Source of the DNA: Waterburya agarophytonicola KI4
Lineage (GTDB): Bacteria; Cyanobacteriota; Cyanobacteriia; Cyanobacteriales; Xenococcaceae
Assembly: GCF_020640915.1 (NCBI RefSeq)
Contig: NZ_JADWDC010000022.1
Coordinates: forward strand, 1-64,000
DNA length: 64,000 nucleotides
Direction of reading: 5' to 3'
The translations under genes were made by a program, and so were the position numbers. The notes under the pieces were generated by a model. The model was given only the letters and a program-made list of their open reading frames with translations. It did not search any database and had not been told where the DNA came from. Below are positions 1 through 64,000 of this stretch, in pieces (position 1 is the stretch's first letter; each line of letters opens with the position of its first letter).

Positions 1-108
1 TTATCATTAGCTATGATTCATATTTGGATTAATAAATTATTAGTGGGATAGGTTCGAGGAGTAAAAGGCAAACCACCACCACCACACACAGCCGTTCTAG
101 TAGCATAA

Positions 109-1113
109 ATACCAGTAGGGATTGGAGCTTCAGCAATCCAACGTACAGGAACATTAGCTAGGGCTGGGATTGAGGTAAGACTAGTAGGACATACCCAACT
201 GAGGGCATATCGCAAAAATACCCTAGAGTTGCCTGATAAAGACGATCAAGCTGATGCCTTGGCACTAGCTTGTTACGGTTTCGATCACTTAAATAGCGAT
301 CGCAAATTTGTCCAAATCAGAGAACCAATAGTAGTTAAAATTCGCGAACTCGTTCTAAGACTAGCCCACTTGAACCGTTGCCAGTCCCCGATAGTCAATC
401 GCTTAAGACAGGATCTAGCTTGGCAATTTCCCGAAATGGCTAAAGTTAGATTTACGCAAAACAGTTTAGCTTTACGTTGGCTTGGGGGTTCAACGGAGTC
501 TAAAAAGTACGAAAAGCTGCTTTTAAACTCCGTTGGCTTGGGTATCTCTTCTACGGTAGTTTACCACGCCGAAAGGTTGATTCATCTCCATCAAGAAGAA
601 ATTGAGATTGAAGATAAATTAACCTTTTTGATGACTGATTCTAGGTTTGATGTTTACCGCCAAGTATTCGATCGCTTTGGTTTTGGCGATCGCATACAGG
701 GGATGATATTAAGCCAGATTTACCCACTAGAAAACTATCTAACCGATGAAGGTAAACCATTAACCATTTATCGCAGGGGTAGAAACTCAGGCAACATTAC
801 CAAGCGTTATCTATCCCGCAGAAGGTTCGAGAAAGCTTTAGGTATTGCCCCCACGGGCGACAGTTCAGGGGATAAAGAGAGCAAAAAGATAATTGGCGGA
901 TCTGACTTATGCAGGATTGCTTTATGGCAGTGGATCTTTGTCAGAATAGAAGTTAAGCGTAATCGACCAAAAAATGAAATCGGTCAATCTTTGGGGGAAA
1001 TTTGCGATCGCGAAAAGGCAACGGGTAAACCTATCCGTTTGGTGCGTATGAGAATAGCAGCAAAAGCGGTTCGGCTTTTGTTCAAGGAATTAGTTAAGGC
1101 TAAAAACTCTTAA
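109..1113 (+). pseudogene. IS110-like transposase remnant
   Basis: The frame is open from 109 to the stop at 1111-1113 but has no convincing start. TTG at 229 is the first usual start codon; the same frame continues upstream through stops at 106-108 and 49-51. The reading resembles IS110-family DEDD transposases. A segment near 120-280 looks like the end of the RuvC-like domain, finishing in KDDQADALALA, which fits the family's last Asp motif. An Arg-rich middle helix region follows. The C-terminal part (about 800-1100) contains FEKALGIAP, a GGSDLCRIALWQW segment and a closing AAKAVRLLF helix, as in the Transposase_20 domain. The N-terminal start of the catalytic domain is missing. No element ends were identified. 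I infer a decayed or partial copy; IS110 membership is by pattern only. Confidence 0.55.
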
Positions 1114-1237
1114 CTATCCCCAAGGGGGTAGTATGTCTATTACCCCTATTTAATGACTAGAGGGAAGTAAGAATGCGTTGATTGTTTTTACAGATAAAAT
1201 TAAATATAAATAAAATTATTAGGAATCCGACTAGAAA

Positions 1238-1927
1238 CTATTGACAGTTACTATTTAAAAAAACAGCACTAGTTAAATCAACACGTCCAACTTCCAAAAG
1301 AGCGCGGTCGCGAATACGGCAAGAATCGCACAAACCACAGGGTATCTCCTCACCTTGATAACAAGACCAAGTATCTGCAATCGGTACGTTGAGCTTTAAA
1401 GCGCGACGTACTATATCGGCTTTAGAATCTTTTACCAGGGGAGCAATCAATTGAGGTGTATTTCCTTCAATTCCTGCTTTGGAAGAAAGATTGGCTAACT
1501 GCTGATAAGCTTGAAGATATTCGGGACGACAATCAGGATAACCAGAATAGTCTACAGCATTAATTCCCAGATATATGGCTTGGGCATTTTTAGCTTCAGC
1601 CAAAGATAAAGCGATCGCAATAAAAACTGTATTACGTCCTGGCACATAAGTAGAGGGAATAATGTCTGGTTCTATACCATCTTGGGGAATATCTATCGAT
1701 TCATCCGTTAATGATGAGCCTCCCCACTGGGATAAACTGACATCAATCACAAAATGTTCTTGAATTCCCAATGCTTCTGCGATTTTTTTCGCAGCTTCTA
1801 GCTCTTTATAATGACGTTGACCGTAACGAAAAGAAAGAGCAATTACCTGATATCCTTCAGCAATCGCTATTGCAGCGGTAGTGGCCGAATCTAAGCCTCC
1901 TGAAAGTAATACTACTGCTTTGTTCAT
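1238..1927 (-). CDS. queC: 7-cyano-7-deazaguanine synthase QueC
   Basis: Converts 7-carboxy-7-deazaguanine to preQ0 with ATP and ammonia, a step in queuosine synthesis in the cytoplasm. The protein opens with the PP-loop ATP-pyrophosphatase motif [11 protein letters not shown] (about residues 6-16). It ends with the zinc-binding cysteines [15 protein letters not shown] near residues 187-201. Length is about 229 residues, usual for the family. An in-frame TTG at 1933 lies two codons upstream, but ATG at 1927 gives the normal N-terminus [11 protein letters not shown]. It is divergent from mnmE, another tRNA-modification gene, across about 125 bp. Confidence 0.95.
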
Positions 1928-2052
1928 AACCAAATCTTGTATCTAAATTAAAGTTACATATTAAATGAATTGTCGCTCTCTTTTCAAATTAACCTCCTTT
2001 GCCCCTTAACCTTATTATCAGACCATTAATTATAATTTGTGCCAAAAATTTC

Positions 2053-3429
2053 ATGTCTTTGATTCAGGGAGAAACCATTGTGGCGATCGCCACTGCTATT
2101 GTACCAAGCCAGGGTAGCGTGGGTATTGTCCGTATGTCAGGAATGAATGCAGTCAATATTGCCAAAGTTTTGTTTAAAACTCCTGGTTATCAAGATTGGT
2201 CGACTCATCGCATTCTCTACGGCTATATTCGCCATCCCCACACCAAACAAGTAGTAGACGAAGCATTATTACTGTTGATGTTGCAACCCCGCTCTTATAC
2301 CCGCGAGGATGTGGTAGAGTTACACTGTCATGGAGGTATTATCGCCGTCCAAGAAGTTTTACAGCTATGTATTGCTAGTGGAGCGAGATTAGCCCAACCA
2401 GGAGAATTTACTCTGAGAGCTTTTCTCAATGGCAGAATAGATTTAACCCAAGCAGAAAGTGTCGCCGAATTAGTCAATGCTCAATCTAAAGCAGCTTCTC
2501 AAGTTGCCCTAGCAGGATTGCAAGGTAAACTCGGCAGTCCTATTCGCGATTTGCGAAGAATTTGCTTAGATATTTTAGCTGAGGTAGAAGCCAGAATTGA
2601 TTTTGAAGATGATTTACCCCCTCTAAATGAAGCTGAAGTTAAGCAACAGTTAGAAGATGTGTTAGATCGAGTAACTACTATTCTTGCTACTGCCGAACAA
2701 GGAGAACTATTACGCAGTGGTTTAAAAGTTGCTATTGTTGGCTGTCCTAATGTAGGCAAATCTAGTTTGCTCAATGCTTGGAGCAAAAGCGATCGCGCTA
2801 TTGTCACCGAACTTCCTGGCACTACCCGTGATGTCGTTGAATCTACTTTAGTGGTGGGGGGGATTCCTGTAAAAGTTCTCGATACGGCAGGAATTAGAGA
2901 AACTACCGATACCGTAGAAAAGATTGGTGTCGAACGATCGCGCCAAGCCGCCACCGCAGCAGATTTGGTTTTATTGACTATTGATGCCATAGCGGGTTGG
3001 ACCCAAGCAACCCAAGAAATATACCAACAGGTCAAAGATCGACCTTTAATCTTGATAATCAACAAAACAGATTTGGCTTCTCCCCAAACAATTACTTATC
3101 CTGAAGAGATTTCCACCGTAGTTACTACTAGTGCTGCTAATAATCAAGGAATCGATCGCTTGGAAAGAGCCATTCTCAGTCTGGTATCCCAAGGTAAAAT
3201 TACGGCTGCCGACTCGGAAATGGCAATCAATCAAAGACAAGCTTCCGCATTAACTAAAGCTCAAGTAGCTCTAGAACAAGTCCAACAAACCGTGGTTGAT
3301 CGGCTGCCTTTAGATTTCTGGACAATCGATCTTAGGGGAGCAATACAAGCTCTAGGAGAGATTACGGGAGAAGAAGTCACCGAATCAGTCCTAGAAAGTA
3401 TTTTTAGCCGTTTTTGTATCGGTAAGTAG
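2053..3429 (+). CDS. mnmE: tRNA modification GTPase MnmE
   Basis: With MnmG it forms the cmnm5 modification at wobble uridine of certain tRNAs. The N-terminal formyl-tetrahydrofolate binding domain spans about residues 1-120. A helical domain follows, with an inserted G domain carrying GCPNVGKS (about residue 230), DTAGIR and NKTD. The chain ends in the invariant CIGK motif, whose Cys is needed for activity. The frame is open upstream to 1999, but ATG at 2053 gives the family N-terminus beginning with GETIVAIAT after six residues. Length is 458 residues, normal. It is convergent with the sugar transferase gene 23 bp downstream. Confidence 0.95.
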
Positions 3430-3452
3430 CTGCTTGAATTTGGCGTATTAAT

Positions 3453-4901
3453 CTATCTTCCTTTACCTAAAATTACTACTCTCAAAGTCTTGAAGGCGAT
3501 GGTTAAATCCAACCAAAGAGAATAATTTTTGATATAAAACAGATCGTATGCCACTTTTTGATAAGCGTCTTCTACCGAAGCACCATAAGGATAGGATACT
3601 TGCGCCCAACCAGTGATCCCTGGCTTGACTAAATAGCGAAAATCATAATAGGGAATTTCCTCTCTTAGCTGAGTATCAAATTCAGGACGTTCGGGACGAG
3701 GACCAACCATACTCATTTCTCCTTTGAAAACATTCCAAAGTTGAGGTAGTTCGTCAATTCTGGTCAACCGAATAAAAGAACCCACAGTGGTGATGCGAGG
3801 ATCTTTCTTCTTCGCCCACTGAACTCCTTTTGCTTCAGCATTTTGATTCATCGAACGGAACTTGTGTACTTTAAATGTTTTACCATTAAGTCCTGTTCTT
3901 ACCTGAGAATAAAAGATTGGTCCTTTACTAGTCAGTTTTATCGCGATCGCCGTGGGAATAGTCAAAGGAAAAGTGGCAATTAGCAATACTGCTGCTGCCA
4001 AAATATCAAAAGCTTGTTTTAATTTAGCTTTAATTCGATTGTGTAAGATATTAAACCCAGAAGTGAAGGCGAACCAATCATCTTGAATATACGCGGGGGG
4101 GATTTTTTGCCAAAACTGTTCGCAAAAATCAGCCAAGCTATAAATATAAATACCTTTGAGTCTCATATCCATCAACTCGCGAACCATTTCTTTAGATAGT
4201 TGACCTTCTGCACCATCAATCAAAATTCCCGACCAATATTGCTTCTTCCAGACAGTATTTAAAGGTTTGACGCTGTTTAATACCAGAGAATTTCCACCAC
4301 TATTACGTGCCATCTCAGGTCTATTATTTCTTTTTCCATAACGTTCGGAGAAAGAAACAAATTCTATAGCTTCGTTGTTGAGTTTGCGATGTTTGCTGCT
4401 AAAAGCCAGAACTTTATCATAGTCTCCCAAAACTAAAAATCGGCTAGTTTGATGGTTGGCTTTGAGCCAGCGATCAACCAGAGTTCTACTAGCGACAGCC
4501 CAAACAGAAAAAATAGCATCACTAATGATTAAAACTCCCCTACCGACGATTGGTTCGCTGCCCCACAATCCAGTGATATAAATAGCACAGGTGACTATGG
4601 TGACAGTTAAAACAATGCCTAAGATAGCTCTTTCGGATAACCTAACTCCCGAAACTTGTCGGTTTAATTTGTAGGTATCGGTTAGATAAAGTCCAAATAA
4701 GTACATTCCCACTAGAGCATACAATAGGGGATTTCCCCAATCTAGAGACTCAGATAAACGCCATTGAAGGGCTACATATATAGAGCCAAACAGACCGATG
4801 ATATCTCCAATGATTAGCAACCAGATGATAATCATGCGAGAAGTTCGACTATATATCAGGAGGTTAGATAGAGGTTTCGAGGGACGTTCAGTGTGCAACA
4901 T
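3453..4901 (-). CDS. polyprenyl-phosphate sugar-1-phosphate transferase (WbaP/WcaJ type)
   Basis: A 482-residue membrane protein that likely starts polysaccharide repeat units by moving a sugar-1-phosphate from a UDP-sugar to undecaprenyl phosphate. The N-terminal part has about four to five hydrophobic segments (residues 20-140). A central Rossmann-like region follows. The C-terminal bacterial sugar-transferase domain (from about residue 290) has a hydrophobic anchor, then KVHKFRSM, TRIDELPQLWNVFKGEMS, VGPRPERPEF and the KPGITGWAQVSYPYG segment. These are hallmark motifs of the family. It marks one edge of the polysaccharide locus. The long form differs from the short transferase at 6977-7621, so two priming enzymes are present. 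The sugar cannot be told from sequence. Confidence 0.92.
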   Translation of the reverse strand: MLHTERPSKPLSNLLIYSRTSRMIIIWLLIIGDIIGLFGSIYVALQWRLSESLDWGNPLLYALVGMYLFGLYLTDTYKLNRQVSGVRLSERAILGIVLTVTIVTCAIYITGLWGSEPIVGRGVLIISDAIFSVWAVASRTLVDRWLKANHQTSRFLVLGDYDKVLAFSSKHRKLNNEAIEFVSFSERYGKRNNRPEMARNSGGNSLVLNSVKPLNTVWKKQYWSGILIDGAEGQLSKEMVRELMDMRLKGIYIYSLADFCEQFWQKIPPAYIQDDWFAFTSGFNILHNRIKAKLKQAFDILAAAVLLIATFPLTIPTAIAIKLTSKGPIFYSQVRTGLNGKTFKVHKFRSMNQNAEAKGVQWAKKKDPRITTVGSFIRLTRIDELPQLWNVFKGEMSMVGPRPERPEFDTQLREEIPYYDFRYLVKPGITGWAQVSYPYGASVEDAYQKVAYDLFYIKNYSLWLDLTIAFKTLRVVILGKGR

Positions 4902-5277
4902 TAGTTGATAAAAATACGAAATTCGTAAGTTTTTGTAATTTAGACATAATTTTACATGACAACCAGTATTTTTACTTAAACAATCTTATTCATTTTACTT
5001 AATTTTAAAGAGATGCTTGCTATTAGTACTTGTTGTAATATTTCTTTTAACAAAAATAAGTAAAAATGCTGAGTAAAACATTTAAAACATTTATATAGTA
5101 TCTTTATAGTATCTTTACATTTAGAGATAAGTAATATTAATCGACCTTGGTAAAATTGAGTAGCTAAAATTTAATTTTGAGTACTATATTTCTGAGAACT
5201 TTTTGTAGCTTGCAACACCTTATAGATGGGCAAAAATTTAAGCGATAAAAACCAATTTATATTAAAGCTTCTAGTCA
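4902..5277. other. AT-rich intergenic region with a short tandem repeat
   Basis: A 376-bp divergent gap between the sugar transferase (minus) and the TolB-like lipoprotein (plus), so it must hold promoters for both. It is strongly AT-rich. I see an 11-bp tandem repeat, TAGTATCTTTA, at 5096-5106 and 5107-5117. No open frame, RNA gene or clear operator was recognised. Confidence 0.5.
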
Positions 5278-5772
5278 ATGATTTTTAGATTGCTATTTAT
5301 TTTGAGTCCGCTCTTAATTAGCAGTTGCACTTCCAGCTTGCTAATTCAACCAGAAATTGTGACGGGAGGTATCAATAGTAACTCCACAGAAGAATACCCC
5401 ACTTATAGTTCGGATGGTCGCTATCTAGCTTTTGCTTCAGATCGTCGTGGTCCTAGAGATATTTTTCTTTACGATTTACAAAACAGGAAGTTAATGTCGT
5501 TACCCAATCTAAATCGTCGTGACTCTAGTCAAGATCAACCCGCACTCAGTGAAAATGGACGTTATATTGCCTACGTTTCTACGGAAAGAGGAAAAACCGA
5601 TATTTTTTTTTACGATCGCTCTACTCAAAGATCGGAGTTATTAACCGCCAATGTTAAAGGTTCTTGTGCTAATCCTACAATTAATGGAGATGGTAGCAAA
5701 GTAGCATTTCAAACTAGTGAGTTGGGAAAATGGAAAATCTCAATTGTTTCCCCCAATGTAGCCAATAATTAG
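5278..5772 (+). CDS. TolB-like PD40 beta-propeller lipoprotein
   Basis: A 164-residue protein with a short lipoprotein signal: a hydrophobic stretch followed by the lipobox LISSC, so the mature protein probably starts at Cys17. The rest has three PD40/TolB-type repeats, each with an S/N-x-DGRYLAF-like turn. These are YSSDGRYLAFASDRRG near residue 44, LSENGRYIAYVSTERG near 90 and INGDGSKVAFQTSELG near 135. Canonical TolB propellers have six or more blades, so this is a small version that may oligomerise or pack on a partner. Its position between two sugar transferases suggests, but does not show, a link to the cell-envelope locus. Confidence 0.75.
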   Translation: MIFRLLFILSPLLISSCTSSLLIQPEIVTGGINSNSTEEYPTYSSDGRYLAFASDRRGPRDIFLYDLQNRKLMSLPNLNRRDSSQDQPALSENGRYIAYVSTERGKTDIFFYDRSTQRSELLTANVKGSCANPTINGDGSKVAFQTSELGKWKISIVSPNVANN

Positions 5773-5892
5773 GGCGACACAACTATATTTTTTCAAATTA
5801 ACTACTTCCAATTGGGAACTATAAATAGAGATTAACCCCAGGGAGAAGCAATTAATTAAAAATTTTTCTTTAATTGATTGCTATGTATAATT

Positions 5893-6990
5893 GTGTTAAA
5901 AAAAAATCAAATTAAACTATTTTTGGCGACTTCAATCGCGATCGCTATTGCTCATCATTCACCAACCGTCTTGGCTAGTAAGATCCAGACGAAAACCAGC
6001 GATCGTTTTACCTCTATAACTTTGAACGGGAAGATTATTCAATCTGCCAATCTAATTGCTAAAAAAAGTGGCGGGCGCAGTGGAGGGGGATCTTTCAAAA
6101 GCAGACCATCTCGCTCTCAAAAAAGTTCTCCCAGCAGAAACTCTAATCAACGCAAGTCAAGCTCTCCCAGTCGTAGCTATGATCAAAGAGATTCTACTTA
6201 TAGAGAACGCGATCGCACTTATCCCAGACATTCTAGCCCTACCTACTATCATCGAGGCACGACCCATAGTAGAGGAAGCTCTGGTTTTGGTAATTTTATT
6301 ATCTCAATTTTTATCTTAGTTTTTTTGGGGGGGCTAATTTTTGTTCTCTTTCATGTCTTTCGTCAAATGTTTGGCTCGAATTCTGATTCTTCGAGCAAGG
6401 CGGAGAGAAAAATTGCCCAAGAAAGAGATAACGATCGCGTGACAGTATCTTTATTGCAAATCGTTTTGTCTTCTGAGGCTCAAAAGATTCAACAAGATTT
6501 ATTGACATTGAGTACTAGGGTAGATACCAGTAGCGATGAGGGATTAATGGAGTTGATGCGAGAATCTGCCTTAATATTATTACGTAACGACCTTAATTGG
6601 ACTCACGTTTTAGCCAATTCTCATTCTTTAGATATCAGTCAAGCAGAACAAGAATTCGATCGATTGTCTTTAATCCAAAGAAGTAAATTTAGTGGAGAAA
6701 GTTTCAGCAATATAGATGGAGTGATCGAAACCAGACAAGCTCGTAATCATGATGAGTCGGGTTTTCCTGCTTATGTTGTAGTCACTTTGCTCTTTGGTAC
6801 GGCTGATGACAATGCCTTATTTGCTAAAATTCATAATTCAGAAACTCTCAAAGAAGTTTTACTTCAACTCTCTTCGATGCGAGAAGATTATCTAATGAAA
6901 TTTGAATTGCTGTGGACTCCCCAAACAGTCGATCGATATTTAACTGATGAGGAGTTGTTGATAGAATATACCGATGCTATGCCTCTATAG
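5893..6990 (+). CDS. DUF1517 family membrane protein
   Basis: A conserved cyanobacterial and plastid-lineage family of unknown function. The N-terminus is a hydrophobic signal-like segment ending near VLA. It is followed by a Ser/Arg/Tyr-rich low-complexity region (about residues 60-130 from the GTG start). A single strong membrane segment lies near residues 137-160, then the DUF1517 domain (about 175-365) containing VTVSLLQIVLSSEAQ and a FSNIDG segment. The open frame begins at TTG 5878, but GTG at 5893 gives a cleaner signal sequence, so I chose it. The 3' end overlaps the convergent short sugar-transferase gene by 14 bp. No enzymatic motif is visible. Confidence 0.8.
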   Translation: MLKKNQIKLFLATSIAIAIAHHSPTVLASKIQTKTSDRFTSITLNGKIIQSANLIAKKSGGRSGGGSFKSRPSRSQKSSPSRNSNQRKSSSPSRSYDQRDSTYRERDRTYPRHSSPTYYHRGTTHSRGSSGFGNFIISIFILVFLGGLIFVLFHVFRQMFGSNSDSSSKAERKIAQERDNDRVTVSLLQIVLSSEAQKIQQDLLTLSTRVDTSSDEGLMELMRESALILLRNDLNWTHVLANSHSLDISQAEQEFDRLSLIQRSKFSGESFSNIDGVIETRQARNHDESGFPAYVVVTLLFGTADDNALFAKIHNSETLKEVLLQLSSMREDYLMKFELLWTPQTVDRYLTDEELLIEYTDAMPL

Positions 6991-7621
6991 GATTAACTTC
7001 TACTCCATCCTGAGAATTAGCCTTAGAGCCTGTAAACTCAGTACAGGTTACGTGACCTTCCTTACTGATACCGTCTTTTTTGATAACCTTTTCTACGGTA
7101 GCAAATAAAATTTTCAAATCTAGCCACAGACTCCAATTATCCACATAAGCAACATCCATCTTAAATCTATCGTCCCAACCTAGAGTATTACGTCCGTTGG
7201 TTTGAGCTAATCCAGTAATACCTGGTAAAACTTGATGACGGCGCATTTGCTCTGGGGTATATAGATCGAGATATTTGGGTAACAAAGGACGGGGTCCGAC
7301 AAGACTCATATCTCCTTTGAGAACATTGAGTAATTGGGGCAATTCATCTAAGCTAGTTTTGCGAATTATTGAACCAAAGGGAGTCATGCGATCGCTATCG
7401 GGTAAGAAATTACCAGACTTGTCCCTTGCATCTGTCATAGTACGAAACTTGTAGAAAGTAAAAATTTTGCCGTCTTTACCAGGACGAAGTTGGGTAAAAA
7501 ATATGGGGCTGCCTAAGTTTACTCGGATTAAAATTGCCAAAATTAAAATCAACGGGGAAAACAACAATAAAGCGATCGCAGCAGCCAGGCGATCGACAGT
7601 GCTTTTAATTAATCTACTCAT
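6977..7621 (-). CDS. short sugar-phosphate transferase (monotopic PGT type)
   Basis: A 214-residue enzyme with only the bacterial sugar-transferase domain and one N-terminal hydrophobic re-entrant helix (residues 10-35). It would transfer a phosphosugar to a polyprenyl phosphate at the inner face of the membrane. Motifs are FFTQLRPGKDGK, YKFRTM, TSLDELPQLLNVLKGDMS, VGPRPLLPKYL and PGITGLAQTNGR. The catalytic Asp-Glu pair is in SLDELPQ. The last 14 bp overlap the end of the DUF1517 gene. Having both a long and a short priming enzyme in one locus suggests two glycan start sugars or a modifying role. Confidence 0.92.
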   Translation of the reverse strand: MSRLIKSTVDRLAAAIALLLFSPLILILAILIRVNLGSPIFFTQLRPGKDGKIFTFYKFRTMTDARDKSGNFLPDSDRMTPFGSIIRKTSLDELPQLLNVLKGDMSLVGPRPLLPKYLDLYTPEQMRRHQVLPGITGLAQTNGRNTLGWDDRFKMDVAYVDNWSLWLDLKILFATVEKVIKKDGISKEGHVTCTEFTGSKANSQDGVEVNPIEA

Positions 7622-7851
7622 AGTTTTAGTGAGATTTATTAGTTATTAAAATTTTATTCTTCAGTAGTATCCAACTCTAGTTTAATCCCTGAATTTGATT
7701 TCTTCATCGATCCAAAATAGTCTATATAGGCAAATTAATTGTAGGTTTTATATGGAGCTTTGTTGGAATTTATAAATAGTTCAGTGATGTTATGGGATGG
7801 CAAATAAAGTATATAATTACATCTTAAATTATGTTAAGAATATAAAAATGT

Positions 7852-8889
7852 ATGATGAACTCTCGAAATAGCAGGGAAGCAACGGACTATTTAAAAGGCT
7901 TGGCTATTTTTTTTGTATATGTCGGTCACTTTCTCAATGTTTTTGCTCAGCTGAGGACGGGATACGGTAATGGATTTGTTTCCATCTTTTTTTTATTAAG
8001 TGGTTATGGCATTTATAAATCTTTGCAACGCCATGACAATCCAACTCATAATATTAGAAATTTTGTACTAAATTTTTTCCAAAAACGTCTCACCAGACTT
8101 TACCCTTTATTGTGGCTTAAGTTTATTCTTCTTGGTCTCCCTACTAGTATATTAGCCTTTTTTGCTTTGGATTTTATTAATCCACAGTCGCCCTGGTTTA
8201 TTCCTGCAATCATTCAATGTTATCTTGTTGCGCCCTTATTATTCCTCTACTTTCGTAAGCTTAATATTAAAAAAAGTGTGCTAATAATAGTTACTACTTT
8301 TATTTTATTAAATGTTGCTTTATTGAGTTTGGGAGTCAATCCAGTTAAAACTCTTGCTTATAGAGGATTATTTTTCCAAAACATTTTCTTGTTTCTTTTA
8401 GGATTCATTCTGGCAAAAATTGATTCGTTTAAAGCCTTACCCAAGTATGCTCTGTTATTAAGCTTCTTAATCTATTTGTTTTGCATTAACGAAACATCTC
8501 CCCTATCAGTGCTTTCTTTTTCTGGCAAAAGTATCCTATTCTCTTTGCTATTTTCCTGCTCTACTTTCTTGGTGTGCTACGCATTTTTATCAAGAAGAAT
8601 TAATTTACCTCTCAGCAATTTTTTCCAAACCAGTGGAAAATACTCTTATTCTATATATCTATTTCACGGTCTAAGTTTGACTGTTTTATCAGCAATTGGC
8701 ATATTAAACAAAAGCTCGGAAGCCCTTTTAACAAATTCAATTATTGCCCTGTTTTGGTTTCCAATACTGCTCGGTTTTTGCTCTCTTTTAGAGATTATTA
8801 TCGGGGAATTCATCTTTGGCAAGAGAGATATTAAAAATGTAAAAACAAAAACTTTAGAAACTATGGATTCGTTGAAAAATCCTTTCTAA
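7852..8889 (+). CDS. acyltransferase family 3 (OafA-like) membrane protein
   Basis: A 345-residue, very hydrophobic protein with about ten predicted membrane helices. The N-terminal part contains YLKGLAIFFVYVGHF, with the conserved membrane-embedded His, then an FFLLSGYGIYKS segment. RLTRLYPLLWLKF is the Arg-rich motif of acyltransferase 3 proteins. A later segment reads YSIYLFHGL. Such proteins add O-acetyl or other acyl groups to surface sugars, so it may decorate the polysaccharide made by the neighbouring genes. It stands alone on the plus strand among minus-strand genes and is markedly AT-rich with many T-runs, which could reflect transfer. ATG at 7852 is followed directly by a second ATG. 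Confidence 0.85.
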   Translation: MMNSRNSREATDYLKGLAIFFVYVGHFLNVFAQLRTGYGNGFVSIFFLLSGYGIYKSLQRHDNPTHNIRNFVLNFFQKRLTRLYPLLWLKFILLGLPTSILAFFALDFINPQSPWFIPAIIQCYLVAPLLFLYFRKLNIKKSVLIIVTTFILLNVALLSLGVNPVKTLAYRGLFFQNIFLFLLGFILAKIDSFKALPKYALLLSFLIYLFCINETSPLSVLSFSGKSILFSLLFSCSTFLVCYAFLSRRINLPLSNFFQTSGKYSYSIYLFHGLSLTVLSAIGILNKSSEALLTNSIIALFWFPILLGFCSLLEIIIGEFIFGKRDIKNVKTKTLETMDSLKNPF

Positions 8890-8919
8890 AGCTAAATTTT
8901 AAATTATTGATGATACATC

Positions 8920-9792
8920 CTAGCTAAAGAAATCAATCTTAATTCCTTTTTCTAACCATATTTTTTTCCAAGGGGAAAGATCGAGGTTTAATTCACTTTC
9001 TAACATCAATACATCTTGCTTGCATAAATTAAAAATCTCACTAAATTCATCTCGACTTAGTTGAGATTTTTTTTGCTTCTTGCTAGTGAGAAGCTGCTTT
9101 ACACCTAATTGCTTACCATAATCTACTATTTTATGTAGACCAGTATTGTGCAAAAGTTTTACTCCAGAATAGACTAATTTAGAAATACTATGGTTGACTG
9201 GAGCTTGACTGGCATTCGATCTTTTAGATAAGTCATAAGATACATTTTCCGCTTCTATTTCCAACTTATCTAATATTTCCAAAGCAAAATTATTGGGAGA
9301 TTCTTTTAATTTTTCAAAAAAAACAACTTCAACATTGTTTGAACCAAAAACTTTAATCCATCTAGATAAGTGAAAATAATAACGAGCAGTATCTAGTAAA
9401 ATTGGCTTGTCAGGCAATGCTGCTGCCAAACTAACCTCTGGTTCAATTCTGCCTCTTTGCTTCATATGAGAATAAAAAGATACGAGGCGAGATACTGGCT
9501 CTCTTAAAGTTACCAGAATTTTACATTCAGGATTGAAATCATAAATTCTTTGGGGTGCTGACTCTGAATTAAAATAACTTGGAGCTATTTCTCCCACTTT
9601 TTGGTTTTCTTGAATATCAGTAAAATGAGAATAATACCAATCTAAACCCTGATCATATTTCTTATCAAAAAAGAAAGTTTCTTTGACTTTGGTGGGCAAT
9701 GCAACTCCCTCATAATTAATCAAATAATCATAAATCCAGGTAGTTCCAGTTTTAAAAGGGCCAACTGCAATAAAATCTAATTTTTTCGACAT
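8920..9792 (-). CDS. sulfotransferase (PAPS-dependent)
   Basis: A 290-residue cytoplasmic enzyme expected to move sulfate from PAPS to a carbohydrate hydroxyl. The 5'-phosphosulfate-binding loop is GPFKTGTTWIYDYL near residues 11-24. The 3'-phosphate-binding segment is ILVTLREPVSRLVSFYSHMK near residue 93. HAD or P-loop kinase alternatives are excluded by this pair of motifs. It is the last gene of the minus-strand glycan run, 45 bp after the glycosyltransferase at 9838-10968. It is one of four sulfotransferases in the locus, each different in sequence, which points to sulfation at several positions or sugars. Confidence 0.88.
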   Translation of the reverse strand: MSKKLDFIAVGPFKTGTTWIYDYLINYEGVALPTKVKETFFFDKKYDQGLDWYYSHFTDIQENQKVGEIAPSYFNSESAPQRIYDFNPECKILVTLREPVSRLVSFYSHMKQRGRIEPEVSLAAALPDKPILLDTARYYFHLSRWIKVFGSNNVEVVFFEKLKESPNNFALEILDKLEIEAENVSYDLSKRSNASQAPVNHSISKLVYSGVKLLHNTGLHKIVDYGKQLGVKQLLTSKKQKKSQLSRDEFSEIFNLCKQDVLMLESELNLDLSPWKKIWLEKGIKIDFFS

Positions 9793-9837
9793 TATTTATT
9801 TGATAAATTTATCAATGAGTTAATTGAATCAATCTAA

Positions 9838-10968
9838 TTAATTTACTACACTTTGATAAATATGTTCGTATTCCTTGACAATAGAATCTAAAGCAAATTT
9901 TTCTACTATTCTATTTCGGGCAGCTTGACTTTTTTCTGCTCTAGCATCTGGCTCTAAATTAATTATTTCTTTCCAACCTTGGGCTAAAGCATTCGGGTCT
10001 TTCGGGGGAACAGCCTTTCCTGTATCTCCCACAATCCAACCAGAATCGCCAATATCCGTAACCACACAAGGAATTCCACAAGCCATTGCTTCTCCAATCA
10101 CTAAGGGGAATGCCTCGCCAAAAGCAGAAGAAGAAGTCAAAATATCTAAAGCTGGTGTAATTTGAGGAATATCTCGACGTTGCCCTAACAAATACACACT
10201 TTTACTAATATCCAACTCGGCGATTAAATCGGTTAAAGCCGAATTTTCACTATCTACATTAGTACCAATTAAAACAAACTTAGTATCAGGATATTCTGCC
10301 AACAATACTTTAGCCGCCTTTAATAGATTGGCATGGTCTTTCATCGGATGATATCGAGCCAAAGACCCAATCAAAAAAGTATCATCAGATATGCCCAATT
10401 CCTGACGGAACTTTTGTCTGATTTCAGCAGAAGGTTGAAATTTAGAAATGTCAAAACCATTAGGTACAACACAACTGTTTTCACGGTCATAACCTATTTT
10501 TTGGTGTTGACCTTGACTTTTTTCTGATACATAAGCCACCTTACTTACGTATTTAGAAGACCAACTACCAAAACGAATGATTCCTTGAGTTAGAGGTTTT
10601 TCTGAAGGTAAATCGTGAAGGGAATGATGAATACTCCACAAGACAGGAGTCTTTTTGCCACTAACGAAATTGAAAAACTGTGCTGCTAAATTTCCATGAT
10701 ACATCCAACCTTGAATCAGATCTGGTTCGGCTTGTTTAATTAAACCTACAACCTTTTTAACTGATGCTAAACTTGGCTTGCCTACCAACATTCCCGCACT
10801 ATGAACGGGTATGCCTAATTGTTCGATTTGTTCTCCGAAAACCCCTTTGTCCATCAATGAAATAATTGTCGGTTCAAAAAGGTCTCGATCTATCTTAGAC
10901 AAAAGATTATAGAGCATGACTTCCGCCCCACCCATGTTTAAACCAGTAGTCAAGTAAACTATTTTCAT
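9838..10968 (-). CDS. GT4-family glycosyltransferase
   Basis: A 376-residue retaining GT-B glycosyltransferase. The N-terminal domain begins with IVYLTTGLNMGGAEVMLYNLL, a typical acceptor-domain start with the Gly-rich loop. The C-terminal nucleotide-sugar domain has LIGSLARYHPMKDHANLL and the EX7E motif in GEAFPLVIGEAMACG. It would extend the lipid-linked repeat unit on the cytoplasmic membrane face. It is followed 45 bp downstream by a sulfotransferase and preceded by the polymerase. Donor and linkage cannot be assigned. Confidence 0.9.
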   Translation of the reverse strand: MKIVYLTTGLNMGGAEVMLYNLLSKIDRDLFEPTIISLMDKGVFGEQIEQLGIPVHSAGMLVGKPSLASVKKVVGLIKQAEPDLIQGWMYHGNLAAQFFNFVSGKKTPVLWSIHHSLHDLPSEKPLTQGIIRFGSWSSKYVSKVAYVSEKSQGQHQKIGYDRENSCVVPNGFDISKFQPSAEIRQKFRQELGISDDTFLIGSLARYHPMKDHANLLKAAKVLLAEYPDTKFVLIGTNVDSENSALTDLIAELDISKSVYLLGQRRDIPQITPALDILTSSSAFGEAFPLVIGEAMACGIPCVVTDIGDSGWIVGDTGKAVPPKDPNALAQGWKEIINLEPDARAEKSQAARNRIVEKFALDSIVKEYEHIYQSVVN

Positions 10969-11002
10969 GATTTTTATGGTGCTAAATCTGGTGTAAATAC
11001 AT

Positions 11003-12289
11003 CTAATACTTAGTTACTATGTCTTGTTCTAGGGCGCGATCGATTCTACTTTGTTTGCTCAAAACTGCCATAAAAGCGATCGACGTCAAAATGAAAAAAT
11101 TAGTAAAGACTGTATGACTAAATATGCCCCAAATCAAAGCATAAATTGTAAAAACAAGTGCATACTTTCGATGTTCTCCTTGGGCCTGCCATACAGAAGC
11201 CAAAATTAATAGAGGATAGATAAATATTCCCAAAAATCCATATTCAATCATTCGGTCGAGATAAATATTGTGAGATCTCGGTGCTTTATCCGAATCGGGT
11301 TTAATTCCTTCGTGTTCCCCGCTACCCAAGCCACTACCAAAGATAGGACTACTGGTGAACTTTTGCCAACCCAACTCCAATAATAGAATACGAGAATCTT
11401 CTTCCTCTTCTACTATTTCTTCACTTTCAGCAAAAGGATTGGCTATAACTCTAATCCTTTCAATCGTTCCTTCATTAAATATTTCTTCCCCATTAGGAGT
11501 TTTGATATAAGACAAATTATCAACTTGCGCCGAAACAATTGTAGCTGTCACCAAAATTGAAACTATTAATATTGGTAATTGGGCGACAGGAATAATTTTG
11601 ACCGCCATAAATAGCAAGACAATTAGTAACCAACATGCGATACCACCACGAGAAAAAGTTGCAACATTACCTATCAAGACAAATAAAGCATAAATCAAAC
11701 GATATTTTGGTTTAATTAAACCAATTGTGAAAATCAAGCCCATATTTAAACCACAGCTTGCCATATTCGGGTCAATATAAAAACCACCAGCTCTTCCTGG
11801 TACGTCTTGAACTTCTTGTAAAATTGTTGGTTTGAGAAATTGAGCTGTCAACAGAAAAACGTTGAAGAATGTGACTATTAAAACGCTAATTTTAGTAAAT
11901 TGTTGAACTACAGAATGTTCTGAAAAAATAAGCAACATCAAACTGATAAAAATCATCGATCTAATCTGATCTTCCATAATCTGCTGAATAGGAGCAGAAG
12001 AACTAGGCATAGCTAATACTACAATGGATGTCATTGCCAGATAAATAGCAAACCAAACAAAAATAGACCGAGGCAAGTATGGTAATTTTTTGAAGATTGA
12101 TGGATACAAAGGTACAGCCAAAAACAGAAATCCAATCACCCACAATAAAGGTATTCCTATACCATAAGCAGTCAAAACACCGTCTAGTTTGCTAAAAAAG
12201 ACCAATATTGCCGCTACTGCCACAAAACATTGGTAATTAATCAGGAAGTTGGTTTTTTGTTTATTAGTGTGCCGAGTTAAACTACTCAT
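11003..12289 (-). CDS. Wzy-like polysaccharide polymerase / O-antigen ligase family protein
   Basis: A 428-residue polytopic membrane protein with about ten to twelve hydrophobic segments. A large periplasmic loop (about residues 265-340) contains an acidic stretch with EEIVEEEEDS, then FGSGLGSGEH and PRSHNIYLDRMIEYGFLG. The His in SHNIYL followed by a helix is the signature of the Wzy_C/WaaL fold. In a locus with a flippase and glycosyltransferases, polymerisation of repeat units is more likely than ligation to lipid A. The order of genes (GTs, Wzy, GT, sulfotransferase) supports one operon. Confidence 0.85.
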   Translation of the reverse strand: MSSLTRHTNKQKTNFLINYQCFVAVAAILVFFSKLDGVLTAYGIGIPLLWVIGFLFLAVPLYPSIFKKLPYLPRSIFVWFAIYLAMTSIVVLAMPSSSAPIQQIMEDQIRSMIFISLMLLIFSEHSVVQQFTKISVLIVTFFNVFLLTAQFLKPTILQEVQDVPGRAGGFYIDPNMASCGLNMGLIFTIGLIKPKYRLIYALFVLIGNVATFSRGGIACWLLIVLLFMAVKIIPVAQLPILIVSILVTATIVSAQVDNLSYIKTPNGEEIFNEGTIERIRVIANPFAESEEIVEEEEDSRILLLELGWQKFTSSPIFGSGLGSGEHEGIKPDSDKAPRSHNIYLDRMIEYGFLGIFIYPLLILASVWQAQGEHRKYALVFTIYALIWGIFSHTVFTNFFILTSIAFMAVLSKQSRIDRALEQDIVTKY

Positions 12290-12322
12290 TATCTTTAATT
12301 AATTATTAATAGTTATTTAATT

Positions 12323-13429
12323 TTATTTTTTATAATCTAATAAGGTTTCGAGGTATTGAGGAACAATCTGCTCGGTTGAAAATATTTTAGCTCTTTGTTG
12401 CAAAGTATCTCTAGATGTTGGTTTGTCTAAGACATTTAACATGGCTTCTGATAAAGATTTACTATCTTGAATGGGAACTAAATAACCATATTTTCCTCCT
12501 GCCAAAATTTCCTCTGGACCACTAGGACAGTTGGTCGATACTACCGAACAACCGCAAGCCATTGCTTCTATCAAAGCAGTAGGCAATCCTTCATAGCGAG
12601 AAGATAGCACGAATGCAGTTACCCGATTCATATAGCCATAGGGATTATCAGCAAATCCTGGCAAATCGATATCATCCTTAACCCCTAAAGTATTAGCCAA
12701 TTCTTCTAATTCGCTTCTTAATTCTCCTTCACCTAAAATTATTAGTCGAGCAGCTTTTTGTTGTCTAACCAAAGCAAAGGCTCTAATCAAATTAACAAAA
12801 TCTTTTTGAGCAGTTAATCTCCCAACAGCTAAAAAAACAGGTAGCTCTCCAAACTTTAACCAAGGATGGGAAACAGGAGTATTGGCTTTTGCGAGTAATT
12901 CCTCATTAATGACTGGATTGTATATGGTTTTGACGGAGCCTGGGGCAAAATTCAATTGATTTTCTAAGTCAGCACTAACTCCTTCGGAAACTCCTATAAT
13001 GGCATCGGCACTGGGATAAAAACGCTCCATAAACCAAGGTGTTACCTTTGCCCTGAGGGAAGTGGCATCGGCTACAGACAAAGTGTTGTGTTCTACTACT
13101 GCCAATCTAGTTTTTGAACCCGCCAGCTTGTTAGCTAATAGAGCAATCACATTAGCATGACCGAGATGGGATAATAAAGCATCTGGTTGAGTATTTTTTA
13201 AATATTTAACCAATGGCAATATAGCAGTAGCAACCCGTGGAGACTGAAGATTAATAATATTGACTCCTTCTGGCACTTGCTCTAAAAAAGAACCTTCAGC
13301 TATACCTAATACTAAATCTAAGACTAGGTTTTTGTTGTCAACCATACCTTTAAGTAGGTTTACTGATACTCTTTCTGCACCCCCACCGTATAAATTGGGC
13401 AGAAAAAAAGCAATTCGTTGCTGAGACAT
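12323..13429 (-). CDS. GT4-family glycosyltransferase
   Basis: A 368-residue GT-B enzyme. The start is ATG at 13429, just after the upstream gene's stop and about eight bases past a GGGAGGA ribosome site; an upstream in-frame start at 13450 would overlap that gene by 20 bp. The N-terminus IAFFLPNLYGGGAERVSVNLL is the GT4 acceptor domain. FLAVGRLTAQKDFVNLIRAF and the EX7E motif EGLPTALIEAMACG lie in the donor domain. It is related to the adjacent enzyme at 13431-14561 (both have SCPSGPEE/SGPREL after the EX7E motif), suggesting an old duplication with divergence of specificity. Confidence 0.92.
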   Translation of the reverse strand: MSQQRIAFFLPNLYGGGAERVSVNLLKGMVDNKNLVLDLVLGIAEGSFLEQVPEGVNIINLQSPRVATAILPLVKYLKNTQPDALLSHLGHANVIALLANKLAGSKTRLAVVEHNTLSVADATSLRAKVTPWFMERFYPSADAIIGVSEGVSADLENQLNFAPGSVKTIYNPVINEELLAKANTPVSHPWLKFGELPVFLAVGRLTAQKDFVNLIRAFALVRQQKAARLIILGEGELRSELEELANTLGVKDDIDLPGFADNPYGYMNRVTAFVLSSRYEGLPTALIEAMACGCSVVSTNCPSGPEEILAGGKYGYLVPIQDSKSLSEAMLNVLDKPTSRDTLQQRAKIFSTEQIVPQYLETLLDYKK

Positions 13430-13430
13430 T

Positions 13431-14561
13431 TTATTTTCCTCCCCTACCATGTTTTTCTAGGATTGCTTTCTGACTCAAATCAGTCCAACCTTGGATAATT
13501 TTCTCCAAACTAAATCTAGTGCCAACTTCAGGAGCAGACTTAGCAAAATGCTCTCTTTCTTCGGGGTTTGTAATTAAACGCTCGATCGCTTTAGTTAATG
13601 CAACTTCATCCTGATTGGGTATTAAGATACCATCAACCCCATCTCTGACAAGCTCTCTTGGTCCACTAGGACAATCTGTGGCAATTACTGGCAATCCACA
13701 TAACATTGCTTCGCCATGAGCCATGGGAAATCCTTCAAAACGAGAAGACATCACAAAAAATTGAGCGCGTTCCATTAATAGGAAAGGATTTTTGACTCTT
13801 CCTGGTAATACTACCTGCTCTCCTAAATTTAATTCGGCTTTTAGTTCTTCTAATTCCCTGCGAAGTTCTCCTTCTCCCAGGATAATTAGCTGCCAGTCTG
13901 GATATCGGGGCGCGACTTTGGCAAAAGCCTTGAGCAAAATATCAAAACCTTTTTGATTGGTTAAACGCCCCATGCTCATAATCCATTTGCGATCGCTATG
14001 AACTCCTGTAGGAATTTCAATTTCGGAACTAGCATTTTTGGATACGAAAAAGGGATTATATACTACTTCTTTTTTACTTTTAGGCAACCAAGTAAAATAG
14101 TCTTCTACTCCTTGGGATACGCTAACTAGTTTGGTAGCAAAGGGATATACAAAACGTCTGAGAGTTTCCCAGAATTTACCGTAAGAGATTAAATTGGGGT
14201 CGCAATGTTCTGTAATCAAAACTGGATATTTAGTTTTAAGAGTAGCTAACACCGTCAAAATATTGGTTTCGGTTAAGTGTGCCATGACAATATCTGGTTC
14301 GCTTAACTTAATGGCTTTTCTGAGGGCAGACACTCGCTGGAGATTGCTTTTAATCGCATCGAGAGGATTCTTGGATACGCCCATAATTCCCAAGGCTATT
14401 CTCTTAACGCCTGGGGGAAGCTGATAAAAATCTGTATCTTTTTCAGTTCCAGTAATAACTGTGACTTGATGTCCTTGTAGCTGAAATCCTTCTGCTAGAG
14501 AAACAACAACTCTTTCTGCTCCACCACAAAATAGAGATGGGGTTACTAAGGTAATTTTCAT
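13431..14561 (-). CDS. GT4-family glycosyltransferase
   Basis: A 376-residue GT-B enzyme. The N-terminus reads ITLVTPSLFCGGAERVVVSLA. The donor domain has IMSMGRLTNQKGFDILLKAF and EX7E in EGFPMAHGEAMLCG, followed by DCPSGPRELVRDG. It resembles PglH/GalNAc-type or WcaL-like extenders in layout, but the sugar cannot be assigned. It is followed directly by the second GT4 gene (one base between stop and preferred start) and lies 11 bp after a sulfotransferase, so co-transcription and coupled translation are likely. Confidence 0.92.
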   Translation of the reverse strand: MKITLVTPSLFCGGAERVVVSLAEGFQLQGHQVTVITGTEKDTDFYQLPPGVKRIALGIMGVSKNPLDAIKSNLQRVSALRKAIKLSEPDIVMAHLTETNILTVLATLKTKYPVLITEHCDPNLISYGKFWETLRRFVYPFATKLVSVSQGVEDYFTWLPKSKKEVVYNPFFVSKNASSEIEIPTGVHSDRKWIMSMGRLTNQKGFDILLKAFAKVAPRYPDWQLIILGEGELRRELEELKAELNLGEQVVLPGRVKNPFLLMERAQFFVMSSRFEGFPMAHGEAMLCGLPVIATDCPSGPRELVRDGVDGILIPNQDEVALTKAIERLITNPEEREHFAKSAPEVGTRFSLEKIIQGWTDLSQKAILEKHGRGGK

Positions 14562-14572
14562 CTTTTTGTTGG

Positions 14573-15493
14573 TTACTTATTTAGAGATTTTGCTGTTAGC
14601 CAGTGACTCAAATCTCGATTGATCAATTGGGCAAGTTTTTGGATATCGGTACTAAACTCTTCCATCATATCGGCTCGCAAATCCTCAGAGAGGGGTTCGC
14701 GGGCTGCAACCTTAGTATTGAAAGAACGGATTGTATCGAGAATACCCAGTTCTTTAATACCTAACATATCTCTAGCTTTGAGAGCCACGTTAGTTAATAA
14801 AGCAGGAGGTTTTGCTGTGAAATTACCAACTGCACCCATTTTGTGAGTTTTGTTTTCGTTAATTCTTACAAATTCAGTACGTTCGTCATTAGGTACGGCT
14901 AAAAATTCTAGAACTTCGTCATAGACATCTTTAGTTGATTTAACAAAGTCTTCAAACAGAATTATTTTGACCTGTTCGGCAGGGAAAATAGTTTGTAATC
15001 TTTCAACTTGCTCTCCCAGCTTTCCCATTTCGGCGTATTGTAAAAAGGCGGCTTCTCTGCATTGAGAAGGAATTTGCTTTCCTTGCTTTCGAGTTGCTTG
15101 TAATCTCCAAGCTTTCTCAAAACTTTTTTCACTTTCATCAGCAGTAAAAACTAGTTGAGAATGAAAAGAATAAATCATGTCTACGGGGTTGCGTAGCATG
15201 ACAATTATCTTTGCTTGTGAATCGTATTCTTTAATTTTGTCTAAAGCTACAGTCGAACAAAGATAGAAAACAGAACCTTCTCCAATTGCTGTATGTTTTG
15301 CGGTACTTTCAGAAAATAAGCCAGAGTATTCCGACCAAGTTTTGGTTACGCGATATTGTTCAAAATCGAAAGTAAAGTAATGTGGTTCTTTGGGTTCGCT
15401 AATATAAATATTGGGATGATCTCTTAGATATTCACTCAAAGCAGTTGTGCCACATTTGGGCGCACCAGCAATAAAAAAATTGGGTTTATTCAT
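14573..15493 (-). CDS. sulfotransferase domain protein
   Basis: A 306-residue PAPS-dependent sulfotransferase. FFIAGAPKCGTTALSEYLRDHPNI gives the PAPS 5'-loop near residue 12. KIIVMLRNPVDMIYSFHSQ gives the 3'-phosphate site near residue 105. EPHYFTFDFEQY resembles the substrate-side segment of heparan-type N-deacetylase/sulfotransferases. It sits 11 bp upstream of two glycosyltransferases in the same direction. A role in sulfating the glycan or its intermediate is inferred from context. Confidence 0.9.
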   Translation of the reverse strand: MNKPNFFIAGAPKCGTTALSEYLRDHPNIYISEPKEPHYFTFDFEQYRVTKTWSEYSGLFSESTAKHTAIGEGSVFYLCSTVALDKIKEYDSQAKIIVMLRNPVDMIYSFHSQLVFTADESEKSFEKAWRLQATRKQGKQIPSQCREAAFLQYAEMGKLGEQVERLQTIFPAEQVKIILFEDFVKSTKDVYDEVLEFLAVPNDERTEFVRINENKTHKMGAVGNFTAKPPALLTNVALKARDMLGIKELGILDTIRSFNTKVAAREPLSEDLRADMMEEFSTDIQKLAQLINRDLSHWLTAKSLNK

Positions 15494-15639
15494 AATTTGG
15501 AAGATCTCGGTAATAAAATTTGATTTTATCGATCGCTAAGGGCAATTTATCAAAGTAATAAGCTGATGGTGTTACTGAATGGCGATCGATCTAAAGTTCA
15601 GTAGCTACAGAAAAAGGCAATTGTTCGGATGGCTCAATT

Positions 15640-16398
15640 TTAACCCTTTAAAAACTTCGTGTAACTAGACCCCGACAAAGTCTCTAAAACCTCATCATAG
15701 TTAGCTATTTTATCGGAATATTTTCCTTGATTTATGCGCTTTAGTTCACTTTTAAAAGTTATAGAATCGCTGCTTACTTCTAGAAACTCAGCGACAGAAC
15801 ATAAGACTTGGTTATAATCTTCCTGCATTGATTCGTAGGTTATTTCTAGTACTGACAGAGGCATTATCTTGAGTAAAGAACTGAAAAGCTTGTTATTTCT
15901 CGTGCATCTATCTAAATCTTTGATGAGATAAGAAGTGTCAATAGTGACTTGTCTGGTTTTAGACTGTACTGTATTAGAGTGAGCTATGTGGTGTTGGTTT
16001 TTTGCTGCTCTAGAAATTATGACATCGAGATAATTTTGACGAATTAAATGAATAATTCGATAATTATCTAAAAGTAGTTTTAGCATTATTTCAGGATTTT
16101 CCTGAATCTGATTGTACATGATCTTGAAGCCGATAATATCAAAATTAGTATCAGATTTGTAGCTATCTAAAATATCTAAATACTTAAACGCAGTAAAAAT
16201 AGATTTTTTATTTGCATTAGTTTTGTAATCGTAATATGTAGGAAATTGCTTATCTGTCCAATTTGGTCGATCAGCTCTCCAAATAAAGGGTTCTTCAAAG
16301 GATTTTATTTTAGGATGACTATCTAGAAGAGTTGCCAACCAAGTTGAGCCACTCCTAGGGGTTGTAATTACGCAGAACTTTGGTTTTTTCTTAGACAT
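15640..16398 (-). CDS. sulfotransferase (Stf0/NodH-like)
   Basis: A 252-residue protein starting at ATG 16398 (MSKKKPKFCVITTPRSGSTW). An open extension to 16476 exists but encodes an atypical hydrophobic leader and is not needed. The PAPS loop TTPRSGSTWLATLLDSHPKI is clear near residue 12. EEPFIW follows as in Stf0/LPS sulfotransferases. The 3'-phosphate site is in IIHLIRQNYLDVIISR near residue 125. The family is more like trehalose or lipid sulfotransferases than its three neighbours. The gene is AT-rich. Gaps of 122 and 146 bp separate it from its neighbours, larger than elsewhere in the run. Confidence 0.83.
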   Translation of the reverse strand: MSKKKPKFCVITTPRSGSTWLATLLDSHPKIKSFEEPFIWRADRPNWTDKQFPTYYDYKTNANKKSIFTAFKYLDILDSYKSDTNFDIIGFKIMYNQIQENPEIMLKLLLDNYRIIHLIRQNYLDVIISRAAKNQHHIAHSNTVQSKTRQVTIDTSYLIKDLDRCTRNNKLFSSLLKIMPLSVLEITYESMQEDYNQVLCSVAEFLEVSSDSITFKSELKRINQGKYSDKIANYDEVLETLSGSSYTKFLKG

Positions 16399-16520
16399 AA
16401 TACTTGGTTGATACTTGAGTGAAATATTTATTAATAATACTAAGAAATGGGAGACAAATTTAATCAATTGGGTCAAATTTTATAGATTCAGGTTATTACC
16501 TAAAATCAATTAAACTTATT

Positions 16521-17432
16521 TTATTTCCATGGTGATAAGTCTAACTTAAAAGCCTCAGCCAGTTTTTGATTGTGGGGTCTAAAGTAATTTTCCAAACGTT
16601 TTAAAGATTCAGTTCCCGCAGGCTCGGGAGGAGTAGTGTTGAACTTAAAATAAAATGATTTTAATAATCCTCGAATCTGACTCGTACCTAACAATGGAGC
16701 AAGTTTGAGTAACAATTTATGAGTAAATCTATTTTTAATAGCTAAGGTTTGAGTTCTTTTTTCAAAGTAAAATTCTTGATAAAAATCAGCATCAATCCCT
16801 ATATTTTGGGCGAGTTTAATTAGAGTAGCTTGAGGATTTGACACCATATCTTCAAACAAGATAATGTGAATCTTGGATAGAGGAAATCGTTCCGCCCAAG
16901 GAGCAATAAAATTGTAGTAGCAATTATTGGGTAATTGAGTATTTAACCATTCGTAGAAAAAATCATTTGGGGGATAGTTTAGTTTTTTGACTAATTCTCC
17001 CGTTTCATCCAACAATAAATCTGTCACTTGCTCAAAGGTAAGATTGCTATCCAAACGGGCTAAATTATTCTGAACAAAGCTAAAAGAGGAAAATACTCTT
17101 TTAGCAGGTTTGCGTAAGAGAAAAACAACATGGGGTTGAGTTTCACATTCTGCAAAAAAGTCTAAAGCAGTTTGTTGATAAATATAGTGAGGAGTTGCTT
17201 CCAAAACAATTTTGATATCTTCAGGACAGTTGGGGAAAAAAGCTTCGTATTTTTCGATGCCGTGCAGATTATAGTTAGCCTCTGGGCGCAACAAAGAACT
17301 ATCGCGATCGATAAAGTAAAAAGTTTCTTTACAGGGTGCGCCATAAACTTCTGGATGGGCAGCAAGCCAATGAAATAGAGAACTACTTCCTGCTTTAGGT
17401 GCCCCAGCAATAATCAAATTTGGTAATTTCAT
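16521..17432 (-). CDS. sulfotransferase domain protein
   Basis: A 303-residue PAPS-dependent enzyme. NLIIAGAPKAGSSSLFHWLA gives the PAPS loop near residue 9. HVVFLLRKPAKRVFSSFSF gives the 3'-phosphate site near residue 110. A CKETFYFIDRD segment lies between them. IHIILFEDMVSNPQATL is the usual downstream strand-helix of the fold. It follows the flippase gene by 29 bp. It is the first of three sulfotransferases transcribed in a row. Confidence 0.9.
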   Translation of the reverse strand: MKLPNLIIAGAPKAGSSSLFHWLAAHPEVYGAPCKETFYFIDRDSSLLRPEANYNLHGIEKYEAFFPNCPEDIKIVLEATPHYIYQQTALDFFAECETQPHVVFLLRKPAKRVFSSFSFVQNNLARLDSNLTFEQVTDLLLDETGELVKKLNYPPNDFFYEWLNTQLPNNCYYNFIAPWAERFPLSKIHIILFEDMVSNPQATLIKLAQNIGIDADFYQEFYFEKRTQTLAIKNRFTHKLLLKLAPLLGTSQIRGLLKSFYFKFNTTPPEPAGTESLKRLENYFRPHNQKLAEAFKLDLSPWK

Positions 17433-17461
17433 ATTTTTATTTATTGAGAAAATTTTTCTGG

Positions 17462-18832
17462 CTATTTATTTTTGGTTTTGGGACTACCAAAAGAATAAAG
17501 AGAAATGCCTAACTTTTTCTTGACAGAAATAGCCTTGATAATGTTAATCACAATCAAGCTAGTAGTGGTTGCTGTTGCTGCACCATTAATTCCCCATCGA
17601 GGAATTAGCACTGAATTTAAAATTATATTTAAAATTGCGCTCAAGCCTACAGCGATCGCCGTCTCATTTTGATGTCCCGTCATATTAAGCAGTAAACCAA
17701 CTGCTCCTGTAAAAGAAGTAAAAATCGTACCTATAATTAGAATATTCATCGCTGTACGACCAGGAAGAAATTCCGAGCCAAAGATTAATAATACTTGATT
17801 ACCCAAAAGCATTAACAGACCTCCCGTGACCAAAGAAAACAAGAACACACTTAACATACTTTTGCGAACTATTCTTTCTAGCTGCCGAATTTTACCTTCA
17901 GAATAAAGAGTGGCAATGTTGGGACCGAGAACACTGTTAGCTGCATGATGGATAAAAACAGTTAATCTAGTAATACCCAAAAGTACTGCATAAATTCCCA
18001 CGGCTTCTACACCTTTGATCGAACCTAACATGATAATATCGATCCGGGAATTGAGTAGTTGTGATGCCCCCAGAAACATAAAAGGCAAACCATCAGCAAT
18101 CCATTTTTTGGTGTTATATTTTGGTGTAACTTGACTTACTTCTGGAGGAAGAGATTGCAACAACCATCTAGTACCGATAATTAAAGTGACAATCGAAGCA
18201 AAAATCTTGATTCCTAATACCCAAAAAACATTAAAGCGATCGTTGAATAAGAAATAGGTGGCGACAGTTAAGGCAATAACAATAATTGGTGAAAATAAAG
18301 AGTCTGGCATTTGCCCCAAAACAATTTTACGCAGACCCTTCATTGCTCCTAATCGCAGATTGCGTAAAGACATGATAGGAACGGCGACCATTGATAAAGC
18401 GATCGCCAAAACTACAGTAGAATCTGAATCTCCCTTAAGATTCCAAGCTGCAATTATTGCTATTAAAGTAATAGTAATACCAGCACTCAACACCATCAAA
18501 TTAGCCCAACGTAGAAATCCGCCGATTAGATCGTACTGAGCTTTGTTACGATATATGGCAATTTCTCGAACTATTAATTGATCGAGTCCCAGCGCTGCGG
18601 GAATACTTAATAAGTTTGCCCAGGTCGTAGCATAAGAGTAAGTTCCCAATCCAGATGTTCCCAAAAAACGAGCGAAGATAACGCTCATCACAAAAGCTAA
18701 GAAAGCAGAGGCAACTTTCAAGCCTAGAGATCCAGCCACACCTTTGATTAGTTGATTTTTAAGATGGTTAGTTTGTCCTTGGGATGCCCAAATTAGCTGG
18801 ATTTTTTTGGTAATTGCTTTGAACATTGACAA
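17462..18832 (-). CDS. Wzx-type oligosaccharide flippase
   Basis: A 456-residue membrane protein with about 12 to 14 helices, of the MOP/MATE-like polysaccharide transporter superfamily. The N-terminus has KGVAGSLGLKVASAFLAF and the family segment FARFLGTSGLGTYSYATTW. It would flip lipid-linked repeat units across the inner membrane. It is the first gene of the minus-strand run of glycan genes, so a promoter probably lies in the 427 bp upstream. Its C-terminus is short and basic (KKLGISLYSFGSPKTKNK). Confidence 0.92.
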   Translation of the reverse strand: MSMFKAITKKIQLIWASQGQTNHLKNQLIKGVAGSLGLKVASAFLAFVMSVIFARFLGTSGLGTYSYATTWANLLSIPAALGLDQLIVREIAIYRNKAQYDLIGGFLRWANLMVLSAGITITLIAIIAAWNLKGDSDSTVVLAIALSMVAVPIMSLRNLRLGAMKGLRKIVLGQMPDSLFSPIIVIALTVATYFLFNDRFNVFWVLGIKIFASIVTLIIGTRWLLQSLPPEVSQVTPKYNTKKWIADGLPFMFLGASQLLNSRIDIIMLGSIKGVEAVGIYAVLLGITRLTVFIHHAANSVLGPNIATLYSEGKIRQLERIVRKSMLSVFLFSLVTGGLLMLLGNQVLLIFGSEFLPGRTAMNILIIGTIFTSFTGAVGLLLNMTGHQNETAIAVGLSAILNIILNSVLIPRWGINGAATATTTSLIVINIIKAISVKKKLGISLYSFGSPKTKNK

Positions 18833-19259
18833 AATTTGATAATTTAATTAGTTTTGAGTAGGCAATATTATATGTCGACAAAAGAGGTATGCAATGTGAA
18901 TACTCTGACTAAAAAGCCTTTCTTGTCGTTTGTCAATACTTGACTATATCCTAGATAAGATTTACCGAGGCGATATGAGATAGTCAAAGTCTTAGCATAT
19001 AAGTATCAGAGATAGACGACTTCATTAAAAAATTTGATTTCTCAAACGGTCAACCAGATTTTTGCGATCGCTGGTTGTAGAATCTTCTGTTATCTTTTTG
19101 TACTATACAGTTAATAGCCTACAATAAAAAAGCAATTTTAAATTAATTGTTAAAATAACAGTCGAGTTTTATTATTTAATATTTTTCAATTAAAAATCCA
19201 TCTGAATAATTAGGAAAAATTCATTCAAATGGATTATTTTCTAAAATTTTATTTTTTGC
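18833..19259. other. intergenic region before the glycan operon
   Basis: A 427-bp gap between the flippase (downstream on minus) and the dehydratase-EAL gene. It holds a terminator for the latter (19192-19235) and should hold a promoter for the glycan run. It is AT-rich, with one HIP1 site near 19066. No gene or known RNA was recognised. Confidence 0.5.
19192..19235 (-). terminator. intrinsic terminator of the dehydratase-EAL gene
   Basis: Arms AATCCATCTGAAT (19195-19207) and ATTCAAATGGATT (19223-19235) pair with one mismatch in 13. On the minus strand the stem is followed by a T-run (A-run 19192-19196 on plus). It lies 25 to 70 bp after the stop of the minus-strand gene. Confidence 0.65.
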
Positions 19260-22166
19260 TTAATTACTTTTTTTAAACATAGCCTGGCTTTTACCAGTCA
19301 TGAGCTTTATAACATCATTACTATTTAAGGGCTGTTTTAAGTAATATCCTTGACCGTATTCACAAAGAATACCTTTTACTTTATTTAATTGAGGTATATT
19401 TTCAATTCCAGTTGCAGTAATTTCTAGGCCATAGTTTTCTATATCGATTATAATATCTTGCAGAACTTCCCAAGCCTGATGCTCTTGTTCGATTCGTGAC
19501 ATCAAGTGTCGGTCTATTTTGACGCGATCAAATTCTCGGTAAAGCAAATTTGGTTGAACGCGACCATATAAAGATGCAACTCTGCCAAAGTTATCAATTT
19601 GTAGTTGAATTCCCAATCTTTTTAACTGGGGCAAAACATTCATTGCTACTTGAGGACTTTCTCCCAATAGATATTCTGATATCTCTAAAGAAATTAATTT
19701 AGGATTGATTTCGTGTTTATCCAAGTTATAACTTAAATGCTTAACCAAACTATTTTGCAATATTCCTTGGCTAGGAATATTAATACTAATGCCAACATCT
19801 GATGCAAAACTAGAATTTTCTTGCCAAGATTTTAACTGCATACATACAGCTTCAACAATCCAACGTTCAATAGGAACAAGTAAACCTGATTCTTCAGCTG
19901 CGCCCATAAATTTTTGGGGCATAATTAAACCAAATTCTGGATGATTCCAGCGGAGTAAAGCTTCAAACTCTTTTATTTTACCAGTCTGAAGATTCATTAC
20001 AGGTTGATAATAAAGGCTGAATTCTTGATTTTCTAATGCGTGTTTCAATCCTTCGTCTAGCTCTGTTGAGGTTAATCGGTTAGATGAGGTGGAATGGGGT
20101 AAGCTCAACTGAGAGGCAAAATCACCAAAATCACTTTCTGAAATAGCAGTTATAGGATTTAGATCGCAAGTTTGACTGATAATTTTCTCTAAGTTATCTT
20201 GAGCGAGTTCTATATTAATTTGTTGATATTTGGTTTTGTATCCTACTACTAATCGATCTAGTAGGAATACGATTAAATTGGTGTCGTTTTTCTGCGCTGC
20301 TTCGCACAAAATATCTATACTCAAGTCAAAGTTTTGCGGAACAATTCGGCTGGCATTTTTAACAACTAAAACCTTTTCGTGAGAAGTACTTTCATATTCT
20401 TCTCCTTCTACTAGTAACTCTTCATAAAGTTTTTCACCTGGTCGCAATCCCGTAAAGACGATCTCAATATCTTTACCAACTTCATATCCAGAAAGGTGAA
20501 TTAAATCTTTAGCCAAGTCAACAATTTTGACTGGTTGACCCATATTGAGCATAAAGATTTGGCCTTGACTATTTTTATTGCTTAAAACAGAAGCCTGTAG
20601 CACTAACTGCACCGCTTCGGGAATAGTCATAAAGTAGCGAGTAATTTCGGGATGGGTGATGGTTACAGGACCACCTTTGGCTATTTGCTGTTTGAACGTA
20701 GGAACTACACTACCTCGACTGCCTAAAACATTACCAAAGCGTACCACAGCATACGGTCTACCGCTAATTTGAGCAGCTTTTAAGACTAACATTTCAGCAG
20801 TCCGCTTACTCGCTCCCATGACGTTGGTAGGGTTAACTGCCTTGTCAGTAGAAATCATGACAAAGTTGCCCACATTGTATTTGATGGCGAGATCTAAAAG
20901 ATTTTTTGTCCCCATCACATTGTTGGTGATAGCCTCGGGGGGATTAAGCTCCATAAGAGGTACGTGCTTGTGAGCGGCTGCGTGAAATACGATATCTGGC
21001 TTATAGGTACGAAAAGCGTTTTCTACTCTATCTTTGATTCGGAGGTCGGCAATAAATGGAATCAACTCAGTTAACTCTTTGTCTGGTTGTTCTTGTTGTT
21101 TGAGTATTTGTAATACTTGATCTAGTTCTTGTCTAATGTTAAAGATAGAGTTTTCGCCATGTCCGAGCAAGATTATTTGAGAGGGACGACAACGGAAGAT
21201 TTGACGACATAACTCGCTACCAATTGACCCTCCTGCACCAGTAATCAGAACTTTTTTACCTTCTAACAGCTTAAAAACGCCTTGGGCATCGGTTTGAATT
21301 GGTTCACGACGCAACAAATCTTCAATTTTGACTTCTCTAAGGGTATTGACTTTATTACTATTATCAAGAATTTCGTTGGTAGCTGGCAATGTATTAACAG
21401 CAACGCCAATTGCTTGACAGACATCAACAATTTCTCGAATCACCTTACCCGAAGTGGTAGGCATGGCAATTACTACTTGACGAATGTTCTGGGCAGCTAC
21501 TATTTCAGGAATTTGGAAGCGGTTGCCAACTACAGGAAGTCCTTGAATATTTAAGCCTTTTTTCTGAGAGTTATCATCAACAAAGGCAATAGGATTGAAT
21601 CCTAGTTTTGGGTTACGACGCATTTCTTGAAGGATAGATACTCCTGCATCTCCTGCTCCTACAATTAAAACGCGATCGCGTCGATAAAAGTTCTTATTTT
21701 GCTGTTTTTTTCTTTCGGCTGCTCTAATACTAAAGCGAACACCTCCAATTAATATGAAAGTGAGAATACCGTCTAAAAGAGTTAAGGAGCGAGGTACTAA
21801 AAATCTTTCTAACTCTGTTATGTATTCTAAGACGCTTAAGATCATAGTATTGGCTACAACCGCACCCGCAGTTAAAACTGCAATTTGGGTTAATTCATCA
21901 ATACTCGCATATTTCCAATATCGTTTGTAGAATCCACCGAAGGTAAAGATTATTAATTTAACGCAAGAAAAGATAATAGTCGCAATAATCAAACCAGTGC
22001 GATATTGCCCTAAAATCATCAGATCGTCTAGTCGAAGAATGATACCCAACAAAGGTGTTATGGAAAAAATAAGCGCATCTAAAAGGAAAAAATGACGATT
22101 ATTTAATCCCAGTAATTTTTTATCTAAACTCTTTAAGTTTTTATCTATCGTTGTTTTAAATTTCAT
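19260..22166 (-). CDS. CapD/FlaA1-type nucleotide-sugar dehydratase fused to a degenerate EAL domain
   Basis: A 968-residue protein. Residues about 25-145 hold four membrane helices; 160-290 a Rossmann-like domain starting RVLIVGAGDAG. Residues about 300-600 are a membrane-anchored 4,6-dehydratase/epimerase domain with VLITGAGGSIGSE (near 307), HAAAHKHVPLME and ISTDKAVNPTNVMGASKR (near 435). So far this is a typical FlaA1/CapD/PglF protein acting on UDP-HexNAc. A linker of about 100 residues follows, then a C-terminal EAL domain (about 705-960). EFEALLRW (near 733) and KIDR are kept. The usual DDFGTG is DNFGRV (near 858), and the usual AEGVE is ATGIE (near 918), so phosphodiesterase activity is doubtful. 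The domain may bind c-di-GMP or a partner. A good ribosome site (AAGGAAC) precedes ATG at 22166. Confidence 0.9.
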   Translation of the reverse strand: MKFKTTIDKNLKSLDKKLLGLNNRHFFLLDALIFSITPLLGIILRLDDLMILGQYRTGLIIATIIFSCVKLIIFTFGGFYKRYWKYASIDELTQIAVLTAGAVVANTMILSVLEYITELERFLVPRSLTLLDGILTFILIGGVRFSIRAAERKKQQNKNFYRRDRVLIVGAGDAGVSILQEMRRNPKLGFNPIAFVDDNSQKKGLNIQGLPVVGNRFQIPEIVAAQNIRQVVIAMPTTSGKVIREIVDVCQAIGVAVNTLPATNEILDNSNKVNTLREVKIEDLLRREPIQTDAQGVFKLLEGKKVLITGAGGSIGSELCRQIFRCRPSQIILLGHGENSIFNIRQELDQVLQILKQQEQPDKELTELIPFIADLRIKDRVENAFRTYKPDIVFHAAAHKHVPLMELNPPEAITNNVMGTKNLLDLAIKYNVGNFVMISTDKAVNPTNVMGASKRTAEMLVLKAAQISGRPYAVVRFGNVLGSRGSVVPTFKQQIAKGGPVTITHPEITRYFMTIPEAVQLVLQASVLSNKNSQGQIFMLNMGQPVKIVDLAKDLIHLSGYEVGKDIEIVFTGLRPGEKLYEELLVEGEEYESTSHEKVLVVKNASRIVPQNFDLSIDILCEAAQKNDTNLIVFLLDRLVVGYKTKYQQINIELAQDNLEKIISQTCDLNPITAISESDFGDFASQLSLPHSTSSNRLTSTELDEGLKHALENQEFSLYYQPVMNLQTGKIKEFEALLRWNHPEFGLIMPQKFMGAAEESGLLVPIERWIVEAVCMQLKSWQENSSFASDVGISINIPSQGILQNSLVKHLSYNLDKHEINPKLISLEISEYLLGESPQVAMNVLPQLKRLGIQLQIDNFGRVASLYGRVQPNLLYREFDRVKIDRHLMSRIEQEHQAWEVLQDIIIDIENYGLEITATGIENIPQLNKVKGILCEYGQGYYLKQPLNSNDVIKLMTGKSQAMFKKSN

Positions 22167-22784
22167 CTTTTGTTCCTTTTAAACTTTAAAACTTTCAAAC
22201 TTTATATTTATCTATAATCTGATTTTACGGTGTATTCCAAAATTGCTTTGTGATCTTGTCAAGTGACATTTGGTTATTAAACAAGCAAAAAGCTCAATTG
22301 AAATTATTAAGTAGAATTTGACAATTTTGAACATTCCTATTTACATAAGCTTTGAAGGATGTTGTAGGTAAATAAAAAAGTATATGTTTTAAGTCATAAA
22401 TATCTCGATTGCTTAAATAAACTGTAACTTCATTGCATTATCAATCATAATATCTAATCTGCTTTTATAAGTATATACTCGTAAACTTCATCTTCTTTAT
22501 TAAGAATTTTTCTTAATAAATCAAAGATTTATGATGATGAGATAAAGTAACAAAAGCTTTAAATATCCTTGATTTTAGGTACTTTATCAGTATTGACTGT
22601 AAAATATTATGCTTACAATTTGTATTTAAAGTATCAATATGAATTTTTGATGTTTTTTTTCAAAGGAATTAGAGTGAAAAAATCATCACAAAGCCTTAAC
22701 TGAAAAATCATCACAACTTGATTTGAGATAACTAAAATTTCATCAAAGTTTCACAAAATTTTCTGGGTTGTTTTGGTGTGGTAA
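22167..22784. other. long AT-rich intergenic region with short direct repeats
   Basis: A 618-bp gap upstream of the dehydratase-EAL gene and downstream of the ABC1 kinase gene. It presumably holds the dehydratase-EAL promoter. Two near-identical copies of GAAAAATCATCACAA occur at about 22677-22692 and 22702-22716, 26 bp apart. No open frame or structured RNA was recognised. Confidence 0.5.
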
Positions 22785-24434
22785 CTATTTAAGTTTTCCC
22801 GATCGCAAAATACTAATTATGAGCCAAATTCCCAACAAACTAGCTACAGCAAAAAGCACGTTACTTAAAATGGATACTTGAGTAGTGGGGGAACCTGTAG
22901 AGATAATGGCTGCCCCCATAATTAGAGAACCAACTAAAATACTAAAAGAAAGACGGTTGGCTGAATCTTCTAGGCTAAGAGCTAGAATATCGAGTCGAGC
23001 AATATCTATATTCCACTTGAGAGTTTCTGAAGTGATGCGGTCTAATAATAACTCTACTAAACGAGGAGATCGCAATGAAAGACTTTTTAAATCTAAACCT
23101 ATGCGTAATAGAGTCTCTGCGGGTCTTTCTCCCAAAAATTGACGGCGAAAAACATCTGCTATGAGGGGTCTAATTTGGTCTAATAAATTAATTTGAGGAT
23201 AAAAACCTCTGGCTACTCCTTCCAAATTGGCTATGGTTTTGGCATATAAACCCATATTGCTAGGAAGTCTAATCTTATTATTACGAGATACCTGTAAAAC
23301 TTCATAGATCACCTCGCTGAAGTTAATCTGAGAAATGCTGCGGTTATAGTACTTTCGCAGCATGCGATCGTAATCGTTAGTTAATCTGCTTAAATTAACT
23401 TTTTGACCGCCTTCAGCTAATTCTAAGGTCAATTGGCTACAGCGATGACCGTCCAAATCGACAATTGCTAACAGCATTTCTGTCAGAATCTGTTGAGTAC
23501 GAGGGTCTAAACGACCGACCATACCACAGTCGAGGATGGCGATCCGACCGTCTTGGAGATAAAAAATATTTCCTGGGTGGGGGTCAGCATGAAAAAAACC
23601 ATCAATATATACTTGTTTAAAAAAAGCTTTAAATAAAATGGTGGTAATTTCGCTGCGCTGGGTGGCTTCGTCTTTACTATCTCGAACTTGGGGTAATTTC
23701 GCCTGTAAAAGAGGAACTCCGTCCAACCACTCGATAGTTAATAGTTTGGTAGTAGTTAGATTGTTATAAACCTGGGGAATGACCAATTTTGAAGAATCAA
23801 ACCACTTGCTGTTTATAAGATTAGTGCGTAACTGTTCGGTATATTCCGCTTCACTAGTAAAATCCAATTCTGCTTGGAGAGCATTACTAAACTCCTCTGC
23901 CAAACCAACAATATCAAAGTTTTTGCCGAATTCAGTGCGAGAAGCTAGTTCTGCCAGACTTTTAATCAAGGAAATATCTTGAGCAACTATAACTTCAATC
24001 CCAGGACGCTGTACTTTTAGAGCCACTTGCTGTCCGTTGGTCAAAACAGCACGGTATACTTGACCGATAGAACCTGCTGCGATCGCATTTCGATCAATAT
24101 CGCTAAAAATCGACTCTAAGGGTTGGGATAACTCCTGTCTAATCAGACTTTCTACCTCCGACCAAGGTACGGGAGGAACATTCGCCTGAAGATCCGTTAG
24201 GGTATCTACGTAGCGTCCTGGAAGAATATCGGGGCGAGTTGAAAGTAATTGTCCCAACTTTACATATACTGGGCCTAATTCAATCAAGATGTTGCGTAAA
24301 ACTTCTGGAGATGGCAAACGGGGTTCGTCTGATTTATCTCCAGCCAATAATCCTCGTGCATAATCCCAACCATTACGAAAGACTACTTCAGCAATTTCTC
24401 TCTGACGAGAAGTGTTTTTAGTTAGAGCAAACAT
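22785..24434 (-). CDS. ABC1/UbiB-family atypical kinase (AarF-like)
   Basis: A 549-residue member of the ABC1 (UbiB/COQ8) family, which in cyanobacteria and plastids is tied to prenylquinone and tocopherol metabolism. The diagnostic KxGQ motif is in VYVKLGQLLSTRPDILP (near residue 55). The Ala-rich loop is AAGSIGQVYRA, the catalytic loop HADPHPGNIF, and the metal-binding motif DCG in AILDCGMVGRL. Two membrane helices form the C-terminus (about 490-545). Length and motif order are normal. The substrate is not known from sequence. Confidence 0.92.
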   Translation of the reverse strand: MFALTKNTSRQREIAEVVFRNGWDYARGLLAGDKSDEPRLPSPEVLRNILIELGPVYVKLGQLLSTRPDILPGRYVDTLTDLQANVPPVPWSEVESLIRQELSQPLESIFSDIDRNAIAAGSIGQVYRAVLTNGQQVALKVQRPGIEVIVAQDISLIKSLAELASRTEFGKNFDIVGLAEEFSNALQAELDFTSEAEYTEQLRTNLINSKWFDSSKLVIPQVYNNLTTTKLLTIEWLDGVPLLQAKLPQVRDSKDEATQRSEITTILFKAFFKQVYIDGFFHADPHPGNIFYLQDGRIAILDCGMVGRLDPRTQQILTEMLLAIVDLDGHRCSQLTLELAEGGQKVNLSRLTNDYDRMLRKYYNRSISQINFSEVIYEVLQVSRNNKIRLPSNMGLYAKTIANLEGVARGFYPQINLLDQIRPLIADVFRRQFLGERPAETLLRIGLDLKSLSLRSPRLVELLLDRITSETLKWNIDIARLDILALSLEDSANRLSFSILVGSLIMGAAIISTGSPTTQVSILSNVLFAVASLLGIWLIISILRSGKLK

Positions 24435-24471
24435 TTAGATTTTCAATAGATAGCCTATTTTCCCCTATAAG

Positions 24472-25419
24472 TTATAACGCAGCAAAGCGATCGGTTGCTT
24501 GAATTAGAGCATCTTTAATTCCTGGTTCGGATACAGAGTGTCCTGCATCTGGGATGACAATAAATTCAGCTTCTTGCCAAGCCTGATGTAGTTCCCAAGC
24601 ACTCTTCATCGGGCAAACAACATCGTATCTTCCCTGAACAATTACTCCTGGCAGATGCCGAATGCGGTCGATATTTTCTAGAAGTAGATTTTCTCGTTCA
24701 AAAAAGCCTTTATGAACAAAATAGTGACATTCAATTCGAGCAAACGCTTCAGCAAATTCTGCCATGGCAAAACGCTCTTTACTAGCGGATGAGGGAATTA
24801 ATTTACTAGTGCTGGCTTCCCACACAGACCAAGCTTTTGCTGCTGCGAGTCGAGTCTGTTTGTCTTCACTAGTCAGTCTTCGATAAAAAGCCGATAGCAA
24901 ATCGTGTCTCTCTTCTGGGGGAATGGGTTGGAGATATTCCTCCCAAGCATCGGGATAAATATAGCTCGCTCCTTCTTGATAAAACCAGCGAATTTCGGAG
25001 GTTCGCAACATAAATATGCCTCGCAGAATTAAACCCTTGCAGCTATCGGGGTGAGTCTGACTATAGGCTAGAGCTAAAGTACTACCCCAGCTACCACCAA
25101 AAACCACCCATTTTTCGATGTTTAGATGCTTGCGTAACTTTTCAATATCACTAACTAAGTCCCAGGTAGTATTTTCTTTTAGTTCGGCATAAGGTGTACT
25201 TTGACCGCAACCCCGTTGGGCAAAAATTACGATCCGCCACTCCTGGGGGTCAAAATATTGACGATACATCGGTACTATACCCCCTCCAGGGCCTCCATGA
25301 AGAAAGATGACTGGTTTTCCTTGAGGGTTTCCTGATTCTTCGTAATGAATTGTATGGAGTTGAGAAACCTTTAATTTGCCTTTACTGTAGGGTTCTACGG
25401 GTGGATATAAATCTCTCAT
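24472..25419 (-). CDS. pip: proline iminopeptidase
   Basis: A 315-residue alpha/beta hydrolase (peptidase family S33) that removes N-terminal proline from peptides. The oxyanion-hole segment is HGGPGGG (near residue 41). The nucleophile elbow is GGSWGS (near 108). QGRYDVVCPMKSA carries the acid and DAGHSVSEPG the catalytic His near the C-terminus. The N-terminus MRDLYPPVEPY is typical of the family. It lies 37 bp upstream of the ABC1 kinase in the same direction, possibly co-transcribed. Confidence 0.95.
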   Translation of the reverse strand: MRDLYPPVEPYSKGKLKVSQLHTIHYEESGNPQGKPVIFLHGGPGGGIVPMYRQYFDPQEWRIVIFAQRGCGQSTPYAELKENTTWDLVSDIEKLRKHLNIEKWVVFGGSWGSTLALAYSQTHPDSCKGLILRGIFMLRTSEIRWFYQEGASYIYPDAWEEYLQPIPPEERHDLLSAFYRRLTSEDKQTRLAAAKAWSVWEASTSKLIPSSASKERFAMAEFAEAFARIECHYFVHKGFFERENLLLENIDRIRHLPGVIVQGRYDVVCPMKSAWELHQAWQEAEFIVIPDAGHSVSEPGIKDALIQATDRFAAL

Positions 25420-25495
25420 TTATTAGACTTTGCCTGGGTAATATACGACAATCAAAACGTTACTTGCGATCGATCATTAGAAGTTATAACCTCTG

Positions 25496-26117
25496 ATGTC
25501 TAATATTACTAAATTACTTACGCCCCATATTCAAGATTTAGGGGGATTTAATGCCCGTCGTATTTTGCCCCATGACGAATATTCAATGGTTGGGTCGTTT
25601 ATTTTCTTCGACCATTTGGGCCCTGCAACTTTTCCCCCAGGCACAGGAGTCGATGTGCGTCCTCATCCCCACATCAATTTAGCTACGGTAACTTATTTGT
25701 TTGAAGGGGCATTATTACACCGAGATAGTTTGGGATCTGTCAGAGAAATTAGGCCAGGTGCAGTTAATTGGATGACTGCGGGTAAAGGTATTGTTCATTC
25801 AGAAAGAACTCCCGAGAGCGATCGCGATGTTGAAAGTACCCTCCACGCAATCCAAGTTTGGGTAGCTTTACCTGAAGAGGCGGAAGAAATCGAACCCAGT
25901 TTTGCTCATTACTCTTGTGACGACATTCCTAACTGGACAGCAAATGGTGTAAAGATTGCTTTAATCTGTAGGCAAGCGTTATAAGTGGTGGAACTTTGTT
26001 TCTAGTCGCAAATCAAGAATCGAACAAGCCAAACAGGATTGGCAAGGGAGTAAATTCGACTCTGTACCAGAAGAAACCGAATTTATTCCTCTACCCGAAG
26101 ATATTGCACCACTGTAA
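25496..26117 (+). pseudogene. pirin family gene with internal deletion
   Basis: Frame 2 from ATG 25496 encodes 162 residues that match the N-terminal cupin of pirin: GGFNARRILPH, FFDHLGPATF, DVRPHPHINLATVTYLFEG, RPGAVNWMTAGKGIVHSER and HAIQVWVALP. It then ends early at 25984 after ALICRQAL. Immediately downstream, frame 3 reads [20 protein letters not shown] and ends [12 protein letters not shown] at 26117, the conserved pirin C-terminus. The roughly 70-80 residues that normally lie between, most of the second cupin, are absent. A frameshift alone cannot explain this; an out-of-frame deletion can. The metal-binding His residues of the first cupin remain, so a truncated product is possible but unlikely to be a normal pirin. 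Confidence 0.8.
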
Positions 26118-26166
26118 TTTTTTATTAGAAATTGCTAGGAAGTAGGACTTAAAAAGTCCTCGTTCC

Positions 26167-26445
26167 TCATTCTTCATTTACCTTAACCGAACCCAATTGT
26201 TGCTTCACATCGTCGATAGCCAAGTTCAACTGAGCAATCTTATCTTCTAGACCATGACGAGCTAGTTCGATACTTTCGTCACTAGTAAAAGGAATTTCTC
26301 TACCACGTTGTAAAACTTCTGGATCTCGCTCTGAAATCTGCTTTTCGTTACGACTAGCTAATACTGTACCCAGAATACCCCCCACTACACCGCCTACTAT
26401 CGAACCTATGATAAATCCACTACCGAAACCCTTTTGTTGACCCAT
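26167..26445 (-). CDS. small glycine-zipper membrane protein (YtxH-like)
   Basis: A 92-residue protein. Residues 8-30 form a Gly-rich hydrophobic helix (FIIGSIVGGVVGGILGTVLA), a glycine zipper as in YtxH-type proteins. A charged region follows, then a predicted amphipathic or coiled-coil helix (ELARHGLEDKIAQLNLAIDDVK). Such proteins are common in cyanobacteria and have no settled function. It stands alone between the pirin remnant and upp. Confidence 0.65.
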   Translation of the reverse strand: MGQQKGFGSGFIIGSIVGGVVGGILGTVLASRNEKQISERDPEVLQRGREIPFTSDESIELARHGLEDKIAQLNLAIDDVKQQLGSVKVNEE

Positions 26446-26623
26446 CGTAATTAAATATGGAATACTGCTTACTTAAACTACTATTCTGGCGTTGGTATTT
26501 GAAGTATTACGTATAAAGTACTTCTGTTCCTAGTCATTAGCTCTTAGCTATCAGCTATTTTGAGTTACTTAGCTGACGACAAAATCTAACTATCATAAAT
26601 TTATTTACCAACGCCCTATTATT

Positions 26624-27274
26624 CTAAGTCCCAAAAGAGCGATCGCCCGCATCTCCTAAACCTGGAACAATATATCCTTTGCTATTAAGTCCTTCATCAA
26701 TAATAGCGGTATAAATCTCTAACCCAGGATAATTTTTGCTCAACTGTCTTAGAGCTGGGGGTGCAGCCACAATTGAAATTATCCGAATAAGTTCTGGCGA
26801 CACTCCTCGACTGATAATCTCTTTCATTGCCATCATAATCGATCCTCCAGTAGCTAACATGGGTTCAAGGATGACAATTCTGGTTTGAGGAGCAAAGCGA
26901 TCGGGTAGTTTGTTTAGATAACAAGCAGGTTCAAGACTAGATTCGTCACGGACCAAACCTAAATGATAAATTGCTGCGGTTGGTATAACTTTTTGGGCTT
27001 CATCCAATAGTGCCAAACCTGCTCGCAATATAGGAACAATCCCAATAGGCGTTTGGGGGTTAACAAACGTGGCAGCACATTCAGTTAGGGGTGTCTGCAC
27101 CATTGTATCTACCGTTGGCAGCCAATTCCTAACAGCTTCATAAGTTAACCACCGACCCAGTTCGCTCATGGCACTTTTAAACAGTACAGGCGGTGTATTA
27201 ACGTCTCGTGCCACTGACAACCAATGTTTAATTAAAGGATGTTCTGGGACGTAAACGCGCAATTGTAGAGTCAT
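26624..27274 (-). CDS. upp: uracil phosphoribosyltransferase
   Basis: A 216-residue salvage enzyme making UMP from uracil and PRPP. The PRPP-binding loop is VILEPMLATGGSIMMA. The C-terminal uracil-binding motif is YIVPGLGDAGDRSFGT. VPILRAGLALLDEA is also typical. The frame is open to 27313, but ATG at 27274 gives the family-like start MTLQLRVYVPEHPLI. The extra 13 residues upstream look uninformative. It follows the tyrosine autokinase in direction; separate promoters are likely. Confidence 0.95.
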   Translation of the reverse strand: MTLQLRVYVPEHPLIKHWLSVARDVNTPPVLFKSAMSELGRWLTYEAVRNWLPTVDTMVQTPLTECAATFVNPQTPIGIVPILRAGLALLDEAQKVIPTAAIYHLGLVRDESSLEPACYLNKLPDRFAPQTRIVILEPMLATGGSIMMAMKEIISRGVSPELIRIISIVAAPPALRQLSKNYPGLEIYTAIIDEGLNSKGYIVPGLGDAGDRSFGT

Positions 27275-27392
27275 AGTGGCAGTCTGAGCTTGTGCTGAAC
27301 AAAATAATGTCAAACGTTATGTTGGGTTGGCATTATCTAGTTATTCTACACAAATCTGTGTCTTCAGCTAGCAAGTTGACAGTATCTAGAGC

Positions 27393-29690
27393 TTAGAAAT
27401 TAGCACTGCCGACGCTATTATTGGCACTTTTTTCTTTACTGGATACATTGGGTAAATCCTGGTTAACTTGATTATTCTTTTGCCAATTATCGTTATTTTG
27501 AGTAGCTGAATTGTTTTTGGTGTAATAGCTTTTACCATAACGACCATGATAAGAGTAGCGATCAAAGTCAGCTGCTTTGACCCCATTAATTACCATTCCC
27601 AATACTTTTTGTCCTGTCGTAGCTAAGGTTTCCTGGGCTAATTCCGCGCTTTCTTGCTCGACGACTCCAGGTCTGGTAACAAACAAGATTCCATCTACTA
27701 ATTTGCTCAGAGTCAGTACGTCGGCGGTGACGGGTAAAGGTGGTGCATCAATCAAAATTAGATCGTAGTCTCGACGAGAACGACCAACCAAATCACTCAA
27801 CCCAGGAGAATCCAACAGTGCAAGGGGGTTGGAATTGACCATTCCACTAGTTAAAAGACTCAAATTAGGCATTGGTTTGGCGATGACGGAGGCAAGACTT
27901 ACATTACTAGTTATTATGTCTTTTAAACCCTTATTATTGCCTACTCCCCACAAACGATGTTGGGAAGAGCGACGTAAATCGCCATCTATCAATAATACTT
28001 TACGGTCTAATTGAGCGATCGCTGCTGCTAAATTAGCTGTAACCGTTGATTTTCCTTCTTCGGGAACGGAACTTGTGACTAAAATAACCTTGGGTGGCTT
28101 ATCGCTAGTCAAGAATTTTAAGTTGGCTTGAATCATGCGATAAACTTCACTAGAAAAGGAGTCGGGTTCTTCTCTGGTAACAATTCTACCTTGATAATTA
28201 GGTGCTTCTAAAGGAATGATGCCAATGGTTTGATAAGAAAACTTCTTCTTGATTTCTGCCAAGGTTTTTAAGGAACGGTCTTGCATTTCTAGCAGAACAA
28301 CTGATAAGTTAGCCAAAAACGCACCCAAGACAAGACCCAAGCCAAGTAGCATTGTTCTACCAGAAGCACCTTTTTCTGGAACAGAGGAATACTCAACAAC
28401 TTTGGCATTACCGCTTTCTTGGCTGGCTGCTATTTGAACTTTCTGCAAGTTATCCAGTAAGGTTTCTAGGGTATTACCTGCTGCTTCTGCATTACGAATT
28501 AATTCTTGTTCTTGTTTTTCTAATCTGGGGATATCTTTAGCTCGTTTTAAATAGTTCTGTTGAGATTGATACAAAGAAGTAACTTGTCTTTGTAGACTGA
28601 GTTCGTCAATTTTGAGAGTAATGAATTTTTCTAATTGATTTTCTTTGATACCATTGTTTTCTTGCAATAATCCTTGAGATACGTTAATGCCCTGACCAAC
28701 CGTATTGGCAATTAGTCCTTTAAGTTGACTGTTGAGGTCATTTTTCTTTTCTGTCAGACTAATAATACTGGGATGTTCTTCACTAAATCTCTGGCGTTCT
28801 TGAGCCAAGCTAGATTCTGTTTCGGTCAATTGTCCTAAAATACTCTGTACTTCCGGAGAAGCAGCTAATTGATCTGTGGCAACAGCTTGGTTAAGGTCTA
28901 AACCTAACTGACTTTGTAAAGCACTGGTTTGAGCTTGTAAGCCTTGTAACTCAGAACCCGTGGTAGATATCTGTTGATTTAATGCTCCCAAGTTAGTTAC
29001 TAGTCCTTTTTTCTCTTCAGTTAAATCGACTATATCGTTTTCGCTTCTAAAAGCTGATATGTTTTGTTCTGCTTGTTCTACTTTGGATTCTATAGTGGGT
29101 AGCTCTCGATTAATAAAATCTTTGGCTGCTTCTGGCTCTGATTGGTTGCCTCTAATTTGCTCTTGAATATAGACATCCATCAGAGTGTTGACTACTTCAG
29201 CAGCAATTTTAGGATCGGGATGTTTGTATCTAACTTCAACTACATCTGTTCCACCAATTAACTCCGTACTTAGTTTTTTGCGGAAATCATCGGTTTTTAA
29301 AGGGTTGTTTTCGTCGTCGGTAAGTTTTTGACGGTCGATTACCTGTTGGATTACGGGTTCAGATTCTAGTACTTGGATTTGGGTGCTGACCGGAGTTTGA
29401 TTAGGCAGAATTGTATCTAATCTGCCTGCATTCTCACCAATTCCCACTTGATCGGCGGCACTAAGCTGTTTGAAAACTAATTTGCCTTCTCCTTGATATG
29501 TTTTTTTCTGTAATAAACTCAATCCCCCCGTCACTCCCAAGGTGAGAAGAAATATGGCTAAAGCTGGTTTCCACCGTCTTTTTAATTTAACTAAATATTC
29601 GCTTAAATTTACATCAAGACTATCTCGCGAAGAAGTTGGAGACGAACTGGAGTTATTTATATTTTTATCCTTAGAGTTATTACTCAACAT
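27393..29690 (-). CDS. polysaccharide co-polymerase tyrosine autokinase (Wzc-like BY-kinase)
   Basis: A 765-residue inner-membrane protein that controls chain length and export in Wzx/Wzy pathways. The Wzz domain and first membrane helix lie at about residues 28-130. A long periplasmic coiled-coil region with a GumC/CapB-like layout spans about 190-430, and a second helix lies near 445. The cytoplasmic BY-kinase has Walker A SSVPEEGKST (near 540), Walker A' VLLIDGDLRR and Walker B LILIDAPP. A C-terminal tyrosine cluster DFDRYSYHGRYGKSYYTK (near 707) is the usual autophosphorylation site. It lies about 5 kb from the glycan locus, on the same strand, and probably serves it. Confidence 0.92.
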   Translation of the reverse strand: MLSNNSKDKNINNSSSSPTSSRDSLDVNLSEYLVKLKRRWKPALAIFLLTLGVTGGLSLLQKKTYQGEGKLVFKQLSAADQVGIGENAGRLDTILPNQTPVSTQIQVLESEPVIQQVIDRQKLTDDENNPLKTDDFRKKLSTELIGGTDVVEVRYKHPDPKIAAEVVNTLMDVYIQEQIRGNQSEPEAAKDFINRELPTIESKVEQAEQNISAFRSENDIVDLTEEKKGLVTNLGALNQQISTTGSELQGLQAQTSALQSQLGLDLNQAVATDQLAASPEVQSILGQLTETESSLAQERQRFSEEHPSIISLTEKKNDLNSQLKGLIANTVGQGINVSQGLLQENNGIKENQLEKFITLKIDELSLQRQVTSLYQSQQNYLKRAKDIPRLEKQEQELIRNAEAAGNTLETLLDNLQKVQIAASQESGNAKVVEYSSVPEKGASGRTMLLGLGLVLGAFLANLSVVLLEMQDRSLKTLAEIKKKFSYQTIGIIPLEAPNYQGRIVTREEPDSFSSEVYRMIQANLKFLTSDKPPKVILVTSSVPEEGKSTVTANLAAAIAQLDRKVLLIDGDLRRSSQHRLWGVGNNKGLKDIITSNVSLASVIAKPMPNLSLLTSGMVNSNPLALLDSPGLSDLVGRSRRDYDLILIDAPPLPVTADVLTLSKLVDGILFVTRPGVVEQESAELAQETLATTGQKVLGMVINGVKAADFDRYSYHGRYGKSYYTKNNSATQNNDNWQKNNQVNQDLPNVSSKEKSANNSVGSANF

Positions 29691-29847
29691 ATTCTGTTAG
29701 AAAATTATGATTTTTTATGGTGGTACTATGATTTTTTCTAATTATTTTGACAGTATGTCAGCATTTATACTGATGCTTTACCTAAGATATATCATTCACT
29801 ACAGAATAAACTGTCTCAATTGCTATAATTTCTGAGATAATTATTAT

Positions 29848-30687
29848 TTGAGTTTTCCAATTAGTTTATTACAGTTTATAGAAATTTCTTTGACGACCTC
29901 TTCTGCTTACTTTTTGGTTATTCACGGTAGTCGAAACCTTAAGACTCAAACTGCTGCTGCTAAATTGCAACATTTAACCAGTTTAAAAATTAAGTCTAAG
30001 GATATAATAACTCAGCAAAATTACGGAAAAATCATCTTTTCTTCTTTTGAGTCGAAAACGGTTACTAAATTGGACTTTAGCCAAACTCCTTTAGTGGGAA
30101 TTGCTGCTTTAGAATTAACTTCCTTATCTTTGAACCAAAGTTTGGTTGAATTCGCTCTAAAAGCAGATTCACTAGGATTTAGTCGGGTTAAAGTGTTACC
30201 TTTGTTTCTTGCACCTGGAGTTCATGTACGAGAAGATATTCCTGAAGAAATTGCATTAGCTATAAAACAAATAAAAAATAGAGTGACAATAGAATTATCC
30301 CCATTTCTAGGTAAATATTCGGGAATGGTACAACTTTTGAGCGATAAATTTTTAGAACTATCGGCTCGATCGCGAATTTTAGTCGCCCACGGCAGTCGTT
30401 TGCCAGGAGTTGCCGATTATTATGAAAATCTGGCACAGAAGCTCAATGCCACGACTGCTTATTGGTCGACAGATCCTAGTTTGGCTCAACAAGTAAAAGC
30501 TCAAATTACTGCTGGTCATACTAAAATTGCGATTTTGCCGTATTTTTTGTTTCCAGGCAAAATCGTCCGAGCGATCGCAGTTGAGGTAGCATCATTACAG
30601 GCAGACTATCCCAACGTCGAGCTAATCCTAGGTCAGCCTTTGGGGGCGACAAAAGCTTTAGCAGAATTAATTGCCAAGGAAATTTAA
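29848..30687 (+). CDS. sirohydrochlorin chelatase (CbiX/SirB family)
   Basis: A 279-residue protein with two CbiX repeats. The first half begins FLVIHGSRN (about residues 22-30), the second ILVAHGSRLPG (about 178-188). Both carry the HGSR motif with the metal-binding His. It would insert iron (siroheme) or cobalt (cobalamin) into sirohydrochlorin. It is followed 3 bp later by cobA, whose product supplies precorrin-2. TTG at 29848 is the first start; another TTG at 29890 would give a shorter N-terminus, and the choice is uncertain. Confidence 0.85.
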   Translation: MSFPISLLQFIEISLTTSSAYFLVIHGSRNLKTQTAAAKLQHLTSLKIKSKDIITQQNYGKIIFSSFESKTVTKLDFSQTPLVGIAALELTSLSLNQSLVEFALKADSLGFSRVKVLPLFLAPGVHVREDIPEEIALAIKQIKNRVTIELSPFLGKYSGMVQLLSDKFLELSARSRILVAHGSRLPGVADYYENLAQKLNATTAYWSTDPSLAQQVKAQITAGHTKIAILPYFLFPGKIVRAIAVEVASLQADYPNVELILGQPLGATKALAELIAKEI

Positions 30688-30690
30688 AGC

Positions 30691-31458
30691 ATGAATAAAA
30701 TAAAATATGTGGGTAAAGTTTATTTAGTTGGTGCGGGACCTGGAGATCCAGGGTTACTGACAGTCAAGGCTAAGACTCTACTAGAACAAGCTGACGTAGT
30801 TCTTTATGATGCCCTAGTAAGCCCAGAAATTCTAGAGATTATCAGCCCTTATGCCAAAAAAATTAATGCAGGGAAACGCAAAGGTCGTCATTCTTTGCCC
30901 CAAGCTGAAACTACAGAATTATTAAGATCTCAAGCTGAAACCAAAGCCATCGTAGTTCGTCTCAAAGGTGGAGATCCTTTTGTTTTTGGTAGAGGAGGAG
31001 AGGAAATGGCAGATTTAGTCAAGGCAGGAGTATCGGTAGAAGTTGTACCTGGTATTACTTCAGGAATTGCTGCCCCCGCTTATGCTGGTATTCCCGTAAC
31101 CCATCGTCAATATAATTCTTCAGTTACCTTTGTTACGGGACACGAATCTACTGAAAAATATCGCCCCGAAGTCAACTGGCAAGCGATCGCTCAAGGTTCA
31201 GAAACTATTGTAATTTATATGGGGGTTCATAACCTACCCCAAATTATTCCTCAATTACTGGCAGGGGGGATGACCCACCAAACACCTATCGCCATGATTC
31301 GCTGGGGTACAAGACCCGACCAAACTCAATTAATAGGCACGTTGGGTACAATTGTCGAGCAGTTACAAGTAAGAGAATTCCAAGCACCTGCGATCGCCGT
31401 GATCGGTCGAGTTGTGGATCTTCATTCTTTACTACTTCCTCAATCACCTGACACCTAA
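30691..31458 (+). CDS. cobA: uroporphyrinogen-III C-methyltransferase
   Basis: A 255-residue SAM-dependent enzyme methylating uroporphyrinogen III at C2 and C7 to precorrin-2, the branch point to siroheme and cobalamin. Motifs are [18 protein letters not shown] (SAM site), [39 protein letters not shown] and MGVHNLPQI. Length is normal for the single-domain form. It is 3 bp after the chelatase gene; the two are surely one operon. Confidence 0.95.
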
Positions 31459-31647
31459 CCTTTAAAAGAAATTTTTGCTCAAATTGGGTCTAATAAATGG
31501 GATGATGATTAGCATAACTTGGCAACAATAGTTTTGTTGAGTATTATTGCTCTACAAAACTTTAAAGTAATCTTTGTATAATACATGATTACTTGATCTT
31601 GACAATTTATTCAATCTTCATTGAAGAGATTCACTTAGACCGTGCTT

Positions 31648-31836
31648 ATGGGCTTTGCAGAACTATCAATTGCTGATATAGCAGCAGAATACCAAATCGA
31701 AGAACAAACTGTATTCGAGCTTTGCGATCGCTTTAAAATAAACTATAAAAACGAACGCACTTGTCTGGCTTTAGAAGATGCTAAGACAATTATTCTGGAA
31801 ATCATGGCTGCCAAAACCAATTCGCAAGCCAATTAA
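31648..31836 (+). CDS. small IF2_N-like protein
   Basis: A 62-residue protein from ATG 31648 (GTG at 31642 adds two residues). The sequence LSIADIAAEYQIEEQTVFELCDRFKINYKN and the following ALEDAKTIILEIM resemble the small N-terminal domain of translation initiation factor IF-2 (IF2_N): a three-helix fold with the pattern V-x-ELA-x5-V-x2-LCxxxGI. It precedes psbV by about 170 bp on the same strand. Its function is not known; a nucleic-acid or ribosome-binding role would be inference. Confidence 0.65.
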   Translation: MGFAELSIADIAAEYQIEEQTVFELCDRFKINYKNERTCLALEDAKTIILEIMAAKTNSQAN

Positions 31837-32007
31837 TCAATATATTATTCTAGCTCTTTTCTAGTTATAGATTCACCCAGAGCGATAAGATTGGTTACTG
31901 TTTTTTAAAATTACAAGGTATTCTGTCAAGATAAATAACTGAAGATTATGTATATTGGTGCGTTATTTAATAGCACCGCCATCAAATTAAAATTTTTGAG
32001 GAGAACA

Positions 32008-32499
32008 ATGTTGAAGCGATTATTATTTGCTGCTGTAGCTGCCCTATTTTTGGCAATTCAATTTAACATCGGTAGTGTTAATGCAGTTGAACTAGACGAA
32101 AGTATTCGTACGGTCAAAGCTAATGACCAAGGGGAAGAAGTCGTCTTAAGTCTAAAACAAGTTAAACAAGGACAAAGGGTATTTGTTGACACTTGTTCTT
32201 ATTGTCACAAAAACGGCGTAACTAAGCCCAATCCTAACGTGAACTTAGGCTTAACTGCTTTAGCTGGTGCTTATCCAGCCAGAGATAATATTGAGGGAAT
32301 CGTTGATTATCTTAAAAATCCTACAACTTATGACGGAGAAAGAGATATCTATGAATTTCATCCTAATACTACTCGCTCGGATCTTTATCCTTTAATGCGT
32401 AATTTAACTGATGACGATCTAGAGGCTGTTGCAGGACATATCCTGATTCAGCCAGAAGTTCGTGGCATTCTTTGGGGTGGTGGAAAAGTTTACAACTAA
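32008..32499 (+). CDS. psbV: cytochrome c550 of photosystem II
   Basis: An extrinsic lumenal subunit that stabilises the oxygen-evolving cluster in cyanobacteria. From ATG 32008, with GAGGAG as ribosome site, a signal peptide of about 27 residues ends at VNA, and the mature protein starts VELDESIRTV. The heme c site is CSYCH (near residue 62). The C-terminus LIQPEVRGILWGGGKVYN is typical of PsbV. The frame is open upstream to 31948 but that part is not family-like. A terminator follows at 32576-32622. Confidence 0.97.
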   Translation: MLKRLLFAAVAALFLAIQFNIGSVNAVELDESIRTVKANDQGEEVVLSLKQVKQGQRVFVDTCSYCHKNGVTKPNPNVNLGLTALAGAYPARDNIEGIVDYLKNPTTYDGERDIYEFHPNTTRSDLYPLMRNLTDDDLEAVAGHILIQPEVRGILWGGGKVYN

Positions 32500-32575
32500 A
32501 ACTAATGAGTTGAAGGTTTTTAAATATCAACTTTTAGACTTAATTTTTTAGAGAGATATCTAGAGATATTTAAAG

Positions 32576-32622
32576 GATAAGGAATTAAAAGATTACCGTC
32601 TTTGATTTCTTATCTTTTTTTT
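32576..32622 (+). terminator. intrinsic terminator after psbV
   Basis: A long imperfect stem pairs 32576-32592 (GATAAGGAATTAAAAGA) with 32599-32614 (TCTTTGATTTCTTATC) around a six-base loop. An eight-T run follows at 32615-32622. Confidence 0.75.
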
Positions 32623-32658
32623 GTGTTTCAATATAATTATTCAACATAACAAAAACGT

Positions 32659-32976
32659 ATGAATTGGCTAGCTCATCTATTATTAGCCGAATCTAATCCT
32701 GAAGTTAGTTTGGGAAATTTACTGGGGGATTTAATTAAAGGAGAAGCCAGGGAAGCTTTAAATCCGACTTTACAAAGAGGTCTAGAATGCCACCAGGCGA
32801 TAGACATTTTCACTGATAAACATCCTCTTGTTAAACGGAGCAAACAAAGGATAAGTAACGAATATCGTCGTTTCGCAGGTATTTTGATCGATGTTTTTTA
32901 CGATTATATTCTGGCTAACAATTGGCAGCATTACTCTAATGTGTCTTTAGAAGAATTTACGACCTCATATAAATAA
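32659..32976 (+). pseudogene. acpH: acyl carrier protein phosphodiesterase, 3'-truncated
   Basis: A 105-residue product starting MNWLAHLLLAESNPEVSLGNLLGDLIKG, the hallmark N-terminus of AcpH (DUF479). The HQAIDIFTDKHPLVKRSK and FAGILIDVFYDYILANNW segments follow. AcpH proteins are close to 190-200 residues, so about half is missing. The stop is followed by only 26 bp before the converging serine hydrolase gene, and no continuation is seen in other frames. AcpH removes 4'-phosphopantetheine from ACP in E. coli. A deletion or replacement of the 3' half is inferred. Confidence 0.75.
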
Positions 32977-33002
32977 TTGGCATTTAGTTAACTAAAAACA
33001 TT

Positions 33003-34175
33003 TTATTTAGTTTTTTTACCTTGCAAATCGGCAATCAAAGTATTAACCATAACCGAATCATCCCAGTTTTGAGCATCTTCACCAACACGAACGATAACTA
33101 ATTCTTGAGATGGGATAATATAAACTCGCTGGAGAGATGCGCCATCTAAATAAAAAGTATCTTGGGCTAAAAAAGGTTCTGATGAGTTAACACTATAAGC
33201 ACCAGTTTTCTCTGGAGTACGAGCTTCTAGCCATATATGATAGCCATATTTAGATTCTAGAGGTGAGGGTTGAAGCATTTTCTCCAGCCAACTAGAAAGA
33301 ACGATTTGTTTGCCGTCAACTTGACCGCGATCGAGCCATAATTGTCCGACTTTTGCCCAATCTCTGGGGGTAGCAAAAAGACAGCAAAATGGTTTGGGAT
33401 TTCCACCGACGCGATCGAGCCATAGATAAGCGTCACTTGCTCCTAAAGGTTGCCAAAGCTTGTTTGCTAAATAGTCGGCATATTTTTTTCCTGTAGCTCT
33501 TTCTAAGACTTCACTTAGTATTTGTGTGTTGCCGCTGTTGTAATCAAAAACTGTTTGAGAATCTTGTTTAGCAGTAAGATTTAAAGCGATCGCATCAGCA
33601 TTTTTACCTGCATACATCTGCACCAAATCAGATAGTGGATTTGCCGTATTATCTTGATTTTGCAAACCAGACTGCATATAGAGTAAATTTTGAATCGTAA
33701 TCTTACTGCGCTTGTCATTCGACCATTCGGGGATGTAGTTAGCGACGGGTTCTAATTCTGACTTAATATCCCCTTCAGCGATCGCAATCCCCATCAGCAA
33801 CGCCACAATAGTTTTGGACAAAGACATGGAATTAAAAGTAGAACTAGGGGTAAATCCTTGCCAATAGCGTTCTAAAACTATTTCTCCTCGATGCAATACT
33901 AATAAAGCCGAAGAATTATTTTTTTGAGCATAATCTGAAATTTGATTCAGACTAGCTTGAGAAATAAGGGTTGTATTTGCTTGCTCAATTGTGCTGGGTT
34001 TTCCTGGTATTAATTCAAGAGGTTGATACCAATCAATACTAGTTATGGGATTTTTAGGATAAGTAAGAAGACGAAGGATAAAAGTCAGATTGGGAATGAT
34101 GGTTAGTGATGCGATCGCAGTTAATATTCCTGCTAATGAAAGAAGAATTTTTTTGTTCTTTTTTAGCATCGTCAC
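33003..34175 (-). CDS. class C beta-lactamase-fold serine hydrolase
   Basis: A 390-residue protein with an N-terminal membrane or signal helix (residues 8-35). The nucleophile motif SxxK is SLSKT (near residue 120). The Tyr motif YxN is YNSGN (near 215). LVIVRVGEDAQNW at the end fits the last strand region of 6-aminohexanoate-dimer-hydrolase-like enzymes. It is probably an envelope amidase, esterase or D-alanyl peptidase homologue rather than a resistance enzyme. It converges on the acpH remnant. Confidence 0.85.
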   Translation of the reverse strand: MTMLKKNKKILLSLAGILTAIASLTIIPNLTFILRLLTYPKNPITSIDWYQPLELIPGKPSTIEQANTTLISQASLNQISDYAQKNNSSALLVLHRGEIVLERYWQGFTPSSTFNSMSLSKTIVALLMGIAIAEGDIKSELEPVANYIPEWSNDKRSKITIQNLLYMQSGLQNQDNTANPLSDLVQMYAGKNADAIALNLTAKQDSQTVFDYNSGNTQILSEVLERATGKKYADYLANKLWQPLGASDAYLWLDRVGGNPKPFCCLFATPRDWAKVGQLWLDRGQVDGKQIVLSSWLEKMLQPSPLESKYGYHIWLEARTPEKTGAYSVNSSEPFLAQDTFYLDGASLQRVYIIPSQELVIVRVGEDAQNWDDSVMVNTLIADLQGKKTK

Positions 34176-34391
34176 CTCAGTAAATCTCGCCTGGTTCTTT
34201 TTTAGTTAAGTCTATAGTCTATTAGAATTAAGCGATCTCCATCATCTTCTTTGACAATTAGGCTACTTTACAATTTTTCTTAAAAACTAAAAGCTAAAAA
34301 CTAGAACGAAACTAATTCACATCAGGCGTATATTATTAAAGAGTTTTCTAATTTCAAATATAACAATCTAATCTTAGGAGTAAACCCAGTC

Positions 34392-36947
34392 GTGGAGTCG
34401 CGATATAACGCAGCAGAAATAGAACAGAAATGGCAACAGCAGTGGCAAGAATCGGGAATCGATAAAACCCCCGAACACAAAGACAAGCCAAAATTTTATG
34501 CCCTCTCCATGTTTCCCTACCCTTCAGGAAACCTACATATGGGTCATGTCCGCAACTATGTAATTACTGATGTAATTGCTCGTTTCAAAAGAATGCAGGG
34601 CTATCGAGTGCTACATCCTATGGGTTGGGATGCCTTTGGTTTGCCAGCCGAAAATGCAGCGATTGATCGCGGTATTCCTCCTGCAAAATGGACGTATAAA
34701 AACATTGAACAAATGCGCGATCAACTGAAGCAGCTAGGACTTTCTATCGACTGGGAAAGAGAAGTAGCTACTTGTTCTCCTGACTACTATAAATGGACGC
34801 AATGGCTATTTTTACAATTTTTGGATGGGGGGTTAGCCTATCAGAAAGAAGCTGCGGTTAATTGGGATCCCATCGACCAAACCGTTTTGGCAAACGAGCA
34901 AGTAGACAGTGAAGGGAAAAGTTGGCGATCTGGGGCAGTTGTCGAGCGCAAACTTCTCAAACAGTGGTTTTTCAAGATTACCGACTACGCTGAGAAATTA
35001 CTACAAGATTTAGATCGGCTTGATGGTTGGCCAGAAAGAGTTAAAACTATGCAAGCCAACTGGATTGGTAAATCCGTGGGGGCTTATTTAGAATTTCCTA
35101 TTGTGGGTAGAGAGGACAAGATCGCCGTTTTTACCACTCGCCCCGATACAGTATATGGCGTAACCTACTTAGTACTCGCCCCCGAACACCCTTTGACACC
35201 TGAAGTTACTACAGCCGAGCAAAAATCTGGGGTGGCTGAGTTCATGGAGAAAATAAAAGGGCAAAGCGAAATGGAACGAACTGCCGAAGATAAACCGAAA
35301 CAGGGAGTACTTACGGGAGGGAAAGCAATCAATCCCTTTAATGGGGAAGAAGTTCCTATTTTAATCGCCGACTACGTATTATATGAATACGGTACTGGTG
35401 CGGTAATGGGCGTACCAGCTCACGATACCAGAGATTTTAAATTTGCGACTGAAAAGGGTTTGCCCATCAAAACGGTAATTGTTCCTGAAGAACAAAATGC
35501 TGATACACAATTGAAACAGGCGTACGTCGAACCTGGCACAATAGTTAATTCAGGAGAATTTGACGGTATAAATTCCGTTGAAGCTAAAACCAAAATTATC
35601 GAATATGCCGAACAACAAGGCTATGGTAAAGCTCGCGTGCAATATCGTTTAAGGGATTGGTTGATTTCTCGCCAGAGATATTGGGGTTGCCCAATTCCTG
35701 TAATTCATTGTGATGATTGCGGTACTGTACCCGTACCAGATACAGATCTTCCTGTCGAGTTGCCCGAATCTGTAGAATTATCGGGGCGAGGTGGTTCTCC
35801 TTTAGCACAATTGGAAGACTGGATTAATGTAGATTGCCCTTGCTGCGGTAAGGCTGCAAAGCGAGAAACCGATACGATGGACACCTTTATTGATTCTTCC
35901 TGGTATTATCTCCGCTATAGCGATGCCAATAATACAGACATTCCTTTTACTCAGGATAAAGTCAATGACTGGATGCCTGTAGATCAATATGTCGGCGGTA
36001 TCGAACACGCTATTCTGCACTTATTGTATTCTCGCTTCTTTACTAAAGTATTGCGAGACAGAGGTTTATTAAATTTTGACGAACCATTTAAACGCTTGCT
36101 TACTCAAGGAATGGTGCAGGGTTTAACTTATAAAAATCCTCAGACTAATAAATATATTCCCTCGGCTGATGTCGATCGCAATAATCCTCTAGATCCTGAA
36201 ACGAAAGATCGATTAGATGTTTTTTACGAAAAAATGTCTAAGTCTAAATATAACGGTGTCGCACCCGAAGATGTAATCGGGCAATATGGTGTGGATACTG
36301 CTCGTATGTTTGCTATGTTCAAAGCACCCCCAGAAAAAGATCTAGAATGGGATGATGCGGATGTGGAAGGGCAATATCGCTTTCTCAATCGCGTTTGGAC
36401 TTTAGTTACTAGTTTCGATCCTGCTGCGGTTAAAGAGATTACAGAAGATTTAAACAAAGACGAGAAAAGCTTGCGCCGTGCAATCCACACAGCTATCAAA
36501 GAGATTACAGAAGATTTAACAGGAGACTATCAGTTTAATACTGCTGTCTCAGAGTTAATGAAGTTAAGCAATGCTCTCAAAGATGCTAAGTGCGAAACTT
36601 CCCCTGTATACCAAGAAGGTATCGAAACTCTAGTTTTATTACTCGCTCCTTTTGCACCCCATATTGCCGAAGAATTATGGAGTAGTTTGGGACATTCTGA
36701 ATCCGTTCATCAACAGCAATGGCGGGAAGTAGATGAGTCTGCTTTAGTGGTAGAGGAAATAACTCTAGTCGTGCAGATTATGGGTAAAACTCGCGGTACA
36801 ATTCAAGTCCCCGCAGGTTCGGATAAAGTAGCTTTAGAAAAGTTTGCCACCGAATCGGATATTGCTCAAAAGTATATCGAAGGTAAGGAAGTTAAAAAGG
36901 TAATTGTCGTACCGAATAAATTGGTTAATTTCGTTGTTGCTAAATAG
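34392..36947 (+). CDS. leuS: leucyl-tRNA synthetase
   Basis: An 851-residue class I synthetase. It starts at GTG 34392, which gives the family N-terminus [18 protein letters not shown]. The HIGH motif is HMGH in [13 protein letters not shown] (near residue 50). The editing domain is in the middle, with [20 protein letters not shown]. The zinc region has [10 protein letters not shown] and CPCCGKA cysteines. [10 protein letters not shown] (near 614) is the second signature. The anticodon-binding domain follows. An unusual exact 22-nt repeat is noted in the findings (36432-36453 and 36498-36519). Confidence 0.97.
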
Positions 36948-37051
36948 TTCTATATTGCAATATTTATTGTCGATCTCTCATTTGATTTTGGGGGATTTTT
37001 TTATGGTTAAGAATTAAATAATATCGACAATTCAATTATGGTGGGCATCAG

Positions 37052-37091
37052 AAAAAGCGATCGCCTTATTGTCATAAAAGCGATCGCTTTT
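37052..37091. terminator. likely bidirectional terminator between leuS and dapL
   Basis: Two HIP1 octamers (37057-37064 and 37080-37087) pair with each other. An A-run at 37052-37056 and a T-run at 37088-37091 flank them. The second copy alone is a 16-bp palindrome, AAAAGCGATCGCTTTT (37076-37091). The position between two convergent genes fits a shared terminator. Confidence 0.5.
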
Positions 37092-37124
37092 GCGGTCTTT
37101 AAAATTGGAAATTAAAAGGCGAAA

Positions 37125-38360
37125 TTAAGCTTTAAACTTGTCCGTAATGCGCTTCATTGCTTCGTTAACATTGTCGCGACTGTTGAATGCAGAAATGCGA
37201 AAGTAACCTTCTCCTGCTGCGCCAAAACCAGATCCAGGGGTACCAACTACGTTGCAGTTCAACAATAATTTATCAAAGAAATCCCAGCTAGATAAACCAT
37301 TGGGAGTTTTAACCCAGACATAGGGAGCATTTGTACCACCATATACCTTGATTCCTGCTGCGGTTAGTTGTTCGCGGATAATTTTGGCATTTTCTAAATA
37401 GAAAGCAATTAATTCTTTAGTTTGTGCTTGTCCTGCTTTAGAATAAACTGCCTCTGCACCCCTTTGAACGATATAAGATACGCCATTAAATTTGGTAGAC
37501 TGACGGCGATTCCACAATTTCCATAATTCCACATCAGAACCATCACTAGCCTTTCCCGTGAGATTTTTGGGAACAACTGTTAAAGCACAACGAGTACCTG
37601 TAAAACCTGCGTTTTTAGAAAAAGAACGAAACTCGATCGCGCAGTCTTTTGCCCCTTCTATTTCATAGATAGAATGGGGTAGATCGGGATCGGTAATAAA
37701 GGCTTCATAGGCTGCATCAAATAAAATTAATGACCCGTGTTGTTTGGCATATTCTACCCAAGCTTGGAGATGTTCTTTGGTAGCAGTTGCTCCTGTCGGA
37801 TTGTTAGGAAAACAAAGATAGATTAAATCTACTTTTTCTGTGGGAATTTGGGCGGTAAAGTCATTATCTGCACTGATAGGTAAATAAACTAAACCTTCAT
37901 ATTTGCCGTCTGCGGCGGCATCTCCTGTATGCCCCGCCATGACGTTAGTATCGACGTATACGGGATAAACGGGATCGGTGACGGCAATTTTATTATCGTC
38001 GCCAAAAATATCGAGGATATTCCCGCAATCGCACTTAGAACCATCTGAGATGAATATTTCCGAAGCATCAATATCACAACCGCGAGATTGGAAGTCATGT
38101 TGCGCGATTTTGTCTCGCAACCAGAGATATCCCTGTTCGGGGCCATATCCTTTAAAAGTAGCGCGATCGCCCATTTCTTTGGTTGCTTCAATGATTGCAT
38201 CGCGACAAGCAGCAGGTAAGGGTTCGGTGACATCCCCAATACCTAATTTAATAATCGGTGCATCGGGGTTATCCGCTGCATAAGCACTGACTCTTCTGCC
38301 AATTTCGGGGAATAGATATCCTGCTTTGAGTTTGAGATAGTTGTCGTTAATTGTTGCCAT
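37125..38360 (-). CDS. dapL: LL-diaminopimelate aminotransferase
   Basis: A 411-residue PLP enzyme converting tetrahydrodipicolinate directly to LL-diaminopimelate, the route used by cyanobacteria and plants for lysine and peptidoglycan. The N-terminus [20 protein letters not shown] is diagnostic. [10 protein letters not shown] follows. The PLP lysine is in [15 protein letters not shown] (near residue 250). Length is normal. Confidence 0.96.
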
Positions 38361-38430
38361 TAATTTTTTGCTAGAAACGCCACCGATCTATTATCAACGA
38401 TCGGCGAACAATTATTAGGATTGCTACATA

Positions 38431-39780
38431 CTATAAATCCAAAACAATTTTGTCTGTCTTCGGTTTAGAGACGCAAATTAATACTGCATTTTCATCGGGT
38501 TCGCCCCCTGGTTCTTCGATATATTCGACTTCTCCCTCGTGCAACTGACACATACAGGTTAAACAGATCCCCTGGCGACAGCTAAAATCAGGATTGATAT
38601 TATTGGCTTCGGCAAATTCTAACAAAGTACCGTCTTCAGTCGTCCAAGTTAAAGTTTGGTTAGATCGGGCAAATACAACTTCTGCACTACTAACACTTCC
38701 CTCATCGTTAGAAGTTGCTTTAGCTTTTCCTTTAGTTTTTCCTCCACCAAAAGATTCAAAAAATACTCGATCTTCTGCTACGTCTAATTCCCTCAAACCT
38801 TCCCTCAAAGAGTCCATAAATGCAGGAGAACCGCATAAGAAATATTCTGCATCCGGCGCACCGTCATGATTCGATTTTATTTCGGGGATAATAGTATCTG
38901 CTAGCAGTTGTTTATCTGCATAACCCTGACTGTGGTATTTGCCTTCATCTTCAGGGCGAGGACGACTATAACAATAGTGGATATGAAGGTTGGGATGGGA
39001 TTGAGAAACTTGATTTACTTCTTCGCCAAAGGCATGATATTCTCCATTGCGCGCGCCATGAATAAACCAGACATGACGCTGAGGATTTTGACGGGCAACG
39101 GTTTTTGCCATACTAATCATGGGAGTAATGCCAACGCCATTGCTGATTAATACCGCAGGAATAGAATTATCTACTTCTAAATAAAACTTTCCGCTAGGAG
39201 GCTTGCAGGGAATAATCGAACCTGTTGTAATGCGATCGTGCATAAAATTGGAAGCTACCCCAGGAGGCACATCTAGGCCTTTGGGCGAACCTTCCCGCTT
39301 GATTGACAGCCGATAATAATCTTGAGATTCGGGATAGTCTGAAAGGGAATATGTCCTAATTACAGGGCGATCTTGTTCTGGTATGTTTAGTTTGATGGTG
39401 AGGAATTGACCTGGTTGGAAATCGGGTAGTTTTCCTCCATCAACGGGTTGAAAATAGAAAGAGGTGATTTCTGTGCTTTCTGGTTCTTTTCTGACAATTT
39501 TGAAATCTCGCCAATCTTGCCAAGTGTTGTCTTGGATATTGTCGTTTTTAACTTGCTTACTTTTAGCAGGGGAATTATCTTTGACCGCCAAACCAACACC
39601 CGCACCAGCTACAAAAGCTAATAGAGAAGCATATATACCAATTTTGTTGACTGACTTATTTTTAGGATCGGGCAAACCAAGGGCGACTGCTGCAATGAAG
39701 ATTACCATAGCAAATGATGTGCTGGCAGCAGCGATCGCTCTAACTAAAGGATTGTCAATCTTACCAAGACTATTTAACAT
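38431..39780 (-). CDS. FNR-type flavin reductase with C-terminal 2Fe-2S ferredoxin domain
   Basis: A protein of 449 residues from ATG 39780 (13 longer if started at 39819). Two N-terminal membrane helices (about 15-70) anchor it. A FAD/NAD(P)H oxidoreductase module follows: RTYSLSDYPES for FAD binding and AVLISNGVGITPMISMA for nucleotide binding, as in flavohaemoprotein-type reductases. The C-terminal ferredoxin domain has CRQGICLTCMCQL plus a last Cys in AVLICVSKP, giving a plant-type 2Fe-2S cluster. It resembles phenol- or vanillate-type reductase partners; here it is membrane-anchored and the acceptor is unknown. Confidence 0.88.
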   Translation of the reverse strand: MLNSLGKIDNPLVRAIAAASTSFAMVIFIAAVALGLPDPKNKSVNKIGIYASLLAFVAGAGVGLAVKDNSPAKSKQVKNDNIQDNTWQDWRDFKIVRKEPESTEITSFYFQPVDGGKLPDFQPGQFLTIKLNIPEQDRPVIRTYSLSDYPESQDYYRLSIKREGSPKGLDVPPGVASNFMHDRITTGSIIPCKPPSGKFYLEVDNSIPAVLISNGVGITPMISMAKTVARQNPQRHVWFIHGARNGEYHAFGEEVNQVSQSHPNLHIHYCYSRPRPEDEGKYHSQGYADKQLLADTIIPEIKSNHDGAPDAEYFLCGSPAFMDSLREGLRELDVAEDRVFFESFGGGKTKGKAKATSNDEGSVSSAEVVFARSNQTLTWTTEDGTLLEFAEANNINPDFSCRQGICLTCMCQLHEGEVEYIEEPGGEPDENAVLICVSKPKTDKIVLDL

Positions 39781-39859
39781 ACATTTTATTAGATGCTTTA
39801 TTCTGACATTACCAATCAAAAGGAAAAGCAGCTACATTATTTAGATCGATTTAATATTA

Positions 39860-40360
39860 CTACAGTATTGTTTTGCATCCCCTAGCAGTTTGAAGTTTGT
39901 CCCATTGGCTAGCGATAGGATGGTTTAAAATTTGAGCGATCGCTATTTTTCTTCGGCAGCTAACTAAAATAACAGCAACATTGCAACAAGAGAAAAAATC
40001 CAGCAGATTTTCTAGAGTATCTTGGGGATGAAGATAGCAATCATCAATCACGATCATTTTCAATCCTGCATCTTTGATGGTGGTAGTCAATAAAGATTTT
40101 GGTGAACTCTCTCCTGATTTGCCCATTTTGGAATCTAACTCGTCTTGGAGAGTACTTAAAAACTCGATGGCAGTTTCTTCTGGAAAAGCTTGATAGTAGA
40201 TTATAGGAGTTTTGAACTGACGATCCTCACTGGCAATAAATTCTTGTATTTCCTCGAAACTACTGCGATCGCCTTCGTCAAAAATCATTCCATTATCACC
40301 ACTAGTGAATTTAGTTTTGAGCCAGTTAGTAATCGATCTTGTTTTTGTATATTCAATCAT
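39860..40360 (-). CDS. degenerate TniB/AAA-like protein
   Basis: A 166-residue protein I do not recognise with certainty. TPIIYYQAFPEETAIEFLS, then GLKMIVIDDCYLHPQD and NVAVILVSCRRKIA, match the order of strands seen in TniB/TnsC-type AAA ATPases: beta strand, Walker B (MIVIDD), and a sensor strand. A true P-loop is lacking; GMIFDEGDRSSFEEIQ occupies its place without GK[ST]. I infer a non-ATPase descendant of a transposon or defence AAA protein. No transposase or target-site protein is adjacent. Confidence 0.45.
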   Translation of the reverse strand: MIEYTKTRSITNWLKTKFTSGDNGMIFDEGDRSSFEEIQEFIASEDRQFKTPIIYYQAFPEETAIEFLSTLQDELDSKMGKSGESSPKSLLTTTIKDAGLKMIVIDDCYLHPQDTLENLLDFFSCCNVAVILVSCRRKIAIAQILNHPIASQWDKLQTARGCKTIL

Positions 40361-40468
40361 ATTAATTGTTGTTTTTTAGTAATAAATTGACCTCGAAATT
40401 AACAATTATCTAAAAATATTTCGTCCTCTTCTTTTTACTTAAAATAATAAAAAAAGAGTCAACAATAG

Positions 40469-42064
40469 TTATAATTCTCTATTCACAACTAGAGGATCTG
40501 CGGAATTGAGATTTTTCAGCCGATCGCTCAAATCTAAAGTAGGTTGTAGTTGTCCTGGTTGGAAAGTGCGACTCATGACCACATAAATAGAAGTGCGATC
40601 GCAACCTATGTCTGCTGACAAGACATTATCCCAAGATTGTGCCATCAAGCGATCGCTAATTTGCCAATGTTTTCCTTGCCAGTGTAAATCACGAAAGAAT
40701 TGAAAAGGCGCATTTTCTTTGCCCGTAATCAGCATTTTTTGTAACAAACTGCGAATTAAATTAGGAAAAAATCTTCCAAAAGATAACATTACTACTCGCA
40801 AGACAATCAGATTGAAGGAATTCATCTGTTTTTGTTTTGCCCAACCCAAGCTACCTAAAACAGAAATACGATCTTCTTGTAACTCAACTTGATAATTGTC
40901 GACTAAATGTCCCACGGCATTACTTAGTTGCTTTCCTTGTTGTACTAACAAAGAAAATTGAGTATCGGAAACCACTAATTTATTGTCGCGAAATAATTTA
41001 AAGACACCACCTTTATTTAAAGCAATATACAATTCAGTATTATCGCGGCGATCGATCAAAATCCCCCCTTCTTTGAGATAAAAACGTCCTTGGGGACGGG
41101 GCTGGAGGGGAGGGCGAATGGTTACAAAATCGCGCCAGGCTAAAAGATAATTCCAAGTATGATGACCGATGATGCGATCATCAGCATAACAAGAGCCTAA
41201 ACCATTTTTTAATCCTTGCAAAAAGCGATCGTTGATGTTTAATGCTGCTGGCAGCCATTTGCCGACCAATTCAAATCCGTGGGGGAAAAAGTTATAAGTA
41301 TTACGGCTAGTATATTCTCCGCCATAAGAGCCATCAGGATGTACGAATTGGGCAGCCAACTCTACTGCCAGAGCGATCGCTTTTTTCAATCTTGCATCGG
41401 GATTTAGTTCGTATATCTGTGCTAGGCAAGAAATAGTTAAAGTATGGTAGCCAGGATCGCAACCTTCATATTCAATAAACCAGCCTTCAGTATTTTGCCA
41501 AGATAATACTTGTTCTAAACGTTCTTGTTTAGACTCATGCCAGCGTTTGGTTGATAATAAATTACCCAACAACTCCAGACACAAAACGATCAAAGCCTGA
41601 TGATTGGTCAAACGTCCGCTTTCTTGATGTCCTGCCAGCCAATCTGCTCGACGAGCAAAGAAATCTAATATAAGAGGATTATCTAAACCCATGAGAGTAT
41701 AGCTTTCGATACAAGCTAATAAAGAAAAAGCTGCTGCCCCTGCTGCTCTTTCGTAGGGAAAATAATCATCGCACGAACCATTAGCGTGGCTACTAGCAGC
41801 AGCATACAGGATTCCTGCTTCGACCCATTCTTTAATGATGGACTGTTGATAAAAAATATTATTTGGTAAGTTGCAGTGATATGCCAATGCCAAAGGATAG
41901 ACAAACTCCTGAGACATTCCCGCAGGAAAATCAATTACTTTATATTGCCAAAAAGTGCGATCAAAACAACCATAAGTAGGACTATGGGGGTTGCGATCGA
42001 GCAAGGTCAGAATTTTAGGAATTTGAGCCAAAGCTTCTCTAGCAAATATATTTTGATCGTTCAT
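40469..42064 (-). CDS. unknown protein, probable alpha/alpha-toroid fold
   Basis: A 531-residue soluble protein with no signal peptide. The first 330 residues are rich in helix pairs and aromatic turns, such as FDRTFWQYKVIDFPAGM, YHTLTISCLAQIYELN, FVHPDGSYGGEYTSRNTYNFFPHGFEL and HHTWNYLLAW. This is the look of (alpha/alpha)6-toroid enzymes such as polysaccharide lyases or heparinases. The C-terminal part (about 340-530) is beta-rich, with GRFYLKEGGILIDRRDNTELYIALNKGG, as in heparinase II/III C-domains. No catalytic residues can be named. A carbohydrate-related role is inference only. Confidence 0.6.
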   Translation of the reverse strand: MNDQNIFAREALAQIPKILTLLDRNPHSPTYGCFDRTFWQYKVIDFPAGMSQEFVYPLALAYHCNLPNNIFYQQSIIKEWVEAGILYAAASSHANGSCDDYFPYERAAGAAAFSLLACIESYTLMGLDNPLILDFFARRADWLAGHQESGRLTNHQALIVLCLELLGNLLSTKRWHESKQERLEQVLSWQNTEGWFIEYEGCDPGYHTLTISCLAQIYELNPDARLKKAIALAVELAAQFVHPDGSYGGEYTSRNTYNFFPHGFELVGKWLPAALNINDRFLQGLKNGLGSCYADDRIIGHHTWNYLLAWRDFVTIRPPLQPRPQGRFYLKEGGILIDRRDNTELYIALNKGGVFKLFRDNKLVVSDTQFSLLVQQGKQLSNAVGHLVDNYQVELQEDRISVLGSLGWAKQKQMNSFNLIVLRVVMLSFGRFFPNLIRSLLQKMLITGKENAPFQFFRDLHWQGKHWQISDRLMAQSWDNVLSADIGCDRTSIYVVMSRTFQPGQLQPTLDLSDRLKNLNSADPLVVNREL

Positions 42065-42172
42065 AAATAAAACGAGAATTAGCTGTTTTTTTCTCTGTTA
42101 GTAGTTATTTCTACGGAGAGTTATTACCAGTCAAAAGATTAATTTAATCTAAAACAACAACATTGAATACAA

Positions 42173-42207
42173 TTATCGATTGTTAAAATAATTTTAACAA
42201 TCGATAA
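42173..42207. repeat. 35-bp near-perfect palindrome
   Basis: The arm TTATCGATTGTTAAAAT (42173-42189) is followed by one central base and its exact reverse complement (42191-42207). No T-run follows on either side, so it is not a standard terminator. It lies about 110 bp upstream of the start of the minus-strand gene at 40469-42064. It could be an operator, a cruciform or a site left by a mobile element. Confidence 0.85.
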
Positions 42208-42372
42208 CAATCTCCGTCTCATTGCCAAATCATGCACTAATGTAATTCAAATAACATTGTAATCTAGCTTACTTTTTTCAACCTAATCTTTATAATGTAA
42301 TTTATTTAACTCAGAAAAAATACGGTCAATTTAAGAATGATATGTCCCACATTAATTAAATCAAAATAAAGC

Positions 42373-42414
42373 AAAAAAAATGGCAGGAACATTACTGGTT
42401 AGTAATGTTTCTGC
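42373..42414 (-). terminator. intrinsic terminator of clpP
   Basis: Stem arms 42383-42396 and 42401-42414 pair over 14 bp with one mismatch around the tetraloop GGTT. On the minus strand the stem is followed by an eight-T run (A-run 42373-42380 on plus). It lies about 40 bp after the clpP stop. Confidence 0.85.
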
Positions 42415-42455
42415 ACATAGACTCAACTATTAACTATTAAACTATTAACTATTAA

Positions 42456-43064
42456 TCAACTAACAGGTGCGGGAGGATTTGTAGCCGAAGGACGACGTTC
42501 GATTACGCGATCGATCAGACCGTATTCTTTGGACTCCTCCGCAGACATAAAGAAGTCTCTTTCCGTATCCTCTTCAATCTTGGATAAAGGTTGACCCGTA
42601 TGATCTGCTAAATGTCCGTTGAGTTTCCCCTTGAGATATAAGATTTCTTTGGCTTGAATCTCAATATCTGTTGCTTGTCCTTGCGCGCCACCCAAAGGCT
42701 GGTGAATCATGATCCGAGAGTTGGGCAAACTCATGCGCTTACCTTTTTCTCCTGCACTAAGCAAGAAAGCACCCATACTTGCAGCCAAACCAATACAAAT
42801 AGTGCAGACATCGGGACGAATTTGATTCATCGTGTCAAACATCCCCATTCCTGCCGATACCGAACCCCCAGGAGAGTTAATATAAAGATAAATATCTTTT
42901 TCAGGATCTTCCGCTTCTAGGAATAACAATTGAGCTACCACTAGGTTAGCGATTTCGTCGGTTACTTGCTGTCCGAGAAAAACAATTCTTTCTCTAAGTA
43001 AACGAGAGTATATATCAAAAGCGCGATCGCCGCGACCTGAACTTTCTATAACTGTAGGAATCAT
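42456..43064 (-). CDS. clpP: ATP-dependent Clp protease proteolytic subunit
   Basis: A 202-residue serine protease that forms tetradecamers with Clp chaperones. Catalytic Ser lies in [11 protein letters not shown] (near residue 97) and His in MIHQPLGG (near 122). The catalytic Asp is in the DTERDFFMS segment. [19 protein letters not shown] is the substrate-binding Gly-rich loop. Cyanobacteria have several ClpP paralogues; this has the full catalytic triad, so it is not ClpR. Confidence 0.95.
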
Positions 43065-43130
43065 GCAGCTATGCCTTATGTATGTTTTATCTGATTGTAT
43101 GATTGTAGCTAATTTAGGTGTTAGACGTTA

Positions 43131-43706
43131 CTACTGATAGCGGTCTAGTAGGGCTTGTAATCCACCTTGATAACCCGCTCCCACTGCGTTAACTCGCCAC
43201 TCGCCATCTTTGCGATATAGTTCCGCCATGATTAGAGCAGTTTCAACGGAAAAGTCTTCTGTTAGATCGTAACGGGCTACTTCTTCTTGGTTTTCAGCAT
43301 TGACCACTCGTACAAAAGCATTTTGTACCTGACCAAAGTTTTGCTGTCGTTCTTCTGCTTCGTGAATGGTCACAGTCATGACAATTTTGTTGATTTCAGC
43401 AGGAACTTGTTTGAGATTTACCTTAATAACTTCATCATCTCCTTCTCCTGCGCCAGTACGATTATCTCCCAGATGTTCTACAGATTTATTTCCATCGGGA
43501 CTAGCAAGATTGTTATAGAAAATTAAATGATTGTCAGAAAGTAATTTTTCGTTATCATCTACCAAAAAAACTGAGGCATCAATATCAAAGTCCCTTCCCG
43601 TATCGGTGATATTGGTATCCCAACCCAATCCAACAAATACCTCGCTCAACCCTGGAGCGACTTTTTCTAAAGATATCCGCTGTCCCTTACTTAGATTTAC
43701 TGCCAT
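43131..43706 (-). CDS. TerD-family stress protein
   Basis: A 191-residue TerD/CABP1-like protein. It has the family pattern: NLSKGQRISLEK at the N-terminus, VGLGWDTN, DFDIDASVFLV, LIFYNNLASPDG, HLGDNRTGAGEGDDEVI and SVETALIMAELYRKDGEWRVNAVG. The acidic DID and GEGDDE sites bind calcium in characterised TerD proteins. It lies 35 bp after the paralogue at 43742-44320. The two share most of their length and form a tandem duplicate, probably one operon. The family is linked to tellurite and chemical stress; the physiological role is uncertain. Confidence 0.92.
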   Translation of the reverse strand: MAVNLSKGQRISLEKVAPGLSEVFVGLGWDTNITDTGRDFDIDASVFLVDDNEKLLSDNHLIFYNNLASPDGNKSVEHLGDNRTGAGEGDDEVIKVNLKQVPAEINKIVMTVTIHEAEERQQNFGQVQNAFVRVVNAENQEEVARYDLTEDFSVETALIMAELYRKDGEWRVNAVGAGYQGGLQALLDRYQ

Positions 43707-43741
43707 ATTTATCTATCAACTATCAGTTATCAGTTATCAGT

Positions 43742-44320
43742 TTATTTTTGATATCGATCTACCAAAGCTTGTAAACCACCTTCGTAGCCCGCACCTACCG
43801 CATTCATGCGCCATTCCCCATCTTTGCGATATAGCTCTGCCATGATTAAAGCGGTTTCGATCGAAAAGTCTTCGGTTAAGTCGTAGCGAATTACTTCTTG
43901 TTCGTTTTCTGCATTCACAATTCGCACGAAGGCGTTACTGACTTGTCCGAAGTTTTGTTGACGCTCTGCTGCTTCGTGAATCGTAACAGCGACAATTACT
44001 TTATCGATATCAGTGGGGACGGTTTTAAGATTGACATCAATAATTTCATCATCTCCTTCTCCCGCACCAGTACGATTATCGCCTCGTTGTTGGATTGATT
44101 GTTCTGGATCTGGACTAATAGGATTATTGTAGAAAATAAAGTGTTGGTCGGAAATTATTTTTTCATTGCTATCGATTAGAAACAAAGAAGCATCAATATC
44201 AAAGTCAGATCCAGTATCGGTAACATTGATATCCCAACCCAAACCGATAAAGATTTGTTTCAATCCTGGGGATGCTTTTTCGAGGGAGATTCTTTGTCCT
44301 TTGCTGAGATTAATTGCCAT
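43742..44320 (-). CDS. TerD-family stress protein
   Basis: A 192-residue paralogue of the next gene, with the same motif order: NLSKGQRISLEKAS, IGLGWDINV, DFDIDASLFLI, RGDNRTGAGEGDDEII and SIETALIMAELYRKDGEWRMNAVG. Calcium-site acids are kept. It is the upstream member of the pair and divergent from the DUF2301 gene across 179 bp, which should hold the promoter. Confidence 0.92.
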   Translation of the reverse strand: MAINLSKGQRISLEKASPGLKQIFIGLGWDINVTDTGSDFDIDASLFLIDSNEKIISDQHFIFYNNPISPDPEQSIQQRGDNRTGAGEGDDEIIDVNLKTVPTDIDKVIVAVTIHEAAERQQNFGQVSNAFVRIVNAENEQEVIRYDLTEDFSIETALIMAELYRKDGEWRMNAVGAGYEGGLQALVDRYQK

Positions 44321-44499
44321 TGAATTTATTTAATGTAGGTTAGTTTCGTTGTCATTAAACGTTTTCAGCTATTAGCTTTTATAATGAACAAGCAAATAAC
44401 AAGGTTTTCTTGTCTACCTTCTTCATCATAGTTATTTTAGTCAGCTATGTTTTAGACTACTTTTAACTAAAGTAATTATTAACAATTAGGGTTTTAGTT

Positions 44500-45153
44500 A
44501 TGATCGGCATTCTCAATCAACCATCGCGGACTTATCAAGGGCAATTTGGTGAGTACACAATTACTAAAGACGATCGTTTGGAAGTAATTATTTATCGTGC
44601 TGGATTAGTTCTGGCTGCGGTCAGTTTTGCGATCGCCAGTAACTTGTTTTTTCTCCAAGGTGAGGCTGCTATACCTGCTATAACGCCTTTATTTGCTTTG
44701 TTTTCCCTTGGTTTGGGAGTTAGCCTTTACTTTATTCATATCTATATGAAGCCTTTACACAGGTTGCTTCAAGTCTTTTGGGCGATCGGGACAATTGCGA
44801 CTATTGCGATCGCATTTCAAGCCAACGAGCCTTTAGCTCAATATATTTACAACCATCCCCTAACTTTATTTGGCACTGGTTTTACTTTTGCAGCTTTGAC
44901 GGGAATCTTTTTTAAAGAAGCTGCCTGTTTTAATCGAGCCGAAACCAAGATTCTGACTCCTATTGTGCCTCTATTGCTATTGGGACATATGACAGGAATT
45001 ATCCCTGTAGAAATGGAGCAAGTTTTATTGGGTATTTGGTCAATTGGTTTTAGTGTCTTTGCTATTCGCAAAATGACTCAAGAGATCGATCCTGATATTG
45101 GAGACAAATCAGTCTTTGCTTATTTAAAAACAGAAGCAGCAAAGACTAGCTAA
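44500..45153 (+). CDS. DUF2301 membrane protein
   Basis: A 217-residue integral membrane protein of a cyanobacterial/plastid family of unknown function. The N-terminus YQGQFGEYTITKDDRLEVIIYRAGLVLAAVSFAIAS is typical. About six hydrophobic helices follow, with a FKEAACFNRAETKILTPIVPLLLLGH segment. It is convergent with cysK, only 3 bp apart. Confidence 0.82.
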   Translation: MIGILNQPSRTYQGQFGEYTITKDDRLEVIIYRAGLVLAAVSFAIASNLFFLQGEAAIPAITPLFALFSLGLGVSLYFIHIYMKPLHRLLQVFWAIGTIATIAIAFQANEPLAQYIYNHPLTLFGTGFTFAALTGIFFKEAACFNRAETKILTPIVPLLLLGHMTGIIPVEMEQVLLGIWSIGFSVFAIRKMTQEIDPDIGDKSVFAYLKTEAAKTS

Positions 45154-45156
45154 TTT

Positions 45157-46128
45157 CTAAATTGCCAACCCTTTAGAAGCCAACCACTCTGGATTATAAA
45201 GACGAGATTGATATCTGCCCCCACCATCGCAGAGTACCGTAACAATAGTATGACCAGGGCCCATTTGTTTGGCGAGAGCTACCGCTGCACCGACATTGAT
45301 GCCTACCGATCCCCCCATAAACAATCCTTCCTGGTTTAATAATTGATAGATTACACGAACACATTCTTGGTCGTCAATTTGGATCGCATCATCTATCGGT
45401 GCGCCTTCCATATTTCCCGTGATACGGCTGTTACCAATACCTTCTGTAATGGAATTTCCCGAAGATTTTATTTCCCCTGTTTTAACGTAGCTATACAAAC
45501 CGCTACCCATAGGATCGGCTACTACACAGCGAACTTTAGGATTTTGGTCTTTAAGGTACATAGAAACCCCGGCATAAGTCCCTCCCGTACCCGTAGCAGC
45601 TACCCAACCATCGACTTTACCCTCGGTTTGCGCCCAGATTTCTGCTCCTGTAGTTTCATAGTGGGCGTTGCGGTTGGCTAAGTTTTCAAACTGATTTGCC
45701 CAAATAGAGTTCTCCATTTCTGCTGCTACGCGCCCCGATACCTTGACGTAGTTGTTAGGATTTTTGTAAGGTACGGCGGGAACAAGACGCACCTCTGCGC
45801 CCAATGTTCTTAGGGTATCAATTTTTTCTTGGGATTGGGTTTCGGGAATAATAATCAGACATTTATAGCCTTTGGCATTGCAGATATGAGCCAAACCAAT
45901 GCCTGTATTACCCGCCGTACCTTCTACTACCGTGCCACCTGGTTTGAGGAGTCCTTTTTTTTCTGCATCTTCAATAATATAAAGAGCAGCCCGATCTTTA
46001 ACTGAGCCACCAGGGTTGAGAAATTCAGCTTTACCAAGTATTTCGCATCCTGTTTCTTCGCTAAAGCTTTTGAGGCGAATCAAAGGGGTATTTCCTACTG
46101 TAGCGACAAAACCATTTTTAATATCCAT
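45157..46128 (-). CDS. cysK: cysteine synthase A
   Basis: A 323-residue PLP enzyme (O-acetylserine sulfhydrylase) making cysteine from O-acetylserine and sulfide. The PLP lysine is in NPGGSVKDRAA (near residue 44). The substrate loop is GTAGNTGIG (near 71). The phosphate-binding loop is ATGTGGTYAGVS. Length is normal for CysK, though the sequence VPAVPYKNPNNYVKVSGRVA resembles the eukaryotic-type/CysK2-like branch. Confidence 0.92.
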   Translation of the reverse strand: MDIKNGFVATVGNTPLIRLKSFSEETGCEILGKAEFLNPGGSVKDRAALYIIEDAEKKGLLKPGGTVVEGTAGNTGIGLAHICNAKGYKCLIIIPETQSQEKIDTLRTLGAEVRLVPAVPYKNPNNYVKVSGRVAAEMENSIWANQFENLANRNAHYETTGAEIWAQTEGKVDGWVAATGTGGTYAGVSMYLKDQNPKVRCVVADPMGSGLYSYVKTGEIKSSGNSITEGIGNSRITGNMEGAPIDDAIQIDDQECVRVIYQLLNQEGLFMGGSVGINVGAAVALAKQMGPGHTIVTVLCDGGGRYQSRLYNPEWLASKGLAI

Positions 46129-46207
46129 ATTTATAAAATCTTGAATCTAAATTATTTTTGTTGAAGTTTATTATCCCTTAGTCTTTGGCTACTACATATA
46201 ATATTAT

Positions 46208-47068
46208 TTATCTAAATAAGAATATTGGTATGTGAGAAATACGCAACATTTGAGCCGTAGTACTACCAATTACTAAGTGGCGAATACGACTATGACCATA
46301 AGCACCCATTAGTAATAAATCTATATTTTCTTGTTCTATATATTGTTCTATTTCTGGTTCTGGTTCCCCCGATAATAGTTGGCAGATCGGATTTAATCCA
46401 GCTGCTTTGACTTGATTGGCGGCAGATTCTAGAATTTTTCTAGCTTTTGCTTCGTTGCTTGTCGCCACAGAAATTATATGTAGCTCTAGGTCATGAAAAA
46501 TTGGCAATTTGACTAGATAATCTAATGCTTTCTGACAGCTTTTGCTACCGTCATCAGCGAGCAAAACCCGATAAACAGGCTGGAATTCTCTGGGGGTTAC
46601 TAAACAAGGCTTTTGACTAGAACGCACAATGCGTTCCATGTTTGCACCTAAATGTTCCCTAGCAAAATCTGCGTTTTCGCCTCTTTTGCCTAAAATAATC
46701 AGATCGCTATCTTTTTCTAACTGATGAAATAAATCCACTAAAAAACCAGTTTCATGGGTTAGTTTAACTCGGTCGATCTTGCGATCGCGAAAAAAATTCC
46801 GCGCTTCTTTTAAAATAATCTTGGCTCTTTCATGATTGATTTTGGCTCTAGCTGCTTCTATCTCTACTAGTTCGCTTAAGAGTTGTTGATAAGAATCAAT
46901 GCCGATGTTACCTGAAAAATCAACACTTTGGACTGCCTTTTCCCCACGACGATCTGTTACATAAAGGATTTCAATTTCAAAATCCATTGTTTGAGCTAGC
47001 CATGCTGCATATTCGTAGCTTACCTGGGAATATGCCGAGCCATCAGTACACAAAAGAATCTTTTTCAT
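46208..47068 (-). CDS. tandem-domain universal stress protein
   Basis: A 286-residue protein with two UspA domains. Domain 1 (about 1-145) starts KKILLCTDGSAYSQVSYEYA and ends GANMERIVRSSQKPCLVTP. Domain 2 (about 155-286) ends with the ATP-binding motif GAYGHSRIRHLVIGST (G-2x-G-9x-G-S/T). So domain 2 likely binds ATP; domain 1 has a weaker GKRGENADF site. It lies 79 bp after cysK's start on the same strand. Confidence 0.9.
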   Translation of the reverse strand: MKKILLCTDGSAYSQVSYEYAAWLAQTMDFEIEILYVTDRRGEKAVQSVDFSGNIGIDSYQQLLSELVEIEAARAKINHERAKIILKEARNFFRDRKIDRVKLTHETGFLVDLFHQLEKDSDLIILGKRGENADFAREHLGANMERIVRSSQKPCLVTPREFQPVYRVLLADDGSKSCQKALDYLVKLPIFHDLELHIISVATSNEAKARKILESAANQVKAAGLNPICQLLSGEPEPEIEQYIEQENIDLLLMGAYGHSRIRHLVIGSTTAQMLRISHIPIFLFR

Positions 47069-47120
47069 AAATTATTGGAGAATGAAGAACTAGAATTTTT
47101 TTCTAGAATGGCGAATAATG

Positions 47121-47170
47121 CTATTTTACGAATTAGAAGCAAAATCTATTTTACGAATTAGAAGCAAAAT
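47121..47170. repeat. 25-bp exact tandem duplication
   Basis: Two exact copies of a 25-bp unit beginning CTATTTTACGAATTAGAAGC sit at 47121-47145 and 47146-47170, followed by the first bases of a third (CTAT). They lie just upstream of the YciI start at 47196. Confidence 0.9.
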
Positions 47171-47195
47171 CTATGAAGAAGAAGATTAAAAAGTA

Positions 47196-47462
47196 ATGAA
47201 ATATGTCATGTGGGGTAGTTATTGTGACAACGCCCTCGAAAAACGCACCCCTTTCCGTCAAGCTCATTTGGATGGTCTTACAGGTCAAAAAGAACGAGGA
47301 GTCTTGGTTACTTTAGGCCCAACTAAGGATAATACTCAGGTTTTTGGTATCTACGAAGCAGATGATGAGCTGACAGTACGTAACTTAATAGAGTCCGATC
47401 CTTATTGGCAAAATGGCATCTGGACGGAATACCAAGTTAAAGAATGGATTCAGGCATTTTAA
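47196..47462 (+). CDS. YciI-like protein
   Basis: An 88-residue ferredoxin-like-fold protein. MKYVMWGSYCDNALEKRTPFRQAHLDGL contains the conserved His (RxxHL), and VLVTLGPTKDNTQVFGIYEADD and LIESDPYWQNGIWTEYQVKEW follow, all as in YciI/DUF1330-like proteins. The function is not established; some relatives are dechlorinases or muconolactone-like isomerases. It stands alone, with a tandem duplication just upstream. Confidence 0.85.
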   Translation: MKYVMWGSYCDNALEKRTPFRQAHLDGLTGQKERGVLVTLGPTKDNTQVFGIYEADDELTVRNLIESDPYWQNGIWTEYQVKEWIQAF

Positions 47463-47555
47463 TTAATTTAACGTCCTAGCATCTGATGAGTTTGTTGGCT
47501 GAAAAACATATAGTTCAATCTAACTTTCGTATTGACACTATTATCAAGTTTCCAG

Positions 47556-47581
47556 AGATAATTATCTTTAGATAATTATCT
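47556..47581. repeat. paired 12-bp palindromes
   Basis: AGATAATTATCT occurs twice (47556-47567 and 47570-47581) with two bases between. Each copy is its own reverse complement. The pair lies between the convergent YciI and ABC-ATPase genes, and could be a hairpin or paired binding sites. Confidence 0.85.
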
Positions 47582-47596
47582 TTGCTGATTAGTTGT

Positions 47597-48739
47597 TTAC
47601 ACTTTTACCAACGACTGATTATTAATATTAGGAGAAATAGGAAAAACTCGCGGAGAAGCGATCTTCAAAGTTAACTTAACCTTTGTTCCTACTGAGATCG
47701 CATTACTAAGATCTGTGCGGGCATGAATTCTTTTTCCCGATCCTGTTTCTACACAATAATCATATTCTCTACCCAAAAATTGCCTGTCTACTACTACTAT
47801 ATTTGAACTCAGATCGGGAGCTAGCAGAATATCTTCTTGACGCAACATCAAATCTCCTTCCTTATCTGAAGTCTTGGTTGCGTTATTAAATATTGCCACT
47901 TCTCCTAATTCAGTAATCCAGACTTGATTTTCTCTTTTAGCAGGTACAAAGTTTGCTTGAGTAACAAACTCTGCCACAAAACGAGATTGAGGATTGAGAT
48001 ATATCTCTTCTGGCGTTCCGACTTGTTCTAGTTTGCCATTTCGCATGACGGCAATTTTATCGGAAATAGCGAGGGCTTCCTCGCGATCGTGAGTAACGAA
48101 GATCGCCGATGTTCCTGCTGCTTTTAGAATAGCTCTAATTTCTGCTCTCAGACGATGTCTTACTTGAACGTCTAAATTGCTCAAGGGTTCATCTAGTAAA
48201 ATTAAGGCTGGTTGGGGTGCTAAAGCTCTTGCTAGAGAGATACGTTGCTGTTGTCCTCCAGATAGTTGATGGGGATAGCGTTTTTGTAATCCCGTCAATC
48301 CTACTAATTCTAGAACGTCGACTACTCTTTGTCGTATTCGATCGTTAACTATTTTTTTACTGGAAAAGATACCTTTACTGTGTTTTTTAACTTGATTTTT
48401 TAAACCAAAGGCAATATTTTCTGCTACTGTTAAATGAGGAAATAAGGCATAGTCTTGAAAAACCATTCCTGTGTTACGTTTTTCAGCTGCTATAAAATCA
48501 CAATTGGTACAAACTACTTTTCCTGCTATCTCTACTACTCCTTGAGAAATAGACTCAAAACCTGCAATTATTCTAAGTAAGGTAGTTTTACCGCATCCCG
48601 AAGGACCAAGTAAACCAAGTAATTCTCCATGCTCCAAGGTTAAACTAACATCATCTAGAACTAATGTTTGACCGTTATCTGATCGATTAGAATAGGTTTT
48701 AGTAATGTTTTTGAGTTGAAGAATTACTGAATGTTCCAT
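47597..48739 (-). CDS. ABC transporter ATPase, iron(III)/FutC-like
   Basis: A 380-residue importer ATPase. Walker A GLLGPSGCGKTT is near residue 43. The Q-loop is FQDYALFPHLT, the signature LSGGQQQR, Walker B LILLDEPLSNLD and the H-loop THDREEAL. A C-terminal TOBE-like region follows (about 270-375) with LMLRQEDILL. Motif spacing fits FbpC/FutC or PotA types. The permease and binding-protein genes are not next to it, so the substrate is inferred; iron is the most likely because of the sequence style. Confidence 0.85.
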   Translation of the reverse strand: MEHSVILQLKNITKTYSNRSDNGQTLVLDDVSLTLEHGELLGLLGPSGCGKTTLLRIIAGFESISQGVVEIAGKVVCTNCDFIAAEKRNTGMVFQDYALFPHLTVAENIAFGLKNQVKKHSKGIFSSKKIVNDRIRQRVVDVLELVGLTGLQKRYPHQLSGGQQQRISLARALAPQPALILLDEPLSNLDVQVRHRLRAEIRAILKAAGTSAIFVTHDREEALAISDKIAVMRNGKLEQVGTPEEIYLNPQSRFVAEFVTQANFVPAKRENQVWITELGEVAIFNNATKTSDKEGDLMLRQEDILLAPDLSSNIVVVDRQFLGREYDYCVETGSGKRIHARTDLSNAISVGTKVKLTLKIASPRVFPISPNINNQSLVKV

Positions 48740-48859
48740 ATTTTATTTTTGAGGGAACTTTGAGACAGATTCCCTAGTTGATTGGACAGTGTTTGATAGG
48801 AATTGTTTTCAATTAAAGTTTAACTCATTCTCTCCCATCAAACTTTCTCAAACTTATTT

Positions 48860-49879
48860 TTATCTCAAGCTATAGGGAAGAGAGAGATCGTTACTAACCA
48901 AAAGTAGTAAGCGACGGCGGTTATTTAAAGCTTTCTCATAGTCAGGATTTACTTGTAATGCTTGATTGTAGGATTTTATGGCTTCCTTGGTTTGTTTTAG
49001 AGCTTCTAGTGCAGCACCGCGATTATTCCACGCCAAATCGTAATCAGGTTTGAGAGCGATCGCTTGGTCGTAAGCAGCGATCGCCTGTTGATATTTTTTA
49101 AGCTGGAGATATATATTACCTAAGTTGTACCAAGCTTGATGTTGCTCTGGTTCTAGCTCAATAATTTTTTGATAAATGGTAATTGCCTCTCCATGTCGCT
49201 CTAATTTATTTAACAGACTACCTTGACTATATAATGCTGGGTAATAGTCGGGGTTTAAATAGCTAACTTGTTGATAGCTGATAATTGCCCTTTCGTAGTT
49301 TCCTGTTTTTTCTAAAACCTTTGCCATCTGATAGTGAGCTACATGAAAGTCAGATTTTATAGAGATCGCTCGTTCATAAGCTGCGATCGCTTTATTATAT
49401 TGTCCTAGATGCTTATAAGCATTACCCTGGTTATACCAAGCCGTATGCTCGCTATCATCTAGTTGAATTGCTCGTTCGTAGGCATCAACTGCTTGAGAAT
49501 ACTGCTGGAGATGACTCAAGGCAATACCGCGACGATACCAAGCTTGTTCGAGATCGTCACGCAGAGATAATGCTCGATCAAAACAAACTATTGATTCGCG
49601 ATATTTTTGTTGCTGTTGAAGGGCAACGCCACGATTGAGCCAAGTTTGATAATGAATTGATTGAGCATCATTGCCTAAAGCATCACAAGAAATATTCTGT
49701 TCGTGTTGTTGCAAACGGTTAACCAGTTCCCTTGATTGACCGTAAGCATAATAAGCCTTTCTGGCGTTTATTTCTAATTCTTCTGGAATACTAGAAATAG
49801 TTGCTAAAGATGGTGGCACAGAGATTGTCAAAATGCTGGTACTTATTACTGCTACAGTTAACCAATTGGGGTGCTTCAT
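48860..49879 (-). CDS. TPR-repeat protein with signal peptide
   Basis: A 339-residue protein. An N-terminal hydrophobic signal (about residues 8-26, ending SLA) suggests export or membrane anchoring. From about residue 70 to 325 there are seven tandem TPRs with the pattern AWYNxGxALxxLxxYxxAIxxYxxAIxLxP, for example AWYNQGNAYKHLGQYNKAIA. Such proteins are scaffolds. No enzymatic domain is present, and the partner is unknown. Confidence 0.88.
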   Translation of the reverse strand: MKHPNWLTVAVISTSILTISVPPSLATISSIPEELEINARKAYYAYGQSRELVNRLQQHEQNISCDALGNDAQSIHYQTWLNRGVALQQQQKYRESIVCFDRALSLRDDLEQAWYRRGIALSHLQQYSQAVDAYERAIQLDDSEHTAWYNQGNAYKHLGQYNKAIAAYERAISIKSDFHVAHYQMAKVLEKTGNYERAIISYQQVSYLNPDYYPALYSQGSLLNKLERHGEAITIYQKIIELEPEQHQAWYNLGNIYLQLKKYQQAIAAYDQAIALKPDYDLAWNNRGAALEALKQTKEAIKSYNQALQVNPDYEKALNNRRRLLLLVSNDLSLPYSLR

Positions 49880-50047
49880 GGATTTTTCATCGACTTCTTT
49901 ACTTTCTTTATCTAAATTTGATATCGAATTAAAGAGTGCGATCGAGATCGGTTAACCGTTGCGATCTACAACCAGCAATTGTCGTTTTGAGCAAAACAGA
50001 ACATTAGTTCTACAAAAGCGATCGCGTATTCCCAGATATAAACGAAG

Positions 50048-50935
50048 TCAATCCACATCAGGCGTATTAAACTGGCGGTAACTCTCTACGGTATTACTCA
50101 ATAACATTGCCACTGTCATAGGACCAATTCCCCCTGGTACGGGAGTGATATAACTAGCTATCTCAGCCACTTCTTCAAAAGCCACATCCCCAACCAATTT
50201 AGATTTACCTTCTTTTCCTTCCACTCGATTAATCCCCACATCAATTACTACTGCCCCAGGTTTAACCAGATCGCGGGTAATCATCTCTGGTTTACCTACG
50301 GCTGCTACCAAAATATCTGCTTCGCGACATACTGCACCCAAGTTTTCCGTGCGAGAATGAGCCATAGTTACCGTGGCATTTTGTTCGAGCAACATCAAAG
50401 CTACGGGTTTGCCCACCAAAATACTTCTGCCAATTACCACCGCTTTTTTACCAGAGATCGGAATGTGATATTCTTGCAAAAGTCTCATTACTCCTGCGGG
50501 GGTGCAGCTACGCAAACCAGATTCGGATCGCACTAATTTCCCCAAATTAACTTGATGTAAACCATCGGCATCTTTATCAGGATGGATACAGTGAAGCAAA
50601 GAAATTGAATCTAGATGTTCTGGTAATGGTAGTTGTACCAAAATTCCATCCACGCGATCGTCTTGATTTAATTCTTTAATTGTTTCCGCCAATTCTGCTT
50701 GAGTTGCATCCCCTGGGAAATGCTTCCCAAGAGATGCAATTCCCACTTTTTGACAGGCTCGCTCTTTATTGCGGACATAAACAGCACTAGCAGGATTATC
50801 TCCCACCATTAACACTGCCAAACCAGGAGGACGACCTATCTTAGATTCTAGGGTCGCTACTTTTTCTTTTAACTCTAACTGAATCTTTTGAGCCAAAGCT
50901 TTACCGTCGAGTATCTGAGGTATGGAAGCAGACAT
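50048..50935 (-). CDS. folD: methylene-tetrahydrofolate dehydrogenase/cyclohydrolase
   Basis: A 295-residue bifunctional enzyme interconverting 5,10-methylene- and 10-formyl-tetrahydrofolate. The catalytic Lys region is [14 protein letters not shown] (near residue 55). [15 protein letters not shown] follows. The NADP site is [18 protein letters not shown]. The signature [15 protein letters not shown] is near the C-terminus. Length is normal. Confidence 0.96.
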
Positions 50936-50995
50936 AGATAAATTGAAAAATTAAAAAGTTAAGCTGGAGTCGATGACTGGTAAAAAGGATGAAAA

Positions 50996-51385
50996 ATGTT
51001 AGTTTCCCATTTTAGATTTGAACCAGTTCTAAACAAACTCAAGTATATTAGCCTGTGGGGAATATTGTTGAGTAGTTTAGTTGGTTGTAAGCCACCGCAT
51101 ATATCTATCGAGCAAATTTCTCCGAAAAAAATCGGAAAAATCGTCTATCTTACGGGTAAAGTAGTACATTTAGCCCCTTTTGTCGATAACACGGCATATC
51201 AAATAGAAGATATCACGGGTAAAATTTGGATTATTACGACCCAACAAGCTCCAAAGTTAGGTCAAAAGATAAGTATTAAAGGAAAGATTGAATATCAAAG
51301 TTTGCCTTTTGCCGATCGCGAATTAGGCGATTTCTATTTGGTTGAATTAGAACAGTTACCACCAACAACCGAGCAAACTAATTGA
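50996..51385 (+). CDS. small OB-fold-like lipoprotein
   Basis: A 129-residue protein with a hydrophobic signal (about residues 18-30) ending in the lipobox-like SSLVGC, so it may be a lipoprotein. The rest is beta-rich: IGKIVYLTGKVVHLAPF, AYQIEDITGKIWIITTQQ, LGQKISIKGKIEYQ. This strand pattern looks like an OB-fold of the YgiW/DUF388 type. It is divergent from folD and 47 bp upstream of the Nudix gene, possibly co-transcribed with it. The function is unknown. Confidence 0.7.
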   Translation: MLVSHFRFEPVLNKLKYISLWGILLSSLVGCKPPHISIEQISPKKIGKIVYLTGKVVHLAPFVDNTAYQIEDITGKIWIITTQQAPKLGQKISIKGKIEYQSLPFADRELGDFYLVELEQLPPTTEQTN

Positions 51386-51432
51386 TCGATCAAGTAAAAT
51401 TAAACAAGATTTTTTACAATTAATTAAGTTTT

Positions 51433-51882
51433 ATGAAAAAAACTTTTATATCTTCAGAACCAATAGCCGTGGCGATGGCAATAATATATCAAGAAGGAAA
51501 ATATTTGATGCAGTTACGGGATGATATTCCAGGAATTCTTTACCCAGGAGTTTGGGGGTTATTTGGCGGTCATTTAGACCCTGGAGAAGAACCAGAAGCA
51601 GGGCTAAAAAGGGAATTGATTGAGGAAATAAACTACAGTGTCGATCAACTAACCAAATTTCGTTGCTACGCCGATAGTAAGATTATTCGTCATATGTATT
51701 CCTGTCCTTTACTCGTTCCCATTGAAAGACTCCAGCTTAATGAGGGATGGGATTTGGGTTTGTTAACTGTGGCAGATATCCAGAGGGGTTATGGCTATTC
51801 GACTAAAGCTCAACAAGAGCGTTCGCTAGGGGATATTCATCGTCAAATGATGTTAGATTTCATTGCTACCCAAACACGTTAA
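51433..51882 (+). CDS. Nudix hydrolase
   Basis: A 149-residue Nudix protein. The box GHLDPGEEPEAGLKRELIEE (about residues 47-66) matches GX5EX7REUXEEXGU except that the last part reads EEINY rather than EE-x-G-U. PGVWGLFGGHLDPGEEP is typical of ADP-ribose/NDP-sugar hydrolases. The substrate cannot be told. Confidence 0.9.
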   Translation: MKKTFISSEPIAVAMAIIYQEGKYLMQLRDDIPGILYPGVWGLFGGHLDPGEEPEAGLKRELIEEINYSVDQLTKFRCYADSKIIRHMYSCPLLVPIERLQLNEGWDLGLLTVADIQRGYGYSTKAQQERSLGDIHRQMMLDFIATQTR

Positions 51883-52070
51883 ATCGATTTAGCTAGTTAT
51901 TGCCTCAAGCAGATAATAACTGCAAAATGTTATACATATATGGAGGATAGACTTTTGTAATATATTAATTATTAATGTTGTTTCTATTTTGGTAAATTAA
52001 AGTATTAAAGTATTGACAGTCTTTGCTAAGATTTCTCAGTCTAATTCATTACTATAAAATTAGCTCAATT

Positions 52071-53438
52071 ATGAACTATTCTTCTAAGGGTTTTGGTTTC
52101 ATTTCCAACTTCTTAAAATCAAACAAGAGTGCTAGAACAGTCAAATTAGTTGCTGCCTTAGTCACAACTTCCGCCTTAGTATCTCAAGGTAGTTCTCCTG
52201 TAACAGCAGCATTAGAAGATAGTCCTAAAAATGTAATCGATGAAGTTTGGCAGATTGTCAATAACGAATATGTAGATCGAGAATTCAATCATGTAGATTG
52301 GAAAATTACCAGACAAGATCTGTTACACAAAAGTTACAGCGATCGCAAAGCAGCCTACAAAGCAATTCGCCAGTCTCTCCAAGACTTAGGAGATCCCTAC
52401 ACTCGCTTTTTAGAACCAAAAGAATATCAAGAGTTAACCAGTCAAACTTCAGGGGAACTTTCTGGTATTGGCATTCGCTTGGGAATTGATAAAAAGACGA
52501 GTAAGTTGACCATTGTCGAGCCGATTCCCAACTCCCCTGCTAGTGAAGTAGGATTAAAATCGGGCGATCGTATTGTCTCGATTGACGGAAAACCAACTGA
52601 ATTGATGACTTTAGAACAAGCCTCGGCAGAAATAAAAGGAGAAGTCGGTACGGAAGTAGAATTAAAAATAGTTCGGGAAGGAGAGCCAGCTTTTGAAGTT
52701 GCGATCGCCAGAGCGCAGATCGAACTACCTTCTGTTAGTTATAACCTCAAACAAGAACAGGATTCCAAAGTAGGTTATATCAAGCTCGATGAATTTAGTT
52801 CCCACGCAGCCGAACAAATGCAGAAAGCGATCGAAGATCTTAGCAATAAACAAGCTTCAGGCTTTATTTTAGATCTGCGGGGCAATCCTGGGGGCTTGCT
52901 CTTTTCTAGCGTAGAAATCGCTCGTATGTGGATGAAAGAAGGTGCAATTGTTTCCACCATTGATCGCAAGGGGGGTAATGAAAAATTCTCTGCTAATGGC
53001 AAATCAATAACTGATTTACCTCTAGTGGTTTTGGTAGATGGTTATTCCGCTAGTGCTAGCGAAATTTTAGCAGGGGCATTAAAAGAGAATCATCGCGCCA
53101 AAGTGGTAGGGAGTCGTACCTATGGAAAAGGAACAGTACAATCAGTTCATGCTCTTTCTGATGGTTCGGGTTTGGCTGTTACCATTGCTCGTTATTATCC
53201 CCCTAGTGGTATAGATATTAACAAAAAAGGTATTGCTCCCGATATCAAGGTAGATCTAAGTCGCGAAGAACAAACTAATTTAGCCGTTAATCCCGATTTG
53301 ATTGGTACAACAGCAGATCCTCAATACAAAAGAGCCGTTAGCATCTTGAAGGGCGAGTTTGTCAGTCAAACAAGGAACAATTCCCCCAAAGCTTTTAATA
53401 GCGATCGAGCTATCCCCAATCTACCCAATCTCAACTAA
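52071..53438 (+). CDS. carboxyl-terminal processing protease (Ctp, S41)
   Basis: A 455-residue periplasmic or lumenal protease. The N-terminus has a Sec-type signal (about residues 20-47 ending VTA). A PDZ domain covers about 125-210, with SGIGIRLGIDKKTSK and VGLKSGDRIVSIDG. The S41 domain follows with LDLRGNPGGLL, catalytic Ser in DGYSASASE (near residue 328) and catalytic Lys in RTYGKGTVQ (near 353). ATG at 52071 gives the usual signal start; the frame is open to 52023. CtpA matures the D1 protein in cyanobacteria; this may be CtpA, CtpB or CtpC, which I cannot separate. Confidence 0.9.
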   Translation: MNYSSKGFGFISNFLKSNKSARTVKLVAALVTTSALVSQGSSPVTAALEDSPKNVIDEVWQIVNNEYVDREFNHVDWKITRQDLLHKSYSDRKAAYKAIRQSLQDLGDPYTRFLEPKEYQELTSQTSGELSGIGIRLGIDKKTSKLTIVEPIPNSPASEVGLKSGDRIVSIDGKPTELMTLEQASAEIKGEVGTEVELKIVREGEPAFEVAIARAQIELPSVSYNLKQEQDSKVGYIKLDEFSSHAAEQMQKAIEDLSNKQASGFILDLRGNPGGLLFSSVEIARMWMKEGAIVSTIDRKGGNEKFSANGKSITDLPLVVLVDGYSASASEILAGALKENHRAKVVGSRTYGKGTVQSVHALSDGSGLAVTIARYYPPSGIDINKKGIAPDIKVDLSREEQTNLAVNPDLIGTTADPQYKRAVSILKGEFVSQTRNNSPKAFNSDRAIPNLPNLN

Positions 53439-53598
53439 AACATCAGACTTACGATTAAGATAATTTAGCAAAATGTGAGTTTGATACTTTTTTTGGGCAA
53501 TTTACTTATATACGTCTAATGTGTATATTCAATCTTAAAGATATCCTCATTGGACGTTATGTGTATATGAGTAGTAGTTTTTGACCGATTAAAATTTT

Positions 53599-54375
53599 AT
53601 GACAACATCAAACGTGGCATCTGCGGTAAATTCTTCTAGCGCAACTCAATCTATTGAAGAAGTATCAATCATCATTGCAGCCAAAGACTTGACTCCGACA
53701 ATGATGAGCCAAGATTTTCTTAAATTTAGCGGTATTATTCCCCAAGAATGGGAATTAGCTCAAAAGCCCGTACTCAACCCCAATTATGCCCAGCTAAACT
53801 TCACTAATGGCGTCAATATCAATGCTCAACCTCGAAGTATTACTATCAGCGAATCTTTAGGGGCGAAAAAGCTAGAGGAGTTATATCTTGCTTCTGTTGC
53901 TAGCAAATACATCGAAAAATTACCCCACGCAGAATATGTGGGTTTGAGTTGTAGTCCTAAAATTTTAATTCCCTTTCCTTCCGCCCCTGAAAACGTACGC
54001 AAATATATCACTGGAACTTTATTGGGTTCTGGATCTTGGAAAAACATTGGTAAAGCTCCCGTACAGGCAGGTATTAACTTGATGTATCTACTAGATCGAT
54101 GTCAACTAACCATGAGCATTTCCGAAGCTAGACTACAACAACCCGAGAAACAACCCATTACCGCAATTTTATTTTCAGGAAACTTTAACTACAGTATTAA
54201 TCCCCAAGAAAAATCAAAAGATCCCTCGGCTCAAATCAGCAGCTTTTTAAACAACTGGAAAAATGATTTTGAAGAGTTCCAAACTATAGTCAACGAGAAA
54301 TTTCTCGATGCCAATGCTCAAGATGGGAGTAACTCTATTGGCGAAACTAGTTTATTTCCCAATCAAACTCTCTAG
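53599..54375 (+). CDS. conserved cyanobacterial protein of unknown function
   Basis: A 258-residue soluble protein I do not recognise as a named family. It has no signal peptide. Segments include SIIIAAKDLTPTMMSQDFLKFSGIIPQEWELA, VGLSCSPKILIPFPSA and AILFSGNFNYSI. The beginning and end are low in complexity. The repeated theme of strand-turn-strand with a long C-terminal helix (FLNNWKNDFEEFQTIVNEKFLD) suggests a mixed fold. It sits 55 bp upstream of rpmF in the same direction. Confidence 0.6.
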   Translation: MTTSNVASAVNSSSATQSIEEVSIIIAAKDLTPTMMSQDFLKFSGIIPQEWELAQKPVLNPNYAQLNFTNGVNINAQPRSITISESLGAKKLEELYLASVASKYIEKLPHAEYVGLSCSPKILIPFPSAPENVRKYITGTLLGSGSWKNIGKAPVQAGINLMYLLDRCQLTMSISEARLQQPEKQPITAILFSGNFNYSINPQEKSKDPSAQISSFLNNWKNDFEEFQTIVNEKFLDANAQDGSNSIGETSLFPNQTL

Positions 54376-54430
54376 CTTTTTTTTGGGAAACCATTACAAT
54401 AGAAAGGTTGTTCTTTTAAATTAATTCATT

Positions 54431-54607
54431 ATGGCAGTACCAAAGAAGAAAACTTCTAAATCAAAACGTGATAGTCGTAAAGCAGTCTGGAAACGTAAAG
54501 CAGCAGTAGAAGCTCAAAAAGCACTGTCTTTGGGTAAATCTGTGTTGTCTGGACGTTCCAACAGTTTTGTATATCCTCAGGACGATGAAGACGATAACGA
54601 AGAGTAG
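54431..54607 (+). CDS. rpmF: 50S ribosomal protein L32
   Basis: A 58-residue protein not long enough for usual gene screens. It begins [20 protein letters not shown], the typical basic L32 N-terminus. The C-terminus is acidic (DDEDDNEE), a cyanobacterial feature. No zinc-binding cysteines are present, as in other cyanobacterial L32. Confidence 0.93.
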
Positions 54608-54707
54608 ATTTAGATTTGCTCCTGATCATTCTCAATAAGCTTAGAATAATGGTGTGTCTCCTTTGGGTGTCGCACCTTTGTTATTTTTGTAACTAAAATT
54701 AGCAATT

Positions 54708-55304
54708 ATGCCTGGAAAATATTTTACCAAACCAGAACCAGCCCAAAGCGATCGCGTTCCCCCTGGTCAATATTTGGCCAAAGGTTTTCCCGTTCTTTCC
54801 TATGGAGAGACTCCCCAAATAAATACCGATGATTGGTTATTTAAAGTATGGGGGTTAGTAACGGAAAGGCGTTTTAGTTGGGCGGATTTTATGGCTTTAC
54901 CCCAGCAAGACTTTACTGCCGATTTTCATTGTGTAACTCGCTGGTCAAAACTAGATGTTAAGTGGACGGGAGTTAGAGTGACAGATTTTCTTGCTGCGAT
55001 CGCGATGGACGATCGAGCAACCCATATTATGCAACATTGCTATGGTGACTACACCACCAATTTGACTTTAGAAGATTTTGCTCGACCCGAAAACTTTTTT
55101 GCTCATACTCTCGACGGCGCGCCCTTACCCGCCGAACACGGGGGACCAATGCGCTTGGTAGTACCTCATCTTTATGCTTGGAAAAGCGGAAAATGGATTA
55201 ATGGTATTGAATTTTTGGACCATAACGAAGAAGGTTTTTGGGAGCGTAATGGCTACCACAACCGAGGCGAACCTTGGGCAGAAGAGCGTTATGCTGGAAG
55301 GTAA
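54708..55304 (+). CDS. sulfite oxidase-like molybdopterin protein
   Basis: A 198-residue protein with the molybdopterin oxidoreductase fold. The Cys ligand is in DFHCVTRWSKLDVKWTGVRV (near residue 80), and HGGPMRLVVPHLYAWKSGKWI and GFWERNGYH follow. It is a one-domain form of the sulfite oxidase/YedY family, without heme or dimer domain. No twin-arginine signal is visible, so it may be cytoplasmic. The substrate is unknown. Confidence 0.88.
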   Translation: MPGKYFTKPEPAQSDRVPPGQYLAKGFPVLSYGETPQINTDDWLFKVWGLVTERRFSWADFMALPQQDFTADFHCVTRWSKLDVKWTGVRVTDFLAAIAMDDRATHIMQHCYGDYTTNLTLEDFARPENFFAHTLDGAPLPAEHGGPMRLVVPHLYAWKSGKWINGIEFLDHNEEGFWERNGYHNRGEPWAEERYAGR

Positions 55305-55423
55305 TAATTATTGATTGTTTGATAACTAAAAATTGCCTTATTTATAAAATTATTGAGAACAATTATTCACACCAAACAGTTTTAGTGTATATGTAAGATT
55401 ACTGACAATAAAAATATCTATTT

Positions 55424-56176
55424 ATGCTGTCTATAGAAACAACTCAAGCTCCTGCTGAATCTAAATTGGCGCAGAAAAACCGCATTTTATTAATTGAAGA
55501 CGAAGACTTAATTAGAGAAATGGTTGTTGTAGCGTTAGAAGAAGAAGGCTATGAGATTCATACTGCAAACAACGGTCGTTCGGCTCTCAGCATGTTGCAG
55601 AACCCCGATCGCGACCACGCAAAATTGACTCCAGATCTAATTATTTTGGACTTGATGTTGCCAGAGGTAAATGGATTAGATATTTGCCGTTTATTGCGCT
55701 ACCAAGGAGATATTACTCCTATATTAGTAGTTAGTGCCAAAAGTAGCGAAACCGACCGAGTATTAGGCTTAGAAGTGGGTGCAGATGACTATTTGACCAA
55801 GCCTTTCAGCATGAGAGAGTTGGTTGCTCGTTGTCGCGCTTTGTTGCGTCGCCAACGTTATAGTAATTCGACTCCCAGTTCGGTGCAGAAATATCGAGAT
55901 ATTAGTCTGTTTTCCCAGGAATGTCGCGTGATAGTTCGCAATATTGAAGTAAATTTATCTCCCAAAGAGTTTCGCTTACTGGAACTATTTATGAGTTATC
56001 CCCGTCGAGTTTGGTCGCGAGAACAATTAATCGAGCAGGTATGGGGACCAGATTTCATGGGAGATACCAAAACTGTAGATGTACATATTCGGTGGTTGCG
56101 AGAGAAACTAGAAGAAGAACCCAGTCAACCTGAATATATAATTACCGTCAGAGGTTTCGGCTATCGTTTTGGATAG
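55424..56176 (+). CDS. sphR: OmpR-family response regulator, SphR-like
   Basis: A 250-residue DNA-binding regulator. The receiver domain (about 18-140) has ILLIEDEDLIRE, the phosphoacceptor Asp in DLIILDLMLPEVNG (near residue 76) and the Lys in DYLTKPFS. The winged-helix domain (about 155-248) has SPKEFRLLELFMSYPRRVWSREQLI and TVDVHIRWLREKLE. Followed by an SphS-like kinase and PhoU, it fits the phosphate-starvation regulator SphR. No pho box was identified nearby. Confidence 0.88.
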   Translation: MLSIETTQAPAESKLAQKNRILLIEDEDLIREMVVVALEEEGYEIHTANNGRSALSMLQNPDRDHAKLTPDLIILDLMLPEVNGLDICRLLRYQGDITPILVVSAKSSETDRVLGLEVGADDYLTKPFSMRELVARCRALLRRQRYSNSTPSSVQKYRDISLFSQECRVIVRNIEVNLSPKEFRLLELFMSYPRRVWSREQLIEQVWGPDFMGDTKTVDVHIRWLREKLEEEPSQPEYIITVRGFGYRFG

Positions 56177-56351
56177 TAACGACAATACCTTTACTTGTGA
56201 TTAAATCTTGACAAATCAACTGAAAATAGACGGTTAAAAGTCAGCAATAGTATTAAGATGATAGTCTCGACTGAAAATTAGCAATATTACTTATTGATAG
56301 CTAAGAAAAAATTAATTAAAGTTAGCTCAGTAAAGGATTAATAACTAACCT

Positions 56352-57686
56352 ATGGCAGCTATAAATTTTTTCTTAGGACTGACAGTTGGTATAGGAATTT
56401 ATGTCGGACAACAATATCGTTTTAAACAGCAACTTAAAAGTACCCTAAAGTCCTATGGTACTGGCGAAGACGAAGAAATTTCTTTACCTTTACACTCTTT
56501 GATTCGCCGAGAGTTAATTGACTTAAACCGTCAACGGAGAAAATTAGAAAAAGATAAACAAGCTTGGCAAGAATTAATCGAACAAGCCCCCATTGGATAT
56601 TTACAAGTAGATGGAGAAAACCAGCTTTTAGGGTGCAATCAAGCAGCGAAAGATTTGCTCAAAATTGATTCAAGGCGATCGCAGCGGGTGCGCTTATTAT
56701 TAGAATTAGTTAGGTCTTACGATCTCGATAGCCTAATTGAAGAAACTCGTCGTTCTCTCCGCCCTCAACAAAAGGAGTGGATTTTTTATTTTACGCGCTA
56801 TGCTTACCCTGAAGATAAGGAATCTGAAACAAATGCCTATAAATCCTCCAGACGAATTGTAGAATCGATCGCCCTAAAAGGTTATGGATTTCCCCTCTCT
56901 AATCGACAGGTAGGAGTTTTTATTGAGAATCGGCAGCCTTTAGTAGAATTGTCCCAATCTCGCGATCGTACTTTTTCCGATCTTACCCACGAATTGCGTA
57001 CTCCCCTCACCTCGATTTCATTGGTAGCGGAAAACTTACAACGGCGTTTACAAGATCCAGAAAAACGTTGGGTAACTCAAATGCTGGGGGAAACTAATCG
57101 ACTAATTGAATTAGTTCAAGAATGGTTAGATCTGACACAATTAGAAGCTGCTCCAGAGCGTACTCTGAAATATGAAGAGATAAAAATATATGATCTGATT
57201 GAATCAGTTTGGCTCACTCTCGAACCCATTGCCAATCGCAAAAAAGTCACCTTATCTTATTCAGGCGATCGCTCTATAATACTTGAAGGCGATCGCTCTC
57301 GTCTAACTCAAGTTTTTCTCAATCTTTTGGACAATGCGATCAAACATAACCCGCCTCAAAAAGAAATCTTCGTTCAAACATCTTCGATCGAGTCAGAGGA
57401 TATTTCTCTCCCAGAAAAAATAAAAGTGGATGTGATCGACTCGGGGAGGGGATTTACTGCCAACGATCTGCCCTATATCTTTGAAAGACTCTATCGCGGA
57501 GACAAATCCCGCACTAGGGAACAAGAAGATCGAAATTATTCTCTTGATGGTAGTGGTTTAGGATTAGCCATTGTCGAGCAAATTGTACGGGCTCATGAAG
57601 GTGCGATCGCTGCCAACAATCATCCAACTATGGGAGGGGCGTGGGTAGAAGTCATTTTGCCTGTCAAGAAATCAGAGAAAAATTAA
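56352..57686 (+). CDS. sphS: phosphate-sensing histidine kinase, SphS-like
   Basis: A 444-residue kinase. It starts with one hydrophobic membrane-associated segment (about 3-18), then a charged linker. A PAS domain (about 70-170) contains LIEQAPIGYLQVDGENQLLGCN. The phosphoacceptor His is in SDLTHELRTPLTSISL (near residue 214). The catalytic domain has the N-box NLLDNAIKHN, G1 DSGRGF, F-box YIFERLYRG and G2 GSGLGLAIVEQIV. The N-terminal segment that localises SphS to the membrane is present, and the gene order with PhoU supports the assignment. Confidence 0.9.
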   Translation: MAAINFFLGLTVGIGIYVGQQYRFKQQLKSTLKSYGTGEDEEISLPLHSLIRRELIDLNRQRRKLEKDKQAWQELIEQAPIGYLQVDGENQLLGCNQAAKDLLKIDSRRSQRVRLLLELVRSYDLDSLIEETRRSLRPQQKEWIFYFTRYAYPEDKESETNAYKSSRRIVESIALKGYGFPLSNRQVGVFIENRQPLVELSQSRDRTFSDLTHELRTPLTSISLVAENLQRRLQDPEKRWVTQMLGETNRLIELVQEWLDLTQLEAAPERTLKYEEIKIYDLIESVWLTLEPIANRKKVTLSYSGDRSIILEGDRSRLTQVFLNLLDNAIKHNPPQKEIFVQTSSIESEDISLPEKIKVDVIDSGRGFTANDLPYIFERLYRGDKSRTREQEDRNYSLDGSGLGLAIVEQIVRAHEGAIAANNHPTMGGAWVEVILPVKKSEKN

Positions 57687-57793
57687 CTTATTTTGTGACA
57701 TTAGATACAATCTGTCAGCAAAAAATATAAATTTTTGCTATTAATAGAAAGCATATTTCAAATTTTATTTAATTAATTCCCTATAATAAGTCA

Positions 57794-58462
57794 GTGACTT
57801 TATCCCCAAAAGCGAAACGATCTGAAGCAAATCAACTAGAGCGTTCGTTAAGACGAGTGCAGCAAGAAGTTCTGCGAATGGGTACTTTGGTAGAACAATC
57901 GTTTCGCCTGAGTCATCAAGCTCTTTTTGAACGAGATATCGATGCCGTAAAAAAAATTGGCGAGCTAGAAAGACAAATCGATATTTATTATCGTCAGATA
58001 GAATCAGACTGTGCCACTTTAATGACGCTACAAGCCCCCGTGGCTCAAGATCTGCGTTTATTAAGTGCTTTGATGCAATTGGTGAGAGATTTAGAACGCA
58101 TTGGGGATTATGCAGAAGACTTAACCGAAATGGCGGTTAAGCTAATGAAATATACTCCCCACCAAGCTTTGGGTGATATTGCTCAAATGTCAGAACACGC
58201 TCAACTAATGCTAGCCACTAGTTTAGTAGCACTGGCAGATTTAGATCCCAGTGCGGGAGCAAGAGTAAAAGAAATGGATGATATTGTCGATGATGCCTAT
58301 GATCGCCTTTACGACATTATTGCCTTTCAAAAAGATGTACCAGGGGTAGTCGAACCAATCCTGGTTTTAGGCTTGACTATTCGTCATTTAGAAAGAATGG
58401 CAGACCATGCCACCAATATCAGTCAGCGCGTTACTTATATCGTCACGGGCAAAAGAAATTAG
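57794..58462 (+). CDS. phoU: phosphate signalling protein PhoU
   Basis: A 222-residue helical protein with two PhoU repeats. Each repeat has an E/D-x3-D metal-binding helix: LERQIDIYYRQIESDC and LVRDLERIGDYAEDLTEMA in the first, and MDDIVDDAYDRLYD and LERMADHATNISQRV in the second. It represses the Sph kinase when phosphate is sufficient. It lies 107 bp after sphS on the same strand, so the three genes are probably one regulatory unit (SphU in other cyanobacteria). Confidence 0.95.
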   Translation: MTLSPKAKRSEANQLERSLRRVQQEVLRMGTLVEQSFRLSHQALFERDIDAVKKIGELERQIDIYYRQIESDCATLMTLQAPVAQDLRLLSALMQLVRDLERIGDYAEDLTEMAVKLMKYTPHQALGDIAQMSEHAQLMLATSLVALADLDPSAGARVKEMDDIVDDAYDRLYDIIAFQKDVPGVVEPILVLGLTIRHLERMADHATNISQRVTYIVTGKRN

Positions 58463-58907
58463 CGATCGACTATCAACAGTCAAGAGTTTAACCTCCGCTT
58501 TACATTAGCTTAACTGCTCCATTAGCTCGATCGCCTAATATTGATTTGCGGAAATAAGACTCTTATGGTTCAATCCTGAATTTTCTAATATTAAACTTTT
58601 GGGCAGAATCATTGATGAATTATTAAAAATAATTATCATTACTTTCTGGAACTCAAAGGTCACAATAGCTCGTGCATCAAGTTATGGGCTAGTTTTCTAG
58701 TTCTGCGATCGCCATGATTAACAAGATATTTTGCCAGTGTGCGATTGCTAAAATGTCACGGCTTTTTGAATATCTAACTAAGGATTGATTATACTGGTCG
58801 AATAATTCGCTAGAATCGGTATCACTAATAGCTTGAAAAGGCTGTAGCTAATACTACGGTTATTAGCTAATTTATATTTTATTAAAGTGTGTGAGGATAC
58901 GTAATAA
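58463..58907. other. intergenic region with possible Fur box
   Basis: A 445-bp gap upstream of the porin. It includes a Fur-like site at 58625-58643 and probably the porin promoter. The rest is AT-rich without recognised genes. Confidence 0.55.
58625..58643 (+). promoter_or_regulatory. candidate Fur box
   Basis: The 19-bp sequence AAAAATAATTATCATTACT matches 13 of 19 positions of the classic Fur consensus GATAATGATAATCATTATC. It lies about 265 bp upstream of the porin start. Cyanobacterial iron porins of this type are often iron-regulated, so Fur control is plausible but unproved. Confidence 0.4.
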
Positions 58908-60683
58908 ATGAATAAATTATTTTGGCAAGCTGCAAAAGTTGCTCCCATTCTATTCGCAACTTCTTTATTTACAGCTAACAGTGCTGGAGCCCAGACTATT
59001 ACTGCTGACAAAGGTGCAGTGAACGAAACTCTGGAACAAATTAATAATTATCAGCAATCAAATCAAGATAGTTTACCCCAGGTAACTAACGTCAACCAAC
59101 TAAGAGACGTATCTCCTACAGATTGGGCTTATGAAGCCCTACGCTCTCTTGTAGATCGTTATGGTTGTATCTCTGGTTTTCCCAACCAAACTTACCGTGG
59201 TAATCAACCCCTTAGCCGTTACGAATTTGCTGCTGGTTTAAACTCTTGCTTGAACCAAATCGAGCGTCTTATTGCTTCTCAAGATTCTGTAGGCACAGAA
59301 GAATTAGAAACTATCCAGCGTCTTACTCAAGAGTTTGAAGCAGAATTAGCTACTATCGGTGGCAGAGTTGATGAAATAGAAAGCCGTACTGCGGTATTAG
59401 AAGACAGTCAATTCTCCACAACTACCAAACTAAAAGGCGAAGTCATCTTTAATGTAAGTGATGCCTTTGGTGGCGGTTTAGATGCCACTTCTTTGGCTGA
59501 AAATGCGCTGATTGCCAACGGTACAATTCAAGAAGGCGAAAATCCTACTGATGAGCAGGTGCAAGCCTTTGTTGGTGATGTTAACAATGATGGACAAGTC
59601 AACGAAGATGACGTTAATCAGTTTGAAGATGATTCAGAAATAGATGATGAAGCTGCATTTAGCAATCGTGTTCGTTTAAACTTTGATACTAGCTTCTATG
59701 GCAAAGACCGTTTGAGAGCCAGACTACAGGCTGCAAACGTACCTGACTATGGTGACGTAACTGGTACTGACTCTGCTCGTCTGGCTTTTGATGGCGATAA
59801 TGGCAACAGTGTTGAACTTAGCAAACTATACTATCAATTTCCTTTAACTGAGAGAGTTACTGGTTATGTAGGAACAACAGGTTTAGGCTTGGATGACATT
59901 TTCAATCCTGGTAATCCCACCCTAGAAAGTAGTGGTAGCGGTGCGCTTACTCGCTTCAACCGTTATAATCCCCTAGTTTTCCGTGGTACTGATGGTGCTG
60001 GTGGTGGTGCTACCCTAGATATCATTCCCGACAAAGTAGCGGTAACTGCCTTATATCTAACAGATAACGCTAACGACACAGCACAACGAGAAGGTCTATT
60101 TAACGGTTCTTTCAGTGCTGGCGGACAAATAGAATTTACACCTTTTGAAGCGCTGCAACTTTCCGCAACTTACGTTCGTAATTATCAAACTGGTGATAGT
60201 GTGAACCAGTCTGGCAGTACCGTCAGCGGTTTTGCAACTGAGCCGTTTAATGGAATTGACACGACTGCTAACAAAGTGGGTGTAAACGCGAACTTTGAAG
60301 TTGGTGAAAAAATTTCTCTAGGTGGTTTTGGTGGCTACGCCGATGTTAAAGGCTTAGTTCAAGGAGATAACAATAATCCTTCTGGTCAAATCTGGACTTG
60401 GGGTGCGAATGTTTCAATCCTCGATTTAGTCAAAGAAGGTTCTCAACTATCCTTTGCTGGTGGTATGGTTCCCAAATTCACCTCTGATATTGGAGCTGAA
60501 GAAGTAGCTGCTGGAGTTCAGGAAGATCAAGATACTTCTTATCTAGTAGAGGCACAGTATAAGTTCCCTCTAAACGATAATATCTCTATCACTCCTGGTG
60601 CTTACGCAGTCTTTAATCCTAACCATGTTAGTGATAATGACACTGTCTACGCTGGTGTGTTGCGTACTACTTTCCAGTTCTAA
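58908..60683 (+). CDS. SLH/OprB-type outer-membrane porin
   Basis: A 591-residue porin of the cyanobacterial Som/iron-uptake-porin type. A signal peptide ends at about residue 28 (SAGAQ). An SLH domain (about 64-120) has LRDVSPTDWAYEALRSLVDRYGCISGF and LSRYEFAAGLNSCLNQI. A coiled-coil follows, then an OprB beta-barrel to the terminal Phe. Between coiled coil and barrel is an unusual insertion with GDVNNDGQVNEDDV (about residues 222-235), like a dockerin/EF-hand calcium loop. These proteins carry solute or iron across the outer membrane and bind the cell wall through SLH. Confidence 0.92.
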   Translation: MNKLFWQAAKVAPILFATSLFTANSAGAQTITADKGAVNETLEQINNYQQSNQDSLPQVTNVNQLRDVSPTDWAYEALRSLVDRYGCISGFPNQTYRGNQPLSRYEFAAGLNSCLNQIERLIASQDSVGTEELETIQRLTQEFEAELATIGGRVDEIESRTAVLEDSQFSTTTKLKGEVIFNVSDAFGGGLDATSLAENALIANGTIQEGENPTDEQVQAFVGDVNNDGQVNEDDVNQFEDDSEIDDEAAFSNRVRLNFDTSFYGKDRLRARLQAANVPDYGDVTGTDSARLAFDGDNGNSVELSKLYYQFPLTERVTGYVGTTGLGLDDIFNPGNPTLESSGSGALTRFNRYNPLVFRGTDGAGGGATLDIIPDKVAVTALYLTDNANDTAQREGLFNGSFSAGGQIEFTPFEALQLSATYVRNYQTGDSVNQSGSTVSGFATEPFNGIDTTANKVGVNANFEVGEKISLGGFGGYADVKGLVQGDNNNPSGQIWTWGANVSILDLVKEGSQLSFAGGMVPKFTSDIGAEEVAAGVQEDQDTSYLVEAQYKFPLNDNISITPGAYAVFNPNHVSDNDTVYAGVLRTTFQF

Positions 60684-60727
60684 ATTCTTGATTTGGGTTT
60701 GACCAAGTTAATCAATACTTACTTTAA

Positions 60728-60758
60728 ACGGAGTCGAGGGAATCGGCTCTGTTTTTTT
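60728..60758 (+). terminator. intrinsic terminator after the porin
   Basis: The stem ACGGAGTCG (60728-60736) pairs with CGGCTCTGT (to 60752), allowing two G-U pairs, around a loop of seven bases. A run of seven T follows. Confidence 0.7.
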
Positions 60759-60857
60759 ATTTATTTCAACTTAGGTTTCTTCTCTAATACTTTTTAAAAA
60801 GGTTATTGTTTAGTGTTAAAACGTTAATCTGCATTACAGGCTCAATTAACTGACTCA

Positions 60858-61478
60858 ATGGATTATAAACAACAAATTATTACCGAACTAGAAGCCCTTC
60901 CCGAATCCTCTTTATCTGATGTCTGGAAGTATATTCAATCTCTTAAATCCCAACCTGCCAAATCTGTTAAACCAGTTATTAATAAAAAACCTAAGTCTGC
61001 CTCAACTCCTTCAGGAGACACCATAATTATCTACACTGACGGCGCTTGTACAGGTAATCCTGGTAAGGGTGGATATGGGGCGGTAATTATTGATGGCGAT
61101 CGCCGTCAAGAACTTTCCGATGGCTATAAACTAACTACCAATAACCGTATGGAAATGATGGGGGCGATCGCAGCATTAGAATCTCTTCCTTCTAATTCTA
61201 AAGTAAAGCTCCACACCGATTCTAAATATATCGTCGATGCAGTAGTTAAAGGCTGGGCGAAAAAATGGCAGAGAAATGGCTGGAAAAGAAATAGCAAGGA
61301 AATGGCTAAAAATCCCGATCTTTGGCAAGAAATACTCGATTTGTGCAAGATACACGATGTTGAATTTGCCTGGGTCAAGGGTCATTCAGGAATTTCTGAA
61401 AACGAACGATGCGATCGCCTTGCAGTTGATGCAGCCCACGGATCGAATTTACAAGACGATCGCGGATATAGATCGTAA
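60858..61478 (+). CDS. rnhA: ribonuclease HI with N-terminal extension
   Basis: A 206-residue protein. RNase HI starts near residue 55 with the catalytic Asp in IIIYTDGACTGNPG. Glu is in NRMEMMGAIAAL, Asp in KLHTDSKYIVD and the last Asp in ERCDRLAVDAA. HGH is represented by VKGHSGI. It removes RNA from RNA-DNA hybrids. The N-terminal 40 residues (ITELEALPESSLSDVWKYIQ) resemble DUF2281/antitoxin-like helix pairs and are absent from most RNase HI. A Lys-rich linker joins the two. Confidence 0.92.
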   Translation: MDYKQQIITELEALPESSLSDVWKYIQSLKSQPAKSVKPVINKKPKSASTPSGDTIIIYTDGACTGNPGKGGYGAVIIDGDRRQELSDGYKLTTNNRMEMMGAIAALESLPSNSKVKLHTDSKYIVDAVVKGWAKKWQRNGWKRNSKEMAKNPDLWQEILDLCKIHDVEFAWVKGHSGISENERCDRLAVDAAHGSNLQDDRGYRS

Positions 61479-61492
61479 TTTACATTTAGATC

Positions 61493-61536
61493 AAAAAAAA
61501 TTGGTAGAGACAAGGCACATCTTTTCTCCACCAATT
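61493..61536 (-). terminator. intrinsic terminator of ftsH
   Basis: Arms AATTGGTAGAGA (61499-61510) and TCTCCACCAATT (61525-61536) pair with one mismatch in 12. On the minus strand an eight-T run follows (A-run 61493-61500 on plus). It may also stop rnhA transcripts from the other side. Confidence 0.8.
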
Positions 61537-61564
61537 AATAATTATTCAATTTGATGAACGAAAA

Positions 61565-63463
61565 TTAGATTTGGGGTACAAATCTTTCTTTGTCTGGTAC
61601 TTCAGTGTACTCAGAAACAATCTGCTTTAATTCTTCACCATTGATAGTTTCTTTTTCAATTAACAAGTCAACCAAGCGATCAATTACCTCACGATTTTCT
61701 CTGACAATCTTACGGGCTAGTTGATGACCGTGTTCGGCAATTTGACGTACTTGGTCGTCAATGCGAGATGCAACTTCTTCAGAATATTCTGCACGGGAAG
61801 TTAAACCAGCACCCAGAAATACTTCACTACCTTGCTGTCCGCCCAAAGCGATCGGGCCGAGGTCGCTCATACCGTAGATAGTAACCATCTGTCTTGCCAT
61901 TTCAGATACTTGTTGCAAGTCACCACCAGCACCAGTAGTTACCTCGTCGCTACCAAAGATTTCTTCTTCGGCTGCACGACCGCCCATAGCACCAGCAATA
62001 CGAGCCATTAGCTGCGAACGACTGATTAAGCCTTGGTCTTCGTTGGGAGTAAACCAAGTTAAACCTTGAGCTTGTCCGCGAGGAATTAGAGTGACTTTTT
62101 GTACGGGATCGTGGTCTTTAACTAGAGTACCGACGATCGCGTGACCGATTTCATGGTAAGCAATCAATCGCTTGCTCTTACCATCAGTTAAAGGAGTACC
62201 TTCCATACCAGCAACAACGCGGTCTACCGCGTCATCAATTTCTAGAATGGTAATAGCGTCTTTGCGTCTTCTTGCAGTTAGAATAGCTGCTTCGTTGAGT
62301 AGATTAGCTAAATCTGCACCAGAGAAACCAGGAGTACGACGGGCGATCGCATCTAAAGAAACTTCAGGAGCGATTTTTTTATTACGAGAGTGAACTTCAA
62401 GTATTTCTAGACGACCTTTAATATCGGGGTTGTCTACCATTACTTGACGGTCAAAACGACCAGGACGCATTAATGCGGAGTCTAATACATCAGCACGGTT
62501 AGTCGCAGCGATGATAATAATACCAGTGTTGCCTTCAAAACCATCCATTTCGGTTAGGAGTTGGTTGAGAGTTTGTTCTCTCTCGTCGTTTCCACCACCG
62601 ATACCAGCACCCCGCTGGCGACCCACAGCGTCAATCTCATCGATAAAGATCAAACAAGGCGCGTTTTCTTTCGCTTTTTTAAATAGGTCGCGGACGCGAG
62701 ATGCACCCACACCGACAAACATTTCAACAAATTCTGAACCAGAGATACTAAAGAAAGGTACAGCAGCTTCACCAGCGATCGCTTTTGCCAGTAAAGTTTT
62801 ACCAGTCCCTGGGGGGCCTACTAACAAAACCCCTTTAGGAATTTTTGCACCAACAGCAGTAAATCTTTCGGGCTGTTTCAAAAATGTAACGACTTCTTGT
62901 AGTTCTTCCTTGGCTTCATCAATACCAGCTACATCATCAAACATGATGCCCGTTTTAGCTTCCATTTGGAACTTGGCTTTAGATTTACCAAAGTTCATTG
63001 CTTGTCCAGGGCCGCCAGGCATATTGTTGGAACGACGGAATAATAAAAATAATGCGCCGATCAGAATTACGGGGAAAATTAAATTACCTAACAATCCCCA
63101 CACTGCACCGTCACTACTAGGAGGATGATAGTCAAAATCAACATCAGCTTCTCGCAACTTAGTAATTAGTTCGGGCGAGTTAGCGGGCAGGTCAACTCTT
63201 AATTTTTGTAGGCGATTATCCAATTCTGGGTCGATCGCTTGGACAATTGCTGTTCTACCGTTTTCGTATAGTTCTACGGAAGTAACTCGTCCTGAGTTGA
63301 GATAGTCCAAAAAGCGACCATAAGTCATACGAGTGCTGGCTGCATTACCACTCATACTAGTGTTAGTAGTGGGGGCAGAAAAAGTTCCTTGCCATAGGAA
63401 AAATCCCACTACCAGTAAAGGTAAGCTCCAAAGTAATACTATTCTCCACGAAAAATTCTTCAT
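61565..63463 (-). CDS. ftsH: ATP-dependent zinc metalloprotease FtsH (FtsH2-like)
   Basis: A 632-residue thylakoid or plasma-membrane protease. Two membrane helices flank a periplasmic/lumenal domain (residues about 7-25 and 115-145). The AAA domain has Walker A GPPGTGKT, Walker [12 protein letters not shown] and the SRH motif RPGRFDR. The protease domain has the zinc site HEIGH (near 430). FtsH2/FtsH3-type enzymes degrade damaged D1 during photosystem II repair. The N-terminal sequence is closest in style to the cyanobacterial FtsH2 (slr0228) group, by pattern only. Confidence 0.93.
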
Positions 63464-63695
63464 AAGATAAATGTTGCTCTAAATTGAATATTTTTAAGAT
63501 TATTTCTTTGTTCTTTCTAGGTCTTGACTCGCTTTTGGCTCTCCTTCTTACTGATGTGACGACCTTTGGCGAACATTAAACCAATTTATCATTGCACTAT
63601 ACTCTGATGTTTCAATGTGTAATGCGAGTTTTTATGTCAAGTTTCTTTTCTTTATATTACCTCTAGCTTAACTAAATTTAACGTAATTCTCATTT

Positions 63696-63905
63696 TTAAT
63701 GCAAAATTAATCTAGTTCGGTTATTGCGATCGAATAAAAATATGGTTTGAAATAAGGTCCAAAAAGTAATTTCTGGTTTTCTTAAATCTTCGAGATTCAA
63801 GGCGTGTTTGCTTTCTGGAGGCGAAACCGATTTCATTTCTTCAATATGTTCGGTTAAAAATGCCGCAATTTCTCTACCGCGAAGATCGTCAATTGTAATT
63901 TTCAC
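63696..63905 (-). pseudogene. GNAT acetyltransferase remnant
   Basis: A 69-residue frame starting at GTG 63905. Residues 1-52 read ITIDDLRGREIAAFLTEHIEEM, then KHALNLEDLRKPEITFWTLF, a recognisable N-terminus of a GNAT N-acetyltransferase family (the usual next part, with a WxGxELxGCGALKEL segment and the acetyl-CoA site, is missing). After residue 52 the sequence loses similarity and stops. The fragment is therefore 3'-truncated. It lies 232 bp beyond the start of ftsH. Confidence 0.65.
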
Positions 63906-64000
63906 TTACTCTTTCCTGACTTAATTCGTCTAATTGCTGAAGCAGATCGGACAACTGGGAAGAATTCTGTAAAATAATAAGTACCTAAGCAAAATTAATT

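Follow-up and report, generated by a model that had tools for sequence, protein, structure and literature searches.

The window, which is the whole stretch of 64,000 nucleotides analyzed here and nearly the entire contig C15 (64,029 bases) of a 5.1 Mb genome that is 99.98% complete, encodes a sugar-nucleotide dehydratase and an EAL domain in one protein, read from an uninterrupted ATG frame of 968 codons on the minus strand (19260–22166). The reading that we favor, and which we hold to be somewhat probable, is that of a WbpM/PglF-like membrane UDP-GlcNAc 4,6-dehydratase whose own EAL domain is a non-catalytic receptor that binds c-di-GMP and gates the enzyme for the precursor of a Wzx/Wzy polysaccharide. 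The wider proposal, that sugar-nucleotide dehydratases gated by c-di-GMP form an ancient family in cyanobacteria, with a pseudo-phosphodiesterase as the joined allosteric switch on Wzx/Wzy precursor supply, is more tentative, and we would put its chances slightly below even. An EAL domain that seems stripped of catalysis, keeps its pocket motifs, and is joined to a sugar-nucleotide enzyme is, we believe, best read as a receptor domain.

All three Pfam domains of the window protein (CoA_binding_3, Polysacc_synt_2, and EAL) exceed their cut-offs, with 395 bits for Polysacc_synt_2 and 181 bits for EAL; together with the ATG frame, this bears out the sequence-only reading of one 968-codon frame holding a dehydratase, a linker, and a full EAL domain (Table 1). 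The four hydrophobic N-terminal stretches, located by the Kyte–Doolittle scale in the window protein only, agree with the membrane anchor of the WbpM/PglF type. A sequencing or assembly join, which the earlier reading had itself raised as a danger, is rejected, because the same fusion is intact in 45 proteins, some of them encoded on contigs of 4.5, 5.0, and 8.3 Mb, and because one copy is carried by a complete plasmid, NZ_AP017566.1, from Pseudanabaena sp. ABRG5-3. That reading also knew of no standard family with this architecture. In agreement, none of the 25 NCBIfam models listed, of 37 that matched, reaches its cut-off for the window protein; the architecture is, however, far from unique, since it is intact in 39 of 388 genomes searched in the order and in 45 proteins overall.

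Table 1. Features of the fused gene and of the surrounding polysaccharide locus (window coordinates).
Feature	Coordinates	Strand	Basis
Fused dehydratase–EAL gene, 968 aa	19260..22166	−	Frame and Pfam
Four hydrophobic stretches of the N-terminal part (aa 26–140), probably membrane helices	21747..22091	−	Hydropathy
CoA_binding_3 domain (aa 89–258)	21393..21902	−	Pfam
Polysacc_synt_2 catalytic domain with TDKAVNPTNVMGASK (aa 306–603)	20358..21251	−	Pfam
Dehydratase tail, conserved to about aa 643, then variable linker to aa 706	20049..20357	−	Alignment
Degenerate EAL domain (aa 707–946); Asp replaced by N859 and Glu by T919, pocket motifs retained	19329..20048	−	Pfam, alignment, EAL model
Wzx-like flippase (Polysacc_synt), next gene downstream	17462..18832	−	Pfam
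Three sulfotransferase-like genes (14573–15493, 15640–16476, 16521–17432)	14573..17432	−	Pfam
Three GT4-like glycosyltransferases (9838–10968, 12323–13450, 13431–14561) and Wzy_C gene (11003–12289)	9838..14561	−	Pfam
Fourth sulfotransferase-like gene	8920..9792	−	Pfam
Bac_transf priming sugar-phosphate transferase	6977..7621	−	
Wzz/Wzc-type co-polymerase with tyrosine autokinase	27393..29690	−	Pfam, NCBIfam

The dehydratase is typed by its active site, TDKAVNPTNVMGASK, which has the T-D-K...M-x3-K pattern. In its account of these enzymes, the review PMC8987622 gives TDKxnMx3K as the signature of WbpM/PglF, in which the usual tyrosine is absent, and Yx3K as that of FlaA1/PseB. All 45 fused proteins carry TDK...Mx3K, and all have methionine at the tyrosine position of the inverting FlaA1/PseB type; since the signature is the former and not Yx3K, the initial assignment as FlaA1/CapD-type has to be corrected, and judged by its active-site residues the enzyme is of the WbpM/PglF type, not of the FlaA1 type. 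The PseB model scores the window protein at 197.1 bits, against a cut-off of 407.75, and the nearest solved dehydratase by sequence is PglF (WlaL; 5bju, E 9e-86). The substrate is presumably UDP-GlcNAc. With the WbpM/PglF UDP-GlcNAc 4,6-dehydratases it shares the N-terminal membrane part and the signature, and it differs from them in its C-terminal EAL, as the relevant parts of PMC8987622 mention no C-terminal regulatory domain for WbpM or PglF. The genome has a single strong match to Polysacc_synt_2 (398.8 bits, the next being 62.3), so the fused dehydratase is probably the only enzyme of its kind in the cell.

The residues of the EAL domain were compared over 45 intact fused proteins, 39 from the order search (the window protein included), five from a class search, and that of Pseudanabaena ABRG5-3, a set that contains identical EALs (the one from genome G519 equals that of ABRG5-3). 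Left out were G091, with the dehydratase start missing, G003, with a broken frame, and G615, a class-search protein matched over 195–942. As had been called from the letters alone, the window EAL keeps E735-A-L-L-R-W740 and K883-I-D, and has Asn859 at the second Asp of DDFG and Thr919 at the Glu of AEGxE. Position 859 is Asp in none of the 45 fused EALs (N 26, H 11, K 4, R 2, Q 2), and position 919 is Glu in none (T 35, V 4, A 3, S 1, M 1, L 1), so that these two features of an active EAL phosphodiesterase are absent throughout. Other features of an active EAL, namely the Glu of EAL, the Asn, the Glu of LEITE, and the first Asp, occur in 45/45 each and the Lys of KID in 42/45, and the window protein has all of them. 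Unchanged in 45/45 are the motif residues in or beside the pocket, Q721, P722, E735, R739, W740, N796, E828, D858, E922, Q939, and G940, of which E735, N796, E828, and D858 are, we assume, the binders of the first metal. Loop 6 is altered, the canonical Gly863 and Tyr869 being found in 10/45 each. The genome has 14 other EALs, and 54 positions are conserved in 12 or more of these; of the 54, only Thr830, Asp859, and Glu919 stand at 0/45 in the fused EALs.

These other EALs keep the Asp in 13 of 14 and the Glu in 13 of 14. The one without both, L137, lies in a response-regulator-like REC-GGDEF-EAL-like frame (L327, 2943–4826, on contig C85) with DN for DD and ATG for AEG; since this EAL is not joined to a dehydratase, the loss is not special to the fusion, which counts against the receptor reading, as does the replacement of K883 by Ser in 3/45 fused EALs and the loss of D885 in 6/45. 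As to what the lost residues do, the Asp pair of BlrP1 is described as binding metal and its Lys323 as activating water, with degenerate compound helices frequent among EALs without activity (PMC3989770); the Asp pair of Bd1971 is called catalytic, and c-di-GMP was raised in a strain whose two Asp had been replaced by Ala (PMC6717892); and absence of the EGVE catalytic base is taken to predict that an EAL is inactive as a phosphodiesterase (PMC12900916). Judged by its residues, the loss of catalysis in the fused EALs is well supported. It is very improbable that the domain retains a slow cleavage of c-di-GMP or pGpG through a changed use of metal, thereby lowering c-di-GMP near the enzyme: E735, N796, E828, and D858 are indeed kept throughout, but the second Asp and the AEGxE Glu are missing just as consistently, and the published EGVE rule (PMC12900916) predicts inactivity.

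FimX and LapD are known examples of receptors in which a degenerate EAL has kept its binding of c-di-GMP (PMC7288161, PMC3032553). FimX is reported to contact the ligand via Q463, R481, E653, Q673, and G674, among others (PMC7288161), and these map to Q721, R739, E922, Q939, and G940 of the window protein by motif and spacing, not by superposition, with the same Gln–Arg spacing (18) and a Glu–Gln spacing that differs by three. The likeness to FimX and LapD lies in the kept EAL fold, the changed hydrolysis residues, and the retained Gln of YQP, EAL-motif Arg, and late Gln-Gly, the FimX contacts of PMC7288161. FimX and LapD are, on the other hand, described in PMC7288161 and PMC3032553 as GGDEF-EAL proteins acting on pili or a protease pathway, whereas here an EAL without GGDEF sits on a metabolic enzyme, and LapD is described as having KVL where the EAL motif of the window protein is intact.

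The structural modeling that had been suggested was run on the EAL domain only, with an alignment of 44 rows, the other 43 being canonical EALs of viral contigs found with canonical patterns; a full-length alignment was dropped, its EAL rows being out of register with the EAL region, and the model thus shows no domain arrangement. It has a confident EAL fold (mean pLDDT 89.7, pTM 0.89) with lower confidence at model residues 171–180, which are loop 6, and Foldseek places it closest to the c-di-GMP complex 3n3t_B (E 2.8e-24, rmsd 1.6), with the FimX complex 3hv8 in 48th place. By Pfam, model, and Foldseek, the fold thus appears intact, and with catalytic residues lost and pocket motifs kept the fused EALs have the features of a degenerate receptor, although a confident EAL fold alone, being a model, does not show c-di-GMP binding.

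Conservation of the pocket residues may likewise reflect demands of the fold, a point against the receptor reading, and the EAL could be a ligand-blind docking or dimerization module that places the dehydratase beside partners in the glycan machinery. In LapD and FimX, EAL surfaces are reported to mediate dimerization and contacts with other proteins (PMC3989770, PMC3032553), and the fused family has an altered loop 6/compound-helix region, a frequent trait of EALs without activity (PMC3989770). A pure docking module, however, would hardly need Q721, E735, R739, N796, E828, D858, E922, Q939, and G940 unchanged in 45/45, and we regard this alternative as rather unlikely.

The order search returned 80 matches in 388 genomes at E ≤1e-130, which by frame length are 39 fused, two with a truncated EAL, 37 without EAL, one broken, and one without the dehydratase start but with an EAL (G091, whose two altered sites are Asn and Ile). 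By family, the fused form makes up 3/3 in f15, 2/2 in f16, nine in f18 (plus the one without dehydratase start), 11 in f1 (with two lacking the EAL and one broken), 11 in f2 (with one lacking it), and three in f32 (with two truncated and three lacking it), while the EAL is missing from the single match in f10 and from 30/30 in f33. Within the window's own genus, 7/13 genomes carry the gene (six intact, one broken), a patchy distribution. The class search, over 388 genomes that are partly the same as the order set, gave 37 matches at the same E, from which five further fused proteins were read. Among the best 5,000 records of the plasmid collection, one covers at least 80% of the protein: the copy in Pseudanabaena sp. 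ABRG5-3 (95% at 45% identity), annotated merely as “polysaccharide biosynthesis protein”. This plasmid gene (L220, 11962–14814) sits between polysaccharide tyrosine autokinase and polyketide/peptide synthetase genes. Among a further 80 matches listed, most of them dehydratases from other phyla, 79 (all but L142) show the dehydratase motif, and none of their frames has room for a C-terminal EAL; Pseudanabaena sp. ABRG5-3 is the one named carrier of the fusion among the matches listed. On two MAG contigs, one labeled Phaeospirillum and the other Clostridiales, a dehydratase and a separate EAL lie on the same strand within about 3 kb (L147, 2678–4570 and 6001–6744; L181, 3268–5163 and 223–945).

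That the dehydratase is met so often without EAL (37/80 matches in the order, 30/30 in f33), and in similar glycan loci, means that the enzyme can do without the EAL and counts against the receptor reading. So does the truncation of the EAL in two f32 genomes (L073 and L078, in G057 and G170), where the EALLRW half and the C-terminal motifs are gone.

In a tree with the 14 same-genome EALs and eight viral-contig EALs, where 65 of 67 rows differ in sequence, the 45 fused EALs are one group (bootstrap 99, SH-aLRT 90). The L137 EAL is their sister at 88/91; a special kinship was considered, but its branch is long. The dehydratase tree, of the quick kind without bootstrap and with L222 (a copy of G116) and G091 dropped, needs nine changes of the fused label (47 rows, the two truncated ones included), has the fused Pseudanabaena group as the first to split among the cyanobacterial rows (SH-aLRT 82), and places Nostoc foliaceum FACHB-393 among the f33 rows. 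Together with Pseudanabaena sp. ABRG5-3, this Nostoc supplies the nearest named genes, by which the window genome and its relatives are taken to be cyanobacterial. One early fusion with repeated losses is the simplest reading that this suggests; transfer may also have played a part, one copy being on a plasmid.

The fused EAL is under purifying selection. Its dN/dS is 0.06–0.38 in 13 of 14 pairs, the fourteenth having too few changes, and that of the dehydratase is 0.05–0.34 in the same pairs, with synonymous distances near or above 1 in some of them. The medians over the 13 pairs, 0.168 for the EAL vs. 0.082 for the dehydratase, show that the EAL evolves faster, again a point against the receptor reading, and one that, together with the repeated losses and the two truncated remnants, would suit an EAL that is a decaying, role-less leftover of an old fusion. 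Decay is nonetheless quite improbable in our view: dN/dS is well below 1, a single EAL clade is retained across several families and in Pseudanabaenales, and three conserved positions are lost in every member while eleven motif residues are lost in none.

Downstream of the fused gene, past a 427-base gap, the minus strand carries the Wzx gene, then three sulfotransferase genes, two GT4 genes, the Wzy gene, another GT4 gene, and the fourth sulfotransferase gene. Past the last of these come an opposite-strand acyltransferase gene and the priming transferase; Wzc lies upstream of the fused gene, beyond other genes. In a check for a c-di-GMP riboswitch, no Rfam family reached its gathering score within the window, and a promoter scan was uninformative, with 17 sites vs. 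a mean of 16.0 in shuffles. Elsewhere in the window, a 531-aa frame (40469–42064) has no Pfam match at E ≤0.001. The four sulfotransferase-like genes (8920–17432) in one Wzx/Wzy-type cluster suggest a sulfated polysaccharide. Cyanobacterial sulfotransferase genes are reported to lie mostly in putative extracellular polysaccharide clusters (PMC8205485), and from this pattern and the gene content a sulfated product of the window cluster is likely. The Synechan (xss) cluster of Synechocystis is alike in being a Wzx/Wzy locus with sulfotransferases; it differs in that the word “dehydratase” is absent from the accessible text of PMC8205485 and the control described there is transcriptional.

The position beside glycan genes, noted at the outset for the window locus, holds more widely: with window proteins as queries at E ≤1e-10, a glycan gene is found nearby in 38/39 fused, 34/38 solo, and 2/2 truncated loci, vs. 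2/14 regions around other EALs of the genome. This count used stretches of mostly about 8 kb on each side (12 kb for ABRG5-3), several of them ending at contig ends, with the five class loci left out and G091 counted as solo by length. Fused and solo loci being alike, the context goes with the dehydratase, with or without EAL, and is no argument for the EAL itself.

Each of the 14 other EALs in this genome is encoded in one open frame together with a GGDEF; the fused EAL is not. With 26 GGDEF matches in its genome, the cell probably makes c-di-GMP; a local diguanylate cyclase partner was looked for, and none of the 26 lies on the contig of the fused gene. In the receptor reading, hydrolysis would have been lost with the second metal-binding Asp, the AEGxE Glu, and the altered loop 6, and the pocket motifs retained. 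c-di-GMP from elsewhere in the cell would then bind the fused EAL, which given the kind of enzyme presumably faces the cytoplasm; the bound ligand would shift EAL packing or dimerization and so gate the dehydratase; and the gated dehydratase would determine how much 4-keto-6-deoxy amino sugar is available to the Wzx/Wzy polysaccharide. That the control is activating is a guess. Of the original suggestion, a c-di-GMP sensor or docking module acting on the joined enzyme, the non-catalytic EAL is strengthened by the two substitutions in 45/45, the invariant pocket motifs, and the glycan loci, while we infer c-di-GMP binding and its coupling to the dehydratase.

Direct control of glycans by c-di-GMP has been described for glycosyltransferases (NfrB, PMC8669469; BgsA), PelD (PMC7288161), and glycogen breakdown (GlgX, PMC9530166). 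NfrB of E. coli (GT2-MshEN) is, like the fused protein, a surface-sugar enzyme with a C-terminal domain for c-di-GMP, reported to bind in NfrB (PMC8669469) and predicted to do so here; it is described as a glycosyltransferase with an MshEN sensor, whereas here an EAL would be the sensor and precursor synthesis the controlled step. GlgX of Streptomyces is described as a carbohydrate enzyme gated directly by c-di-GMP, as we propose for the dehydratase–EAL protein; it differs as a glycogen-debranching enzyme for which the consulted portions of PMC9530166 name no EAL domain. Excerpts from the open-licence PubMed Central literature gave no description of a dehydratase–EAL fusion, which is weak evidence of absence, and in a Microcystis census of c-di-GMP proteins neither “epimerase” nor “dehydratase” occurs in the accessible text (PMC7063779).

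The family is a warning not to take every EAL gene for a phosphodiesterase. If our reading is true, it would provide a concrete target for cyanobacterial c-di-GMP signaling in Wzx/Wzy polysaccharides, and a receptor fused to the enzyme that makes the sugar nucleotide would move c-di-GMP control to the supply of the repeat-unit precursor, not polymerization or transcription.
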